Shown: piece by piece, positions 1 to 64,000 of the stretch | How positions within the stretch are numbered: the stretch's first letter is position 1 | How the letters are laid out: the number at the start of each line of letters is the position of its first letter | Assembly (NCBI GenBank): GCA_021234155.1 | Contig: JAJEKV010000002.1 | Span: 23,760,942-23,824,941 of the forward strand | DNA length: 64,000 nt | Origin: Isoetes taiwanensis | Taxonomy: Eukaryota > Streptophyta > Lycopodiopsida > Isoetales > Isoetaceae | Direction: 5' to 3' | Translations under genes and position numbers: made by a program | The notes under the pieces: generated by a model | What the model was told of the DNA's origin: nothing | The model's database searches: none | Seen by the model: the letters and a program-made list of their open reading frames with translations, nothing else

Positions 1-431
1 AGTGCACAAATAAGAGCATGCCAGCTTCTCCTATCTTAAGGGGCAACAAGAGGAAGTAACATCATAGCTGCATATGCTCAGCCAATTATGCATGAACTTT
101 ACTTTTCATTTTTTCAAGGTAAGGAGCTTCATTCTGATAGTGCTAAGTGATTATGAAGCACAAGCATTAGAGTTGAACTGAATAGAGGACTACATTGGGC
201 AGTTAGCAAGTTTTTCCTTCACCTCTATTTTGATTTGCATTTGTGCTCCAATTTGTATGTTGAAATGTAATTTTACTCTATGTTTTGTATGTTTGCTATC
301 TTTATCAGTGGAGATGATTGAGTAGAGATGATTGACGTTTATTCATTGCCAGAAAAAAATGGTGAGCAAATGGTTTTAGCAAAGACCTATGTAGTGATTG
401 TAATGGAAAATGACAAGCTACAATTAGCTTG
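1..431. repeat. Partial copy of a local dispersed repeat
   Basis: The first 160 bases recur, interrupted, at 471-502 and 1108-1240. Both copies start with AGTGCACAAATAAGAGCATG. The second copy lies just inside an inverted-repeat end at 432-465, so this first copy may be the interior of another copy whose end lies left of the window. The rest, to 431, is AT-rich with no supported gene. Confidence 0.6.
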
Positions 432-2300
432 AGAATAGAATAGAATAGATTTTTTAACGTCCACGAGCTAAGTGCACAAATAAGAGCATGCCAGCTTCTC
501 CTGTCCAGGGAATAAATTAATAATCGCATATTTCTTATTAGCCAGAATGACTTTAGCTAAACTTGCTCGATATTAATCCCAAGACTTTCTGTGGTTTAGC
601 TAAACTCTACATATTTTTCCTCTCATACTTTCTAGCATTTAGCTAAACTAACCTAAATATCATCACAAAAATTTCTATGGCGTCGCCAACGGAAATTATT
701 AAACCAAATTATTATACTTATTTTTCAATTGTTTCCACTTATTTTAGTGATTTTCTTTGTGAAAACATAATGCTAACTAGCAAATCTATGACTCAAATTA
801 ATTTACAATGCTAGGAAACTAAATTACTAATTTTATATTTCGTATAAACTAGAATGATATTAGCTAAACTGGCCCGAAATTCATTCTAAAAGTTTCTATG
901 GTTTAGCTAAACAATACAAAATTTCACTTTCTTACTTTCTAGCATTTGGCTAAAGAGCTCCAGGGTTGGTGCAGTCCCGAAAAAAGTTAAGCTAAAATTA
1001 TTATTTTTTTCCCAAGTTTTTCCATTTACTTTAGCCAATTTTTTTTGAAAATGTGCTAAAAAATCGCCAAATAGCTAAGTTTAGCCCTTAAATTATTCCA
1101 TGCTCCTGTCTTAAGCGGCAACAAGAGGAAGTAACATCATAGCTGCATATGCTCAATCAATTATGCCAGAACTTTAACTTTTTATTTTTTCAAGGTACGG
1201 AGCTTCATTCTGATAGTGCTAAGTGATTATGGACTATGCTTGTACTAAATAATCTCAAGCTTATGAAGACAAGCAAGAGGTAGCAATTATGTTCTTGAAA
1301 GTTCTTGTTCTACAAATGTTCTTAATAGTCATTAGCTTTCAAATTGGTGGTTCCTTTTATTTGCCTATGTAAAGATACTATTTTATGTATTCTTTAGAGA
1401 CAAGATAATTTCTGGGGTTGTAATAGTAACGTTCTGGATTTCATTGTTCATTTAGATCATAAAATTGAATGATAATACTTTACAAGGCTGTGTTGCTACT
1501 ATTGCGGTTGCCAATGAAAAGTGTGTGACAAGACGAGCATTTATAAAGATATCAATCAAGCCTTTGTTTCCTTTCGTCTATAGCAAGAATGGCCTTGTCC
1601 TACGTATCTTTCCAAACAAAGCAACCTATTATTATAGGAGGCTTCTTTGAGCAAAAGGATTAATACTAATGTTCAACAAATTAGCATTTTTGGAAAGGAG
1701 ATATTAGTATATTTGTCCTTGCTTTATGTGTTTTGATTTACAAGGCAATTTGTACGGTTTAGTGTATTTTAACATCCTCTACTTGGGATGATCCTTGAGG
1801 AGTAAAGCACATGCGCATATTTGTCGTTGGAATCATCTCAACTTTATTGGATGCACTTTCTTCAGAACCTTTGTCCATTGTACCACCAATCACGACAGCA
1901 AACTTCCAGCCAAACAAAACACTACTAATGTAGCAGCAACTGCACACAACGCAACCGCCATAACCTTGCAGTTCAGTATATTCGTCCATCGTGATAATCA
2001 TGAAGTAGATCGAGCAACTATGTTTATCTCTTTCTCATGCTATAGAACAAAAGCTATCATCATTTCAGCACTCTTCAAAAGCTATCATCTTCTTAGCAAT
2101 TACAAATGTGGTCTTAAAAGAAAAGATAAAGATATCACTTTATATGGCTCTTCAGAAATTGCGATTTTCCCATGGTGTTGCCAAATCTTCTTTCATCCTA
2201 CATTTTCACCTCTTACGTTGGATGTTTTGCTTTGGATATGTCACATATACATTACCTATTAGTCTCCGTGGACGTTAAAAAAACTATTCTATTCTATTCT
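432..2300. mobile_element. Candidate DNA transposon with 34-bp terminal inverted repeats
   Basis: Positions 432-465 and 2267-2300 are inverted copies of each other, 33 of 34 bases matching. Each arm combines an AGAAT/AGAAT short-period run with a TTTTTTAACGTCCACG core. The 1.8-kb interior encodes no recognisable transposase; its ORFs (for example 1465-1650 and 1795-2262) show no family motif. I could not identify a convincing target-site duplication, so this may be a non-autonomous element or two opposed fragments. It contains the MITE-like insertion at 503-1102. Confidence 0.45.
503..1102. mobile_element. MITE-like insertion (about 600 bp, AT-rich)
   Basis: This block interrupts the repeat that is continuous at 1-160. 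The 5-bp sequence CTCCT lies on both sides (498-502 and 1103-1107) and fits a target-site duplication. The ends are imperfect inverted repeats (GGAATAAATTAA on the left; GGAATAATTTAA on the reverse strand at the right). The interior holds two diverged tandem units of about 300 bp (near 535 and 835), each with the palindromic word TTTAGCTAAA or close variants. It has no coding capacity. Class is inferred only from structure. Confidence 0.5.
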
Positions 2301-4483
2301 TACAATGGGCCAATTACTTCACCAAATATTAATTTCCATTACAAGCACCTCTACCATGATAATAATCTCTAGTACATGCACCACTATGTTTATTTTGTGA
2401 ATTCATGAAATAGTTTTGAGTTCACATTATATCACATATTAACCGCACTAGGATATCAACATCACGACGAGGGCTAGAAAAAAAAAAAGAGGATCAAAAT
2501 GTGAGCTTATAAATGTACTTAAGTGGATAAGTTATCGTCTAAAACCACTTTGGTCATTGCAAAATTAGTTAGTATCCCTACAACAGTAATGCCAATAACA
2601 AGGATAATCCCTTTACTCATACAATGGGAGACCACTTGGATGAAAACGCACAAACAAATCCTTGCAACAAATTCACGTGCTTAAGATTACAACTCTTGCT
2701 TCCTATGCTTCAATCCTTGTAATATCAACGGCAACTAGACTTTCAAATTTCAACTCCTCAACTTTGCAAACATGTATTTGAATCGTGTAACATGCTTTTG
2801 TTCCTTCTAATAAAGAAATAGAAACTCCATTAACACTACATAACGAAATAAAAAATCCACACAAACGACACCCATCAAGCTACTTGCCAACATACATAGG
2901 CAGACCTCTCCACATTAGAACCAAATAGAAGACCCTCAAGGCCACCTATCTAGGACAAAAGAATTATCTCTTCAATAAAAACCAATATTTACTCTTCCAA
3001 TCCAACTCCTATTCAACGTGCAAACAAAATATAGAATATCCAAGTAACTAATACCAAATACAATTCACAATTCCATTTAGAAAAGCCACTACTTATTACA
3101 TATGTATTTAAGTCATTTTACATTGTTTGATCACCAATTTATTATGCTAAGGATAGTAACACTTCTAGAACATGATCCTCCAAGCTATCCTTCCAACCTT
3201 CCTAATCGTCTCCCCAAGCCTGCATTATAGCTAGTTAACTGGTATGAAGGTGGAGCATGCGGCTATGGCGAAGTAGAGTGCCCATATGCCAAAAGAATTG
3301 CACCAGGCAACGCCACTCTCTTCCGGCGAGGCAAGCCATTTATGCAAAACTAGAGCCCATGCATGTTGTCATCACAGACAAATGCCCTGATGAAGATCTC
3401 TGCGGCAAGACAAGCCAAGCATAGGGTTTGGTCAAGTGGATCAGTATATGAAGCATTTTTTTGTTATTAGGATGGCTATGGCAACCTAGGGCTTCAAATC
3501 CAGCCAGGTTATGAAGTAGTTCGACCCATTCCTACAAGCCAAGCTTAGGGTTTGGTCAAATGGTAAGCATCGGAGTTGAGTTCTGTCAGGTCGGGTAGTA
3601 TATGAGGCATTTTTTGTTATTAGGATGGCTATAACGACCTAGGGCCTCAAATCCTACCAGGTTATGGAGCCATTCGACCCATTCCTTCCTTTGTCTGAGC
3701 TTGCATTGTGAATGATTACTGCCTTCAATGTTCTGAATGAGCATGTTATGATAATCAGGTAAATTAGGCAAAGGCTTTCCATCTAAGTGCTATGGTGGTG
3801 CAAACCAGGCAAAGGCTTTCCATCTGTGTCTTTGTTTGCTTTTTGAATCTTATTTTATATTTCGTATCTTTCTTTTGTTGTAGGCATCGATATATTGCTC
3901 CAGTCTGAAGACACAAACTGGATATTTTTGTACGAAAAGATAAACCTGTATTTGTTCTTGAACCTATTTCTTTTACGACCATTTCAACATTGTTGTGTTG
4001 AAGCCCTGCTTCTTTTCTACCACAGTTAAAGTCAAACTTTACCTAAATTTTGTTCTGGAAGTTGTGCCTGAGGCAGTTTACCGCATACTCAAGCATCACA
4101 ATAGAATGGGCCAACGAATTCCTCTTATATATGCTACTTTATCATCAATGGAGGAGGTATTTGGGCAACCAGTGGTGAATGCAAAGGTTTGTATGATGCA
4201 ATTTGATATCCCACATTTATATTTGAGCCTCATGGACACAACAAACAAACATCAGTGCATTAGAGGCTGGTAAGATGAAGCAAATGCTTCTCCTTTTCTA
4301 TAGTTCATTCAAAAATGGATGGTTCTATATCCAAGGCGAAACAACATTGAACATTGGAAAAATATTGTTTTTTTAGCATTGTCCAAGTTTTTTTAACAAT
4401 CATTGTCTACAATCATATGGACTGTTCACTGAAGGTGGGCAATTTACTAGTATAGTCTAGGTCATGATGCCTTGCGTGGCCTT
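2301..4483. other. Non-coding, AT-rich intergenic DNA
   Basis: No gene, RNA or element end is supported here apart from the tandem duplication at 3410-3695. A short open stretch at 3995-4273 has no recognisable motif and I do not call it a gene. Confidence 0.5.
3410..3695. repeat. Tandem duplication, unit about 130-170 bp
   Basis: Two diverged units follow each other. Both contain CAAGC..AGGGTTTGGTCAA, then TATATGA.GCATTTTTTGTTATTAGGATGGCTAT, then CAGGTTATG and TTCGACCCATTCCT. The second unit has an extra 40-odd bases after the first motif. Confidence 0.6.
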
Positions 4484-6557
4484 TGTGATGTCCTCGTATC
4501 CTGTACGATACTCCCATCGTATAAAATCGGGAGATTCCCTCATGTCGAATCCTCAAGTCGCCAGGAAGCCGTTCCAGAGCTGATGTGGAAGGAAGGACAT
4601 ATACATTGCCGTGCCTTCTCCGAGGTTGATCTCACTACAAAAGTGTAAAATGTAAGCATAATCAACATCCATATAAATCACGTAAATACTCCCCACGAAG
4701 GGTGAGGCACCATCATCTCTACATCATCATCGTAGACATAATATCAACATAAATAATAAAGATCCTAATCCAAGCTCTGATTCTGTGTGGTATGACCGAC
4801 GATCTGCACCTCAAGTCACCAGGAGGTCGTCCATGTGACACCGGTTACTAGCTGATGCTCCAGAGATAATGTGGAAGGAAGGACATATCATTGCCCTGCC
4901 TTCCCTGGGGTTGATCTCATTGCAAAAGCGTAAAACATAAGCACAAGCAACACGCATATAAATCGTATAAATACTCACCACGAAGGGTGAAGCACCATCA
5001 TCTCTATATCATCATTATAGACATACCATCAATATAAACAATGGATATTCGAATCCAAACTCTGACTTTGTGTGGTATGACCGACGGTCCGGGCCTCAAG
5101 ATATCAGCAGACAGAAGTCATAACAATGGAGTTTGCTGGCATAGAACAATGGCAAGGGTAATCCGCTCCATCCACTCCTCCTGTGCATTCTTTGATAGAT
5201 TAAAAAGCCTCGTGTCTCGACTGTAGCCTGCCGAAGACGTAACCCTAAAGCTACTCTAAGGTTTTATCTCCCGTGTTCCAATGAGGTAGGAAGGCTGCTT
5301 CTTCTAAGAGGCATCTTACCAACTGTAGGCAGCTAGAGAGACGAGGTCGCCCCCGCTCATACTCGATCTAATCTCACTAAGGTGACACATCACTAGGAGG
5401 GGCCAAACTCATACCTTACCCTCTCACAATGGCAAGATATGGTAGACCTGCAACCATAAATGCCTCTGCAATTGGAACAAGTCCTCTATTCTAAGCCAGT
5501 CAATGCATTTGACCCACGAACAGACGGGATCTCTATGCACAGGTCGAATTGTAATGGAAATTAATGAGGTCTAACTACTAGAGTCATACTAATTCTAAGT
5601 CTCTATCCCCTTCCTGCACATACAAAAGGTGCAAAACAGGGCAACATATCACGATCATACATCATCATAACACTAGAACAATAGTTTCAATATATCACAT
5701 CTAATCTTAAGGAGTATAAGGGTTAATGTTCCTTAGTCAATCCTATTTTAGAGGTTGTAGTTTAAGAACATCTATCACTAAAATAGATGCAATTTAGCTT
5801 AACTTCTACTGTTAAGCTAGGATTAACATGCTATCCTAAGACCAATTTGATTTTGACTCAAATTGCCACTGTGAGATACTGACATGGCAATCTATTCTCA
5901 ATATCTAAGGCGTTGGAGTGGCGCTTGATATATGCAAGCTCCACTCGAGCTCTGATGCTCGATTGACCCTGGCACTGCTCGAAACTAGCACCAGGAGCTC
6001 CCCAACCTGCGAAGGGCCTAGCACTTAAAAGGTTTTAGGGGTTGGGGCACTTCCTTAAATACCCTCAAAATTGGGGCCTAGCCATGCGATTGACCACATG
6101 GCCCTCAATATCGCCCTGGCACTTGCAAGTGGGTCCTAATGCCATCTTTATGATTAATGCCAATAGATAGGTATTTATAGGTAGGTGTAACTAACTAGAC
6201 ATGTGGCACACATGTGTAGCTTTAATGGCCCATACATTTAACATGTTAAAGCAACATGTTAAGGTAGTTGCCCCTAGGAGAATATATTATGTTATGCTAC
6301 ATACTATATCTAGGCACTATTGATGGTATTTTATTGTTAGTATCATATGCCCATTGCCTAATGGTTGCCACACAGTACCATACTAATGTATCGTTGTCCA
6401 TCATCACTCCTCGGCTCTTGACATACAGGCCACTTACGCAGCATGCTTGTGTTGAGTCATGCGAATCCTAACCTTGTACATATCATCTAAGTGACATTTT
6501 ACTGTGATGTGGCAATAATATACGTATTCATAGTGTATAATATATTGGAATGTTACA
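4484..6557 (-). mobile_element. Long terminal repeat of a gypsy-type element, minus strand
   Basis: Read on the minus strand the segment begins TGTAACATTCC at 6557 and ends GACATCACA at 4484, matching the layout of the better preserved LTR at 18605-20179 (TGTGACGT to ACGTCACA). The purine tract AAAGGTGGGGAGAA sits immediately outside its start, at 6558-6571, and is nearly the same as the tract before the LTR at 28915. It is therefore a 3' LTR whose element body would lie to the right. Inside, the CTAGGGGCAACT motif and the run around the GGCCATTAAAG word also match the other LTR. At 2074 bp it is longer than its 1575-bp relative, partly through the internal tandem duplication at 4545-5098. 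No matching 5' LTR is visible. Confidence 0.7.
4545..5098. repeat. Tandem duplication inside the minus-strand LTR
   Basis: Two units of about 260-290 bp (4545-4807 and 4808-5098) share CTCAAGTC.CCAGGA, GTGGAAGGAAGGACATAT, CACGAAGGGTGA and the closing TGTGTGGTATGACCGACG. The second unit has an extra insertion of about 25 bases near its start. Confidence 0.7.
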
Positions 6558-6571
6558 TTCTCCCCACCTTT
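6558..6571 (-). promoter_or_regulatory. Polypurine tract for plus-strand priming
   Basis: On the minus strand this reads AAAGGTGGGGAGAA and directly abuts the LTR start at 6557. The main chromovirus has AAGGTGGGGAGAA in the same position before 28915. Confidence 0.7.
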
Positions 6572-8180
6572 ACTTGATACTGTCCTCAACATCATGTGCC
6601 TTTCCACCTTCAATTCTGCATCAACTTTACAACATATTTAATTACCATACATACTTGTTAGTAGGCAGTGGCAAATCTTAAACACGGTTCTTAGTTTCAG
6701 ACTTGAAGTCGATCGATTAGATTTTAGGGAAGTTGAGTTGCTCGATGGCTGTGGCAGGATATCCCATCCGAAAGTAAGTCAAATCTTGTGAAATGATGGT
6801 TGTTGGGCAATCTGATGCCAACTTGATGCAGTTCGCAATGATTTATAGCAGGTCTGCCTTTAGAAAAGGTCGCATGCCCTTTTCTATAATCAGCCCAGCT
6901 CAACATCGTAAAAGGCAGAATATCTTTTTAATTAAAACCTTTATTTAATAGCTAGAATATCTTAGCTATTCTTAAATCTTAGACATTTACAAAATTTCGG
7001 TTCACATAAACCCCTTGATCATGGGAATAACTTGCCTTGACAAATATTTTTAAACCATAGCCAAGGTTGTCTTTTGCCATTTGATTGCCTTTTCTTGCCA
7101 ATAACTTGCCAGACTTACGCACCAATCCTAGTCCACCAAGACTAACGTCCAAAAACACACCCTTGAGCTACCATATTCATATCAATTCCTCCCTTTTTGG
7201 GAAGCAAATGATCTCACTTGTATCCATAAACCACAAGTACCAATTCACTTTGTGCCACTTGAGCACCAATTTATTTTATCCATTTGTATATGAGCTCCAA
7301 CTCAACCTATGTGTATATAAGCAACTCAATCCTTTTAAAGATTAGGATTATGATTTCATAATTAGCACCAACTATTCAGTATGATCACAATTTTTGTGGC
7401 TAAGTATTAAGTTTGAGAAAGGATTCAATTGATCTATCGAGCTGGAATACGATTAATAAGATTTTAATTTGTACTGACTAGAAGGTAAGTTTTTAAATTC
7501 AAAGAATGGACAAGGTTTAAGAAATGATAATGGATTTTGGTTGAAGCAGCAGCCTCAACCAGTAGCACCAACTACTGCTCAAATTTTAGATACCAATCTA
7601 AAATTTTCAATATCATCCATTAGTATCAAATACCAACTATAATACTATACAAATATTAATGGCACGAACAAGCCATCATAAGAAAACAATATAATCAAAG
7701 ATATAAATTCTAGATTGGCACTCGCATGAAACCAACAAACTGCCCATAGATAGGCTTCTCATTCATCTCAGCAGATTTTCTACAATGGTGGATAGCGGGT
7801 AGCCGCACACATGCGAACTACCCACGAAAAATAAAGGGAAAATCCAATTATATCATTTGGACCCCAGAAATACAATACTAACAGATGTTCGGCTGGTGTA
7901 CCTGCCGAAAGCTTATCACCGGGATTAAAAAACCCCGCCCTTTCGGGTTTTCGAGGAAAAACCCTAGTGATAAACCTTCGGCAAGGGGCTTAGACAAACG
8001 CAAGGCAGAGAAATCGCTCCCAAAACCCACGAATGGAGAAGTCGAAACAGATGTCGCACGCCAACCTGTACCTGCACATCACCAACACCACAAAAACGAA
8101 ACAAAACAAACCTCCCAGAGTGGAGGGGCTGATTACGCGCGTGCCACGCGACAAATATAATAAACAAAGGGGGAGGTGGG

Positions 8181-8718
8181 TTCAAAGAGAAAGAGGTACT
8201 GCTGAGAGAGAAGAGGAAGCGCCGATGAGATGTTGATGCAGAAACGCGCCTAAAATAGCGAACTCCCAACCCGAACGGGCATGCGCCGCCCGCATGCATG
8301 CAAAACATGCATGCTCGTCCCATTCTAGAATGGCGATCCGATGTCTCGGATCGATGGGATTCTAGAATGGGACTCGCATGAAACCAACAAACCGCCCGAA
8401 TACCAAAGAACTTCCTTACAACTAGGATCGAGGACGAAGGTCACAGGATGAGGGCTAAAGGCCGGTAAAGGACAGCATGAAAGAAACGCCAAATTGGCCA
8501 AACCAAGCAGGAAGAAGCCCCTCCCCTGCCTGGAAACAATTCAAAGAGAAAGAGGTACTGCTGAGAGAGAAGAGGAAGCACAAATGAGATGTTGATGCAG
8601 AAACGCGCCTAAAATAGCGAACTCCCAACCCGAACGGGCATGCGCCGCCCGCATGCATGCAAAACATGCATGCTCGTCCCATTCTAGAATGGCGATCCGA
8701 TCTCTCGGATCGATGGGA
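8181..8718. repeat. Direct repeat pair (8181-8358 and 8540-8718)
   Basis: Two nearly identical units of about 178 bp begin TTCAAAGAGAAAGAGGTACT and end GGATCGATGGGA. Each holds the local palindromes GCATGC...GCATGCATGC and CATTCTAGAATG. The 180 bp between them is unrelated. The word ACTCGCATGAAACCAACAAA also occurs twice nearby (7719 and 8371). Confidence 0.75.
8319..8371. repeat. Long inverted repeat / potential hairpin
   Basis: The left arm CCCATTCTAGAAT then CGATCCGA faces TCGGATCG then ATTCTAGAATGGG across a 4-base loop. The two stem blocks are 13 and 8 bp, separated by an asymmetric bulge (GG on the left, ATGGG on the right). The left arm belongs to the first direct-repeat unit; the right arm lies partly outside it. 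Confidence 0.7.
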
Positions 8719-9091
8719 ATATCTATAGATTCTAATCATTTTAACAAACCACTATATATCAGATACGCGGTAACCAATTTGCAACTTGCTCCTCCCTTGC
8801 TCTATATGTGCTAGATGTGCCACTTTCTTCTCAGTTTTAATCTTCTAAACATCAGAAATTCCTGCATCTATTTCCTCCATATGCACATTGTGCATTTGGG
8901 ATTTACCTTCAATACTTTTTTTGGATTGTTAAGGATATTCTGGTTTTGCAACAACCTTATTCTCAGGACAATACCCTTGGTAATGATTTCCACCACAACA
9001 CATTTTATATCCTTGGACTTAGCCATACTTCATTTCTTTTGATCAGATGGATTCTCAAGAGATTCTGAACTTTCTTTCTCTTTTTCCGCTT

Positions 9092-9375
9092 TCATTCATT
9101 ATCGTCATCTGTGTTGGAGTATGGTTGCCATGCATAACTTCTCTTCGCCTTTTTGTTAATCTTTAATTCATCAACTGATGCATATGTAATGGCATCTCTT
9201 AAGTCTTTGGGTCTTGAATAGCTAGCTTTGCTAAAGATATTCAAGCGTAATCCATTGATATACTTCCTTGTCATTTCTTGTGCATCCATGTCATTCATCT
9301 GCGCAGGCAAGTGATTGAATTTCTAGTGAAATCATTTACAATCTCCGTCTCTGTTTCCAATTACTAATTATTGGT
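9092..9375 (-). pseudogene. Gag-like remnant of an LTR retrotransposon
   Basis: On the minus strand the ORF reads through a capsid-like signature: FNHLPAQMNDMDAQEMTRKY followed by INGLR, then P..L.DA..YA. This fits the late capsid region of gypsy-type gag (the F..GLR and P..L.DA positions). A frameshift near 9305 separates it from upstream residues of the same kind (VNDFTR). No zinc knuckle, protease or polymerase follows on this strand. Upstream minus-strand coding-like residues at 10322-10519 may be the N-terminal part of the same gag, but that is weak. It could be what is left of the body of the element whose LTR is at 4484-6557; this is inference from strand only. Confidence 0.45.
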
Positions 9376-10735
9376 TCTAGATGCTTTCTTCCCTACCACC
9401 ATAGCTGCACACGACCTTTCAAATATATATCCATGACACCTAATTTTTCTACCTCCATTGCTTGAATCCGCCTTAAAAATGAGTCCTAGTGCTAAGAAAT
9501 CCAATGACCTGTGTGGGCTTTATAGGATAATCATGAAAAGAAGGCATATCTGATTTTTCTAATCACTTACACTTGAGCTTTTTACTAGAAAGAAATTCTT
9601 CTTCACTAGGTAGAGGCGGAATTATGGGTCTTGGTTCAGAAGGTAATGGAGATGGTATAGCAATTCGTACAGTTTTAGGACTTGGAGCAAGACTTTTAGG
9701 CAATGCAGGAGTTCTCATATTCTATAGCAATTCCTTGCTTATATATCCCAGGAAATTGCCAGATTCCCAATTGCCTCTTCCTGTGTCTACATTGCTTAAG
9801 TTTACATTCTTACGACTTACTGTACATTGTTATATTTGTAAATGAACGAATAGTAAATGAATATGTATGACTGAAAATGAGTCAATATTAATAATCTCTT
9901 CCTGGTTTGTTTTTTGTTATTTGTTGACTTCTTTTTTCCAATGCCACCTTGTTTCTTTCCCATTTTCTGGTTGTTCAATCAGCTATTTGCCTCCTGTTTG
10001 TTTCCTACTAACTTGTTGACTAACTTCGTTGCTAGCTGTTTTCTTGCCTACTGACCTGATTACTGACTTTTTTGGTCCCCGATTTTTCTGGTATTGGCTT
10101 ACTGTTGCTAGCAACATCATATTGGGAAAGGACAACTGACTATATTTGTAGACTTTCTAGAATATGTTCATGCACATCTAATTCCAACTCAAAAATATTA
10201 CCCCCTAAATCTTTCATGTCAAAGTTGCATGTCACTACTAAATGGCTGTAGACACTACAATCTGGTTCAAACTTAAGAAGTTCGTACCTACTATCTTATA
10301 TGTACTTATAAAACTTACTAGTCACAACCATCTCCCTTCTTGCAAATTTTTTGCCCCAAGCATCTTTGAAAGCCTTCTCAATGATATGTTCATGTTCTGC
10401 TCAAGATATAGGTCCACTTTCTCCTTATTATCCGTAGGAGCAACCATTGCAAAATTTTCTCCTACATTCAGATTTATCAGCCAGATCATTATTTTTGTCA
10501 TTTTTCTGACCTTCTCCAATATGGGTAATATTACTTGTATCCTGAGTGATTATAGCCTCATTGCCTTAAATAGAACAGGTGCACATTGTCTTCGAATTGA
10601 GGTGGGTAGAGAAATGAGGTATTAGCATCAGCCATAGAGTCAGAGGCCTACTTTTGATGATTTCTGAGGTAAAAATGAGGTTCTGCAGTTATTAGCAGCA
10701 GATACATGTAAGCTAATTCCTTGCTGCTAATTCTG
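9376..10735. other. Degenerate DNA without a supported gene
   Basis: Short frames occur (9573-9845, 10242-10625 on plus; 10322-10519 on minus). None carries a recognisable motif. The minus-strand frame at 10322-10519 is the most protein-like and may belong to the decayed gag at 9092-9375. Confidence 0.35.
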
Positions 10736-11115
10736 CCTCTACGGCTGATCCTATGGATGATGCCAGTTTACCTAACCAAATTGACTCTGTTGATGACTCT
10801 ATGTCTGACGCTTTGGATGTAAGTACTATGAGTCAAAATTAGCTTCACTTTTAGAGTCAGTTACTACCATACATGTTATCTAACTCTAGTGCTGATGTTA
10901 TGTCTGCAGCTATGTGCGACTGTAACGCTTACACCATATCTGACTCTATATCTGACTCTACTGCCAACCTTTAATGCTGACTCTATACTTGACGCTAATA
11001 AGGCTCTTATGTCTGACATTTACTGATCCTACGTCACACTCTATTATTGACTCTACATTTCACTCTATGTTTGATGCTACCATTGACTCATTATTCAGTT
11101 TGGATTATACAAGCT
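10736..11115. repeat. Degenerate short-period array built on TGACTCTA / CTGATGCTA
   Basis: The words GACTCTA, TGACGCT, GTCTGAC and TGATGCTA recur every 10-20 bases with no fixed period. The same vocabulary fills 15750-16205, so the two arrays are of one kind. No long open frame crosses it. Confidence 0.6.
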
Positions 11116-11883
11116 AGAGGAGCACCTGGTTATCTTGTCCCACAAATTTTGTTGACTTCATGGCAGGCAAGATGATGTTTATAGAGGGTTCGAGATGGGG
11201 CATGGGTAGAGGGGCTTGATTGGTATTGATCTAGCTTTACATCAAATGACATTTGATGCTTTAATTGAGTTAAATTGTTATTCAATTTAACTTGGTAAGG
11301 ACACTAGAGTTTTAGGCAAGGAACTAGAGTTTTGATAACTCTAGTTGTAGGCCATTCTTCAAGGTCTTTGCAAAAGTGTTTTTTTTTTCCTTTAGAATAG
11401 GCACGGCTTGCAGCTTGACTGAGCATTACAACATTGACATTTTTGTTGCAACTTTAATGGCAATTCTTGGTAAACAAGAGGGTTTCCACATTATGAAGAT
11501 CGCCAAAGGTGAGTATTTGAATTTGCCTATGAATATTAAAGACCTTAGTGTTTGTACTTACATAATATAATGGGTATTGTACTTTATTTGTTGTAAAATT
11601 ATGAGACCAACCTCTGTTGTATAGTTTAAAATCTGAATGAAATTATTACAAAACTTTGGAACGAGCATATTATTTTTTTTTTTCCGCAGGCAAGATATTT
11701 AGCTTTATTAGTAGAAAAACTACTACAAGATGTTGCGGCCTTATTTCAAGCTCCACAATAGGCTAGATAGGAAGGATTCAAATGCAAATGGTTGCCAGCA
11801 AAATGAGGATCAGCACCAAACTGAAACCCCTGTTGTTAAACAGAGGCAAAAGTCTACAACCCATAAGTCGGGGAGCGCATATA
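11116..11883. other. AT-rich DNA upstream of the H3-like relic
   Basis: I see no promoter or element end that I can support. An open frame at 11730-12050 overlaps the histone-like frame in a different phase and may carry remnants of its N-terminal tail. Confidence 0.35.
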
Positions 11884-12306
11884 AGGAGAATCTCAAGATA
11901 GTGGGGGGCATCGAAGCCACGAGCTCTACCCGTCGGCAGGATCGCATGGGCGCCGCCCGACCTCGCCTGGTGTCAGGGGCAAGACCCTGCCCAAGAAGCC
12001 GACACAACCAAAGAAGCCGCACAAGTATCGGCTTGGTACTGTGGTGTTGAGAGAGATCCGAAAGTATCAGAAGACAACAGAGCTTCTGCTACGGAAGCTT
12101 CCCTTTCCGCGCCTGGTTCGAGAGATAGCACAAGAGTATCGGACCGATCTTCGGTTCCAAATCTTTGTTATCCTCGCCCAGCCGCCGAGGATTACCTGGT
12201 AGCTCTTTTTGGGGTTTCTAACCTCTGTCTTATCCATGCCAAGAGGGTTACCATCATGACAAAAGATTTGGCTCTCGTAAGGAGAATTTGGAGAGACCAC
12301 AATTAG
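11884..12306 (+). pseudogene. Histone H3-like gene relic (old copy of the retroelement ORF1 type)
   Basis: From 12011 the frame reads KKPHKYR, then [17 protein letters not shown], then [14 protein letters not shown] and TDLRFQ: the aN helix, a1 helix and loop 1 of histone H3. After 12155 the frame is lost by small indels. It resumes as [10 protein letters not shown], then [23 protein letters not shown] and a TAG at 12304, which is the H3 a2-a3 end. The AAED spelling is more like plant CENH3 than canonical H3 (AAEA), while the aN-a1 part is canonical-like. Upstream, the same frame is open from 11884 but shows no clear ARTKQTARK tail. ORF2 homology follows at 12496 and a related LTR at about 13495, so I read this as a retroelement-borne H3-like gene, not a host histone locus. 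A host H3 pseudogene inserted by chance is the alternative. Confidence 0.75.
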
Positions 12307-12495
12307 CTTGTTTGTCAAGCATTTTGTTGTACCAATTTTGTATAGAAATATAAAAATTTTGATTGCCTATTTTTTTTTTAATAAGTATGAAGCACCATAA
12401 ATTTCAAATTCAAGTGACACTCAAACATTAGTTAGGGTTTCATTCCTTCTTTGCTTCTCTTGCTTCTCGCTCCTCCTCCACCATTCGCCTGTGCA

Positions 12496-13417
12496 ATGGA
12501 GACCCCTAGCCTCCTCCAATGGTACCAAGATGGAGAACATTGGGACCCTCAGGTCCCATTCGACCTCCTTCAGCCTTTTCTGCTTCAAAAGGTGGACCTG
12601 ATCACTAACATGCAGGCCCACCCTGACTATGCTGCTTTCCTTGAGTTGTATACTTAGGAAATGGTACCCCTTTGCATCACCATGGGATCCACCCCACCTA
12701 TATTTGGAGAGGGCCATTGTGAGAGACATGTTGGGAAGTGATTCCCATGCCTCTAACATTCTCACAGGAAAGCTCAGATAGGGCAAGAATCCACCCGTCC
12801 TGATGCATGAGGGCCAACAATACTTGGAAGTAAACCTCGCTCTGGCTATACTCATGGATCAGTACATTGAGGATGAGACCTTCCCAGCAGAGAAGGGGAG
12901 AGCACCAGCAGTATCAGACGAAGAAGATGATGAGTACGTCCGGGAAGATGACTTCGTTCAGTGGAAACAGTTAGCGGAGCAGATGCCCCTACACCGAGAT
13001 CAGGGAGCACGACTCACTGGATTGGATGCCCTCCCATTTATCCACCATCAAGGGCAAGAATACCTCCTATTGGAGGATATTATGTGGACATACCATGTTG
13101 TTGCTGACCTCAAGTCCAAAAGGAAGGCACATGTATTGTATGAGCTCGCCGAGTATTGCATGGACGACTTCATCGATTTCACCCCGACTGAGCTCCCTAC
13201 TGAGGTACAGCAGTTGCTTCAATTTCATCAGGAGACCATTGAGCTAGTTGACACCCTCTTGCACTTGCGACACCTTATATTGCAAGAGGCACTACCACAG
13301 CCACCTGAGGACGCTTTTATTGCTATGGGACCTCACGTCCCAAACAATAACATAGTGGATATTCCCTCAAAATCTGATGAAGAAGGAGAAGATCTTATGA
13401 CGACAAAGATCATATGA
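12496..13417 (+). pseudogene. ORF2 homologue of the H3-bearing chromovirus (relic)
   Basis: The first frame starts ATG at 12496 and stops at 12655; homology continues in other frames and then in the long frame 12803-13417. It matches ORF2 at 22886-24376 in order: KVDL..NMQAHPDYAAFLE against EVDVQATLHATPAYSRVLSE; NILTGKLR then ALAILM against NIAKYLTNKAQ then ALAIFL; and GQEYLLLEDI...MDDFIDF against GEEFLLLSDI...LDDFIVR. An acidic segment (SDEEDDEYV) sits where the other copy has EEEEDYVEL. Function is unknown. The C-terminal third of the longer copy is absent, and the frame runs almost directly into LTR-like DNA. Confidence 0.7.
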
Positions 13418-13494
13418 GGGAAGAAAAGCAAGAAGCTAAGGAAGCCCACCTGGCTGTGGATGCTATGTTGTGATTTAGCACCAGATAACGAGTG

Positions 13495-14340
13495 TGATGG
13501 TGAAAGGGGGGTGGGGTCTTGCCTAGCGTGGCTACAGGACTCCTACAGTGTGCTAGGCTTATAGTCGGTCACTGAGTGTGGGCCGGGTATGGGTCTGACA
13601 CTCCCTAGGTCCCAGGGTGAGTGCCTATATGGACGTCTTGGGACTCGAACGGGCAGGTGAGCTGGCCTTTAGATTTAGGGGAGTAAGTCGGGTACAGATG
13701 TGGGGGTCACTGATGTGGCACGTGTTCTGTAGCACATCCAGGGATCCGCGACGCCTCCCTGACCTGCCTCATCAGATCGGGGAGATGTAACCTGAAGTAG
13801 TCTCATAGGGTGATTCCATTGCGTCTCCAGAAGGCTACAGCCACGCCATAACATGTTTCAGCCTATTTGCAAAGTGTGCACAGGAGGGGCGGATTGAGTG
13901 GACTACCCTAGCCATTGTTCTATGCCCGCCAATGCCATGTTATACCTCTGCCTGCTATTATCTTGAGGCCCTAACCGTTAGTCGACCCCATGGAGTCTGA
14001 GCCCAGAGTAAAGCCCTTGTTTATGGTATATTGCTTATGTTATCTTGTACTTGTGTTACCATATAGATGATGATGATGGATGGACCACCTTTCATGGTGG
14101 TATATTATTTTGAGCATGATTGTTGGTGTGCTAACATGTATGTACGCTTCCGCTGTATAAGGTTCTTATAGAGGACGTGGGACGAATGACACCTCCGTGC
14201 TCCTCACCTAGACATTTGGCCATCCCAAGTGGTCCGAGTTAGACAGAGAGCCTTTCCATGGTGATGTAGTTGCCACGGGAGGGGAATTCCCCATATCTTT
14301 ACGATGGGAGCACCGTATAGATTCTGGGAGCGCCACATCA
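13495..14340 (+). mobile_element. Diverged partial 3' LTR of the H3-bearing gypsy lineage
   Basis: The segment aligns with the second half of the LTR at 18605-20179. Shared landmarks include a GGGGGGTGGGG run, the CTACAG..(C) blocks, TTTGCAAAGTGTGCACAGGAG followed by GGGCGGAT, GAGTCTGAGCC, GTATGTACGCTTCCGC, and a GAGCACCGTATA near the end. It ends CGCCACATCA at about 14340, comparable with the ACGTCACA end of the younger LTR. No primer-binding site follows, so it is a 3' LTR. The first 690 bases or so of the LTR are missing. Confidence 0.65.
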
Positions 14341-14780
14341 TAGGTCTTCTGATGGGCATGGCATCGCCTTTCTTCTTCTCTTCTGAAGGTATCTAGCTTC
14401 GAAATTCTCAAATGCATCCTCTCATTCTGGTATTTCTGATTTATATTCTATGCCAGATCAGTATCGAAATGTTGTAGGTTATTTTTGAAATGGTATTTGC
14501 ATCTCTAGCTCATTTAGATTTATTCATGCTACAAAAATGCAGAATCTAGCAAAGATGATTCTTCTCCTAATTTATGTGTATTCAGAAAAAGTCAAGAGGA
14601 TATTGTCACTAGTAAATAATGAGTTCCATAAAATTTCAGAACCACATTCTATAAAGGCTGCCATATTTTCAGGTTCCTACAGCTTGTATACCTAGTTTCT
14701 GTATGCTAGGATAAAGAATATACCTGTAGCTCTGATATTCTTGTTAATATGGATACTTTTTTAAGGGCTCTGATATTCTT
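14341..14780. other. No gene seen
   Basis: Between the relic LTR and the tandem duplication I see only AT-rich DNA and a short duplicated phrase (GCTCTGATATTCTTGTTAAT at about 14732 and 14767). Confidence 0.4.
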
Positions 14781-14789
14781 GTTAATAGC

Positions 14790-15375
14790 ACTAGTTTCTT
14801 GACATGTGGAGCTTACGTCTATGTTTGCAACGACGACATGTAATAAGATGTTTCTAATGCCTAGATACACTATTTACTAGACTGCTGATCTTTTCTTTCT
14901 TAAATTCTGATTCAATTTCCTATTATTTGGAGGGGGACATTTTTTCAAGGACACAATAAATATGATCTGCTAGCGAAACAACCAAAGCTACATTATGCTT
15001 GGCTAGTTAATTGGCTAAACGTTCTCTTTGCTTTGCCCGCATATTTAAGCATTTATTATCGATCTTCTATTGCCAAGGATGTAGCACTATGCAAGGAAGA
15101 TCTTTCATCTCTCTTCATATTGGAGCTTACGATCATGTTTGCACAGTTGGCAGGTTATAAGACGTTTCTAATGCATGGATATACTACTTATAGTATGTGG
15201 TCTCTTCTTACTTGAATTTTGTTTAGGAGCACAATAATTAGCGAAGCAACCAAAGGTACATTATCCTGACTAGTTAATTGGCTAAAAATTCTCCTTGAGT
15301 TGCCTGCATATTTAATTACTTAATGCATTCGTTCTTGTATTGCTGAAAATATAGCACCGTACAATGAATATATTT
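14790..15375. repeat. Tandem duplication, unit about 300 bp
   Basis: Two diverged units share GGAGCTTACG.TC.TGTTTGCA, AAGA.GTTTCTAATGC, then GCGAA.CAACCAAAG.TACATTAT, CTAGTTAATTGGCTAAA, TTGCC.GCATATTTAA and a closing TATTGC..A..ATGTAGCAC type motif. No coding sequence is supported across them. Confidence 0.6.
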
Positions 15376-15749
15376 CGTAGCATCAACTCCAAAATCACAC
15401 TCTCTTTGTATGATGTCGTGACAATTATTCTTAAACTTCATGTTTTGCGAACTTGAGATTGCCATGTTCAAATGGTATTCTATAAGAGCTTTCAAATTTG
15501 TAGAGCCTTGCAACGTTGGAACATCAGGTAATAATAAACCATAAACGTTTTAGCCAAATATTAAAGCATCGTCCTATCTCACTTGTATGCGGTTTCATTT
15601 CAGATTGTTCGAAAGAAGTTAAGCAAAACATTGATGAAAATGTCAGCATATGTTCTAGTTAGTATATGAAAGAAAAGAGCGCGAAATGATAATACCAAGG
15701 TTCAGATTCCTGGGTCTTTTGGCTATTTAATATATAAATTCTAATACAA
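15376..15749. other. No gene seen
   Basis: AT-rich DNA. A minus-strand open frame at 15316-15513 has no recognisable motif. Confidence 0.4.
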
Positions 15750-16205
15750 AATTTACTCTAATTCTGATTCTAATTTTGATGCAATTTTATCTCTAATTCT
15801 GAGGCAAATTTTTAGTCTAATATTAGGATGCAAATTTTGAGTCTCATTCTGACACAAATTTTGACTCTAATCTGAGCCTAGTTTTGACTCATATATAGAC
15901 TCTAATCTGTGTTTATTTCTAACACACATTCTGACTCTAATCTTGAGGCATGTTCTGGCTCTATTTTGAGTCTAATTCTGACACACATTCTGACTTTAAT
16001 TTTGATGCTAAATTCTGACTCGAATATTGACGCTAAATTCTGACACAAATTTTGACATTAAATTCTGACGCTGATTCTGATGTTTAGATGACAGATTATA
16101 GAATCAGTTGTAATGTCAGCCATAATGTCAGTTTATTGGTTTTTTTCTATTTTTTAAAGTTTCAGTATATAACTAAGTTCTGACTCTAAAACTGACTCTA
16201 ATACC
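15750..16205. repeat. Degenerate short-period array built on CTCTAATTCTGA
   Basis: About 450 bp consist of variants of CTCTAATTCTGA, TCTGACACAAATT and TTTTGATGCTAA, and it closes with ACTCTAAAACTGACTCTAAT. The period is irregular, about 11-20 bases. It shares its vocabulary with 10736-11115 and abuts the LTR-like segment that follows. Confidence 0.65.
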
Positions 16206-16225
16206 CCCTTCCTCTTGTAGTGGGG

Positions 16226-16863
16226 CAGATGGATTGGAAAGCCACGCCAGGACAGGCTATGTCAATGCTACCGCCAGGTTAGGGGCGTGGTTCAAGCTCG
16301 GCAAGGAAATATCTAGACTGTCCTATAAGGGAATAGTTTATATAGGGGTATTAAATGGTTAAATCATAAACCTTAGCTATGAAATATATTCAATGAATCA
16401 AAAAGAGAATGGTTGATAACAGATCAAAAGCCGATATAGCCAAGAACCTGTTATACGAAATGGAAAAAAGGCAGATCAATTCTACAACCTGCAATCAAGC
16501 CGACCTTTATCTGATTTAGTCCGATTTGGCTTTAAATATCTGAGTCCGATATATTTATCTATTGCCTTTATCACAGATTATCCCGATGCCAAAAAGGTCC
16601 CTTAGAGAAAAAGGTCCCGATCTTGTATAAATGAGAGAGCAACCTTTAGAACAGTTATGCAGTCTTGTGTCTTTGCCTTTCAGAGCCCAAAGTGATTGAA
16701 TGCTTGTCTTTGATGTCTGGAGTGATTTCCTTGCTGGAGAGTCAAGAGTAAAAGAAAATTCTTGACGGATTGAGCCCGATTGGGTAGTAAATTTCTCCTA
16801 AAGATTGGAGGATTTTTGATCAATTTTTGTGTTCTTAATTCTAGAGTATTAACATTCGTAACA
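16226..16863 (+). mobile_element. 5' LTR (partial start) of a second gypsy family
   Basis: The right edge is well fixed: the LTR closes with GTAACA at 16863, three bases before TGGTATCAGAGC. The left edge is not fixed; I place it where similarity begins. A block of about 60 bp (GTGGTTCAAGCTCGGCAAGG then AAATATCTAGACTGTCC) recurs at 51067-51110 downstream of the chromovirus polymerase at 47470-50657, so both belong to one family. Confidence 0.6.
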
Positions 16864-16866
16864 ATT

Positions 16867-16878
16867 TGGTATCAGAGC
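16867..16878 (+). promoter_or_regulatory. Primer-binding site complementary to initiator tRNA-Met
   Basis: TGGTATCAGAGC is the standard plant LTR-retrotransposon minus-strand primer site. It follows the LTR end by three bases. The same site is found at 20181 and 56433 in the other two elements. Confidence 0.85.
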
Positions 16879-16899
16879 ATGGCCTTTCCTAGAACCTGT

Positions 16900-17140
16900 G
16901 CTAATGGCTTGAGCATCGTTTCAATATCCATGAAATCCAGTACCAGCAGGCATTAAAAACTACTGATTTTAGAGCAAAAGAAATTCCTAACCAGATATCA
17001 CTGCCACCACCTACATCTCCAGAGGATATTATCAGCATAAACTAGAGCAAATAGCTCTACTTGATGGGATGCTACCCAGTATTGCTCAGCAACTTCCATT
17101 GCCAAGTGATCCTCCACCTTCTAATCTGCGGGTTAAAGCA
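16900..17140 (+). pseudogene. Truncated leader and gag start behind the 5' LTR
   Basis: About 240 bases of internal region remain. A proline-rich phrase (LPPPTSPEDI, then LPLPSDPPPSNLRV) is readable with a stop between its parts. After about 17140 the sequence is unrelated to any retroelement reading frame, so the element is truncated. Confidence 0.4.
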
Positions 17141-17902
17141 TGGTATAGTGTCTTATTTTAGTTGTCCCCCTGTCCCCCCCTAATTAGTTCGAAAATTAGT
17201 TCGAAAGGTAGTTATACACTTACCTATTTTCGTTTCTTGCTTCAACCACCACCGCCCGCCCGAGAGAATTCAAAATTTGGGGGAGAATTTTCGGTGCACC
17301 ATCACTGATCAGTGATGAAGAAGAATGTATGGACTTTCCCCTAAGATTTGGGTCTGACAGAAGATCAAATTCGGCCTTACAAGAATGTAGAGCCTTTTTG
17401 CATACTTTCTTTCGAAGACAAAATTTCGGGTCTGTTGCTTTGCTTTGAATCCAAGATTTCTTTCATTGTAATTTGATTTCAATAGACATGACTTTGCTTT
17501 GTTTTTTATTTGCATGTACCTTTGGTTTCCTTAAATTTTTTCGGGTCTCTTATTAAAGCCTCTTGAAATTTCGTTTGAAGACTAAAATTTGGGTATGTTG
17601 CCATTCAAAGTTTGCTTTTAATCACAGATTATTCTCATTCTAGCAATTAAAATTGATTGTAGTGCTCTCTTTGTTTTGTGTTTGATTTGCATGTAGATTT
17701 GGTTTCCTTCTTGTAATCATCCAGAAAAATATATCCGGCATGCATTCAAGAGCCATGCATGAAAAATATATCCGGAGGAATGTGGTGAATTCTGATTTTT
17801 TTTTTTGGCATATTGAAGACTTAAAGTATTACGATATGTAATTCCTTTTCTATATGATACTTTCTTACGTCTCGTTAATTTTGTAAGCAGGGACTATTAT
17901 AG
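17141..17902. other. Non-coding DNA before the split gene
   Basis: AT-rich DNA with two diverged copies of a phrase around AAATTTCGGGTCT / AAATTTGGGTATGTTGC. A pyrimidine-rich tract with GTAAGCAG at 17883-17890 could be a splice acceptor for the following coding segment. Confidence 0.35.
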
Positions 17903-18604
17903 GTGCGAAGGTGGCGTTTGCGAGCAATCAAGATGGAAGAAGTGGAGCAAAGAAACTTTATGGGAAAGAGGAAGAGGACAAGAGAGCAGGAAACTCTAAA
18001 GAAGAGGAAACAAAGAAAGAGAAAAAAAGAAGAGAAGAATGCTTTGATGCAGGAGTCCAAAGCTTATGCCAATCAAGTGAGTAAACAAAAGATCGTGTCT
18101 AATCTAGTGTTCTCATTCAAAAGGCAAGTTTGTGAAATGGATTTGGAAGAGAAAAGGGAAGTGCTAAATGATTTCTTGAAGCACAAAGAAATGAAGGATG
18201 TCACTGCTGATCACCTGAAGGATTCAGAAGTCAAAAGCCATGTGATTGAGAACATTCGAGAATCTATTCAGACTATAAAAGGATCTAGTAGTTTAGATTC
18301 TATGGCTGCAAGAAGAAGTGTACTTGCCATGTCTATTGGGAAGGAGACTTTAAATCAAGCTATTAGCAAGAGAAGTTTGGGAAAAGTTTTGGGAGTCCAT
18401 CCTAGATGTATTGCAGCAGCCAAGGAAAAACGTAAAGAAGTGGAGTTTAATAAGGAAGGATGGGTATATTTTAGAAGGTCACGGAGGTTTGATTCAATTG
18501 ACAAATATGTCATTGAGCTGGTTCAAAGTTTTTGGGACACAAATACAAGAGTTTCCCCTAATGCAAAGGATGTGAAGTTCAGAAGACTGGAAAGAAATGT
18601 GAAG
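17903..18604 (+). pseudogene. N-terminal half of a dispersed plant gene family, split by a chromovirus
   Basis: The frame runs from 17903 (a likelier start is the ATG at 17930) through a lysine/arginine-rich segment of about 45 residues that looks like a nuclear-localisation region. A helical part follows, then FWDTNTRVSPNAKDVKFRR. The minus-strand gene at 61486-62260 has the same signature (FWRNNTRVSPSKKHVVKIR), which shows this is a family. The frame enters the retrotransposon LTR at 18605, and the residues after RNVK are LTR translation. The C-terminal half resumes at about 31100. The family has no name I can give. The C-terminal half suggests a transposase-like origin. An intron after the ..EETQ position is suggested by the second copy. 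Confidence 0.65.
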
Positions 18605-20179
18605 TGTGACGTTCCAGCACAGTATATGGTCCAGAACGTATACTGTACTGCCTCGTCACGTGTACACGCCACTCCGACCGACGTGTACGCCGACGGATAG
18701 CCAGATAGGTAGCCCTAGGGGCAACTTGCTAGGTATGTTCATATGTTATTAATGTGCACATGTGCACATTAATGTGGGCACACCTTTCCATGTAGGCACC
18801 TTTTGCCACCTAGCCATTAAAGGCAAGTGGGGCCTTTCCAATTATCCCACATGCTAAAATGGGTAATTGGAAACCCTAGCCCTAACCCCCATGTCTATTT
18901 AGGGTAGGAAAACCCTAACTTTCTAATTTTCGTCCATAGGGTTTTAGAGCTCAGTTTTGGCTGCCCCAGGAGCCAAAACCGCCTCCCAGACGCTGCCCAA
19001 GCGAATCGCACCATTAGCTTCCCTGAATTCGATTAGCTCAGCAGGATGGTTGAACTCAGGTCAGGAGGAGCCACCCAAGGATCAGGTATTTGGTCAATTT
19101 AATAGCTTAAACCGTCTTCTAGTCATAGAATCAGTAAGTTTAGCCTATTAAATTGCCCATAGCAGCTATCTAGACCTCTAGATCCCAGACACTAACTAAA
19201 GAACCTAACTCTATGATATAGATTAGATCTAGTTCTTTAGTTCTTCTGTGATGTATATGGATGATGTATCTCTGTGAACTCCTTGTATTGGGAAGGGGGG
19301 TAGAGGCCCTAAGGCTTAGTAGTTGATGCTCCTAGAGTAGCCTCTCTAGCACACTGTAGATGCGGCCTGTGCACAAGAGCCCCACCTGGTTGTGGGTGAA
19401 GGGGCCAGACTGGCTTATAAGGAGATTCATGTCCTGACTCTTGAACGATCCCTCTGGTGTGTAAAGCCTACCAGGGATCACTGTGACTAGGTCTAATGGC
19501 TTGCCACTGCGTGTGGGCAAGGCATGGACTCGACACTCGTGGGGTGGTGGTTATGACCTTCCAGTGAGTTCAAGTCGAATAAGGGCAGTGGCCCTCTAGT
19601 CACCTTGAGTCAGCATGTAGATCTCTGGAGGGAGTGATCCCTACCTGCCCCATCGGAACTGGGGAGATGAAACCCAGGAGTAGCCCCCTTGGCTATGCAT
19701 CCGGCGGGCTACAGTCAGGTCCCAACACTTTTCAACCTATTCTGCAAAGTGTGCACAGGAGGGGCGGATGGAGTGGCTAACCCAATGCCATGTTCTTATG
19801 CCAGCCAAATCCATTGCCATGAATTCTGTCTGCAATGAACTCTGGAGACCCAAGCCGTCAGTCAACCCCTTTGAGTCTGAGCCTTGGGTAGGATTCCCTA
19901 TGTGATGTGCTGATCTTTGTCTATGCAGATATGTGGAGGACCATCCTTCGTGATGGCCATATGATGTTGTTGTATGTACTACTGACATGTATGTTTACGC
20001 TTCCGCAGCTAGGTAGGCCCTGAGGGAGACAGGGTAAATGACCCCTTCATTCTTCCCACTGGAACTCTTCAAGGTTGCAGTGATACGTGGAGGGCCCTAT
20101 ATTGGCATGGAGCTGGTATGGGGGATGAACTCCTGTTTGTATACGGTGAGTGCACCGTATATGAGCAGGGGACGTCACA
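18605..20179 (+). repeat. 5' LTR of the H3-bearing chromovirus
   Basis: 1575 bp, with inverted termini TGTGACGT at the start and ACGTCACA at the end. The primer-binding site begins two bases later. It contains the 26-bp palindrome listed separately. The open frame 18957-19151 inside it is repeated exactly in position in the 3' LTR and is not a gene that I can support. Confidence 0.92.
18748..18773. promoter_or_regulatory. Perfect 26-bp palindrome in the LTR U3
   Basis: ATTAATGTGCACA followed by its exact reverse complement. It lies about 145 bases from the LTR start and is repeated intact at 29059-29084 in the 3' LTR. A dimeric transcription-factor site or enhancer is a reasonable inference; the sequence alone does not show function. 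Confidence 0.6.
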
Positions 20180-20180
20180 G

Positions 20181-20192
20181 TGGTATCAGAGC
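20181..20192 (+). promoter_or_regulatory. Primer-binding site (initiator tRNA-Met)
   Basis: TGGTATCAGAGC lies one base after the LTR-ending CA. This fixes the 5' LTR end and the element's strand. Confidence 0.9.
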
Positions 20193-20385
20193 AATGTTCT
20201 TGGAGACCAAGAGCAAAGCACTGGCCATGCTCCCAGTAGTACTAACTTGATAGGATCCTTAAGCCTCGAAAAGTGGGAAATTTTTTTTCTCATTTTTGTA
20301 GTTTATGCTAAGCTAGTAACAATTAAGAGAATTGAAACTTAATAAGACTAAAAAGAATGAGCCAAAAATTTTCCAAGTGAGTTGG

Positions 20386-20450
20386 TCTCACAGCTCGCGT
20401 CTGGTCGAAGAACTAAACTTTAGTTTTTGAGCGAGGCGCAAGCTGTGAGA
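20386..20450. repeat. 65-nt palindrome copy 1 (leader)
   Basis: Starts TCTCACAGCTCGCG and ends AAGCTGTGAGA. The two 32-nt arms meet at a single central base. This copy has GCGTCT where the others have GCGCCT; the change turns a G-C pair into G-U, so pairing is kept. Confidence 0.85.
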
Positions 20451-20575
20451 CATCGAGCCAAGATCACCAAAACATGATGAATTTGAGAAAAGTAATGTGG
20501 TAAGGCTAGTTCCAAGATAGGAATTAATCAGAATAGCATGTTTTAATTACTTAAATTACTTAGAAATGTATGAGA

Positions 20576-20640
20576 TCTCACAGCTCGCGCCTGGTCTAAA
20601 AACTAAACTTTAGTTTTTGAGCGAGGCGCGACCTGTGAGA
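20576..20640. repeat. 65-nt palindrome copy 2 (leader)
   Basis: Same design and length as copy 1, starting 190 bases after it. The 3' arm reads GCGCGACCTG instead of GCGCAAGCTG, which repairs one mismatch and creates another. It lies about 100 bases before the TATA-like box of ORF1. Confidence 0.85.
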
Positions 20641-20742
20641 CCAACAAGTAGGAAAAGTCTGAAATAAGTGTAAATTTTAATTAAGTAGGTGCTTTAGCAT
20701 GTTAAATAGAGCAACTTGCATTTTGACCTAAAATTCCCCAAG

Positions 20743-20752
20743 CTATAAATAG
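20743..20752 (+). promoter_or_regulatory. TATA-like box upstream of ORF1
   Basis: CTATAAATAG lies 111 bases before the ORF1 start codon at 20854. It is well separated from the LTR promoter (over 560 bases downstream of the LTR end). With the matching arrangement before ORF2, it suggests an internal promoter. Confidence 0.55.
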
Positions 20753-20853
20753 ATGTAGACCCCCCCTCATTTCCACGTCCCAGCCCTAGAAATCCGCTCT
20801 CCCGCACTTAGGCGATCTTTGGGCGCCGATATCCGATCGACGAACCGAAAAAC

Positions 20854-22161
20854 ATGGCCCAAACCAAACAGACCGCCAGGAAGCGTCGCCCAGGCGAAAC
20901 CACCAGCGCCACAGATGCTGACATCATTCGGCAGATGCTTCGTGAGAGGCTCGCGAAAGGGGGTCGTTCGCCTTCGAGCGAGGAAGACATCTCAGGGGAT
21001 CAAGATACATCGGATCTGATTGATGTCTTCAATCAGCAGGCGGATCAGGACGAGGCCACATCACCAACCTCCATGGACGAAGAGACAAGGGGGATATACG
21101 AGGAAATAGAGCGGGAGATTAGAGAGCAGGAAAGGGCAGAGGACCACTCTGATGCAGCAACAGAGGTCCTCGAGGACGAAGAGGAGGCGGCACATCGGGA
21201 GAGAAGAACAAAAGACCAGCAGGAGCACAACGAGCCGGGACTTGAGCTGGCAGAGGAAGCAGATCTCGCGAAGTTCATCAGGAAGTATGAACGCCGGGAG
21301 AAGAATAGGGAACAGAAAAAGAGGAAGAGGGAAGAGGAGGAACAGAAGGCGGCCGAAGAGAAGAGGAAGGCGAAGGGGAAATTCGTGGACGGCACAAGGA
21401 AGCTGAAGGACGTCCCACCAAGAAGGAAGCCCAACCCCAAGGTCGTCATCAAAGAGCGGCAAGCCGACCAACCTCCGAACGACTCCTCCGACGAGGACTT
21501 CAACCCTATCACTGAAGGTGGAAGTTCTTCTAAACCTCCAGGCGACGAGCAGGTAGTACCTGAGCAGCCAGCGCCTGAGCAGCCCCCGCAGGATCAAGTG
21601 CAGAAGCCCCCTGAGTACCCGGCTTGGGACAGGAAGAAACAGCCGCGGCCTGCCCGAGAAGCCTATGTCACAGACCGGGTCAAGATATACGAAAGGAAGA
21701 TGAGGGAACACGAGGCGTATATGAAGAAGTGGGAGGCCTACAGTAAGTACTATGAAGAAAATAGGGTTGCATTCGTCGAGGGAGGGCGACCAACGAAGCA
21801 ACAGACCTAAAAGCCGCCACCACCAAAGCCCAAGGCTCCCAAGCCGCCACCCAAGAAGAAGAAGCTCGACAGGAAGGAGGTGGAGAGAAGAGCGCTGAGG
21901 GAGATTAGGCACTTCCAGCGCAGCTACGGTCTCCTAATCCCCCGTGCCCCCTTTGCTCGCCTAGTTCGGGAAGTGATGCAAGACTTCAAGACGGACTACA
22001 GGGTCACAGATGAGGCGCTGCTGGCAATGCAGGAAGCGGCTGAGGCAAAGATAGTGCAACACTTCGAAGACTCAACAGCTTGCACTGTTCACGCCAAACG
22101 AGTAACCCTCATGAGACAAGACATGCTTCTTGCGACTCGCATTAAGGGAGAATGCCCTTAG
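20854..22161 (+). pseudogene. ORF1: long histone H3-like protein with an H3 tail and H3 fold (one nonsense codon)
   Basis: The frame spans 435 codons with a single TAA at codon 319 (21808-21810). Residues 1-10 read MAQTKQTARK: the H3 tail with R2 replaced by Q, keeping T3, K4, R8 and K9; the next residue is R instead of S10. Then come about 335 residues not found in histones: acidic stretches, a K/E/R-rich coiled-coil-like part (about 135-180), a P/E/Q-rich part (about 225-265), and a lysine/proline run just before the fold. From about codon 346 the histone fold reads [41 protein letters not shown] and [24 protein letters not shown] and RVTLMR resemble plant CENH3, but loop 1 has canonical H3 length. 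The fold lacks indels, so it was probably functional until recently. The TAA fits a C-to-T change of CAA. Predicted nuclear. Histone replacement, chromatin targeting or decoy are all possible. Confidence 0.85.
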
Positions 22162-22306
22162 AACCTTTTGTAAATAATTGAAAATTTTGTAATATAGAGT
22201 AATTTTGTGTACTTTAATTGCATGAACTTGATTAATTAGGATAAGCTAGCAGGTTTTAGCTTTTATTTCAGCAAAATGGGACATTTGCAGACCGAAAGGC
22301 GTGATG

Positions 22307-22371
22307 TCTCACAGCTCGCGCCTGGTCAAGAAACTAAACTTTAGTTTTTGAACGAGGCGCAAGCTGTGAGA
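22307..22371. repeat. 65-nt palindrome copy 3 (between ORF1 and ORF2)
   Basis: Same 65-nt design as the leader copies, 146 bases after the ORF1 stop. It reads CTGGTCAAGAAACTAAA in the 5' arm, with a one-base slip that is compensated within the arm so that total length stays 65. Confidence 0.85.
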
Positions 22372-22506
22372 CCTTGCCCAAACTTGCCCAAAACAGTTCC
22401 AAATTGACCAAATAAGGAGTCAATTCTACCTGATTTGATGAGCCCAGCATCCTTACACCCTTAGTTCACCCAAATTGGACACGTTTTGATCAAAATGGGA
22501 CTGATG

Positions 22507-22571
22507 TCTCACAGCTCGCGCCTGGTCGAAGAACTAAACTTTAGTTTTTGAGCGAGGTGCAAGCTGTGAGA
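22507..22571. repeat. 65-nt palindrome copy 4 (between ORF1 and ORF2)
   Basis: Starts 200 bases after copy 3, close to the 190-base spacing of copies 1 and 2. The 3' arm has GGTGC in place of GGCGC; this turns a G-C pair into G-U, so pairing is kept. Confidence 0.85.
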
Positions 22572-22762
22572 CCTCCTACCATTTCTTCACCAGAACTTGC
22601 CCAAGTGATCTTCAACCTGTTGTATAGCATCTTTAGGTAATCCAGCCACGCTCAAACACTTGAACTAGTCTTCAAATTCCCATTTTGATCTCAGTATAGA
22701 CTAGAATTGCCCAACCCCAGAAATTTTCCAAGTCATCCAAAAATTAGGGTTTCCCCTTTTTT

Positions 22763-22773
22763 CTATAAATAAG
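22763..22773 (+). promoter_or_regulatory. TATA-like box upstream of ORF2
   Basis: CTATAAATAAG lies 123 bases before the ORF2 start at 22886 and about 190 bases after palindrome copy 4. The flanking CCCTCATTTC also resembles the CCCCTCATTTCC that follows the ORF1 box, as if one promoter cassette had been duplicated. Confidence 0.55.
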
Positions 22774-22885
22774 TCCCTCATTTCTCAAATAGCACCCTAC
22801 AAGTCTGCTCCTGCCTTCTTAGCCGATTTTCCAACTCCTTGAGGCGCTCTTGCAACCGTTTGATACCCTCTTCCGCATTTAACCA

Positions 22886-24376
22886 ATGACAACCTCTGAT
22901 TTTCGCAGATGGTACAGCGCCAGCGCTCATGCTGCCGAGGCCGACATCGACCAAATTTTCCATGTCTTCAGGAAGGAGGTAGATGTCCAAGCAACTTTGC
23001 ACGCAACCCCAGCTTACAGTAGAGTCCTGTCTGAATTCCAAGCTAGGGTAGAACCAGCACTAGTGCAACTCCCACCTTGCATAGGTTACTTTGTTCCTAG
23101 GCAATCCCTGCAAGCAGCCTTAGGCGATGTTCCAAACATTGCCAAGTACCTGACAAACAAGGCACAGCGCATGCCCGAGCCAATGGTCCTAGCTGTCAAT
23201 AGGACCAAATATTTCTCTTTTAACACTGCCTTGGCAATCTTTCTTACCCACCGTGCCGAGAACGCTGTGGGAGAAACCTCCATTCCTCCCATGGACGTGG
23301 ACCCATTAGCCATAGCAGCAGAACAACGGCTCCTTACGCAATACGAACAGGAGTAGGAAGGAAAAGAAGAGGACTCAGAGGAAAAGGAATCAGAAGAGGA
23401 GGAGGACTACGTCGAGCTCGACCCAGCGGAAGAGCGGCGACAAGCAGAACAAGAGTGGCAAGACTTCGAAAGAAGCCGGCAAACTCTTAGAGTCACGCCA
23501 CCCCTTGGGCTAGGCATTACAAGCCTAGCCCCCATCATTATCGAGGGCGAAGAATTTTTGCTTCTAAGCGACATCCAAAACCTCCCGGAGTGCAGGGAAA
23601 GGGAGTACCGACCTGAAGAATTGCTGCACCAACTCCGAAGAACGGACCTGGACGACTTCATCGTCCGAGGAACATCTAACTTCCCACTCCAAGTAAGGGA
23701 AGCCGACACGTACACAGGAGAGTCGACCTCCGACATCCAAGCCTACAGCAGCATCAGGCAGATTATGGAGGCAGACAAGGCCGCGGACACACTACCGACG
23801 GAGGAAGAGTTCCTTGCTTTACAGGAACAGATGGGGATCCGCCACGCGACCTCGAACATCCTAACGGCAAGCTCTTCGGCAACGCCTCCTCGGGAGAGAA
23901 GAGGAGAGTTCGACCTCAGGAGAGCTTCAGCAACAGTCAGGGACTACAAGGAGCTCATCACAGTGGAGGTAGATGACTTTGCGGGCAGACACAGAGCTGG
24001 ATACCGAGTGGCCGAGGACCCGTCACGCAACGACAGGTCGTTGTGGTATTACCTCCCCCTGCTGATGGACGGAAGAATAGCGGTAATTCACCGCAAATTC
24101 ACCCCCAGAGGCGAGGAAGGAGTATCGATGCTAATTGCGCTCTCAGGATTTGGCCGGCATGCGCGGTTACCCCTCAACACCGAGTATGCCATCCTGGTGA
24201 AGAGAGCAGTAGCACTCGATGTTTTCGACTTCGCCATACCTTACAGGCGGCAGGGAAGACTGGCGGTGACCAAACCTCTGAGCGCAGAGTGGAAGACTTG
24301 GCGAGAGCTTTGCAGGGTGGATCTTCAGTCAACGTCCTTAGGAACTTGGGTCATTCAGTGGGAACAGCCCAAGTGA
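22886..24376 (+). pseudogene. ORF2: unrecognised protein of about 496 residues (one nonsense codon)
   Basis: One frame runs 497 codons with a single TAG at codon 157 (23354-23356). The N-terminal 155 residues begin MTTSDFRRWYSASAH and look globular. An acidic linker (EEKESEEEEDYVEL) follows the stop, then a second globular part with EGEEFLLLSDI, LDDFIVR, and a C-terminal part of aromatic and basic residues (about 370-496). I recognise no enzyme motif, zinc finger or transmembrane segment. The homologue at 12496-13417 keeps the same order of motifs, so the protein is conserved within the lineage. It starts behind its own TATA-like box and palindrome pair. The TAG fits a C-to-T change of CAG. 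Its role is unknown; a partner of ORF1 or a DNA-binding regulator would fit the context, but no residue proves it. Confidence 0.7.
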
Positions 24377-24597
24377 AAAAGTTCCTAGAAGATAACCCAT
24401 CCTATCGGTGGCATCAAGAATAATTAGCAATCTTGATCCCGGAAGTTTTAAATTTTGTATTAGCATATTATAAAACATGAATATAATTTCTTTTGCAGCT
24501 TAAATGTTTTGTGATGTATTGTGCGCCACAACTATATCAACAAACATAAATAATGCAAGAGAACAAGTAAAACTAACCATATAGCCATGAACTACTT

Positions 24598-25160
24598 GTG
24601 TATGCAGCTAGAGGCCTAGGCTCAGGGGAACAACAACACCGAGAACATATGGAAGAACAGAGTCCGCCGAGGCCACGTCCGGCAAGGAACCTGTTCGAAG
24701 AATTTGGACCCATGACCCCAGAAGAGGAATTATCCCAGATGAGGACGGACCTTGAGCAGATAAAGGCTTTGCTAGTCGCACAAGCAGGAGCGGGTTCGGT
24801 GGGTAACGCTCAACTGCCGCAAGCATCAGCTCGGAAAACAGGAAGGGACAAGAAGAGGAGCAAGAGAGGAAGGTCCCCCAGCTCGGACTCCTCCGACTCA
24901 AGCTCAGATTCAGACTCCGATTCCGAGGAAGAAGAAGAGCAGAACCAGGACCGAACAGATGGAAGGCAGAAGAACACCCCAGACGGAAGATAAAGGGACA
25001 CAAGAACCTCTGATTACCAGAAGAAAGTAGACTCTGCATTGGGAAATGTTTGGAAGGCCAGGAAGCTCGAGCAATTCTCAGGCGAGAATAGGTCAGGCAT
25101 GGAGGCAGAGGCTTGGCTGGACGAGATGAGTGAATATGGCAACGCCTATGGTATGAACAC
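24598..25160 (+). pseudogene. Gag fragment of the chromovirus
   Basis: The frame 24598-24993 begins MYAARGLGSGEQ and has a helical stretch (EEELSQMRTDLEQIKALL), then a basic and serine/aspartate-rich segment ending in a TAA at 24991. Homology carries on past the stop with ALGNVWKARKLEQFSGE and AEAWLDEMSEYGNAYGM. The latter fits the start of gypsy gag capsid (W...E..F). At about 25160 the coding sequence ends abruptly. The rest of capsid and any zinc knuckle are missing. A pyrimidine-rich TTTCTTTTGCAG at 24487-24498 could be a splice acceptor, so gag may be made from a spliced LTR transcript that skips ORF1 and ORF2; this is inference. Confidence 0.65.
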
Positions 25161-25714
25161 AAGGCCCCCAAAATTGAACCATTATGCTTTTTTTTCAATG
25201 GTTTATTGGTAAAAACCAATTCCATAAATCAGTACATGTTAGTGGGTTCAAAAGTTTACAAACCATGCTAGTTCTCTAAGATGATTCATCAACATATTTT
25301 TCTAAGGTGATAAAACAGCATTGTTTTATGATATGGTACTGAAACATGATAATTTTGATTCGTCTCCGTAACAACTTAAATTATAGGGTTCATCAACATA
25401 TTTTCCTAAAGTGATAAAACAACACGGTTTTATGGCATGGTATTGAAACATAGCAAGTTTAATTGGTTTCTATAATAACTTAAATTATATGATACGTACT
25501 AGTGTTTAGTACATCAAGTTTATTAGACTAGCGTTTGATCACATCTATCTTCTTCAATATATTGACATGGTAATTTTAAGCGCATAATTCTCGTGATGTT
25601 TTACTGTGATTAATCACCAATACACAATGTGGTAAATGATCTTGGTTTAAATATGCTAATATGATTTTTTTTATCCTATTTTTTTCCATGGTACTGAAAC
25701 GTAATTATCTCATG
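25161..25714. other. Foreign AT-rich segment replacing the end of gag, protease and most of RT
   Basis: Composition changes sharply to AT-rich, non-coding DNA. It contains two tandem units of about 117 bp (about 25267-25383 and 25384-25502), each with TTCATCAACATATTTT.CTAA, GTGATAAAACA, GGTA.TGAAACAT and AACTTAAATTATA. A coding frame returns at 25715. It replaces perhaps 1.5-2 kb of normal gag-pol, so it marks a deletion with filler or an insertion plus deletion. Confidence 0.65.
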
Positions 25715-28034
25715 TATAGCAGATCCCTTGAAGAGCACGTACAACACTTAAGGAGAGTGCTTGAGAAGCTGAAGAGGCACCAGTTGTATGCCAAGTTGTC
25801 GAAGTGCCACTTCGCAACGGAGAAAGTGGAATATCTTGATCTCAGCAGAAGGCATTGCGACGGACCCCGCAAAGATTGAAGCAGTAATTCAGTGGCCGGC
25901 GCCGAAGAATGTGCATGAGGTCAGGAGCTTTCTCAGGCTAGCAGGGTACTATAGAAAGTTCGTAAAGAACTTTGCTAAGATAGCGGCGCCGTTAACAGAC
26001 CTGACGAGGGCAGAGAAGGTGAAAGATTGGGCAGAGCATTGGCACAAGAAAGCCCAAAAGGGGTTTGAATTGTTGAAAGAAGCTCTGACGATAGCCCCTG
26101 TCTTGACCCTGCCGGACCCGGAGAAAGATAAGCTTGTAGCAACAGATGCGAGTAAGATAGCTACAGGTGTGGTGCTTATGCAAGAAGAGCGTGTGGTAGC
26201 GTATGACTCCAGGAAGATGAACGACGCCGAAACGCGCTACCCCACACATGATCAAGAATTGCTTGCGGTTGTCAGGGCGTTAAGAATCCGGAGGCACTAT
26301 CTCTTGGGAAGGAAGTTCCAATTGGATACCGACCATCAGAGCCTCCAGTATGTATTCACGCAACCACACCTTAATCTAAGGCAGTGGAGGTGGATGGAGT
26401 TCCTCGAAGAATATGACTTTGATATAGTCTACAAGCCGGGGAAGCTCAATGTGGTAGCAGATGCGCTTTCAAGGCACCCCCTGACAACTAGAGTGCATTG
26501 CAATGCAATTTCGACGCTCTCCAGCGACTTTGGTAAGAAGATTGAAGAGACCTTGTCAACGGATGTGGATTTCAGGGAAGTATGGGCAAGCCTCTCTAGG
26601 GAGGCTAGAACAGATAAAGAACGGGAAGCCTTCAAGCATTATAAGAAGGAGGGCAACCTGTTATACCACAAGAACAAGTTGTGCGTGCCCGAATCATCAG
26701 GTGTAAGGAAATTGATCCTCCACGACACGCACAACAGCCCAATAGCTGGCCATGCGGGATTCATGAAAACATATTTCAAAGTACGCAGCAGCTATTATTG
26801 GCCAGGAATGAAGAAGCAGGTAGCTCGCTACATCAGGGAATGTCAGCTATGCCAGCAGACAAAGGCGGAGCAGCTTCGAATTCCAGGGGCATTAGAGCCA
26901 TTAGCGGTGCCAAACGCTAAGTGGGAGGTAATCAGCATGGATTTCATCACAGGGCTCCCAAGAACAGTAAGAGGAAAAGATGCCTTGATGGTAGTGGTCA
27001 ACAAGTTGTCGAAGATGGCACATTTTGTGCCTTGCAGGACCACAGATACGGCTATGGATACAGCAAAGCTCTTCACCAAAGAGATCTTCAGGCTTCATGG
27101 CATGCCAAGGGAGATTATATCCGACAGGGACCCGAAGTTCATGAGTGCCTTTTGGCAAGACCTCTTTGCGACGATTCAGACCAAGCTATCCATGAGCACG
27201 GCATATCATCCTCAGACGGATGGCCAAACGGAGCGGACCAACAAGATTTTAGAAGACATGCTACGAAACTATGTCTGGAATAAGCAAGATATATGGGAAG
27301 AATTTATTCACTTGGTGGAGTTTTCATACAATAGTACCAAGCAAGAATCATCCCAAATGTCGCCGTTTATGATCAATTACGGCTATCAGTGCCTAACTCC
27401 AGACACTTGGCACAACCCCGTGTCAAAAGTGGAAGTTTCGCAGCAGATGTTGGCCAATATGCAGCAGCTCGTGGAAGAGGTTTGAGGGTATCTGCTAGCA
27501 GCAAGAAGTCGACAAAAGAGCATCGCCGACAAGCATCGAACAGTCAGAGAATTCCAAGTTGGGGATGATGTATGGCTCAAGATCAAGGTAAAGCAGGCGA
27601 AGCTCCGCATCAGTAATTGCAAGAAACTTGCTCCAAGGTGGACTGGACCTTTCAGAATAGTCAAGAGAGTAGGTAATCAATCCTACAAGTTAGATTTGCC
27701 AGCACACCTAAAGATTCATAAGGTCTTCCATGTAAGTTTATTGAAGAAGCATACTCCAAATCCAGACGAAGTCTTGGACACTCCAACGTTGTTGGAAATG
27801 ATGGAGGAGCAGCTGGAAATAGTTCCAGAATTGATTCTTGATAAAGCTTTCAAGAAAACAAGGAGGTCGGAGTTCCTCCAATACTTGGTCAAGTGGAAAC
27901 ACTTGCCAGTGGAAGATGCGACATGGGTACTTAAGAAAGATTTAGTAAAGCAGTACCCACAGTTTATGGAGCAATGGGATGGCAAGGTCATCTCCGAAGA
28001 AATCGGCTCAGGCATGTCGATTTGTGTAGGTTAA
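25715..28034 (+). pseudogene. Chromovirus pol fragment: RT end, RNase H, integrase, chromodomain
   Basis: Coding resumes just after the RT active site with YSRSLEEHVQHL and passes a frameshift near 25835 into the frame 25788-28034. Order: RT thumb ([11 protein letters not shown]..., [12 protein letters not shown]); RNase H ([20 protein letters not shown]); integrase zinc-binding H-H-C-C ([11 protein letters not shown] to CQLCQQ); integrase core D-D-E (MDFITGL, SDRDPKF, GQTERTN); the GPF linker (APRWTGPFRIV); and a C-terminal chromodomain at about 27850-27975 (EFLQYLVKWKHLP then ATWV). One TGA interrupts it at 27483-27485 (fits CGA to TGA). Protease and the RT palm are absent, so it cannot be autonomous. 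The chromodomain places it among chromoviruses, whose integrases are typically steered to heterochromatin. Confidence 0.88.
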
Positions 28035-28901
28035 TCCTTGTGTAGTTAGGATTAATCTACGCATGCAACCTATGCTTGGTATGGGTCGCATGCGTTGTTA
28101 CCGATGATAGGACCACTACGGTGATCTCTAGGGCGTGGTGTAATGTCAATGTAGGCATGACCGCGTTTCCGCTTGGACGAGTGGAAGGTAGATTAGAACG
28201 TCTACTTCTGTCTCACGGAAGTAGACGACCTCGAGAGAAAGGAGGTCATTAAGGAATGCATTGATAGGGAAAGCACCTTTAGCCCCATATATGCTTTGAT
28301 AGGAGGAATCTATCCTTCACGCCCCCCACACGGGAAGGATATCCCCCACGCTGGGCAACTAGAGGTGTAGGCATGAGCGGCATATAGGCATGATAGGACG
28401 TTGTCTCCACGGCCATTATGGAAGATTCATCCTCTTGCTACGCCGGGAGATTAGCCATGCATTCATGTAGATAGGTGGGGTGGTCACCATATAACCAAAA
28501 ATTTATTAAATAATTAAAATGGTACTAACGTAGTGTCGACCTGCAGGCCAATAGAGCGCTCCGGAGGGCAAGGAGGTCGAGCTACGAAGACTTGCAACAC
28601 AAATTTTGTTGGAATGTGTTGCAAGGAACGAAGAGTACCTCGAACAATAATTATAGATATGAAATGTTGAAATTTTGTCTAACTTAATGTCGTAATAACT
28701 AAACTAGTGAATAACTTGATGTTATGAATTGATAAGTATTCCATAGCGTATAATGACGTAATAATGTTTTACAAATATTACCTTAGGGTAATCTTGGTAA
28801 ATGTGTAAGTATTATATTGTATGCATCACGTTGATTGCAGATTGCAGATTAGGAAGATCCCAAGGTGGGGAGACCCACGATGCTGCGGGCATCATCATTT
28901 C
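28035..28901. other. 3' untranslated region of the chromovirus
   Basis: No ORF is supported. AT content rises towards the 3' LTR. GAAGTAGACG-type words and a duplicated AAGGTGGGGAGA (28862 and 28902) occur; only the second abuts the LTR. Confidence 0.5.
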
Positions 28902-28914
28902 AAGGTGGGGAGAA
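28902..28914 (+). promoter_or_regulatory. Polypurine tract
   Basis: AAGGTGGGGAGAA directly precedes the 3' LTR start (TGTGACG at 28915). It is the expected plus-strand primer. A second copy of AAGGTGGGGAGA lies 40 bases upstream. Confidence 0.8.
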
Positions 28915-30308
28915 TGTGACGTTCCAGCACAGTATACGGTCCCGGAACGTATACTGTACTGCCTCGTCACGCGTACACGCCACTCCGACCGACGTGTACG
29001 CCGACGGATAGCCAGGTAGGTAGCCCTAGGGGCAACTTGCTAGGTATGTTCATATGTTATTAATGTGCACATGTGCACATTAATGTGGGCACACCTTTCC
29101 ATGTAGGCACCTTTTGCCACCTAGCCATTAAAGGCAAGTGGGGCCTTTCCAATTATCCCACATGCTAAAATGGGTAATTGGAAACCCTAGCCCTAACCCC
29201 CATGTCTATTTAGGGTAGGAAAACCCTAACTTTCTAATTTTCGTCCATAGGGTTTTAGAGCTCAGTTTTGGCTGCCCCAGGAGCCAAAACCGCCTCCCAG
29301 ACGCTGCCCAAGCGAATCGCACCATTAGCTTCCCTGAATTCGATCAGCTCAGCAGGATGGTTGAACTCAGGTCAGGAGGAGCCACCCAAGGATCAGGTAT
29401 TTGGTCAATTTAATAGCTTAAACCGTCTTCTAGTCATAGAATCAGTAAGTTTAGCCTATTAAATTGCCCATATCAGCTATCTAGACCTCTAGATCTCAGA
29501 CACTAACTAAAGAACCTAACTCTATGATATAGATTAGATCTAGTTCTTTAGTTCTTCTGTGATGTATATGGATGATGTATCTCTGTGAACTCCTTGTATT
29601 GGGAAGGGGGGTAGAGGCCCTAAGGCTTAGTAGTTGATGCTCCTAGAGTAGCCTCTCTAGCACACTGTAGATGCGGCCTGTGCACAAGAGCCCCACCTGG
29701 TTGTGGGTGAAGGGGCCAGACTGGCTTATAAGGAGATTCGTGTCCTGACTCTTGAACGATCCCTCTGGTGTGTAAAGCCTACCAGGGATCTGTGACTAGG
29801 TCTAATGGCTTGCCACTGCGTGTGGGCAAGGCATGGACTCGACACTCGTGGGGTGGTGGTTATGACCTTCCAGTGAGTTCAAGTCGAATAAGGGCAGTGG
29901 CCCTCTAGTCACCTTGAGTCAGCATGTAGATCTCTGGAGGGAGTGATCCCTACCTGCCCCATCGGAACTGGGGAGATGAAACCCAGGAGTAGCCCCCTTG
30001 GCTACGCATCCGGCGGGCTACAGTCAGGTCCCAACACTTTTCAACCTATTCTGCAAATGGAGTGGACAACCCAATGCCATGTTCTTATGCCAGCCAAATC
30101 CATTGCCATGAACTCTGTCTGCAATGAACTCTAGAGACCCAAGCCGTCAATCATCCCCTTTGAGTCTGAGCCTTGGGTAGGATTCCCTATGTGATGTGCT
30201 GATCTTTGTCTATGCAGATATGTGGAGGACCATCCTTCGTGATGGTCATATGATGTCGTTGTATGTACTACTGACATGTATGTTTACGCTTCCGCAGCTA
30301 GGTAGGCC
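28915..30308 (+). repeat. 3' LTR of the H3-bearing chromovirus, truncated
   Basis: It matches the 5' LTR from TGTGACGT to GGTAGGCC (20019 in the 5' copy) and then stops. The last 160 bases, including the ACGTCACA end, are missing and replaced by unrelated DNA from 30309. Differences from the 5' copy include a gap of about 18 bases near 30055 and scattered substitutions. Confidence 0.88.
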
Positions 30309-30517
30309 AGTCGTACCCAAACAATCAATCGAAAAACCTATCAACAAAAGCTTTGTAAAAAACGTCATTGGGAATGATTTGTCCATAGAAAAAAACTCTG
30401 ATTTTGTTTCACCATCGGGGAAGTATCTCCGCCCGAAGATAGGCAAGTATAGTAGGACGGATATTCTATTCATCGTCTTGCAAAAATTTTGAGTATTTGT
30501 CGAGCAGACCTTATCCT
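30309..30517. other. Unidentified segment at the 3' LTR break
   Basis: About 200 bases that are neither LTR nor the split gene. The open frame crossing the LTR end (30196-30492) continues through it but has no known motif. It directly precedes the rDNA-like fragment, so the two may have arrived together. Confidence 0.4.
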
Positions 30518-30524
30518 GCAAGAA

Positions 30525-30586
<62 letters not shown>

Positions 30587-30594
30587 CAACGCGA
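30518..30594 (+). pseudogene. Short 16S-type (small-subunit) rDNA fragment of organellar or bacterial kind
   Basis: GGAATTGACGGGGGCCCGC and the following AAGCGGTGGAGCATGTGG and TTTAATTCGATGCAACGCGA form the universally conserved 16S segment around E. coli positions 900-970. It is only about 77 bases and is flanked by unrelated DNA. In a plant nuclear context an organellar transfer (plastid or mitochondrial) is the likeliest source; the GCAACGCGA ending does not settle which. Confidence 0.85.
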
Positions 30595-30599
30595 TACTC

Positions 30600-31095
30600 A
30601 GGTGCAAATTATCTTTTGTTGATTTTTTGGTGATATGTGCATCATTTGTAGATGTAGTTGTTGTTGCAGCTTATGTAGATGTAGTTGGTGTTGCAGCTAA
30701 GGTTCGAAGTACAGTTCTTAATATGCAACTTAAACATTTCGAGCTGCTGCAGTTGGTGGCTGAGATTCAACTTAGGTTGTTAGTCTGCAGTTGGTGTTGC
30801 AGTTAGTATTTGAGCTCCATTACATAGTTTCAGTTTGTGTTGCAGAGAGCATGTTAAATAGTTAGACTACAGTTAGTGTTTCTGCAAGTGTTCGAGTTAT
30901 GTCATTGGTTGCGGTTTGTGATTATGTTTGTTGCGATTCTGATTGGTGTTGCGCTTATGACCATTAGTTGCGAGGTTGTATGTTTGTAGTTTGTGTTTGT
31001 TGTCATAGTGAGTTACAAATGGCAGTTTATAGTTGCGATTAGAGTAGAGTTACATGTTCATGTGTACTTGTTATTTGACATGTTACTCACATATT
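30600..31095. repeat. Degenerate array built on GTTGCAGTTAGTGTT
   Basis: About 450 bases of irregular repeats (GTTGCAG, GTAGATGTAGTTG, GTTTGTGTTGC, GATTGGTGTTGC). Its reverse-complement vocabulary (AACCGCAACTACTACCAAC) fills 38030-38430. It lies directly upstream of the C-terminal half of the split gene and could be intronic there. Confidence 0.6.
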
Positions 31096-31099
31096 TTTG

Positions 31100-32414
31100 A
31101 TTATGTTTTGCGATCGAGAGATGTTCATTAAATTCAAAGAGCAAAGACCCAAGAAATTACAATTGGCCAAAGAGCATTTGAAAAACTAAAACCATGGTAT
31201 GTAATGAAATTGAAACAGTTCAATTCATGTTGTTGCATTCATCATGTGAGACTGCAGATGCTCTTGGATGGCTTAAATTCACTTAGAAATATGCATGTAG
31301 AATGTTGCACCTGTGCATGTGAGGTATGCCAATCTACAGGCCAACTATGTGCTTCCAAGACTAAGAAGTATAAGCCAACCACTCAGCTCTGGCAATCCAT
31401 ATTGTGTCCTAAAGAAGAAAATCAAGAATTCCACAAGAAAGATTGCATTTATGGAGATTGTGAGCAGTGTGGTGTGTCTCGGCTACCTGTGTGCCCTCTA
31501 GAGTAGTCCGAAGAAGGATTTGTGAGTTGGGAGTACTGGTATTATGAGGAAGGAGGTAAGGATAAGTGGGGGAAACCCAAGAAAGTACTCCAGCGTCTGT
31601 GGAGGAAAACAAAACCAAAAGATCTTATGCACACATTGATTGGATGATTGGCAAAGTTTCCAAAGGTACGCCCTTTAGGCACAAATGGCAAGCGATGCGC
31701 TTTTTAGGGATATGTTAGACAACCTCCCTTTTGGGGTTATTGTATCTGTAGTAGACTTTGCAGAGAACTTCACAATTCGGATTTGCGAGGATCAAGTTCA
31801 ATCAAGCGTCTATTGGACAAGCAAACAGGTCACCATTCTTGTACAAATCACATACTATTTGGAGCCTTCATCAGGTGACGTCATCAAGGACACCCATTAC
31901 TATATATCTGATGATACAAAACATGACACACTATTCGTCCAGCATGCATTTATGATGCATCACGAATTCATGAAAGAACAAGGCATACATCCAAAAAAGC
32001 ATTGGGTATTTTCAGATGGAGCTGCATCCCAATTCAAAGCTGCCCGGCCATTCTATTTTGTAGGAAGGTATTCTCATGAGACACTCATTGAAATGATGTG
32101 GAGTTTTTTCGGCTCCAATCACGGCAAAGGGGAGCATGATGGGAAGGCTGCAGAGTTGAAACGGTGAGATGATGAAGAGATCACAGTCTGTAAAAGTAGA
32201 ATGTGCTGCTGATATTGTGAATATAGCCAGGGAGAATTTCACAGCTGTTGCTCCATCTTCAAGTGTGAACAAGAAACCAGTAAGAAGGTCGTTTTGGGAA
32301 GTGAAAAATGTGGATAGAAAGAATGCATGGGGTGCTGAGACTGTGGAGGACACGATTAACATTCATTCTGTGCATGCATTTAACTTAGCATCTCCTTTTG
32401 CAAAATTTTCGTGA
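31100..32414 (+). pseudogene. C-terminal half of the split gene, RNase-H-like (transposase-like) domain
   Basis: Readable in pieces across frames. FIKFKEQRPKK and FEKLKPWYVMKLKQFNSCCC open it. Then comes a Cys-rich block (C.C.C..C..TGQLC) ending CIYGDCEQCG. A TAG at 31504 sits where a Trp codon would be expected, followed by SEEGFVSWEYWYYEE. The long frame 31685-32167 has VVSVVDFAENFTIR, then ISDDTKHDTLFVQHAF, VFSDGAASQFKAARPFYF and FFGSNHGKGEHDGKAAELKR. The next frame (32169-32414) has CAADIVNIARENF and FWEVKN. The spaced D residues in DFAEN and FSDG and the HGKG..DG block suggest an RNase-H-like, possibly DDE-type fold; that is inference, and I cannot name the family. With two frameshifts and a stop, plus the split by the chromovirus, it is a pseudogene. 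Confidence 0.6.
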
Positions 32415-32469
32415 AACTATAGCTAATCTCATTGCTAGTTAATACTGTGAACTTATTGACTATCTATCT

Positions 32470-32930
32470 GTTACATTAGAACTATTTATTTGCCTTTTGG
32501 CAGTAGTTAGAGTATCTTATGACCAAATGCACTAGTTTTTCGGCATCTTCAAATGCATCCATAGTTTAAGTGCCACAATGTGCCTTATATTGAAATCATG
32601 ACTTGTCTACATTGTTTCTTTTAACTTCATAAGTGTGTTATGGGTTTAGGGTTAATTAGAACACATTAGAACTATTTATGATTCCATAGTTTTAAATGCC
32701 TATTGGAATTTGCCTTTTGGCACTAGTTAGAGTATCTTATGACCAAATGCACTAGTCTAAGGCATCTTCAAATGCATCCATAGTTTAAGTGCCACAATGT
32801 GCCTTATATTGAAATCATGACTTGTCTACATTGTTTCTTTTAACTTCATAAGTGTGTTATGGGTTTAGGGTTATTTAGAACACATTAGAACTATTGATGC
32901 TTCCATAGTTTTAGATTCGAATGTAAGGAA
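32470..32930. repeat. Tandem duplication, unit about 221 bp
   Basis: Two nearly identical units begin around ACATTAGAACTATT and TTGCCTTTTGGCA.TAGTTAG and run through GTGTGTTATGGGTTTAGGGTT. High similarity suggests a recent event. It is non-coding. Confidence 0.85.
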
Positions 32931-33150
32931 TAAATCTATGTAGAACATTCTCTTTACGAAAAAAATCTAGGTATGCTTGCATGGGCTCGGGTTCTGAGGC
33001 AAGGACATTAATGGCACCTTTACAACCGTTTCTATATAATGCCATTTTTTCGCACGATTTTTTCGTCTTCCACTCACTTCCGACTTCCAGTTCCTTGTTC
33101 TTCCCATTCAGATCACTCAGTCCTCCAATTTCTTCCATCGGGACATTCAC

Positions 33151-33426
33151 ATGGCCAGGATCAAGTACACGGCCAGGAAGGCCGACGCAGAATCCTCCCC
33201 GGCTTCCTCCACTTCCAGCAATGGGGGCATGCAAATGACCTTTGTTGCTAAATTTTCATGCAAGGAAGTGAATCGAGTCATTGAGCAAGGAGCTAAAGTT
33301 TCTAAGAGAGTCCAGCAGTGGATTGACCGTGTTTTGCCTCATGAGGAGCGCCTTTTGCAGATGACCATGCAATCTGATGGACTTTATCTTTATGTGGAGC
33401 TGCAGATGCCCCCTCCTGATCACTAG
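33151..33426 (+). CDS. Short ORF (91 residues) with a histone-H3-like N-terminal tail
   Basis: The ORF begins MARIKYTARKA, which matches the H3 tail ARTKQTARKS at 7 of 10 positions, keeping R2, K4, R8 and K9 (T3 to I, Q5 to Y, S10 to A). A serine-rich linker follows (about 14-26), then about 65 residues (FVAKFSCKEVNRVIEQG... to ELQMPPPDH) that are not a histone fold and that I do not recognise. The frame upstream is open but the tail makes the ATG at 33151 the natural start. A possible 3' untranslated region with repeated AACTTTGTGTAATTTC words follows. It could be a small gene, an exon, or a fragment of another element; the tail match may be chance, though H3-like tails occur elsewhere in this window. 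Confidence 0.5.
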   Translation: MARIKYTARKADAESSPASSTSSNGGMQMTFVAKFSCKEVNRVIEQGAKVSKRVQQWIDRVLPHEERLLQMTMQSDGLYLYVELQMPPPDH

Positions 33427-33601
33427 CCAGTATAATGTCCAGCAGCTTAGAGCTTGTTTTTTTTTTTGTTTAAGGTTTAGAGCTTTGAGCTTGATTTTTT
33501 TTGTAAAGCATCCACTTGATGGTTTTCCTTCTATGTAGTACGAAACAGAAACTTTGTGTAATTTCGAGCTTGCTTTTCCTGTAAAACCACCTAATGGTTT
33601 T

Positions 33602-35470
33602 TCCTTAATATATGACAGAAACTTTGTGTAATTTCTTATGTCCAGAAACTGTGTAATTTCTTTTGTCCAGATCTATTAATGTGTTTACTTTGTGAATCAT
33701 CTTTTTCTGCAAGTCCTACTTAAAAATAATGTCAAAGGGAATACAAAAACCAAAGTAGTTACAAATGATGCACTTCCAAACCAGAGCAACCAAACTGAAG
33801 CAAACAAACAAACACATCTAATTGAAATGGACACCACTATCTTCACCATTCTAATGTGTCAAGGATCCTGCATTATGGTAATCTGTGAGGCAATTTAGTC
33901 TAAATTTGATCTATCTGCCATAATTCCTTTCATGTTTCTCAAGCTTTTCCACTTTCTCCCTTCTTTTCCGACCCTCCCCTGCTTTTGATCGATTCAATTT
34001 CCCCTTTGTTGCATCCGCCTGTGCTTTATCATTGCCAAAATGAAGAGCGATTTTAAGCTAAAGCCCAAAACTCTGCCGTTTCTCCATTGTTTTTTGGCGC
34101 TTCAAAAAGAAGATCAGCAATCTCAGCTTTCAAACTTGAAGGACATCTCGTCCAAAGGCTCAGCTTTCATTCCCTTTGGCAATTTTCGGGATTTTACTCT
34201 TCAAAGCAAATTAATGGAGCCTCTTTCTGACCGCACGCCAATATGGGATAATCACTCGAAAGATCCCAATTTCCTTGGTGTTATGCCTTCAATTGATCTT
34301 TCTACTGGCATTCCTGAGCCTTATGGTGTCCAGCGCCCTACTGTTGAAGTCAATTCTGATGCTGCTTGGGACAATATGCTTCAAAATGAACGGCCTCAAC
34401 TAGGATCTAAACTTGCTACTGTGCACGGTATTCATTTAAACTCTCCTATGGTTTTTGAGAAAATGAAATGTCTTTCCAATTCTGCTGTCATTCTCAAAGT
34501 AAACAAAACAGGGATCAACATAGCTAACCTTTGGTCTCGGCCTTACCATAAATGCTTTACCATCTTATAAAACTTCTAACTGATTTCTTGCTCATAGGGT
34601 ACATGGAGCTATGCAGAGGTCATCAGAGGAGAAAATTTGATAGAGGAGCAGATAGGTTTGAAGTTCAGTTATATGGAGATGAGAGAATTCATGAACACCA
34701 GGTCAAGTTCCCTCCCCATAATCAATGGTCTGTCAGACAGATGATCAGAGACAATGAAATAAGCAAGGCAAGAGAAAGGATTTGGGCAAGTATATATACA
34801 AGAGAAGTTATGCAAATGATTTACATGTTTTGGTTCATAAACTCGAACCATCATGAATTCACTGAAAGACAGTTCAGCAAATATAGGCAGATGTTCTACA
34901 CTCACAGAATGTTAGCTGATGCTTATGGCACCCTTATACTTCTCATGGTTCAGCAGGATTTTTACAGATTAATAAGGGATAATCTATGGATGGCCGACTC
35001 CTATGTCATGGGAACTGCTGATTCATTCACTCAATCCTATAACCAACTGTTCAATACTGCCATAAACTCTGATGATCCAAAGATTCCTACCATTCCTGAT
35101 GAGACATACATTGACAGCATTGCCTCCTTTGAGATGCAATAGTATCTGTTTGGTTTTTGCAGGTTTGTTAACAGAGACAGTTTTTTGCTATTTGGACGAA
35201 ACCTCAGTTCCTGGCTCTAATCCTCTTCTACAACAAACATATTAACACAAAAGTATAGGACTCAAGGCTTCGACAAGACTTGGACAAGACCTTAATATAT
35301 GACAGAAACTTTGTGTAATTTCTTTTGTCCAGAAACTGTGTAATTTCTTTTGTCCAGATCTATTAATGTATTTACTATGTGAATCATCTTTTTCTGCAAG
35401 TCCTACTTAATACTGTCAAAGGAAATACAAAAACCAAACTAGTTACAACTGATGCACTTCCAAACCAGAG
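33602..35470. repeat. Direct repeats of about 185 bp (33602-33790 and 35290-35470)
   Basis: Both copies run CCTTAATATATGACAGAAAC, TGTGTAATTTCTT.TGTCCAG, TGAATCATCTTTTTCTGCAAG and GATGCACTTCCAAACCAGAG with few differences. They bracket the unrecognised coding segments at 34040-35142. They do not start TG and end CA, and there is no primer-binding site, so they are not clear LTRs. A segmental duplication of a 3' untranslated region is an alternative. Confidence 0.75.
34040..35142 (+). CDS. Unrecognised gene, two coding segments
   Basis: The first segment starts ATG at 34040 and reads 176 residues to 34567, with a conserved-looking middle (FIPFGNFRDFTLQSKLMEPL, PSIDLSTGIPEPYGVQRPTV). A donor-like CAAA/GTAAAC at 34498 and an acceptor-like CTTGCTCATAG at 34599 suggest a 100-base intron. 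Beyond it two frames look coding. One reads GTWSYAEVIRGENLIEE to a stop near 34743. The other reads MELCRGHQRRKFDRGADRF and carries on for about 180 residues (RERIWASIYTREVMQM, FSKYRQMFYTHRMLADAYG) to 35142. One of the two is probably frameshifted. I recognise no family; helical, hydrophilic content and no signal peptide. It lies between direct repeats and downstream of the H3-tail ORF. Confidence 0.45.
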
Positions 35471-35577
35471 CAGAGGCAATGTTGAACATCAAAAAGTACA
35501 AATGCAGTTCAAAAAGTACATCAATTTACATTATCAAGATGGAAACAACATGATCTTTGATCAATCACCAACCATAA

Positions 35578-36400
35578 TCAAACTTCATTATCCAAAATGT
35601 TAAATGCAAATCTGGCATCAGGTACATCAAGAGTACTTAAACTTTTAGGGATATCCATTGCTTGCTTAGATTCTTTATCCAACAGATTGGATAGTTTCTT
35701 CTCAAGCACGTAGTCTTTCACATTCTCAACTTCCAGCAGCCCCGCAAGGAAAGGTTTCAAATGCTCCAAGAGAAAATTACCTTCATGGCGAGATGGCTGA
35801 TAACTGTTTGGGGTCACCATCGCCCTCAAGACTATTCTTGTAGCCGCTGCGGTATAACATGTCATCAATCAAAACTGTGTTGTGTTCAGCCCATGTTCCC
35901 TTGTTAGAGTCGTGGTAGACCTTGTTGAGATCTTTCAGCAGAATAGGCTTTTTGCTCACTTTAAATGATGTGTTTGTGCACACATCTGAGTGCCAAGTAA
36001 ATAGCAACTTGTCTCTAAGACTCCTTGGAAAGGTATGCTTCAGGATTAAATTTGCAGCCACACTCATCAATGTTGTCCAGATAGCAACCCTGAAGTGCTC
36101 CACACACCATTCCAAAAACTCCAATGCTCTTGGACGCAAAACCAATATCTTTGAGAGATTGAGATGCTTTGCCTCTCGCACCATCTTGAAGGTCGGGCTG
36201 GGCAATAGTTCCCCTTTCTCAAACAGCTTGCACAAAACTCCTTCAAGCTCAAAAATTAAAAGCTTCATAGGCAGTTTAAGCCGCTTATTGATTCGCAACA
36301 TAGAGGGACTGCTATGTATGTCACCGCCACGTTTACTATTCTTTATAGTAGCCACCTGCTCTCTTGTACTTCCTGTAGAATTTAAATGTTAAAAACACGT
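35578..36400 (-). pseudogene. FCP1/NIF-type phosphatase-like domain, catalytic Asp replaced
   Basis: On the minus strand the frame from 36355 reads KLLIFELEGVL, then FLEWCVEHFRVAIWTT, LLFTWHSDVCT, LKDLNKVYH and NTVLIDDMLYRSG. These are the landmarks of plant FCP1-homology (NIF-like) domains, normally DLDGTL, FNVGVWSS, CWD...CT, LKDL and NTLLLDDSPYK. In the catalytic motif both aspartates are glutamate (FELEG), so phosphatase activity is doubtful. The frame shifts near 35815; the C-terminal part (HEGNFLLEHLKPFLAGLLEVENVKDYV) continues in 35578-35868. It is the last part of a longer minus-strand gene that begins near 39026. The frameshift argues for a pseudogene unless the assembly is wrong there. 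Confidence 0.7.
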
Positions 36401-37155
36401 ACTAAGTGGAAGTTAAGAGATGGAATTGCTAAGTTACCAGGTGAATATGATTCCTCTGATCTCAAGGATTGACTTATTTGTTTCGGGCTGCCTATACTCT
36501 GCTCCTTCAACGTACAATTCTTTTTCACAGGGTACTCAACATTCTTCTTCTCAAATTGACTGCTTAAGGCCTGGTTAGTCCCTCTTTTCTCTTACATGGA
36601 CTGTGATCAACTTTGCTTTTCATACTAGGTGATGATGCAGTATCACTTAGTTCTTGTCCATGATATGGCCTCTCCGGCCACATGTTCTTTATCTGCAAAC
36701 ACTTAAATATTGTAAGGACTAAGAATTCACTTATTGACCTTTCCATTTTTCTATAAGCTACCTGGTGGAAGTGACATTGTGGCCAAATCTTCTGTCTCTT
36801 CAAGGTAAATGCCATTCTCAACTTCAAAACATGCTTCACTCTTAATATCAGCTAAAACTTCTTTAACCGCGACATGCGAATCAAAACCTGCAGTAACAAT
36901 TTCATAACCTGCACCTACTGTCATAACCTGCATGTCATTTTAAACATGCATATAACCTCAACTCATACTGCAGTACATTACTTTCTTTGACATTATTTTC
37001 AGTAATGACTAACGCCGTCTTTTTGTGTTCTTCTTCAACAGTCAAATCAGCACTCAAACATCTTGGCAGCAGCTTGTTTTCCTTGGCAGAGGACATGGAT
37101 GTTGGAGTAAAGGCAGCCATTGCAAATCCTCCATTCCTTTCTGCTCCACATGCAT
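36401..37155 (-). other. Intron and possible small exons of the minus-strand gene
   Basis: Fragments such as WPERPYHGQELSDTASSPSM (36640-36700) and short frames at 36751-36933 and 36935-37168 look protein-like and may be exons between the RING-like and FCP1-like parts. I cannot place their splice sites with confidence. Confidence 0.35.
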
Positions 37156-37535
37156 AAACATTCCTCAATATAAGGTATGATCATTTCAAACTTATCATAA
37201 ATGTACAACCAACCATCACAAGACTCTATCATTGTGTTCATTTGCACTCTTTTTCGTCCGTTCAGACCAAGTAGAGATATCCATGTTATTGATATCTTGT
37301 GCTCACAATGGATCTCGCAAAGATTCTTCCGATACACACTACACAATGAGAGATACATGGTTAAATAGTTAAAAGAAAATGAGGCAAAAGAGTGATAATG
37401 TTCAACTACCTGAAATGCACAAGACAACAAGGGAGATGATACGCATGCATGCATTCTGCAACAATGGTAGGTAGAAGCATGCCATATGTTTTCAATGATC
37501 TCGTGACAAAATGGGCACGCTTCGTTCAATTCAAT
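37156..37535 (-). pseudogene. Cys/His-rich (RING-like) exons of the minus-strand gene
   Basis: The first exon reads NEACPFCHEIIENIWHAS then CC.MHAYHLPCCLVHF and ends at a CAG/GTAGTTG donor near 37410. An acceptor TTGTGTAG near 37342 leads to VYRKNLCEIHCEHK and ISITWISLLGLNGRKR. The C-x2-C ... H-x-x-x-C ... C-x3-C spacing is that of a RING-like zinc-binding domain (C..C, C.H.YH..C, C...C, then W..S.G). It lies upstream of the FCP1-like part on the same strand, and I read both as one gene. Whether it is still expressed is unknown. Confidence 0.5.
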
Positions 37536-38029
37536 ACTATCCTTCAGATACTCATAACTATTGCTCCCCGTGGGGCCGGAGGATCCAAATCAAATGACGG
37601 CTCATAGTTTGTCTAGCAAGTAACATTCTTTTTAAGACAAGATTTCATCTTTTTCAGCTCATCCAATGTGCCATCCCTAGAAATTTCTGAAAGTAACAGT
37701 GTCGTTACTTGCATCCTTTATATGAGTGTAATCTCAAAGAAGTTCTTTTTTCTCAGAGGGTCAATGACACCTCAATGCCACCCCTTGCTATAGTGGGTAA
37801 GGTTGCAATTAATGCTTCATATCCGCCAATGTCACCCTCCAAGTGTGCTTGTTTATCGCCAAGGCCTTTTGATTTTGTCGGTTAAGTCATTGCACCGCCA
37901 TTCATTGACCGGCTTTCCAATGCCAATCTGCTAATCTTATCTTCTATCCCCGAAATCCATTCTTTCAACCCCGTTGACATTTTCGTAACATGCATCCGAT
38001 TAGACAAAATTGTATATACAAAACCGCAA

Positions 38030-38430
38030 CAATAAATGAGCATTGTTTGAGTTGAAACCGCAACTAATACCTAATCGAAACTAAAACAAACCGAAACTAC
38101 CACCAACCGCAACTACTACCAACAAAAACATTCGAATCAGAACTACATCTCGCAGAATCGACATTCGAACTATAACTCCAAATTGTAGTTGCAACTCGAA
38201 TCTAAATGACACTACACTCAGAATCGACATTCGAATCAGAACTCAAAGTAGTTTCAACTCGAATCTAGAATCGCCAAAGTTGCAAATTGAACACCAAACT
38301 AGAACTCCACCAGTTCTAACTGCCACTGCAACTATTACTGCATATAAACAACTTCTAACACTAACTAAAAATAGGACTGCACTAACTAAAACTAACACTG
38401 CCACTCAAATGTCAAATGTAACTAACATGA
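38030..38430. repeat. Degenerate array built on AACCGCAACTACTACC
   Basis: Irregular repeats of CGCAACTA, CCAAC, AATCAGAACTACA and CGACATTCGAA. On the opposite strand these become the GTTGCAG / TAGTTG words of 30600-31095. Here it lies in what would be an intron of the minus-strand gene. Confidence 0.6.
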
Positions 38431-38492
38431 ACACGAGCTCAGAATAAACAACAGAAATTTAAACGTATGCAAACGATAACGCATTACACAAA

Positions 38493-39026
38493 CTATGAAC
38501 TATGGCAAACCGCCAACTTATCTATACACTCATCAAACAAGAAAGATACATCTAAATTACCTTGTGGATTGTTGCTGGAAGTTGCTCTCTGCTTAGTGTT
38601 AGATGTTACATAGGAGCTGGGTGCTCTTGGAGACGTCATTCTCCTCCTCTTCATCAATTGTAACGACATCTTCAGCACTATGACGCATTCTTTTAGTTCT
38701 TGAGGCTGAAGATGCATGCTCATAAAAGCTAAGCCAATCTACCTTCTGCCCATTGCAATGTAACACAAAAGCCATCGCTAAAGCACCTGGAACCTGCCCG
38801 CCTAAAACTTTATCTCTGTTGAATATTTTCTTGTATAGATCCATGAACTCCTTCTTTCTTTTTTTCTCTTGTAGAAGCTTGTATCCAGAATAAGCTCTAC
38901 CCTTCACTTTCTCACCCCACATCTTCCAGAGATCTCAATGTCATCGACCTTCTCCTCAGATTTATACAAATCCTTATAGGTGATCCCTCTCTCTTTGTCG
39001 GTCACGTTCTGCTTATCTTCTTCCAT
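38493..39026 (-). pseudogene. 5' coding part of the minus-strand gene
   Basis: The start is an ATG at 39026 on the minus strand (MEEDKQNVTDKERGITYKDL). The frame shifts near 38925 into the frame 38599-38922 (VKGRAYSGYKLLQEKKRKKE, then FMDLYKKIFNR, LGGQVPGALAMAFVLHCNG, VDWLSFYEH). A further shift near 38640 leads to PRAPSSYVTSNTKQRATSSN and a donor-like CCACAAG/GTAATTTAG near 38562. The order of parts suggests an N-terminal unknown domain, then RING-like, then FCP1-like domains in one product. I do not recognise this N-terminal domain. Two frameshifts in 430 bases make a pseudogene likely. Confidence 0.5.
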
Positions 39027-40015
39027 GAACCTGAAAATAAAAAATGAAAAGCACAATTACAAACCACAAACTGACTATAATAATAAAGCAGAAAGACTTC
39101 TTTGGGAAAATGAGTGTTCTAAACTCTTTTATGTCGCATCATTACTGTTTCTTTGATATGTAGCAAGTCATTGACTAATATTAGGGCCACAATTTGCTGC
39201 CAAAAATGATACAAATGCAAGCTTTGCAGACTTACAAATGTGAAAAACTTCCTGCAAATGTGCACTTACCTGTTAGCTTCAATAAAAAGCAAAGCCTGCT
39301 AAAGCAAATAACAAGAAACACACAGCCATTTACATATACATGCGTTGAGACTTTAATAATGATGTAATCAACAATGCTTTCTTTAATAAGAATTTTGTAA
39401 CAAAACAAATGTATTCTAAATGGCAGCCACTTCTTTCATATTGCTCAACCTTTGAAAAGTTTCAATATGAAATTCTTGGCCACAGTTAAATGGCTTTGCT
39501 GCTCATATCTAAAATTTATCTTATCTGGGAACCAAAAAATTCTCTCAGGTCTTCACAAATCCGACTCCAAAGAGTGGATTTAAAAGGTTCCACCAAAGCT
39601 AGAATAAAGGGGTGAAGCAAATCGAATGCCAAGGCTAAAGAAAAAATTGTAATAGTTTATGTGCATAACCAATCTTACTCAATAACTTCGAATCTTCAAA
39701 TGGTAGCTTCCCTGTCACCCTGTCAATACATGCAGTGCAAATTCGACCTTCAAAAATTCGAAATCCTGTTGTAACTGTTTAATTGACGCCACAATTGCAA
39801 GCCCCCAAATCGTGTTCTTGATGGAGGCGTTTGTGTGTGAACATCTAGTTCTGGAGATGCGGTGATGGCTAAGCTCTTGGGTGCTTCAAACGAGTTCCCC
39901 CCAAAATTCTGTCATTCTCGCCATTCAAGTTGGTCGAAGTTCTTGGAGCTATTTTTGGACTAAAATTCCCACTATTTTGGATCTATTATTTCATGTTGCA
40001 AAACTAACATACTGA
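39027..40015. other. Intergenic AT-rich DNA
   Basis: No gene, LTR or primer-binding site is visible. If the gypsy element that follows had a 5' LTR here, it has been lost or is too diverged to see. Confidence 0.4.
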
Positions 40016-40059
40016 GCCACTATACCATGCTTTAACCCCACCACCTGAAAGCTTACCAT

Positions 40060-41007
40060 TTGACAATCCACCACTAGTTAATTCCAACCCAGATCCTATG
40101 ATTACTGCAGAAACTAACTCTCAAAATAAGAGGGACAAAGCTCCTAAGCGGAGTCGCTGTTAAACCGAAGTTTCCTTGGAATTTGGGAGTTCTTTGAGAG
40201 AGTTAAGGCAACTGAACAAGAGAAACTGCAAGCCATGGATACTTATCTAGATGAACAAGCACAAGTTTGGTGGTAAGGCCGCAGGCTGATGCAACCAGAG
40301 GTAAACTTATGGACGGTATTCCGTAGTGCATTCGAAGCCTATTATTTGCCTTTAAATTATCACATGATATTGCAAAAAGAGTGGGATCTTGTAAATAGGA
40401 TGACGGAGAAACTGTATCTGACTATTATATGAAGTTCGGTCACTTGGGATCGCAAGTTTGAAACTTGGGTGAGAATGAGCTTTTATGAAAGTTTGTGAAT
40501 GGTTTAAGGGAAGAAATATTCGGAGAGATGGATTTTATTGCAACCAATATGGAAGATGCAATTAAGAAAGCAGGAGCTACAAAATGGAAATTAAATCCTA
40601 AGACCCGCAAATTAGTTATTTGGGATGGAGCACTCTCTCGGGAACAGTTAAGATTGAAGCGCAAAAATTTTGAAAATAGAAGGGATAAGAAAAATGAAAG
40701 AGGACGTGATGAGCGGAAGTCAAGATTTAATGGTACGAATGGAAAGCACGAATAAATGGCCGAACAGGAGCAGAATAAAGGGCCAAAGACTGGATGTTAT
40801 ATTTGTGAAGGACTGCATTATCAGTCTAACTGCCCTAAGAATACAGCTTCAGGTGAAAAGAATGGGAAGAAAGTGCAGTTCAAGAAGCCAGCACCTAAAG
40901 AACGGCTCGTTGCTCAATCCCACAATGTGGAGGACAGACCAAATACTTCCAGAGAAGGGAAAGAAAAGAATAAAGGAAAACTCGCGGCTATTGGGCAGGA
41001 GAAATGA
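40060..41007 (+). pseudogene. Gag of the second gypsy family
   Basis: Proline-rich start (LTPPPESLPFDNPP), then broken capsid pieces, then frames 40495-40755 and 40756-41007 in phase with each other across one TAA (40753-40755). The end carries a zinc knuckle CYICEGLHYQSNC, whose spacing C-x2-C-x3-H-x4-C is one residue short of the canonical C-x2-C-x4-H-x4-C, and a basic tail. Stop codons are frequent before 40495. Confidence 0.65.
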
Positions 41008-41037
41008 AAACTGCAGATTGCATATTTAAAGAATTTA

Positions 41038-41056
41038 GAGTCACTTCCCACTCGCC
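41038..41056 (+). repeat. Left terminal inverted repeat of the Harbinger element
   Basis: GAGTCACTTCCCACTCGCC; 18 of 19 bases match the other end (the second base differs). Confidence 0.9.
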
Positions 41057-42239
41057 TTTAGGTTAGGTTAAACTTAACTAGCTAGTTACCTCTTAATTTA
41101 ACAGAATGTAAGTTACGCTTTCCCATTAAGTTACTCAAGTTGATCTAATCCGGCACTGTCCAATACTATTCTATTGTCCAATCAGGCCAATCCGGCACTG
41201 TTCAATACTATGATATTGTCCAATCTGTGTTTTAGGTACAAACCCAATGTTCTGTCTTCCGTAGCCCATGAATGATTTCTTTCACTGTAAAAACCAACCT
41301 TAGGACAGAAATAAATCTATAGACAGAATAATCTGAAAAAACAATATCTGAGACAGAACCATTTCATTTATCACAACTGTAGCCCAATGTGCAAGAATGA
41401 TTTCTTTCACCTTAAATCCAACTTGAGGACAAATAAATCTAAGAGAGAATAAAGCTGAGAAAATATATCTGAGACAAAATAACCATTTCATTTACATCAT
41501 AACTGGCATAGCATTTTCATATACATTTACACGACATAATAACTGGCATGCAAATCCAGATTAGAACATGAATCGCATAGCTAAAATCCAATTTAGAATA
41601 TGGCATGCAGCCTGTGTAAGAATACAAATACCTGTGTAACATTAGGCAGATCTCTGGACACTTTGACATTTCTGGATAATGATACAACGTGAAGTGTTGC
41701 TCAAGATATGGATTGCTAAAGAGCTCTAATCTATCAATAGCAGCAACATGTAAGAAGTTACAACCTAGTTCAATGTCATCTAGCTCTAACTCTACAGGTT
41801 GTGGTCTGCTTTGTAGAGCATATTGTCTTTAGTTATTCCCTGATGCCCAGCCCTTGAATCATTAGTACTAAACACTGGTAAATGTTTAGCCAGCTTCTTA
41901 TCTGCTTCTCTGTGACATGGCCAACCATATACCTGACTTGCAAATAATGGGTTGATTGCCTGTCCGTGCATAGATAGTTTTTGTGAACTACTTTGCAACT
42001 ACGTGTATGCCTGTAGAAAGCTGTTTGTTGTTCATAATATGTTCAACCATATTGATTCTTAAACTGTTTACTTGCTGTTCATCTGTCTGCTTGCAGAAAT
42101 GGCAATCATCCTTAACTAAAAGTGTCCATGAATCTTACACGCCATTTTATCAAGCTGTACTGCTTTGCAGATACTTACATGGCCTGATGGTGCATTTCTA
42201 TGCATGCTTGCAGATTGCATTACAATGTGGATTGGGTAT

Positions 42240-42545
42240 GTAGATCCTTCTTATGCTCCTGCATACTTCATGGAGGTAAGCTCTTGATGCAAGAATGCAA
42301 AAAAGTGGAGACTGCCTTCTTAGACAAAACAGGAGAATTTGAGGATATCTTTGATAAAATCCATTGCTTGTGTAGAATTAGGAAAGAAAGCCAATAGCCA
42401 GCAGATTGCAAAGGTAGCTAATGAGGACAGAAAAGAGCTGCTTGAGAAGGCAAAGCAAATAACATGGAGAGTTAGATGGGGTAAAGACTTGATGCAAGCA
42501 GTAACAGTTAAAATCAAAGAAGGGGGCCATCTAGATTTCCAGTTT
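42240..42545 (+). other. Coding-like segment of unknown origin inside the Harbinger element
   Basis: One frame reads KVETAFLDKTGEFEDIFDKI, and an overlapping one reads KKANSQQIAKVANEDRKELL then EKAKQITWRVRWGKDLMQAV. They look like parts of a real protein broken by a frameshift. No family recognised. It may be another captured gene piece. Confidence 0.3.
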
Positions 42546-42662
42546 TGAAAGGTGGATTACAAGAGCTACTGTAAAGCGCGGAATGGAAATGCAATCTACA
42601 ATGTTACAGAACTGATGGAAAGTGATCTCAAAAAGCTTATTCAAAAAAAAAATGGCCATGTA

Positions 42663-43165
42663 CTACAAGGTTCCCCCATGACTGCACTGGCGTACAGGTT
42701 TGACATAAGAATGTATGCTGCAGCACAAAGTGGATTTAAGGAAATAAAGCACTATTTTGCAAAGCTGAACATTGCAATGGATTATGCAAGCATTAAGCAA
42801 GGTCATCCATAGACAAACATGGGGCTGCATGGCAGATGATAATACTACCTCTGCCTCTTTGAAGTAACCTCTACGACCTAGAAGATCCAACATGCAAGCA
42901 ATGTGCAAAATATTAATATCTGTGCCATGGTAGTCCTGAATAATTCTGAAGTACCAAATTCCTTCATCTACTAAGCCGACATGACTTATGGCAGTAAGGA
43001 CACCAAGCCATATTGCATCATTTGGTTTTATTCCACAGTTTTGCATGTCAATGTATTTCTGCACAGCCAATCCAGCCTCTCCAATCTGTGCATATGCCAT
43101 GATTATTGCACTCCATGATACTACATCTGGGTATGGCAACATGTCAAAGACCGCACAAGCCTACT
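42663..43165 (-). pseudogene. PPR-protein gene fragment inside the Harbinger element
   Basis: On the minus strand: CAVFDMLPYPDVVSWSAII, MAYAQIGEAGLAVQKYIDM, GIKPNDAIWLGVLTAISHVG, LVDEGIWYF, then HIACMLDLLGRRGYFKEAEV and CLWMTLLNACIIHCNVQ. These are successive P-, L- and S-type PPR motifs of a plant PLS-class protein, which normally binds organellar RNA. A stop precedes the fragment, and the conserved E-type ending is lost after about 42760. A whole PPR gene would be over 1.2 kb longer. Lying inside the TIRs, it looks like a captured fragment, although insertion of the transposon next to a pre-existing piece is excluded only if the TIR assignment is right. Confidence 0.75.
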
Positions 43166-43704
43166 TCCCTCATAATGAAACGTCCATTTAGAACTAGTTC
43201 CACTAGTAAATGTTTAGGGTCCTGGAAGTGTCCATGACTCATTAAGCAATGAATTTCATCAGTTCCTATTCTCTGATTTCCAGCTCCATCTGTTATATTT
43301 GCTAAGCTAATCATTTTCATTTTCATTCACACGGTATTCTCTTGATTACAAACATTGATCAATGCAAGGCAAATAGCACTAGGATGCAGAATATAAATCT
43401 GGCACCTATGCAAATGTAGAGACACATCTGCCATACCTTCACTATTAATAGTTTTTCTTCGCCATTGCTAGCCATATCATTACATAGCTAAGCTCCAAGT
43501 CTCCACCTAGCATTAGGCAATTATATAGACAAACAAAACATATTGTTGAAAAGCTATCTATATTCTAAATGTTCATATGAGTTCCCTTTGGTGGGTTGCA
43601 ATGATGATCTCCCACCTGTAAATATGCAAAAAGGACTTTAATATTCAAAGCTATGGAAAAGTATCACAAAGGCTTTGCTAATGCTTGCAAAACTATTACC
43701 AGCT

Positions 43705-45000
43705 TCAAAAATTGAGGACAAGATACTCAGATATGGACCTCCTTAATTCTTCTCCTAAAACAACAAGTTCTGCCTCTTCAAAAGGACCCTCCACTGTTGC
43801 TAGTGCTATATTCAAATCTCCAATTATGTTTCGAGCATATCTTGCCAGCCTTTGAGCCTCAAGTTCTTCTAGTTCTGCATTTACATCCGCTTCACCTATA
43901 TCAATGAGAACATTATGTAATACACAACATGCATGCGCAACAATATTGGCATATATTGGCTTCATTTTCATCTTCTTGTCCAAAATCTTAAACTTTGCTT
44001 TTAACAAACCAAAGGATTGTTCAATGAAAACACGAGCCTTTCCTAGCTCTTTATTGAATTCCCGTTCAACAACTGTATGCACCCGTCCTATCCTATCTAA
44101 ATAGGAGACGAGAAGCCACGGGCTGCATGTATAGCCCTTATCAGCCAACAAAATGGGTTTTACTTGCACACCAAAATTGATGGTAACTACTGGTTCTTGC
44201 ATAATTTCACGATTTTGAATCCTCTGACGAATGCCTGAGTTCTTCCAAACCCTTGAATCATGAACACTTCCAGGATATCCAATGTTAACATCAAGGAATT
44301 TGCGGTTACTATCACAAACAGCCTGTAGAATTATGCTAAACCTCTGTTTTCGATCATAGTAATCTGCCCCAGTTGGACCTGTAGGTTGCAAGATTTCCAA
44401 ATGTGTACAGTCAAGAATCCCGCAGACATTAGGAACCTTAGAAATAAGGGCAAATCCATTGATAATGTGTTGCATATCCTCGCCAACTGGAAACTTTATT
44501 GCATCATTGAAGTTAGAGCAGACTACACAAATCTTATGGGCAGTACTAACACCTATTCCAAACTTCTCCGAAAGTACTAAAAAATCAACACCTCTGAAAA
44601 GCTTATAGAATGTACATCCAACTCTGATGTGCACTGGAACAGCATTACGAAAGTTAGTGTCACATCTCTGAATATCGTGTTCCAGCCTTGCACAGAACCA
44701 AAAAAATGTTTCTTTCTTCATCCGAAAGTTTTCTTTCCACCTTGCATCATCATAATAGCCCATCATGAACTTGTCAAACCAAGAGAAGCTCCTTGGTTTG
44801 ACCCACCACCTGTCTTGCAATGACAACTCTTGTTCTACAAGTAAATTTACATCTTGAACATGTTCAACTAAGTGTAGATCTTCATCTTCAATATCTTCCA
44901 TCCTAACATTTAAACCCTCCTCTGAAAAAATTTGTTGGCCTCTAAAAATCATAGGCAAAGTTTGACCCGCTAACATCAAAACTGTTTCTTCTAAACTCAT
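43705..45000 (-). CDS. PIF/Harbinger transposase (HARBI1-like nuclease), intact ORF
   Basis: 431 residues from an ATG at 45000 to a stop at 43705, without interruption. The DDE core is readable: GILDCTHLEI (Asp197), YPGSVHDSRVW, LLADKGYTCSPW (Asp287) and FIEQSFGLLKAKFKIL (Glu327), then the HACCVLHNVLID ending typical of these proteins. The N-terminal part (about 85-160) has the helix-turn-helix-like segment seen before the core (FRMKKETFFWFCARL, LSEKFGIGVSTAHKI). It cuts and pastes DNA at TTA/TWA sites, working with the Myb-like partner encoded upstream on the same strand. It appears potentially functional. Confidence 0.93.
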   Translation of the reverse strand: MSLEETVLMLAGQTLPMIFRGQQIFSEEGLNVRMEDIEDEDLHLVEHVQDVNLLVEQELSLQDRWWVKPRSFSWFDKFMMGYYDDARWKENFRMKKETFFWFCARLEHDIQRCDTNFRNAVPVHIRVGCTFYKLFRGVDFLVLSEKFGIGVSTAHKICVVCSNFNDAIKFPVGEDMQHIINGFALISKVPNVCGILDCTHLEILQPTGPTGADYYDRKQRFSIILQAVCDSNRKFLDVNIGYPGSVHDSRVWKNSGIRQRIQNREIMQEPVVTINFGVQVKPILLADKGYTCSPWLLVSYLDRIGRVHTVVEREFNKELGKARVFIEQSFGLLKAKFKILDKKMKMKPIYANIVAHACCVLHNVLIDIGEADVNAELEELEAQRLARYARNIIGDLNIALATVEGPFEEAELVVLGEELRRSISEYLVLNF

Positions 45001-45125
45001 TTTCTAACTCTTGAAGAGTTCACTAGTCGCTTTCTAATTTATTTATTACTATCTAGATAACCTTCAAATCCTACTGAGAACCTGCAAAAAAGACCCACAA
45101 CTTAGAACTCAAAAGTAATAGAATT

Positions 45126-45330
45126 TCAAAACAAAAACTTAAAAAACATTATTTCACCAGTACATGAGAACCGGCGTGCAATTTTACGCCATGCATTTGC
45201 GATGGTTTTGAAATTTTTATTGAAATCCCTTTGTTGTTGTAGCTTTTCCTGCTCGATTTTCAATAAGGCTTCAGTTTGTTTCCTTCTCTCTTCCTTTGTA
45301 TTTTTTATGGGGGGTGAAAGCATGTTAGGG
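45126..45330 (-). other. Probable C-terminal exon of the Myb/SANT-like protein
   Basis: KEERRKQTEALLKIEQEKLQ and QQRDFNKNFKTIANAWRKIA form a basic coiled-coil that often closes trihelix-type Harbinger partner proteins. It lies 220 bases after the end of the 45550-46200 frame and could be joined to it by splicing. Confidence 0.45.
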
Positions 45331-45549
45331 TGTCCCTTAAAAAGTATTATTTAGTGACTAAAAAAGTACCTAAAAAGGTACCCAGAACTGGGTACTGGGT
45401 ACTTGTGTAATATGTCAATAAAAGGTACATTTTAGAACTTTTATATATATTTTGGACTTAGATAGCATTATATTTATCTTAACTTTAAAAATTAACACGT
45501 CCTTGACTTTTATTTTGGACTTTTGTACTAGTTTTAATGAAAAGAAAAA

Positions 45550-46200
45550 TTAGAAAGTACCCAGTTCTGAAGTACCTAGTGTATGTACTTTTGCAGGTTC
45601 CAAAAATGGTACACCGTAACATGCTTTTACCCTGGCATCTACCAAGTTCCTATTTGCCTCTAGTATGGTGGCAGCCATGCTATTTCCAGTAGTTTTTCTC
45701 CTTTTTCCCGATGAACCTATCTCACCTTTACCTTGTGGATGGTGAGCAACAATATGATCCAATTGCAATGTGACTGCCTTGCTTGTATCAACTATGTTAG
45801 GTGGATTGACATTGGGCCTTGATGATTGAAATGAATCCATCGCATCAAATATGCTACAATGGAAATTTGGCAACTTCCTTTGCTTTTTTTCCTCACTCGA
45901 AAGAGAGAAAAAATCTGGATTTCCTGTTTGTTTCTGAAAATCCTTCACACTCTTGTATTCTCCAATCAAGTTCTCCCATTTCGTCCTACAACCCTCTCCA
46001 TCTCTATCCTTGTAGCCATGCTTTTGCATTTCCTCGGCTATCTTCATCCATTTCACATTTGCATTCTCCATCTTCTCCCTTGTATTTTTCTGCTCATAAA
46101 TCAGCCACTCTTTCTTTTTAAAATCCACAAGCAAGAGTGCCTCATCAAGATTCCAATTTCTTGATCGTTTTCTCTTTGCACTCGTGGATGGACCAGCCAC
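45550..46200 (-). CDS. Myb/SANT-like (trihelix) partner protein of the Harbinger transposase
   Basis: 216 residues from an ATG at 46200. Residues about 10-85 form a trihelix-type domain: RNWNLDEALLLVDFKKKEWL, then KWMKIAEEMQKHGYKDRDGE and CRTKWENLIGEYKSVKDF. The remainder is polar with a GKRRKTTGNS basic patch and an ILEANRNLVDAR helix. In PIF/Harbinger elements such a protein binds the subterminal DNA and brings the transposase into the nucleus. An upstream open frame (46101-46406) may add an N-terminal exon. Its strand and position relative to the transposase are as expected. Confidence 0.8.
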   Translation of the reverse strand: MAGPSTSAKRKRSRNWNLDEALLLVDFKKKEWLIYEQKNTREKMENANVKWMKIAEEMQKHGYKDRDGEGCRTKWENLIGEYKSVKDFQKQTGNPDFFSLSSEEKKQRKLPNFHCSIFDAMDSFQSSRPNVNPPNIVDTSKAVTLQLDHIVAHHPQGKGEIGSSGKRRKTTGNSMAATILEANRNLVDARVKACYGVPFLEPAKVHTLGTSELGTF

Positions 46201-46419
46201 ATCATTCTCAAGTTCAAATTCTTGCTCTTCACCAATGGCTTGCTGTTGGTTATAAAATTCTCTATCAATACTACAACTAGAAGATCTATATATACATCAA
46301 GTAATAAAATAATGAAATACCGTTGTCTCATGTACATCAATTTGCTCTTGCTCTTCATGGATGTCAAATTGCTCTTGCTTGGAGGAATCCGATTCAATTT
46401 CCACAATCTACAAAATAGA

Positions 46420-47100
46420 GAGATGTTTTAAAACAATGTGATATGTTTTGTCCATCCAAGTAAGATTGTTCTTATGTAAGATTGTTCTTGGACTCTATGA
46501 ATTTAAGTAATTTTGGCCGTCAATGTCTACTAGAAGACTACTCCAGTTGGTATTACATTTGTTTGCAATTGAAAGCATGTAGCAATACGATCACCACATA
46601 CAAGGGCAAGGAAATCCACAATGAGAATTGAACATCAAGAATTACACATCAAGATTGAATAAATGGAATTGGAAGGGAATCTTTTTGTTGGCAATAGTTG
46701 ATAGACCTGTATGCAAAACGTGGCAGCATTTGCTAAGGCATGTGAAGTTTTTAACAAATTGCAAGTTTGATAGATCAAGCAGCTGCCTAAAGACCCCTAC
46801 AAAGAATTCTGCTACTTATAGAAAGAATTCGAAATCATTCAAGGGGCAACTAGTTCAGGGGGGCAGAATCTAACTATGCCAATGCAATCGTCATTGAGAT
46901 TTACTCTCTATTCTTGGAATATAAGCATCAATTGATACTATCAGATATGAGATTGGATAGGAATATTTCAGACGACAAAGGCCTTACCGTTGCTTGTTTT
47001 GAATTTAATGCATTGCGATTTCTAAGCCTGCCCGAGCAGCCTAATCCTCGACCCCGATCATTACGGCGTTTTCCCATTTTTTTCTCAAGCATAACCTAAC
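46420..47100. other. Harbinger interior without a supported gene
   Basis: Short frames at 46628-46873 and 46914-47099 have no motif. It probably contains the upstream region of the Myb-like gene. Confidence 0.4.
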
Positions 47101-47109
47101 AGATACGTT

Positions 47110-47397
47110 CCCTTTTCTCACTATTCCATTAGGTTAATGCTTAACTGCGATAAAAAAAAGTTAAATGGACCTATCATAGGTTACTTAACTTCTCCTTTAT
47201 CTTAATTCTGAAAAAAAAAGTCCGGTTAATATTTTAACATAACCGTCTTCAATGAGAAAGCCGATTTTGTTAAGTTAGTCACCATTAAAAATTAACCAAT
47301 ATTTACTTAACCAGAGATAACCTAAGGGTCGGTGTGAAAACAATTTTTAGTTAATTAGCCTATTTAACCTAACTTAACGGCGAGTGGGAAGTGACCC
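47110..47397. repeat. Right subterminal region and TIR of the Harbinger element
   Basis: Rich in TTAACTTA / GGTTAA words, ending TTAACCTAACTTAACGGCG and AGTGGGAAGTGACCC. The left end (41038-41130) has the same words. Such motif-rich subterminal regions are typical binding sites of the Myb-like partner; the assignment is inference. Confidence 0.6.
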
Positions 47398-47469
47398 TTA
47401 TCTGGATTAAATAATATGGGTCTCCAGAAACGTAGTTGTAAGATGAAAGGCTCAGTAAAAGGCTAGGAA

Positions 47470-48197
47470 GTGGCTGTGTTGCTTGACAATGGGGCAACGC
47501 ATGACTTTATTTCGCAAAACTTGGTGTACAAGCTAGGATTACCTATTTATGATTTACAAACTCAAATCACAGTTGTGCAAGGTTTGAAGAGTCCCAAGAA
47601 TCAGTGTGACAGATATTGTGATAGCTCCTATCCAAATAGAGCAGTACTCAAAGATAGAGTCTTGATTCTAGCTCCTTTAAGATCAATGGATGTGATACTA
47701 GGAATTGGATAGCGAGAACAGTTTGATGCCTGACCTAATTATCGTGAAAAGACTGTGACGATAATTGTTGAAGGTCAACCTTTGAAGTTGCACTCAGATT
47801 TTGCATCTCAAGTTGAATCTCTACTGTCATATTCAGAAGCTAAGAAGTTAATACAAAGTGAAACAGAGTCATACTTCATTTGCTTGAGAAACTCAAATCC
47901 TCAGCTGCAGGTGCCTTTGGAATTGTATAATTTTGTCACACAACTCAATGATCTCTTTAAGGATGAGGAAACTCTAGATCTACCTCCTCATCACCCAGAA
48001 GATTTTACAATACAATTGCAAAAAAATGCAAAGCCTCCAAGCAGGGTGCCTTATCGAATCAACCATTTTGAAAAACTAAAGCTTGAAAAGCAGAGAACAG
48101 AGATGTTAGACGGACAGTTAATACAATCTAGTTGTTCATCTTTTGGCACACCAGTTATTCTGATTAAAAGAAAGATAAGGGATATAGAATGTGTGTA
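47470..48197 (+). pseudogene. Protease and RT start of the second gypsy family
   Basis: The first frame has VLLDNGATHDFISQNL, the retroviral-type aspartic protease site; the usual D-S/T-G is D-N-G here. A TAG at 47710 ends that frame. After a further shift, 47755-48198 has the RT start: KPPSRVPYRINHFEKLKLEK and GTPVILIKRK. A TAG follows at 48196. Confidence 0.7.
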
Positions 48198-49220
48198 GAC
48201 TACTGAGCCCTCGACAAGCTGACTGTAAAGGATAAGTTCCTAGTACCCAAAGCCGATGATTTATTTGATGAGTTACGAGGTGCTTGCATTTTTAGTAAGA
48301 TTGATTTGAAATAAGGATATCATCAGATTCAAATAAAGAATGAGGACATTAGTAAGATAGCATCCAGAACAACTTTTGGTCATTATGAATTTCCTGTAAT
48401 GCCATTCGGATTGACCAATGCTCTGGTGACATTTTGCCATCTCATGGGGAGAGTTTTGGCACCAATTATTTTATTCTTTAACGATATTCTTATATATAGC
48501 AGATCTATAGAAGAGCATGAACAACACCTTCAACAAGTTTTTGATCTTCTCACACAGAACAAGTTGTTTGTTAATGAATCCAAGAATAGATTCTTTATGC
48601 AAGAATTTGGATATTTGGGTCATATTATATCCAAAGAGGACATAAGGATGGATTTTGAGAAAATTAGAGTTATTCTTGATTGGCCTCGACCTGAAAACAT
48701 CAAGGATTTATGTTCTTATGTACAATTATGTAGCTACTATCAAAGATTTGTGAAGGATTTTGCAAAAGTAACTTTTCCTTTAAGCAGGTTTTTAAAGAAG
48801 GACACCCCTTTTGTTTGGAATATGGAAGCTAAGGAAGCTTTTCAAATTTTGAAGAAGAAAATGGCAACTGAACCAGTATTAGTATTGCTAATGGAACAAA
48901 CCTTTTAAGTATGTTCTAACACAAGTGGAAATGCTATTGGTGTAGTACTTATGCAAGACGGGCATCCGTTAGCTTATGTTAGTCTCATGCTCAAACCATT
49001 GGAGCAAAAGTATAGTTTATGAAAAATAATTGATTGTCTTGATTCATGCACTAAAGAAATGGAGACATTATCTCATGGGATATATACAAATGCAAGATAT
49101 TATCAATGCGCATCAGTTAAAGCTCATTGACACAATAAAGGATTTTGAAGGGTTACAACTTAAGTATAAACCTGGGAAGGAGAATCAGGTTGCTGATGCA
49201 CTAAGCCGAGTAAATATCTA
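48198..49220 (+). pseudogene. RT and RNase H of the second gypsy family, RT active site lost
   Basis: CVDY..LDKLTVKD, FSKIDLK-stop-GYHQI and MPFGLTNALVTFCHLMGRVL are standard gypsy RT blocks. The YVDD box is damaged: the sequence reads FFNDILIYSRS, one residue short and with the first catalytic Asp missing. RNase H remnants (GNAIGVVLMQDGHPLAYVS, KYKPGKENQVADALSRV) follow with several stops. Confidence 0.75.
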
Positions 49221-49369
49221 GGCCATATAAATTGTTGATTTAGAGCCAATGAGAGGGGAATATGGCAACGACCCCTCCTTTGCTGTTCCGTATGCACAGA
49301 TAGAAAAGGATGGTAGGGATTCTTTAGCAGAGTATATAATTCATAATCGCACGTGTTACACAAGCTTAC

Positions 49370-50657
49370 AGAATAGAATAGAACAAAAGTGATACAAGAA
49401 TATCATGAACCTCCATACTCCAGGCATAGAGGCACTCAAGCTACTTTGGCAACTGTTAAAGACGTTTTTATTGGTTAAAGCTTGAAAAGGATGTTAAAAG
49501 GTATGTAGAAGCATGTCTGTTTGTCAACAAATGAAAGCTTCAACCAGTAAGTCTGCTGGATTGATACAACCTTTGCTGATTCCTGCCATGGAAGCATATT
49601 ACCATGGATTTTATCCAAGGATTACCAAAGATCACTCACAAGAATGACCAGATTTGGACAGTGGTAGACAGGTTTGTCTAAACAGGTTCATTTTTTTCCA
49701 TGTAAGTCAAACATGACCGCACCACATGCAAGCAAGATTTTCTTGAAGGAGATATTTAGGATTCATGGAATATCAGATGCAATCATAATGGATAGAGATC
49801 CCTTATTTTACAATAGATTTTGGTCAGGACTCATGAAAAATCTAGGCATGACTTTAAAGTTTTTCACAGCCTATCATCCTTAAACGGATGGTCAAATTGA
49901 GGTTGTGAATCGTGTTATTGAAGATATGCTCAGAGCCTATGTTGCAGAAAGGCAAAGTCAATGGGAAAAGTACCTTTATCTTTTGGAGTTTGCCCACAAT
50001 AACACCGTCCATTCAGTTACTCAGAGAACTCCTTTTGAAGTGGTATGCAGATATTCTTTGGAATTCTCGATTGTAAAGCTTGGAGAAGAAGTACCTGCTT
50101 CAGACGGAGCAACTGTAGACTTTGCGAATATCTTACAAGAAGTAAAATCTCGAAGCCAAAAGAGCCAAGAATTAATGGTTTCTAGACTTGCAAAGAAGCG
50201 AAGGAAAGTTGACTGCAAAAAAGGTCAATGGGTTTGGATTCATTTTCCTAAGAAACGCTTACGGAAAAGGGGTAATAGGTACATAAAACTGGCACCTAGG
50301 TATTATGGTCCATTTCAAGTTGACGACAAAGTTGGTGAGTGCTTATCGTTTGCATTTGTATGGAAAATGGACTAATCTGCATCCAGTTTTTAATATGGAA
50401 ATACTAAAACCCTATAGGGAAGTGGAATTTCTCGTGAGATTTTACAGAAAATGGAACATTCAGAACCTCCCAACATCAAGGGTAATGAAGAAATGCTTGA
50501 ACCAGAGAAAATATTCACGCATCAAGATAAGGAGACTAGGACTTCCTCCTATCAAAGGTATCTTGTGAAATTCAAATTCCATCCACCCTCTGATGCAGTA
50601 TGGTATTCTAAAGTCCAACTTAAGGAATACAATGCACTTGTGGACAAATATGAATAA
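49370..50657 (+). pseudogene. Integrase and chromodomain of the second gypsy family
   Basis: Zinc-binding region remnants at 49400-49540 (broken), then the core: PCKSNMTAPHASKIFLKEIF, IMDRDPLFYNRFW, YHP-stop-TDGQIEVVNRVI (Glu of D-D-E kept). The frame 49905-50375 is readable to APRYYGPFQVDDKVG. A frameshift leads to 50451-50657, which ends in a chromodomain (RYLVKFKFHPPSDAVWYSKV). Stops and shifts make it non-functional. Confidence 0.75.
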
Positions 50658-52918
50658 ACTTTGCAAGATTAACAAGCAAAGTTAGGAGACATTAGAATCT
50701 TTGTACTTGAAATACTTTAATATTACAATTGCAATTGCTTTACAAAGAAAATATCTAAAGATTGATATATATTGGTGATCTAAATTCTTTATTCATGATT
50801 ATAAAGATATCCTCTGACTGACTTGAGGCCATCTCTACTAGCATAGAGATGAAAGACCCCTAAAGGAACTAAGGCCTCTAACTGAATTGAAATGAAAGTC
50901 TCTAAGAAAAAGGAGGCTAAAGACCTCAAAATGAACTGAGGCTATTCTTAAGAAAATGGGAATAATCATCCTTAAAGGAATTAGGGTGCACAATTCTTCC
51001 TCGAGATTGACGCAGACGTTCAATCCCAGGAAAGAATTGATATGGCTATAAGCCAGCTTGGGGGAGTGGCTCAAGCTCGGAAAGGAAATATCTAGACTGC
51101 CCTATAAGGGAATCTTTATTAATACTAAAGGGATTTTGTGTGCAAGTGATCAACTTCCATTATAGATCGTTGATGCAGATGAATGGTCAAGATTGAGAAT
51201 ATCTAGGTAGTTTTTGTTTGACGCGGGTCCAGATTCCTTTAGGCAGTTTGGGTCTGTTCATTCTTCCTCTGGTTGCACTATCCAGCTCGCACCATAAGCT
51301 TACCAATCCTGGGCCTATGCATAATCCCTTTTTGCTATTCACTGATCCCGTGGTTGCACTGCCCAGATCGCACCATAAGCTTGCCAATCCTGGGCAAAAT
51401 ACATATATATTATGAGACCTCCAAACCGATTTTTCTGAGGGTCTTTTGAGTCAGGGAAGGAAATTGTGGACGGCTTTATCCTCAAATTTAGCCCAACAAT
51501 GAAGAATGGTAGGTAAAGCAGATCGTTCTGGATTGTAAGATTTCGATTATGTCTTTAGGCTTGCCTGAATTTTGATAGGCATTTTGCTCCTAAACTATAG
51601 GCTTCCATATTTATCCTTCCAGGAAGAGGTTCTCAAGGAGCCCTCTGTTCACTGACATTTTATTTTTGTGTGTTTCCCTTCCGTCCTTCTCCTGTTTTAT
51701 TCGAAATCTACATCTAGGAACTATGAACTGATAATCATGTTGCAGGGAGCCACATTTCTCCGTAGGCATTTTGTTGATCTCATATGCTATAGAAATTGGC
51801 TGCGGGTGCCTTCAGAAAATTTTATTCCCAAGTTTGAGCTTCTTTTTTAGACGTAGCATGTAATTCTCGGTTATCTCTAACGAAAGTTCTCCTTTTCTTT
51901 AGAATGGGCGTGGAGCTTTTGACTTCAGCAAGAATTTTCAAATCCTCCTTGCCTTATTCATAGTATTTAAGATGTATTATTTTGCAATCTTGTTCTCTAT
52001 CTGTTTGGCTTTGGTGATACTGTGAAAGTTCTGGCAAAAAATAAAAGACATAGAGCAATTGCTGAGACATGCAAAAGAGTATGAACAAACTATTGAGTTT
52101 TTCTCACACATTCAGCAAGGTGTTTTGTGAGCATAGTTTTGGAGAATCAAAGCTGGCATGTAGAAATGGTTCAAAGCTAGCATGTGTTGATTCCATGTTT
52201 TAGTTGGATAAGTTCATGCAAAAAATCGTAATGCCAAATGTTTGAGATGTAAGACAAACTTTGCTTTCTGTAGTTCTTTGTTGTGCTTTAAGGAGATAGT
52301 GTATCCTCATGATGTTAGTATTCCAAAACAACAGAAGCTTAGAAATGAACTATGATACCACACTGAAGTTATAGCAGAATCTATGAGTTGCTAAGTTATT
52401 AGTGGGTGGTTGGAAGGTCATGCAAAATAGAGTTTTTGTTGTAGCTTCTTTCATGCTGGCAAAGAATCAAGAACGATGACAGACAAGCCAGTCTTTATTC
52501 TTGGCTTAGAAATGTCAAAAATTTCATGCACTAGATATCATGCTTAAATTCCCCTATGTATATTTCATGTGTTTCTATCAGCCTCTTTGAAGTATTACTA
52601 TTTCTTTGTCCTATCACGAACGGGCCATCCATAGACACAACCGTTTCCTTTGTTGTATTCTTGGAACTGCTTCAGCGGGTTAGCATCAAAAACCCTTTCG
52701 ATCTTCCTTCTCCTTGTCTATACCATCTCGTTGCTTTCTCATTTTACTTCACAACTAGGAAATATGGGTTTTGGGAAGATCATTTTCCTCCTCCTTGTAT
52801 CAAATAAATGCTTTGGGCCGAAACAATCTGTAGTCGGAAAGTTTGCTTTGAGCTCTATTGATACTATTTTGGGACCTCAGTGAAAGATTCTATAGAGGTC
52901 AAGTTTCTGTTAAATCAA
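50658..52918. other. 3' end of the gypsy relic and AT-rich intergenic DNA
   Basis: The LTR-like block at 51067-51110 is the only part assignable to the element. A duplicated phrase at about 51240-51400 is listed separately. I support no gene between 51420 and 52918; short frames at 51668 and 52556-52883 lack motifs. Confidence 0.45.
51225..51400. repeat. Tandem duplication, unit about 90 bp
   Basis: Two units share GGTTGCACT.(T/G)CCCAG.TCGCACC, ATAAGCTT.CCAATCCTGGGC and a preceding TTTTGC / CATTC.. stretch. The open frames on both strands arise from it. Confidence 0.6.
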
Positions 52919-53461
52919 TGTTGCAGGCCATATGATTCCAACTTAAATTTTATCTATGATATACTATAGAGCCTAGTGCTTTTAAGCAATCATAACCATT
53001 GAACCATTATAATAAGGGCACTATTCATTTGGGAATTAATCGATTACTGTAGCATTGTAAATATATCATAAACCTCGAGAACACAAGTGCATCGAAGCTC
53101 CTCCTTCTGAATCAACTGCCTGCAACCAAGCATAACCACATCATTCATCCTTCTTATCTTTATTCACAGAGATCCGGCTGCATAGACGAGCCGATCTCAA
53201 ACAGTTCCGGGCCGAATGGTCGATATAGAATTCAAACATCATTTGCCACCAATTCATTCGACCCCTTTTAAAATACTTATTTAGGCACATCTCTAAAATA
53301 AGGTCTTCATCGAACCTATAGGCATGCAACCTTAAATAGCCTAGATAATTTGTATCAATAGGCTTAATACACAATATCAGCTCTATTTGCACATAAGGCA
53401 AATAAGAATTTATGTCAACCCCTGTAACCTATCTTCACCATATAACATGAGAATAACAACA
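52919..53461 (-). repeat. 3' LTR of a minus-strand copia element
   Basis: Read on the minus strand it starts TGTTGTTATTCTCATG at 53461, directly after the purine tract AAGGGGGAA, and ends GCCTGCAACA at 52919. The TGTTG/CAACA ends are inverted repeats, as in the neighbouring copia LTR (TGTT/AACA). Length 543 bp. No 5' partner is in the window, so the inner edge is firm and the outer edge is inferred. Confidence 0.65.
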
Positions 53462-53470
53462 TTCCCCCTT
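53462..53470 (-). promoter_or_regulatory. Polypurine tract of the minus-strand copia element
   Basis: AAGGGGGAA on the minus strand, identical to the core of the tract before 60806 in the other copia element. Confidence 0.65.
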
Positions 53471-53538
53471 CATGTTATATCTGTATGCTATATCATCCTT
53501 CTGAGTTCTAAAAACCTTCGTTCAGCTAGGACTTTTGT

Positions 53539-55212
53539 TCATATGTCTGCAAATTGTATTGAAGTGTTTACATATGTCAGCATTGCTAAGCCTTTTCCAA
53601 CTACTTCTCTGATAAAATGTAGTTCTAGCTCAATGTGTTTTGATCGTTCATGCAGTACAGGATCCTTTGACATTTCTATACAACTTGTACTGTCACAGTA
53701 CAATTCGGTGGCCTGTGGTTGATCAAATCCAAGCTCTATGAGCAGCCTTCTTTTCCAAATTACTTCTTCTACATAAAGTGTGGCAGCTGCATATTCTGCC
53801 TCAGCACTTGACATAGCAGTTGAACTTTGCTTTTTACATTTCCAAGCTATTGGTCCACATGAAGTAGATTTTCTAGTGTCTAGGTCACCTCTCCAATCTG
53901 CATCACAGTATGATTTTAGTATCAAATCTTCTATGCAAAACGTTGTCCCTACATTCATTGTTCCTTTGAGATATATGAGCACTCTTTTAGCTGCAATCCA
54001 GTGTTCCCTTCCAGGATCATTATTGTATCTGCTCAATATATTTACAATGTGAGATATATCAGGCCTTGTACAGTTAGCTACATAGGATAAGCACCCTATC
54101 AATGACCTGTATGGAGTTTCAATCATTTCACTTCTTTCGATATCATTTCTTGGACACATTTGCTCAGAAATTTTGCAGCCCGGAACTGCAAATGTTTTAC
54201 AAGTGTTGCATTGTTCCATTTTGAACTTCTTCAGCATACCCTCAATCTGGTCTTTCTGAATGAGAGTCATGGTTTTACTGGCTCGATTTCTCTCCGCTTC
54301 AATACCTAAAAACTTCTGCAGTTCTTTAAGATCTGACATCTTGAATCTCTTGTTTAAGACATCTTTGCAGTGTTGCAGACAATTATTTCCTTTTGCTATC
54401 ATGATGTTGTCATCAACATAAAGTGCAATAATACACCATTCATTTCCAGCTTTAAATTTATAGATTTTCCCATCATTCCTGAGCTTGTTGAATCCCTGTT
54501 CAATTAGATAAGAATCCATACATTTGTACCACTCTCTGGGAGACTGCTTAAGCCCATATACAACTCTCTTAAGTTTCCAAACCTTGTTTGTACCTTCTTC
54601 AAAGCCAGGGGGTTGTCTCATGAATATATCTTCTTCAAGTTTGGCATTTAGAAATGTAGTATTAACATCCATGTGATGTACTTCAAGATCACAGGCATTT
54701 GCAATAGATAAGAGCATTCTTATACTATTCATTTTGACTAATGGTGAGAAGGTCTCTTCATAATCCAGTCCTTTTCTTTGAGAAAATCCCTGAGCAACAA
54801 GTCTGGTCTTATACTTGGGTGTTTTGCCATCAGGTCCAGTTTTTAATTTAAATAACCATTTATTCCCTACTATGTTTTTCCCTGCAGGTATATCTACCAA
54901 CTCAAAGGTCTCTGTCCTTCTAAATGATGCCAATTCATCATTCACGGCTTTGATCCATTTTGCCTTATCAGCCATATTTAATGCTTCATCATAAGTCTTA
55001 GGCACATTAGTATCTAAGTGCGTTAGAGTTTCAAGTAGGTCATGAATATCACCTTCATTCTCTTGAAGTCTTTTACTTCTTCCATGCTCATCCCTTCCAA
55101 GTAGGCTTGTATCTATCTTGAGTTCTTCTTGCAGTTTTTGAGCTTCTTTTTGCCTCCTCTTTCTTGGTTGGTTGACACTTGTTATCTCTTTACACAAGAC
55201 TGTTATCAGCAT
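53539..55212 (-). pseudogene. Copia pol fragment (RT and RNase H), 5'-truncated element
   Basis: A 557-residue open frame. RT motifs in order: KWIKAVNDELASFRRTETFE, GNKWLFKLK, KTRLVAQGFSQRKGLDYEET, HHMDVNTTFLNAKLEEDIFM, VYGLKQSPREWY and the active site ALYVDDNIMIAKG. RNase H follows (YCDADWRGDLDTRKSTSCG, SSAEAEYAAATLYVEEV, ELYCDSTSCIEMSKDPVLHE). It lacks gag, protease and integrase, and its front edge near 55212 has no LTR, so only the 3' half is present. It is of the same lineage as the element at 55752-61485 but clearly diverged, and it faces the other way. The frame is intact but stops before the usual C-terminal ADILTK(A/P)L ending (reads FADI-stop). Confidence 0.88.
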
Positions 55213-55319
55213 AGTTGTATTGATTTGTCAAGATATCCTCAATATTATGTACAGGTTTGATTGATGTGGAGTTAAGCCCAATAAAATTTGCTCATATCCC
55301 AAATGCACAAGAAAATCCA

Positions 55320-55650
55320 CAAGGTTAAACGAGCACTGCTGAAAGGTGATTTTTCCACTCCTATAAAGAAGATAGGCAATTCCTCATTTCCTGAAAATGG
55401 AGAAACTGTAAAACATGTAGCATATTTTATTTATTTATTAATTGTTTGTAAGTAACTTGTTTGTAATGCAGAAACTGTGAATAATATTGATGATAAAGCT
55501 AAGGCAAAAGCAACTATTGATGAAGTGCTGAAGTCTCTAGCACTAGGAGAATTGGCTGAGCAATATGATTCTGGAAGCAGTTTTGATGAGGTCAACCCTG
55601 ATATTACATTGGATAAGTATTGTCCGGTTAAACAAGTGGAAAAGAAGTGA
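55320..55650 (+). other. Possible two-exon fragment of an unidentified gene
   Basis: KVKRALLKGDFSTPIKKIGN then SSFPENGET is followed by a donor-like GTAAAA (55411). After a pyrimidine-rich stretch ending TTTGTAATGCAG (55473), a second open segment reads TVNNIDDKAKAKATIDEVLK, SLALGELAEQYDSG and DITLDKYCPVKQVEKK to a TGA at 55650. It looks like a true C-terminus, cut off on its left by the copia fragment. Family unknown. The copia element starts 101 bases later. Confidence 0.4.
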
Positions 55651-55751
55651 ACACCTGCTCTCGAAAAGGAAGGCCATTAATTCTTTATCCTTGACCTTCC
55701 TAACATAGGGAGGTTTCAAAGCATGGAATAGTGAAAATGAGACCTCAAACT

Positions 55752-56431
55752 TGTTAGATATTTGTTCATGTAAATCTTGTGAGCAGTTGAATCAAGTCAT
55801 GCAGGTAGAAATTGAATGGTAATGCAGTTAGGGTTATCATTGATTTAAGTTCAAAGGTTTAGGAAATGTGAAAATGGCCGAAATCTTAAAGTCAATGGTT
55901 CAAAGTCTTTTTGGCTTGATAATGCATGTGGGATATATCATCTCTAAAGCCAGTTTGAACAGTTACGTATGTGGGATATTTCGTTGTGAAGAAAAGTCTG
56001 AAGATAGAATGTCTATCCTGCCGAAACCGACGAAGAACGATGTATAAAGGTTGGAAACGAATTGTGAAGGGGGCGGCACTGGGCATGATTAATTCTTATT
56101 GTGAAGACCAGTTAAATTGCCGTCAAGACATCTGCTATTGTGTTTTTGCATTATTTCGATGCTACAGTAGCTTAAGTTCTTAATGACTATGATTTTGGTT
56201 CATAGTTGAAATTATTATATTTAAACCTACACTTAGCATTTAACAAGGGATGAATGACCAAATTGTGGCTCCCTTGTTAGACTAAATTTGCTTGTCAAAT
56301 TTCCTATGCATATGAAGTGTAGGCTTATGTTCCATATATTGTATTGACTGGAATTTTAATGATTGCACTGATTGTCAGTATCTACAATAGTTGTGAGAAG
56401 GTAAAAAGTCTAGTAGACTAAGAATTCAACA
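55752..56431 (+). repeat. 5' LTR of the copia element
   Basis: 680 bp, from TGTTAGATATTTG to GAATTCAACA. The open frames at 55971-56183 (plus) and 55892-56086 (minus) are exactly repeated in the 3' LTR and are not genes. Confidence 0.93.
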
Positions 56432-56432
56432 T

Positions 56433-56444
56433 TGGTATCAGAGC
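56433..56444 (+). promoter_or_regulatory. Primer-binding site (initiator tRNA-Met)
   Basis: TGGTATCAGAGC begins two bases after the LTR-ending CA, in the same relation as in the chromovirus. Confidence 0.88.
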
Positions 56445-56463
56445 CAAGTTGGCTTAAGTCAAA

Positions 56464-57985
56464 ATGTCTACTAGATTTGCAGCAAATTTGTTGAATCAAA
56501 TTGAAGTGTTTAAGGGGGACACTGGATTCCAAGTCTGGAAGGAATCCATTAAGTCAGTTTTAGAATTTGAGCACCTGTGGCATCTTGTAGGTGATGGCCA
56601 AGCTGCTGGCTCGGCCCGTTACGCAAAGTACAAGTCCAGGAGCAAGTTCTAATAATCCAGGAGGAGGATCTGAAGCCCCACAGAGTTCTGGAGCAACTTC
56701 AGCTCGTACTGTTGTCACAACAGATGATACTAAAGTTATGGAAGCTCAGCAGATAATTCTTAGTAAGGTAGGAACTGCTTTGAAGCTTAGGTTAAGGGGA
56801 ATGAAGCCACGTGAAATGTGGCAGTACCTTATAAGCCAGTATGAGGTAAAAAGTTCATCTCAAATAGATCTTTTGGAAAAACAACTAAGGAAGCTTAAAT
56901 TGTTTGAAAAAGATGAACTAACAGATTTTTTGGAGAAGTTTGATTCAATTGTGGCAGATCTTGAAGGAGCTGGAAATATTCTTAGTGATCAATATCAAAT
57001 ATTGGCACTATCTAGGGCTGTTTCTCATAATACTCAGCTTGCAACATTAAGAAACATAGCCACCTCAAAGGAACATGCTTTGAGAATGATTCGAACTGAA
57101 TTTGAACAATCAAAAGGTATGCTTGAAGAGGATCAATCTCCAGAGGTACTGTTTGCAAGGAAACAGAAAAGAGGAAGTGGTTCCAGCTATGCAAAGGAAA
57201 GATTAGGGCCCTGCTATGCTTGTAATCAGTATGGACATTTGAAAAAAGATTGTCCAAGTGGAGGTAAGCAATTTAAATGCTTTAATTGTGATGGTAAAGG
57301 TCATATGGCTGCAAATTGCCCAAGTCCAAAGGGTGTTGGAGGAAGAGGCAGAGGGAGAACACAAAGAGGAAGGGGACGTTTCAAAGAAGGTACAAGTCTG
57401 AATCTTGTAGAAGATGCCATTGAAGAGAACTCGGATGACATTGAGGTAAAAGATGTGTTAAATATTTCTGAGTTCACTATCAAAGATAATAACAAATTTC
57501 TCATTATAGATTCAGGGAGAGAAAAATCAGTAGTACATGATGTCAAAATCTTAAGAGAATGTAAAAAGGAGAAAGGTCAAGTGCAGCTTGGAGATGGTGG
57601 TGTACAGAAAATTAAGGACTCTGGAATATTAGAATTATTTGATTTGGATGGAAAAAGTGTGCTACTTAAAGAAGTGTTGTGTGTGCCAACACTTGTGAGA
57701 AATTTAATTTCAGTGTGCCAGCTTGTAGATCTTGGTTACAAAGTTGTTTTTGAAAAACTTGAATGCAAAATATTTCTCAACAATATTTTAAAATTTATTG
57801 GAAGGAGAGTAGGAAATCTATTTGGTTTTCACAAGGATCATGCATTATCCATAAATTTGGTTGAATGTGTCTCAAAAACAACTTGGCACAATAGATTATG
57901 TCACACTCACTTATCAAATATTGATCTGCTCATCAAAAACAAGATCATAACAGCAAAAATGAATGAAAAAAAAAGCTTTTTGTGC
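56464..57985 (+). pseudogene. Copia gag, protease and integrase start (one frameshift within gag)
   Basis: Gag starts ATG at 56464 (MSTRFAANLLNQIEVFKGDT) with the copia FKGDTGFQVWKESI motif. The frame shifts at about 56600-56650 into 56591-58063. Then come the capsid helices (EMWQYLISQYEVKSS, LTDFLEKFDSIVADL) and two zinc knuckles, CYACNQYGHLKKDC and CFNCDGKGHMAANC; two knuckles are more than the single one of many copia gags. A Gly/Arg-rich run follows. The protease site is LIIDSGREKSVVHD, where the usual third residue after DSG (Ala) is Arg. It ends with the GAG-pre-integrase HNRLCHTHLSNIDLL block. Confidence 0.85.
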
Positions 57986-60453
57986 AGGCTGCCCGACTTG
58001 GCAAGCAATCAAGACTTGCATTTAAGTCAAAAGGCAAGAGATCAAAAAGGGTGTTGGATTTGATCCCACAAGATCTATGTGGACCAATTAATATTACAGG
58101 AATAGAAGGACACAGGTATTTCATGACCTTCATAGATGATTTCAGCAGAAAAACAAGATGCTATCTGTTGAAAACAAAAGATCAAGCTTTTGAAGCTTTA
58201 AAATTATTTGTGGCTGAAGTTGAACTAGAAACTGAAAGGAAAGTCAAATGTATAAGGTCAGACAGAGGAGGGGAATACTTGTCAAAAGAATTCAAATGGT
58301 TTTGTGCTAACCGAGGCATTAAAAGGCAGTTGACTTGCAGGTATTCTCCTCAGCAAAATGGAGTAGCTGAAAGGAAAAATAGAACTCTGCTAAATGCTAT
58401 TCGATCCATGCTAAAGTACTCAGGTCTTCCCAATTTTTTATGGAGTGAAGCATTGAAAACTGCAGTGTATATTCAAAACTTGCTGCCATCTACAAGTACA
58501 AAAGGTACAATTCCTGAAATGTTGTGGTCAGGAAAATTACCTGTTTATGATCATTTAAAATCATTTGGTTGCTTAAGTTTTGTTCACGTCCCTGAAGAAA
58601 TCAGGAAAAAACTTGATGACCGTGCATATGTTGCTTATATGTTAGGTTATGATATGCATTCAAAGGCTTACAGATTGTATGATCCTACTCATAGGAAAAT
58701 TCTGATTAGTAGAGATGTGGTTTTTAATGAGAACAAGTTCTATAGAACAATACCAAATGTAAATGATGATGTTATATTGAGGACTGGTCAAACTAATTCT
58801 GATGTAAAAGAAATGGTTGAGCTTGCTGCTCAGACTGAAACTGAAATGCAGGATACAAGCAATGTCATTGATAGTGATAATGAAGATGGAGATAATGACA
58901 AGATTGAGGCACAAGACACTCAAAGTTTATCAGAGTTTGAAACCACAATAGTACCTGCATCATCTGAAGCTGGAGCAGCAGAGCCTGAGCTGGTTGAACC
59001 TCCAATAGTACCAGCATTGCCTGAAGACAAGCCAGCAGAGCCTATACAAGTTGAACCCTTAGAAAAACCAAAAAGGAAAGCAAGAAGAACTGAGGCCCAG
59101 ATACTGGCTGATGAAGGCAAGGTTGAACTAAGAATACATGGCAGAACTGAAGCTGGTAGAAGTAGAAGACATCATGATAAAGAAGGTGAAATTCACTCTG
59201 TTTTTGATATTCTTGTGTTAGAAACAGATAACATGCCAAATAATTTTGAAGAGGCTGTTAAGAGTAAGGATTCTGTAAATTGGAGAAAAGCCATGAAGGA
59301 TGAAATGCAATCTTTCAAAAGAACAGACACATATACTGTAGTTGATAAACCAGCAGACAAAAATGTTGTTGGCAGTAGATGGATTTTCAGAATAAAACCA
59401 GGCATTGATAGTATGACAAAGAAATACAAGGCAAGGCTTGTTGCACAAGGATTCACACAGAAGAAAGGGATAGATTTTGATGAGACATTCTCTCCTCTGG
59501 TCAAAATTAATAGTTTGAGAATATTACTAGCCATTGCCAACTCATGTGACATGGAAATTCATCATATGGATGTAAGTACTGCATTTCTTAATGCAAAGCT
59601 GGAAGAAGAGATATATTTAAAGCCTGCACCAGGTTTTGAAGAAGAAAAAGGAAAAATCTGGAAGTTAAATAGAGCAGTCTATGGTTTGAGACAAGCACCA
59701 CGAGAATGGTACAAATGCATGGACAATTACCTTTTAGAGCAAGAATTTGAAAAGCTGAAATATGATGGCAATTTGTACAGGTATAGAGATGGGAAAAATT
59801 GGTGTATAATAGCTCTATATGTTGATGATAATATCATGGTTGCAAATGATAAAGACACTTTGGCTTATTGTAAACAATTGCTCAACAAACGATTCCAAAT
59901 GACAGATTTGGGTGAGCTCAGGAGATTTCTTGGTATTGAAGTTTGTAGAGACAGAAAAAATAAGTTGCTGACTCTAAGCCAACCAACTCATATTATGAAT
60001 ATGTTAAAGAAGTTTAACATGATTGATTGCAATATAGCACTAACACCTTTGGTTCCAGGGCATAAGATCTCAGCCCATATGTGTCCAAAAACAGCAAGAG
60101 AGAAGAAACAAATGGAAAATACTCCATATAGGTCACTAATTGGATGTTTAGCTTATGTGGCAAACTGCACGAGACCAGACATTGCTTTTGGGGTAAACAT
60201 CTTAAGCAGATACAACAATAACCCAGGTGTAGATCATTGGGCAGCTGCTAAGAGAATACTCAGATATCTCAAAGGTACTTTGAATATTGGCATTATGTAT
60301 AATTCAAATGAGTTGCAATTAAAAGCTTATTGTGATTCTGATTGGGCTGGAGATTTAGACCAAAGGAAGTCAACTCGTGGATATGTTGTGCTATTAGGAG
60401 GTGCCCCTCAGAGCTTGGAAATGCAAGAAGCAAGGAAGCATAGCTCTTTCTAG
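57982..60453 (+). pseudogene. Copia integrase and reverse transcriptase (open for 823 codons)
   Basis: A small indel near 57985 joins this frame to the preceding one at the CxxC of the integrase zinc finger. Integrase catalytic residues are present: Asp in FIDDFSRK, Asp in IRSDRGGEYLS, Glu in SPQQNGVAERKNRT. RT blocks: NVVGSRWIFRIK, KARLVAQGFTQKKGIDFDET, HHMDVSTAFLNAKLEEEIYL, VYGLRQAPREWYKC and ALYVDDNIMVAN. RNase H starts at AYCDSDWAGDLDQRKSTRGY. The frame then shifts near 60405-60415, where LLGGAPQSLEMQ replaces an expected GAP.SWKCKKQ, and stops at 60451. IN and RT are otherwise intact. Confidence 0.92.
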
Positions 60454-60811
60454 TGCAGAGGCGTAATATAATGCTGCATCTCTATTGACAAAGGAAGTAG
60501 TATGGGAAAAGAGATTGCTAACTGAACTGGGTATAGAACAAACTGATCCTACAATCATTTTCTGTGATAACACAAGCTGCATAGCCATGTCAAAAAATCC
60601 AGTTTTGCATGAAAGGTGTAAGCATATAGAGATGGAACTTCACTTTATACGAGATATGGTTGAAAAGAATCTGATTCATCTTACTTATGTTGATACAGTT
60701 AATCAAATGGCAGATCTTCTAACAAAAGCTTTACCACTTGGAAGATTTCAGACCTTGAGAGAAACTGTACAATATAATGGCAAGGAAGATTACATGAAGG
60801 GGGAATGTTAG
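60454..60811 (+). pseudogene. Copia RNase H end
   Basis: Continues the pol in another frame. SSAEA is followed by a TAA (60465-60467) where Glu is expected, then YNAASLLTKEVVWEKRL, IFCDNTSCIAMSKNPVLHER and VNQMADLLTKALPLGRFQ to a stop overlapping the start of the 3' LTR. The ADLLTKALP ending is the normal copia C-terminus. Confidence 0.85.
60794..60805 (+). promoter_or_regulatory. Polypurine tract of the copia element
   Basis: ATGAAGGGGGAA lies directly before the 3' LTR start at 60806. Confidence 0.8.
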
Positions 60812-61485
60812 ATATTTGTTCATGTAAATCTTGTGAGCAGTTGAATCAAGTCATGCAGGTAGAAATTGAATGGTAATGCAGTTAGGGTTATCATTGATTT
60901 AAGTTCAAAGGTTTAGGAAATGTGAAAATGGCCGAAATCTTAAAGTCAATGGTTCAAAGTCTTTTTGGCTTGATAATGCATGTGGGATATATCATCTCTA
61001 AAGCCAGTTTGAACAGTTACGTATGTGGGATATTTCGTTGTGAAGAAAAGTCTGAAGATAGAATGTCTATCCTGCCGAAACCGACGAAGAACGATGTATA
61101 AAGGTTGGAAACGAATTGTGAAGGGGGCGGCACTGGGCATGATTAATTCTTATTGTGAAGACCAGTTAAATTGCCGTCAAGACATCTGCTATTGTGTTTT
61201 TGCATTATTTCGATGCTACAGTAGCTTAAGTTCTTAATGACTATGATTTTGGTTCATAGTTGAAATTATTATATTTAAACCTACACTTAGCATTTAACAA
61301 GGGATGAATGACCAAATTGTGGCTCCCTTGTTAGACTAAATTTGCTTGTCAAATTTCCTATGCATATGAAGTGTAGGCTTATGTTCCATATATTGTATTG
61401 ACTGGAATTTTAATGATTGCACTGATTGTCAGTATCTACAATAGTTGTGAGAAGGTAAAAAGTCTAGTAGACTAAGAATTCAACA
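60806..61485 (+). repeat. 3' LTR of the copia element
   Basis: 680 bp, offset by exactly 5054 bases from the 5' LTR, without a difference visible to me. Confidence 0.93.
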
Positions 61486-62260
61486 TACTTTGGATATTCA
61501 CTTCCGAATTGTTGGTAGAATTGCAATATATGCGACCAATAGTTAGCATTAGACAATGTGAAAACAGTCCAACAAAAAAGACTATTCCATGAATAAACTA
61601 CGAACAATAATCTAACCTGAGTCTCTTCTAAGAAGTGTAGAGAATGCATAGTTTTCGTCCCTTTAGCTAATCTTATCTTAACAACATGCTTCTTGGAAGG
61701 AGACACTCTAGTGTTATTCCTCCAAAAGTCAACAATTAATTTTCTTTCATCATAAGAGAGCTTGTCAAATCTTATGCTTTTCTTGAACATGGACCATGGG
61801 TCATCACCATGTTCAATAGCTAACCTTCTATTAACTGCAACTGTAACAATTTTCCTATTTAGATTCACTTGTTTGGCAAAAGCACATTTGTTAAAATCAG
61901 CACTAATTGCAAAAGACATTGCACCACTTCTGGCTCTCCAAGTATCAGTGGTTTTTGAGTACTTATGGGCTTCAAAAGAATCCCTCAAATTTTTAATAAT
62001 CATTTTCATTGTTTTCACTTCGTTTGTACATGGAACACCAAGTTTTGGCACCCATTTGGAAGCACGACCTATGATTTCTTTTCTGTCAGCAAATTTAGCA
62101 TTTTTACCAATTTGATTCACTACTTTCCCTGCTTCTTTAGGCTCTGTTTTTTTCCCTTGAGGTAAGAAAACCTCTCTGCAATGCTGCATCATCTGCTGCT
62201 TCTTCTTTTTCCTTTTTTTTTCTGCCTTTGAATCCTTTTTATCTTAGCAGCATGTCTTTT
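61486..62260 (-). pseudogene. Second copy of the split-gene family, truncated by the copia element
   Basis: On the minus strand a lysine-rich run (about 62200-62260) and MMQHCREVFLPQGKK lead into WVPKLGVPCTNEVKTMKMII, SGAMSFAISADFNKCAFA, and IVDFWRNNTRVSPSKKHVVK then HSLHFLEETQ. A donor-like CAG/GTTAGA follows EETQ near 61618. After intron-like DNA, FYQQFGSEYPKY near 61486-61522 looks like the start of the next exon, and there the copia LTR cuts it. It is homologous to 17903-18604 and so confirms a family with an intron at this point. The rest of the gene is not found beyond the copia element (the minus-strand continuation would be left of 55752, where it is absent). Confidence 0.65.
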
Positions 62261-64000
62261 GAATATAACTTCAGTATGACATGTTACCACAACCTTCATT
62301 CAAGCAAGAAGTAGTCATCATCCAATTTACTCTTAGTTATCAAGTGTGCAAAAAAAGAAAATAGGATAGTATTAGCATATGCACGAAGTGTACAATTTAT
62401 AGGACATGCACAAGTAAAACTGAAGAACAAAGTCAAAATCTTTGGAGAAGGTGTTACCTATATTGTTTAAAGCATCCGCCTTTCTAGTTCTGATGCTTGC
62501 AAGTCTGAAAGTGCAAAGATTCTTAAATGTTGATTTCCTAAATGGAAATTAGCAGAATTCTCAAACTTCTGATGTAGAATTGTGTGCTTGGAGCAGAAAA
62601 GCTATGGTTTTCGACTGGAAAAAGGCTTTTCTAGCTTCATTGGCAAGGAATTCATTCAAATTTGATGTCGATAGACCGATAGATTCTTTCGGTCTGCATG
62701 ATTTTGTTCAGCAATCGGAATATTTTTTTAATTGCTGTTCAACATTCTCAAAAAAATTTACTGACAATAAAATATTACAAACCCAGTCTCCAGCTTCCTT
62801 ACCTGCAGGTATAGACATTTCTCAAATGTAAGGAGAGAATTCGAAGCCAATTCAACACCTGAAAATTTAGAAAAAATGTGTGTTGTTGTGATTCAGAAAG
62901 ATGAACCTTAACTTTGAATTTATTTGATGAAGATGACAGCTATTTTGAAGATGCTACCGACATTTTCAAATCTTCATTTCATTTTCAAGAACATGTTGTT
63001 AATGAATTTATACCTTCAAATGTATTTCCTGAGGAAGGTGCTGAAAATTTTATGACTTCAAATGCTTCTTATTGAGATGCTGCTAAAGATTTCATGCTTT
63101 TTAATTTTTTTATGAAGATGTTGCTGAGCATATCATGGATTCCTATTGTTCAGAACTAGAAGATTTGTTTCCTCAAATACTTTTTGACTTTTATTCTTGT
63201 CTTTTATCTAGGTTACACTTCCAGGATCGTTGAGTTGGCGAGAATCAAGGTCCTTGATTGATCTTAAAGGCCAACTAATTCTCCCACTCCCCAAAATAGC
63301 TATGGCGAGTGAAGTGTGAGAAGGGTGAAGTTTTTGGTGAAGGACTGAAGAAGGGTGAACAACACTTCCCCAGCACGAATGTTGCGACAAGTTTTTGTGA
63401 ACATGTCAAATGAAAATACATTCATTATGAACATTACCATTTGCCAACTATCTTTCAAAAGAATACATGCCATTGGAAGTCGTCGCATTTCAAGGGTACA
63501 GAAATGGTTAGACAAAAATCCATGGATTGATGATATGACTCAAAGAAAGTAGCTGGTATGAATTGCCTGGAAGCAAAAGCATGGCTGGTAGGCTTATTTG
63601 ACTCCAACTGTGAGCGATTATCTAATAGTCACATGGATATGCCATCTGCATTAATAGGGTAGGCAAAAGACCCTTTAGTGTATTGCTGAGAACCCCTAAA
63701 AAATATCCATTTCGATAATGTACGGGCTTTAAATGGGCTTATCATTGTCCAAAACCTACCCCTTTCATATATGTTCGTACGAAAAAACTCCAAAAAAACC
63801 CATATAGTATAACTCAGATGGTTTATATAAGATTTCAAGGTGAATCCCCCTTGCTTTTTCAGTGTTCAAATCAGAAGTTCATATCGTACTCCTACTTCTT
63901 AAGATTGTGGAAGCAAGAATTTAATCTTGTTAGGATTCCAAAGAGGCATCGGTTCTTGGTATGTTCTAACTGTTCAATATTGAAGAAGAAAAGATCCATG
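62261..64000. other. AT-rich DNA with scattered coding-like pieces
   Basis: An open frame at 62580-62831 (MCAWSRKAMVFDWKKAFLAS and following) and an acidic, aromatic-rich stretch at 62900-63130 (LFDEDDSYFEDATDIFKSSF, PEEGAENFMTSNAS) look like decayed exons. So does 63367-63552 (NENTFIMNITICQLSFKRIH). They are not joined by any splice pattern I can defend and have no known motif. I do not call a gene here. Confidence 0.35.

Follow-up and report, generated by a model that had tools for sequence, protein, structure and literature searches.

The window analysed here, a 64,000-nucleotide stretch of the Isoetes taiwanensis genome (contig JAJEKV010000002.1), contains a defective Ty3/gypsy chromovirus copy in which a histone H3-like open reading frame (ORF1) and a second frame (ORF2) lie between the primer-binding site (PBS) and a gag-like remnant. 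Its features are as follows, with counts that refer to the sampled copies of the same family (family A) elsewhere in the genome.

18605 to 20179, forward strand: 5′ long terminal repeat (LTR), TGTGACGT...ACGTCACA, its end read at the PBS junction
20181 to 20192, forward strand: primer-binding site TGGTATCAGAGC, from the sequence; exact in 31 of 40 fetched family-A copies
20385 to 20641, unstranded: two palindromes of about 70 nt (20385 to 20454 and about 20576 to 20641), upstream of the H3 ORF
20744 to 20751, forward strand: TATA box TATAAATA of a putative internal promoter serving the H3 ORF; unchanged in all 41 copies
20854 to 22161, forward strand: ORF1, H3 tail, charged arm and H3 fold, from the reading frame, Pfam and a PDB match
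20854 to 20883, forward strand: H3 N-terminal tail mimic, codons 1 to 10
21892 to 22158, forward strand: H3 histone fold (αN, α1, L1, α2, L2, α3), from PF00125, AlphaFold2 helices, Foldseek and dN/dS
22306 to 22575, unstranded: two further palindromes of about 70 nt (22306 to 22373 and 22506 to 22575), between ORF1 and ORF2
22764 to 22771, forward strand: a second TATA box, ahead of ORF2 and unchanged in 40 of 41 copies; its flanks are well conserved too
22886 to 24376, forward strand: ORF2, a protein without Pfam assignment, between the H3 ORF and gag; in-frame stop at 23354 to 23356
24598 to 25230, forward strand: gag-like remnant, from a three-frame reading; three stops in frame
25788 to 27485, forward strand: end of reverse transcriptase (RT), RNase H and integrase (PF17917 E 1.5e-32, PF17921 E 2e-20, PF00665 E 1.7e-8)
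27822 to 27971, forward strand: chromodomain at the integrase C-terminus (PF00385 E 7.9e-10)
28902 to 28914, forward strand: polypurine tract, from the sequence, by eye
28915 to 30308, forward strand: 3′ LTR, truncated at its end

The two LTRs are 97.2% identical (1416 alignment columns, 17 mismatches, 23 gap columns), and the PBS at 20181 is presumably of the initiator tRNA-Met type. The order of RT, RNase H and integrase with a C-terminal chromodomain, with the end of RT alone left, is that of a Ty3/gypsy chromovirus, and the chromodomain match bears out the same assignment in an earlier, sequence-only reading of this DNA. Between the gag-like remnant and position 25788, the rest of gag, the protease and most of RT are absent from the window copy; the stretches fetched for other family-A copies end near gag. 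We infer from its position that 24598 to 25230 is gag, and a Pfam search of 24598 to 24990 returned no gag match. Compared by eye with HP1, the chromodomain has non-aromatic residues at two of the three methyl-lysine cage positions, a type II-like state; passages of PMC6317226 describe type II chromodomains as having replaced cage aromatics and no identified partner.

Other mobile-element remains share the window. A further chromovirus remnant at 48624 to 50621 comprises integrase (47% identical over 123 residues) and chromodomain, and tblastn of the window found no H3 match beside it. On the reverse strand, 43705 to 45000 holds a 431-residue DDE_Tnp_4 transposase ORF, which we take to be of PIF/Harbinger type, and this adjoins a 216-residue ORF at 45550 to 46200 that appears Myb-like by eye. 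Copia-type polyprotein ORFs, again judged by eye, are found on both strands at 53539 to 60453.

The sequence-only reading had described an H3-like ORF over 20854 to 22161 between PBS and gag that opens with an H3 tail (Q for R2) and closes with an H3 fold. The two ends and the position hold, but an in-frame stop at 21808 to 21810 (codon 319) splits the frame in the window copy, and ORF2 also intervenes before gag. The window does read MAQTKQTARK at codons 1 to 10, but Q is a minority state, with R in 32 of the 34 family-A copies whose tail is recognisable (Q in two, window included). The intervening charged arm of about 335 residues is as had been stated. The last 90 or so codons align with H3 without indels and score far better than chance (Pfam Histone PF00125 E 7.9e-30; PDB H3.3 E 4.7e-28). 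An AlphaFold2 model of the fold built from 39 aligned sequences (mean pLDDT 89.3, pTM 0.58) places helices at 21 to 38, 45 to 58, 67 to 94 and 102 to 111, as expected for αN, α1, α2 and α3, and a Foldseek search with this model returns nucleosomal H3 chains (best E 8.7e-8, TM 0.64/0.76, rmsd 6.3). The full canonical tail ARTKQTARKS...K14...K27 is absent; family A keeps A1 to K9, and the arm replaces the remainder. As had been proposed, the element encodes a protein of H3 type whose tail end is native and whose arm is greatly extended. A protein search with the piece of ORF1 upstream of the stop gave 3990 candidates, none at E ≤ 0.001. Elsewhere in the window, a 91-residue ORF at 33151 to 33426 starts MARIKYTARKADAES (MARIKYTARK), with seven of nine H3-tail residues after the Met; no histone fold follows this start, and the ORF is perhaps a third H3-tail fusion, or a chance likeness.

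To place ORF1 in the context of its own genome, we used the window fold as query against the assembly (1110 contigs, 1,658,258,908 bases). Of 9871 first-look candidates, the best 150 were scored; all are 80 to 100% identical to the query, and 139 of these 150 lack an internal stop. From the 150 we fetched 40 copies with their flanks by fold score, which gives a sample of 41 with the window. The first part of ORF2 is matched in 39 of the 40 fetched copies and the second part in 38, the LTR end is found in 39 of 41 and the pre-gag stretch in 37 of 41. Other genomic copies thus carry the H3 ORF in the same position, as the counts for PBS and ORF2 attest, and chance resemblance to H3 is ruled out by an E-value of 8e-30 together with multicopy occurrence beside shared neighbors (ORF2 in 39/40, PBS in 31/40). 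MARTKQTARK is complete (10/10) in 28 of the 41 copies, and the tail is recognisable (at least 7/10) in 34. ORF1 is uninterrupted, at 403 to 444 residues, in 17 copies, 16 starting MARTKQ and one MAQTKQ. At the S10 position, most copies have R, A or P. The arms of the 17 open copies are long, charged and variable, harbor KKRKR-type clusters and show no similarity to host H3 residues 11 to 36 (z at most 0.65).

Across the 41 copies, the fold has a dN/dS of 0.060 (ratio of sums over 811 of 820 pairs that were usable; median dS 0.635, median dN 0.045), a value too low for family A as a whole, as picking the 40 copies by fold score lowers dN. The ratio falls from 0.21 at dS below 0.1 (17 pairs) to 0.054 at dS above 0.8 (322 pairs), which is expected if mobile lineages are under constraint and inserted copies decay. 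Tail codons 2 to 10, which lie outside the search query, give a pN/pS of 0.079 versus 0.723 for codons 11 to 16 in 34 of the 41 copies, the seven without a recognisable tail being omitted. The arm (codons 41 to 318) has a dN/dS of 0.18 with stops in 13 of 41 copies. ORF2a stands at 0.37 overall (0.17 to 0.29 at dS 0.1 to 0.8, 0.45 above), with stops in 16 of 40, and ORF2b at 0.46, with 114 stop codons spread over 34 of 38 copies.

A second sample was picked by a 139-bp non-coding stretch behind ORF1, for which the best 40 of 782 first-look candidates were scored. Nineteen of these (window included) were already in the 150-match fold list and have a fold without stop. Among 20 newly fetched copies of the remaining 21, seven have stops in the fold and several are frameshifted; the fold dN/dS is 0.32 in these (178 of 190 pairs) and 0.258 in 32 spacer-picked copies (the 20 new and 12 from the first set; 484 of 496 pairs), frameshifted codons inflating dN in this sample. 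In each sample taken, dN/dS is well below 1; the sequence-only reading had named a value near 1 as a refutation.

Non-coding flanks provide a second yardstick. Their median p-distance among the 41 copies is 0.13 in the leader and spacer and reaches 0.20 in the 97 nt that follow the TATA box, lower than third-position divergence in the fold (0.28), the arm (0.46) and ORF2a (0.29). Constraint on the fold is weaker on this yardstick because the flanks diverge less than the third positions of the fold: divergence at positions 1 and 2 over that of the flanks is 0.33 to 0.47 for the fold, 1.19 to 1.67 for the arm and 1.09 to 1.60 for ORF2a, the arm and ORF2 ratios being inflated by frameshifted copies. 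The fold is slower than everything measured around it, two- to threefold against the flanks and not sixteenfold. Either constraint on the flanks or their homogenisation through recombination, or both, may be at work. These values, which fall short of proof on internal branches, suggest a transposon family whose mobile lineages are constrained while its insertions decay, and selection appears to have kept the transposon-borne H3 working. As a separate observation, the arm (20854 to 21810 and relatives) outpaces the non-coding flanks while both ends of ORF1 stay conserved, a contrast with three candidate causes: diversifying selection, recombination, and misalignment of frameshifted copies.

Within the family-A fold, 57 of 87 positions are invariant in the 41 copies, and 38 of these 57 are canonical. 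R49, R52, R69, R72, R83, K115, C110 and D123 are canonical in 41 of 41 copies and R116, V117, T118, H113 and L126 in 40, all of which we take to be interface residues. R63P, S86D, H87E, P121R and K122Q are among the invariant changes, and R replaces K56 in 40 copies, K64 in 40 and K79 in 34, with A in place of L109 in 39 (each of 41). Sites 86 and 87, changed here, are presumably part of the chaperone-recognition region. On these residues, the family-A protein looks able to join a nucleosome, with altered DNA and chaperone contacts.

Family A resembles CENH3 in having an H3 fold with divergent residues, some of them shared, and differs from it in its canonical-length loop 1, its native H3 tail and its mobile, multicopy nature. 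Loop 1 has a single length in all 41 copies, equal to that of canonical H3 in a 12-copy alignment, and the lengthened loop 1 or CATD of the CENH3 type is absent. The sequences REIRHFQ and RVTLM are common to family A and a Quercus HTR12 record (P0008), and further residues are shared with an insect protein (P0024). In a tree with 12 family-A copies, the family sits on a long branch without a supported partner and with low backbone support. Family A may derive from an H3 or a CENH3-type gene, but simple capture of a CENH3 gene was considered and rejected: canonical loop 1 and the tail speak against it, and the tree gives family A no placement.

The TATA box lies about 109 nt upstream of ORF1 in the window and, in the 34 copies whose tail is recognisable, 107 to 119 nt ahead of the tail ATG. 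It is the sole fully invariant octamer in a 255-nt gapped alignment (median 8-nt identity 0.86; box flanks 0.68 to 0.98), and of its 94 occurrences in 260,122 bases, 81 are the two boxes and 12 lie further downstream. It may belong to an internal promoter of the H3 ORF. A 21-nt seed of the palindromes (up to four edits) is found in the leader of 37 of 41 copies and in the spacer of all 41, and the palindromes could act in transcription or RNA structure. A Pfam search of the ORF2 pieces found no match, and AlphaFold2 without an alignment yielded no usable model (pLDDT 34.5). Window ORF2 is related to an ORF at a second locus (z 10.2) and to the ORF2 homologue of a second family (L074; E 1e-8).

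This second family (family B) emerged when the canonical H3 core was searched in the same genome. Among the best 150 of 8977 candidates scored, 15 match at 97 to 99% and are host genes, one of which (L052) has a complete canonical tail, and 135 match at 86 to 89% and constitute family B; 133 of these 135 lack stops, and many lie within long open frames. Three canonical-core matches were fetched, and the two full copies read (L049 and L050) have a 320-residue extension starting MANIKS or MANTKS, followed by the H3 fold, with no H3 tail at the N-terminus. Between these two copies, the substitution ratio is 0.031 in the fold and 0.138 in the extension. The L049 fold is identical to host H3 at 86 of 99 positions (87%), with synonymous sites saturated, and family B joins host H3 in the tree with a support of 99. 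At the L049 locus, the one at which the element context was read, an LTR and PBS (L073), the H3 ORF and the ORF2 homologue are found. The LTR end, PBS and ORF2 are common to families A and B; the family-B extension has no homology to the family-A arm or to ORF2 (z at most 2.1). A broken family-B element with H3, ORF2 and LTR also lies in the window (11820 to 14337), about 8 kb upstream of ORF1:

11820 to 12300, forward strand: second H3 of the window, broken, with a tail-side segment and the fold in more than one frame (tblastn, three segments, E 1e-38)
12519 to 13444, forward strand: ORF2 of the family-B remnant (68% DNA identity to L074 over 934 columns; protein 68% over 197 residues, E 8e-92)
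13498 to 14337, forward strand: LTR of the family-B remnant (70% DNA identity over 882 columns to the family-B LTR of L073)

Families A and B are two related LTR-retrotransposon lineages, each with an extended H3 gene soon after the PBS.

Searched with the fold, a set of long proteins yielded five matches among 318 candidates. P0004 (395 residues), encoded on a contig of 2182 bases, has the same layout as ORF1, combining MARTKQTARK and a charged arm with an H3 fold that is 52% identical over 88 residues; its arm has no significant match to the window arm. No viral contig was confirmed among 19 stretches for P0004 or 40 stretches for the fold. Further long-tailed H3-fold proteins are P0005 (482 residues, Chlorokybus by source label) and P0002/P0003 (244 residues). 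P0028, P0031 and P0032 are short H3-like proteins that start MGR.KQCA, carry a Pro-rich stretch before the fold and have 6 to 21 member sequences; they are possibly another mobile H3 family.

Ogre/Tat elements form a non-chromovirus lineage without a chromodomain, and in Ogre an extra ORF sits upstream of gag; the tail extension of bracovirus H4 is short. The window element shares with Ogre/Tat an extra ORF between PBS and gag. Among the best-ranked matches in the open-licence PMC literature, no LTR retrotransposon with a histone is described; the word "retrotransposon" is absent from the main text, as retrieved, of a viral-histone review (PMC9145170), and "histone" from that of the I. taiwanensis genome paper (PMC8566536), with zero counts in the retrieved text of the I. 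sinensis genome paper (PMC10541799). The nearest precedents found, from passages of the papers cited, are a fungal hAT H3L (PMC3538342) and bracovirus H4 (PMC9145170, PMC5423620). The Pyrenophora tritici-repentis H3L is, like ORF1, an H3-like, transposon-borne multicopy ORF that corresponds fully to neither canonical H3 nor CenH3, but according to passages of PMC3538342 it resides in a hAT DNA transposon with terminal inverted repeats, comprises 26 very similar genes and has insertions in its tail, and the authors suggest drift. The elements described here have LTRs and integrase, no hAT features, copies that are both more numerous and more diverged, a tail end that is native and signs of constraint. 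Bracovirus H4 (CvBV-H4/CpBV-H4) is likewise a single captured histone, about 87% identical to the host fold, with an extended N-terminal tail, and is described in passages of PMC9145170 and PMC5423620 as joining host nucleosomes and altering gene expression. It differs in being an H4 in a wasp virus and in no retroelement; the extension here runs to some 300 to 340 residues. Ogre/Tat and the 2-ODD orchid elements resemble the present one as LTR elements with an extra ORF (passages of PMC9289625 and the review PMC7264820); the passages on plant Ty3/gypsy extra-ORF elements in these two sources include no histone, and the 2-ODD elements are classed as Tat (PMC9289625), whereas the window element has a chromodomain instead. 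Chromoviruses with type II chromodomains also have an integrase chromodomain without two cage aromatics, but the retrieved text of PMC6317226 reports no H3 ORF in them and uses "histone" once, about chromodomains.

With a likelihood that we put slightly above even, the element-encoded H3 enters nucleosomes and shifts chromatin in the element's favor, the N-terminal part being the effector; this ranks as the likeliest function, ahead of a tail decoy, packaging and targeting. The observations beneath it are the position of the gene, its multicopy spread, a constrained fold in both families and, in family A, constrained A1 to K9 and an invariant TATA box. In such a scheme, selection on mobile lineages would keep the extended H3 functional; the protein would be made from its own internal promoter, go to the nucleus, pair with host H4 and become part of nucleosomes on or around the element. 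Family-A nucleosomes would carry a long charged arm bearing an H3 N-terminus at which K4 and K9 can be read. They would lack S10 and any recognisable H3 11 to 36, would have R for K56 and K79 in most cases and Q for K122, would therefore not carry all host-silencing marks, and would be expected to favor transcription or renewed integration. Family B pairs a near-canonical fold with a different N-terminal protein, so that the function common to both families is probably nucleosome entry, with the N-terminal part acting as effector. Counting against nucleosome entry are the loss of R63 (P in 41/41) and L109 (A in 39/41), the changed sites 86 and 87, and the lack of a tail at the N-terminus in family B.

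The pattern of constraint in ORF1 bears on the alternatives in different ways. Constraint on residues 1 to 9 that ends directly after K9, an S10 position that is mostly R, A or P, and a long, charged, variable arm with KKRKR-type clusters in the 17 open copies would suit a decoy, in which the H3 N-terminus on its long arm titrates readers or writers of K4 and K9 (for example, SUVH-type methyltransferases) and the fold is a stable carrier. The fold, however, is constrained as much as the tail, H3-H3′ and DNA interface residues included, and family B keeps the fold without such a tail; we regard a decoy as unlikely. The same constraint ending at K9 is left unexplained if the H3, with host H4, coats the element cDNA or aids its import as chromatin in the manner of a gag accessory. 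Packaging of this kind draws on the location of the H3 ORF between PBS and ORF2/gag, on the long charged arm and on viral nucleosome precedents reviewed in passages of PMC9145170, but the window element has no partner histone and nothing links the protein to particles, and we consider it more doubtful than the decoy.

Ranked below packaging, and to our mind improbable, is a role in targeting, in which the H3 would mark preferred chromatin or imitate CENH3 and the chromodomain-bearing integrase would return there. The chromodomain itself and some CENH3-like residues in family A fit this, but two of three cage positions are non-aromatic by eye, as in the type II class without identified partner (passages of PMC6317226), loop 1 is of canonical H3 length in every one of the 41 copies, and the tree gives no supported grouping of family A with plant CENH3. 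The cage positions also disfavor the idea that the element's own chromodomain reads its own H3 tail. Finally, a captured host gene carried along without function would explain why the window copy and many others are broken, and the fold is constrained only two- to threefold against non-coding flanks. Against such a passenger stand dN/dS values of 0.03 to 0.08 in fold and tail across two families, synonymous sites saturated relative to host H3, and the invariant TATA box; it is rejected on constraint and we hold it to be very improbable.

Host silencing of retrotransposons operates largely via histone H3 marks. The sequence-only reading had supposed that the element alters or imitates chromatin, and this may be so; the features of ORF1 suggest that H3-carrying retrotransposons act on the very chromatin that normally silences them. 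More specifically, and with a likelihood somewhat short of even, LTR retrotransposons may deposit a self-encoded H3, with an arm of at least 300 residues and a maintained K4/K9 end, to form silencing-resistant chromatin. If true, an element-encoded H3 would add a new layer to the conflict between host and retrotransposon over silencing, and a protein that keeps the K4/K9 tail end and the fold and drops the remaining tail would serve as a natural test of which H3 parts matter. There would then be an ongoing conflict between parasite H3 and host H3, with at least two diverged families in one plant genome and, judging by P0004, perhaps elsewhere, and the fast-changing arm between conserved ends would be its variable front.
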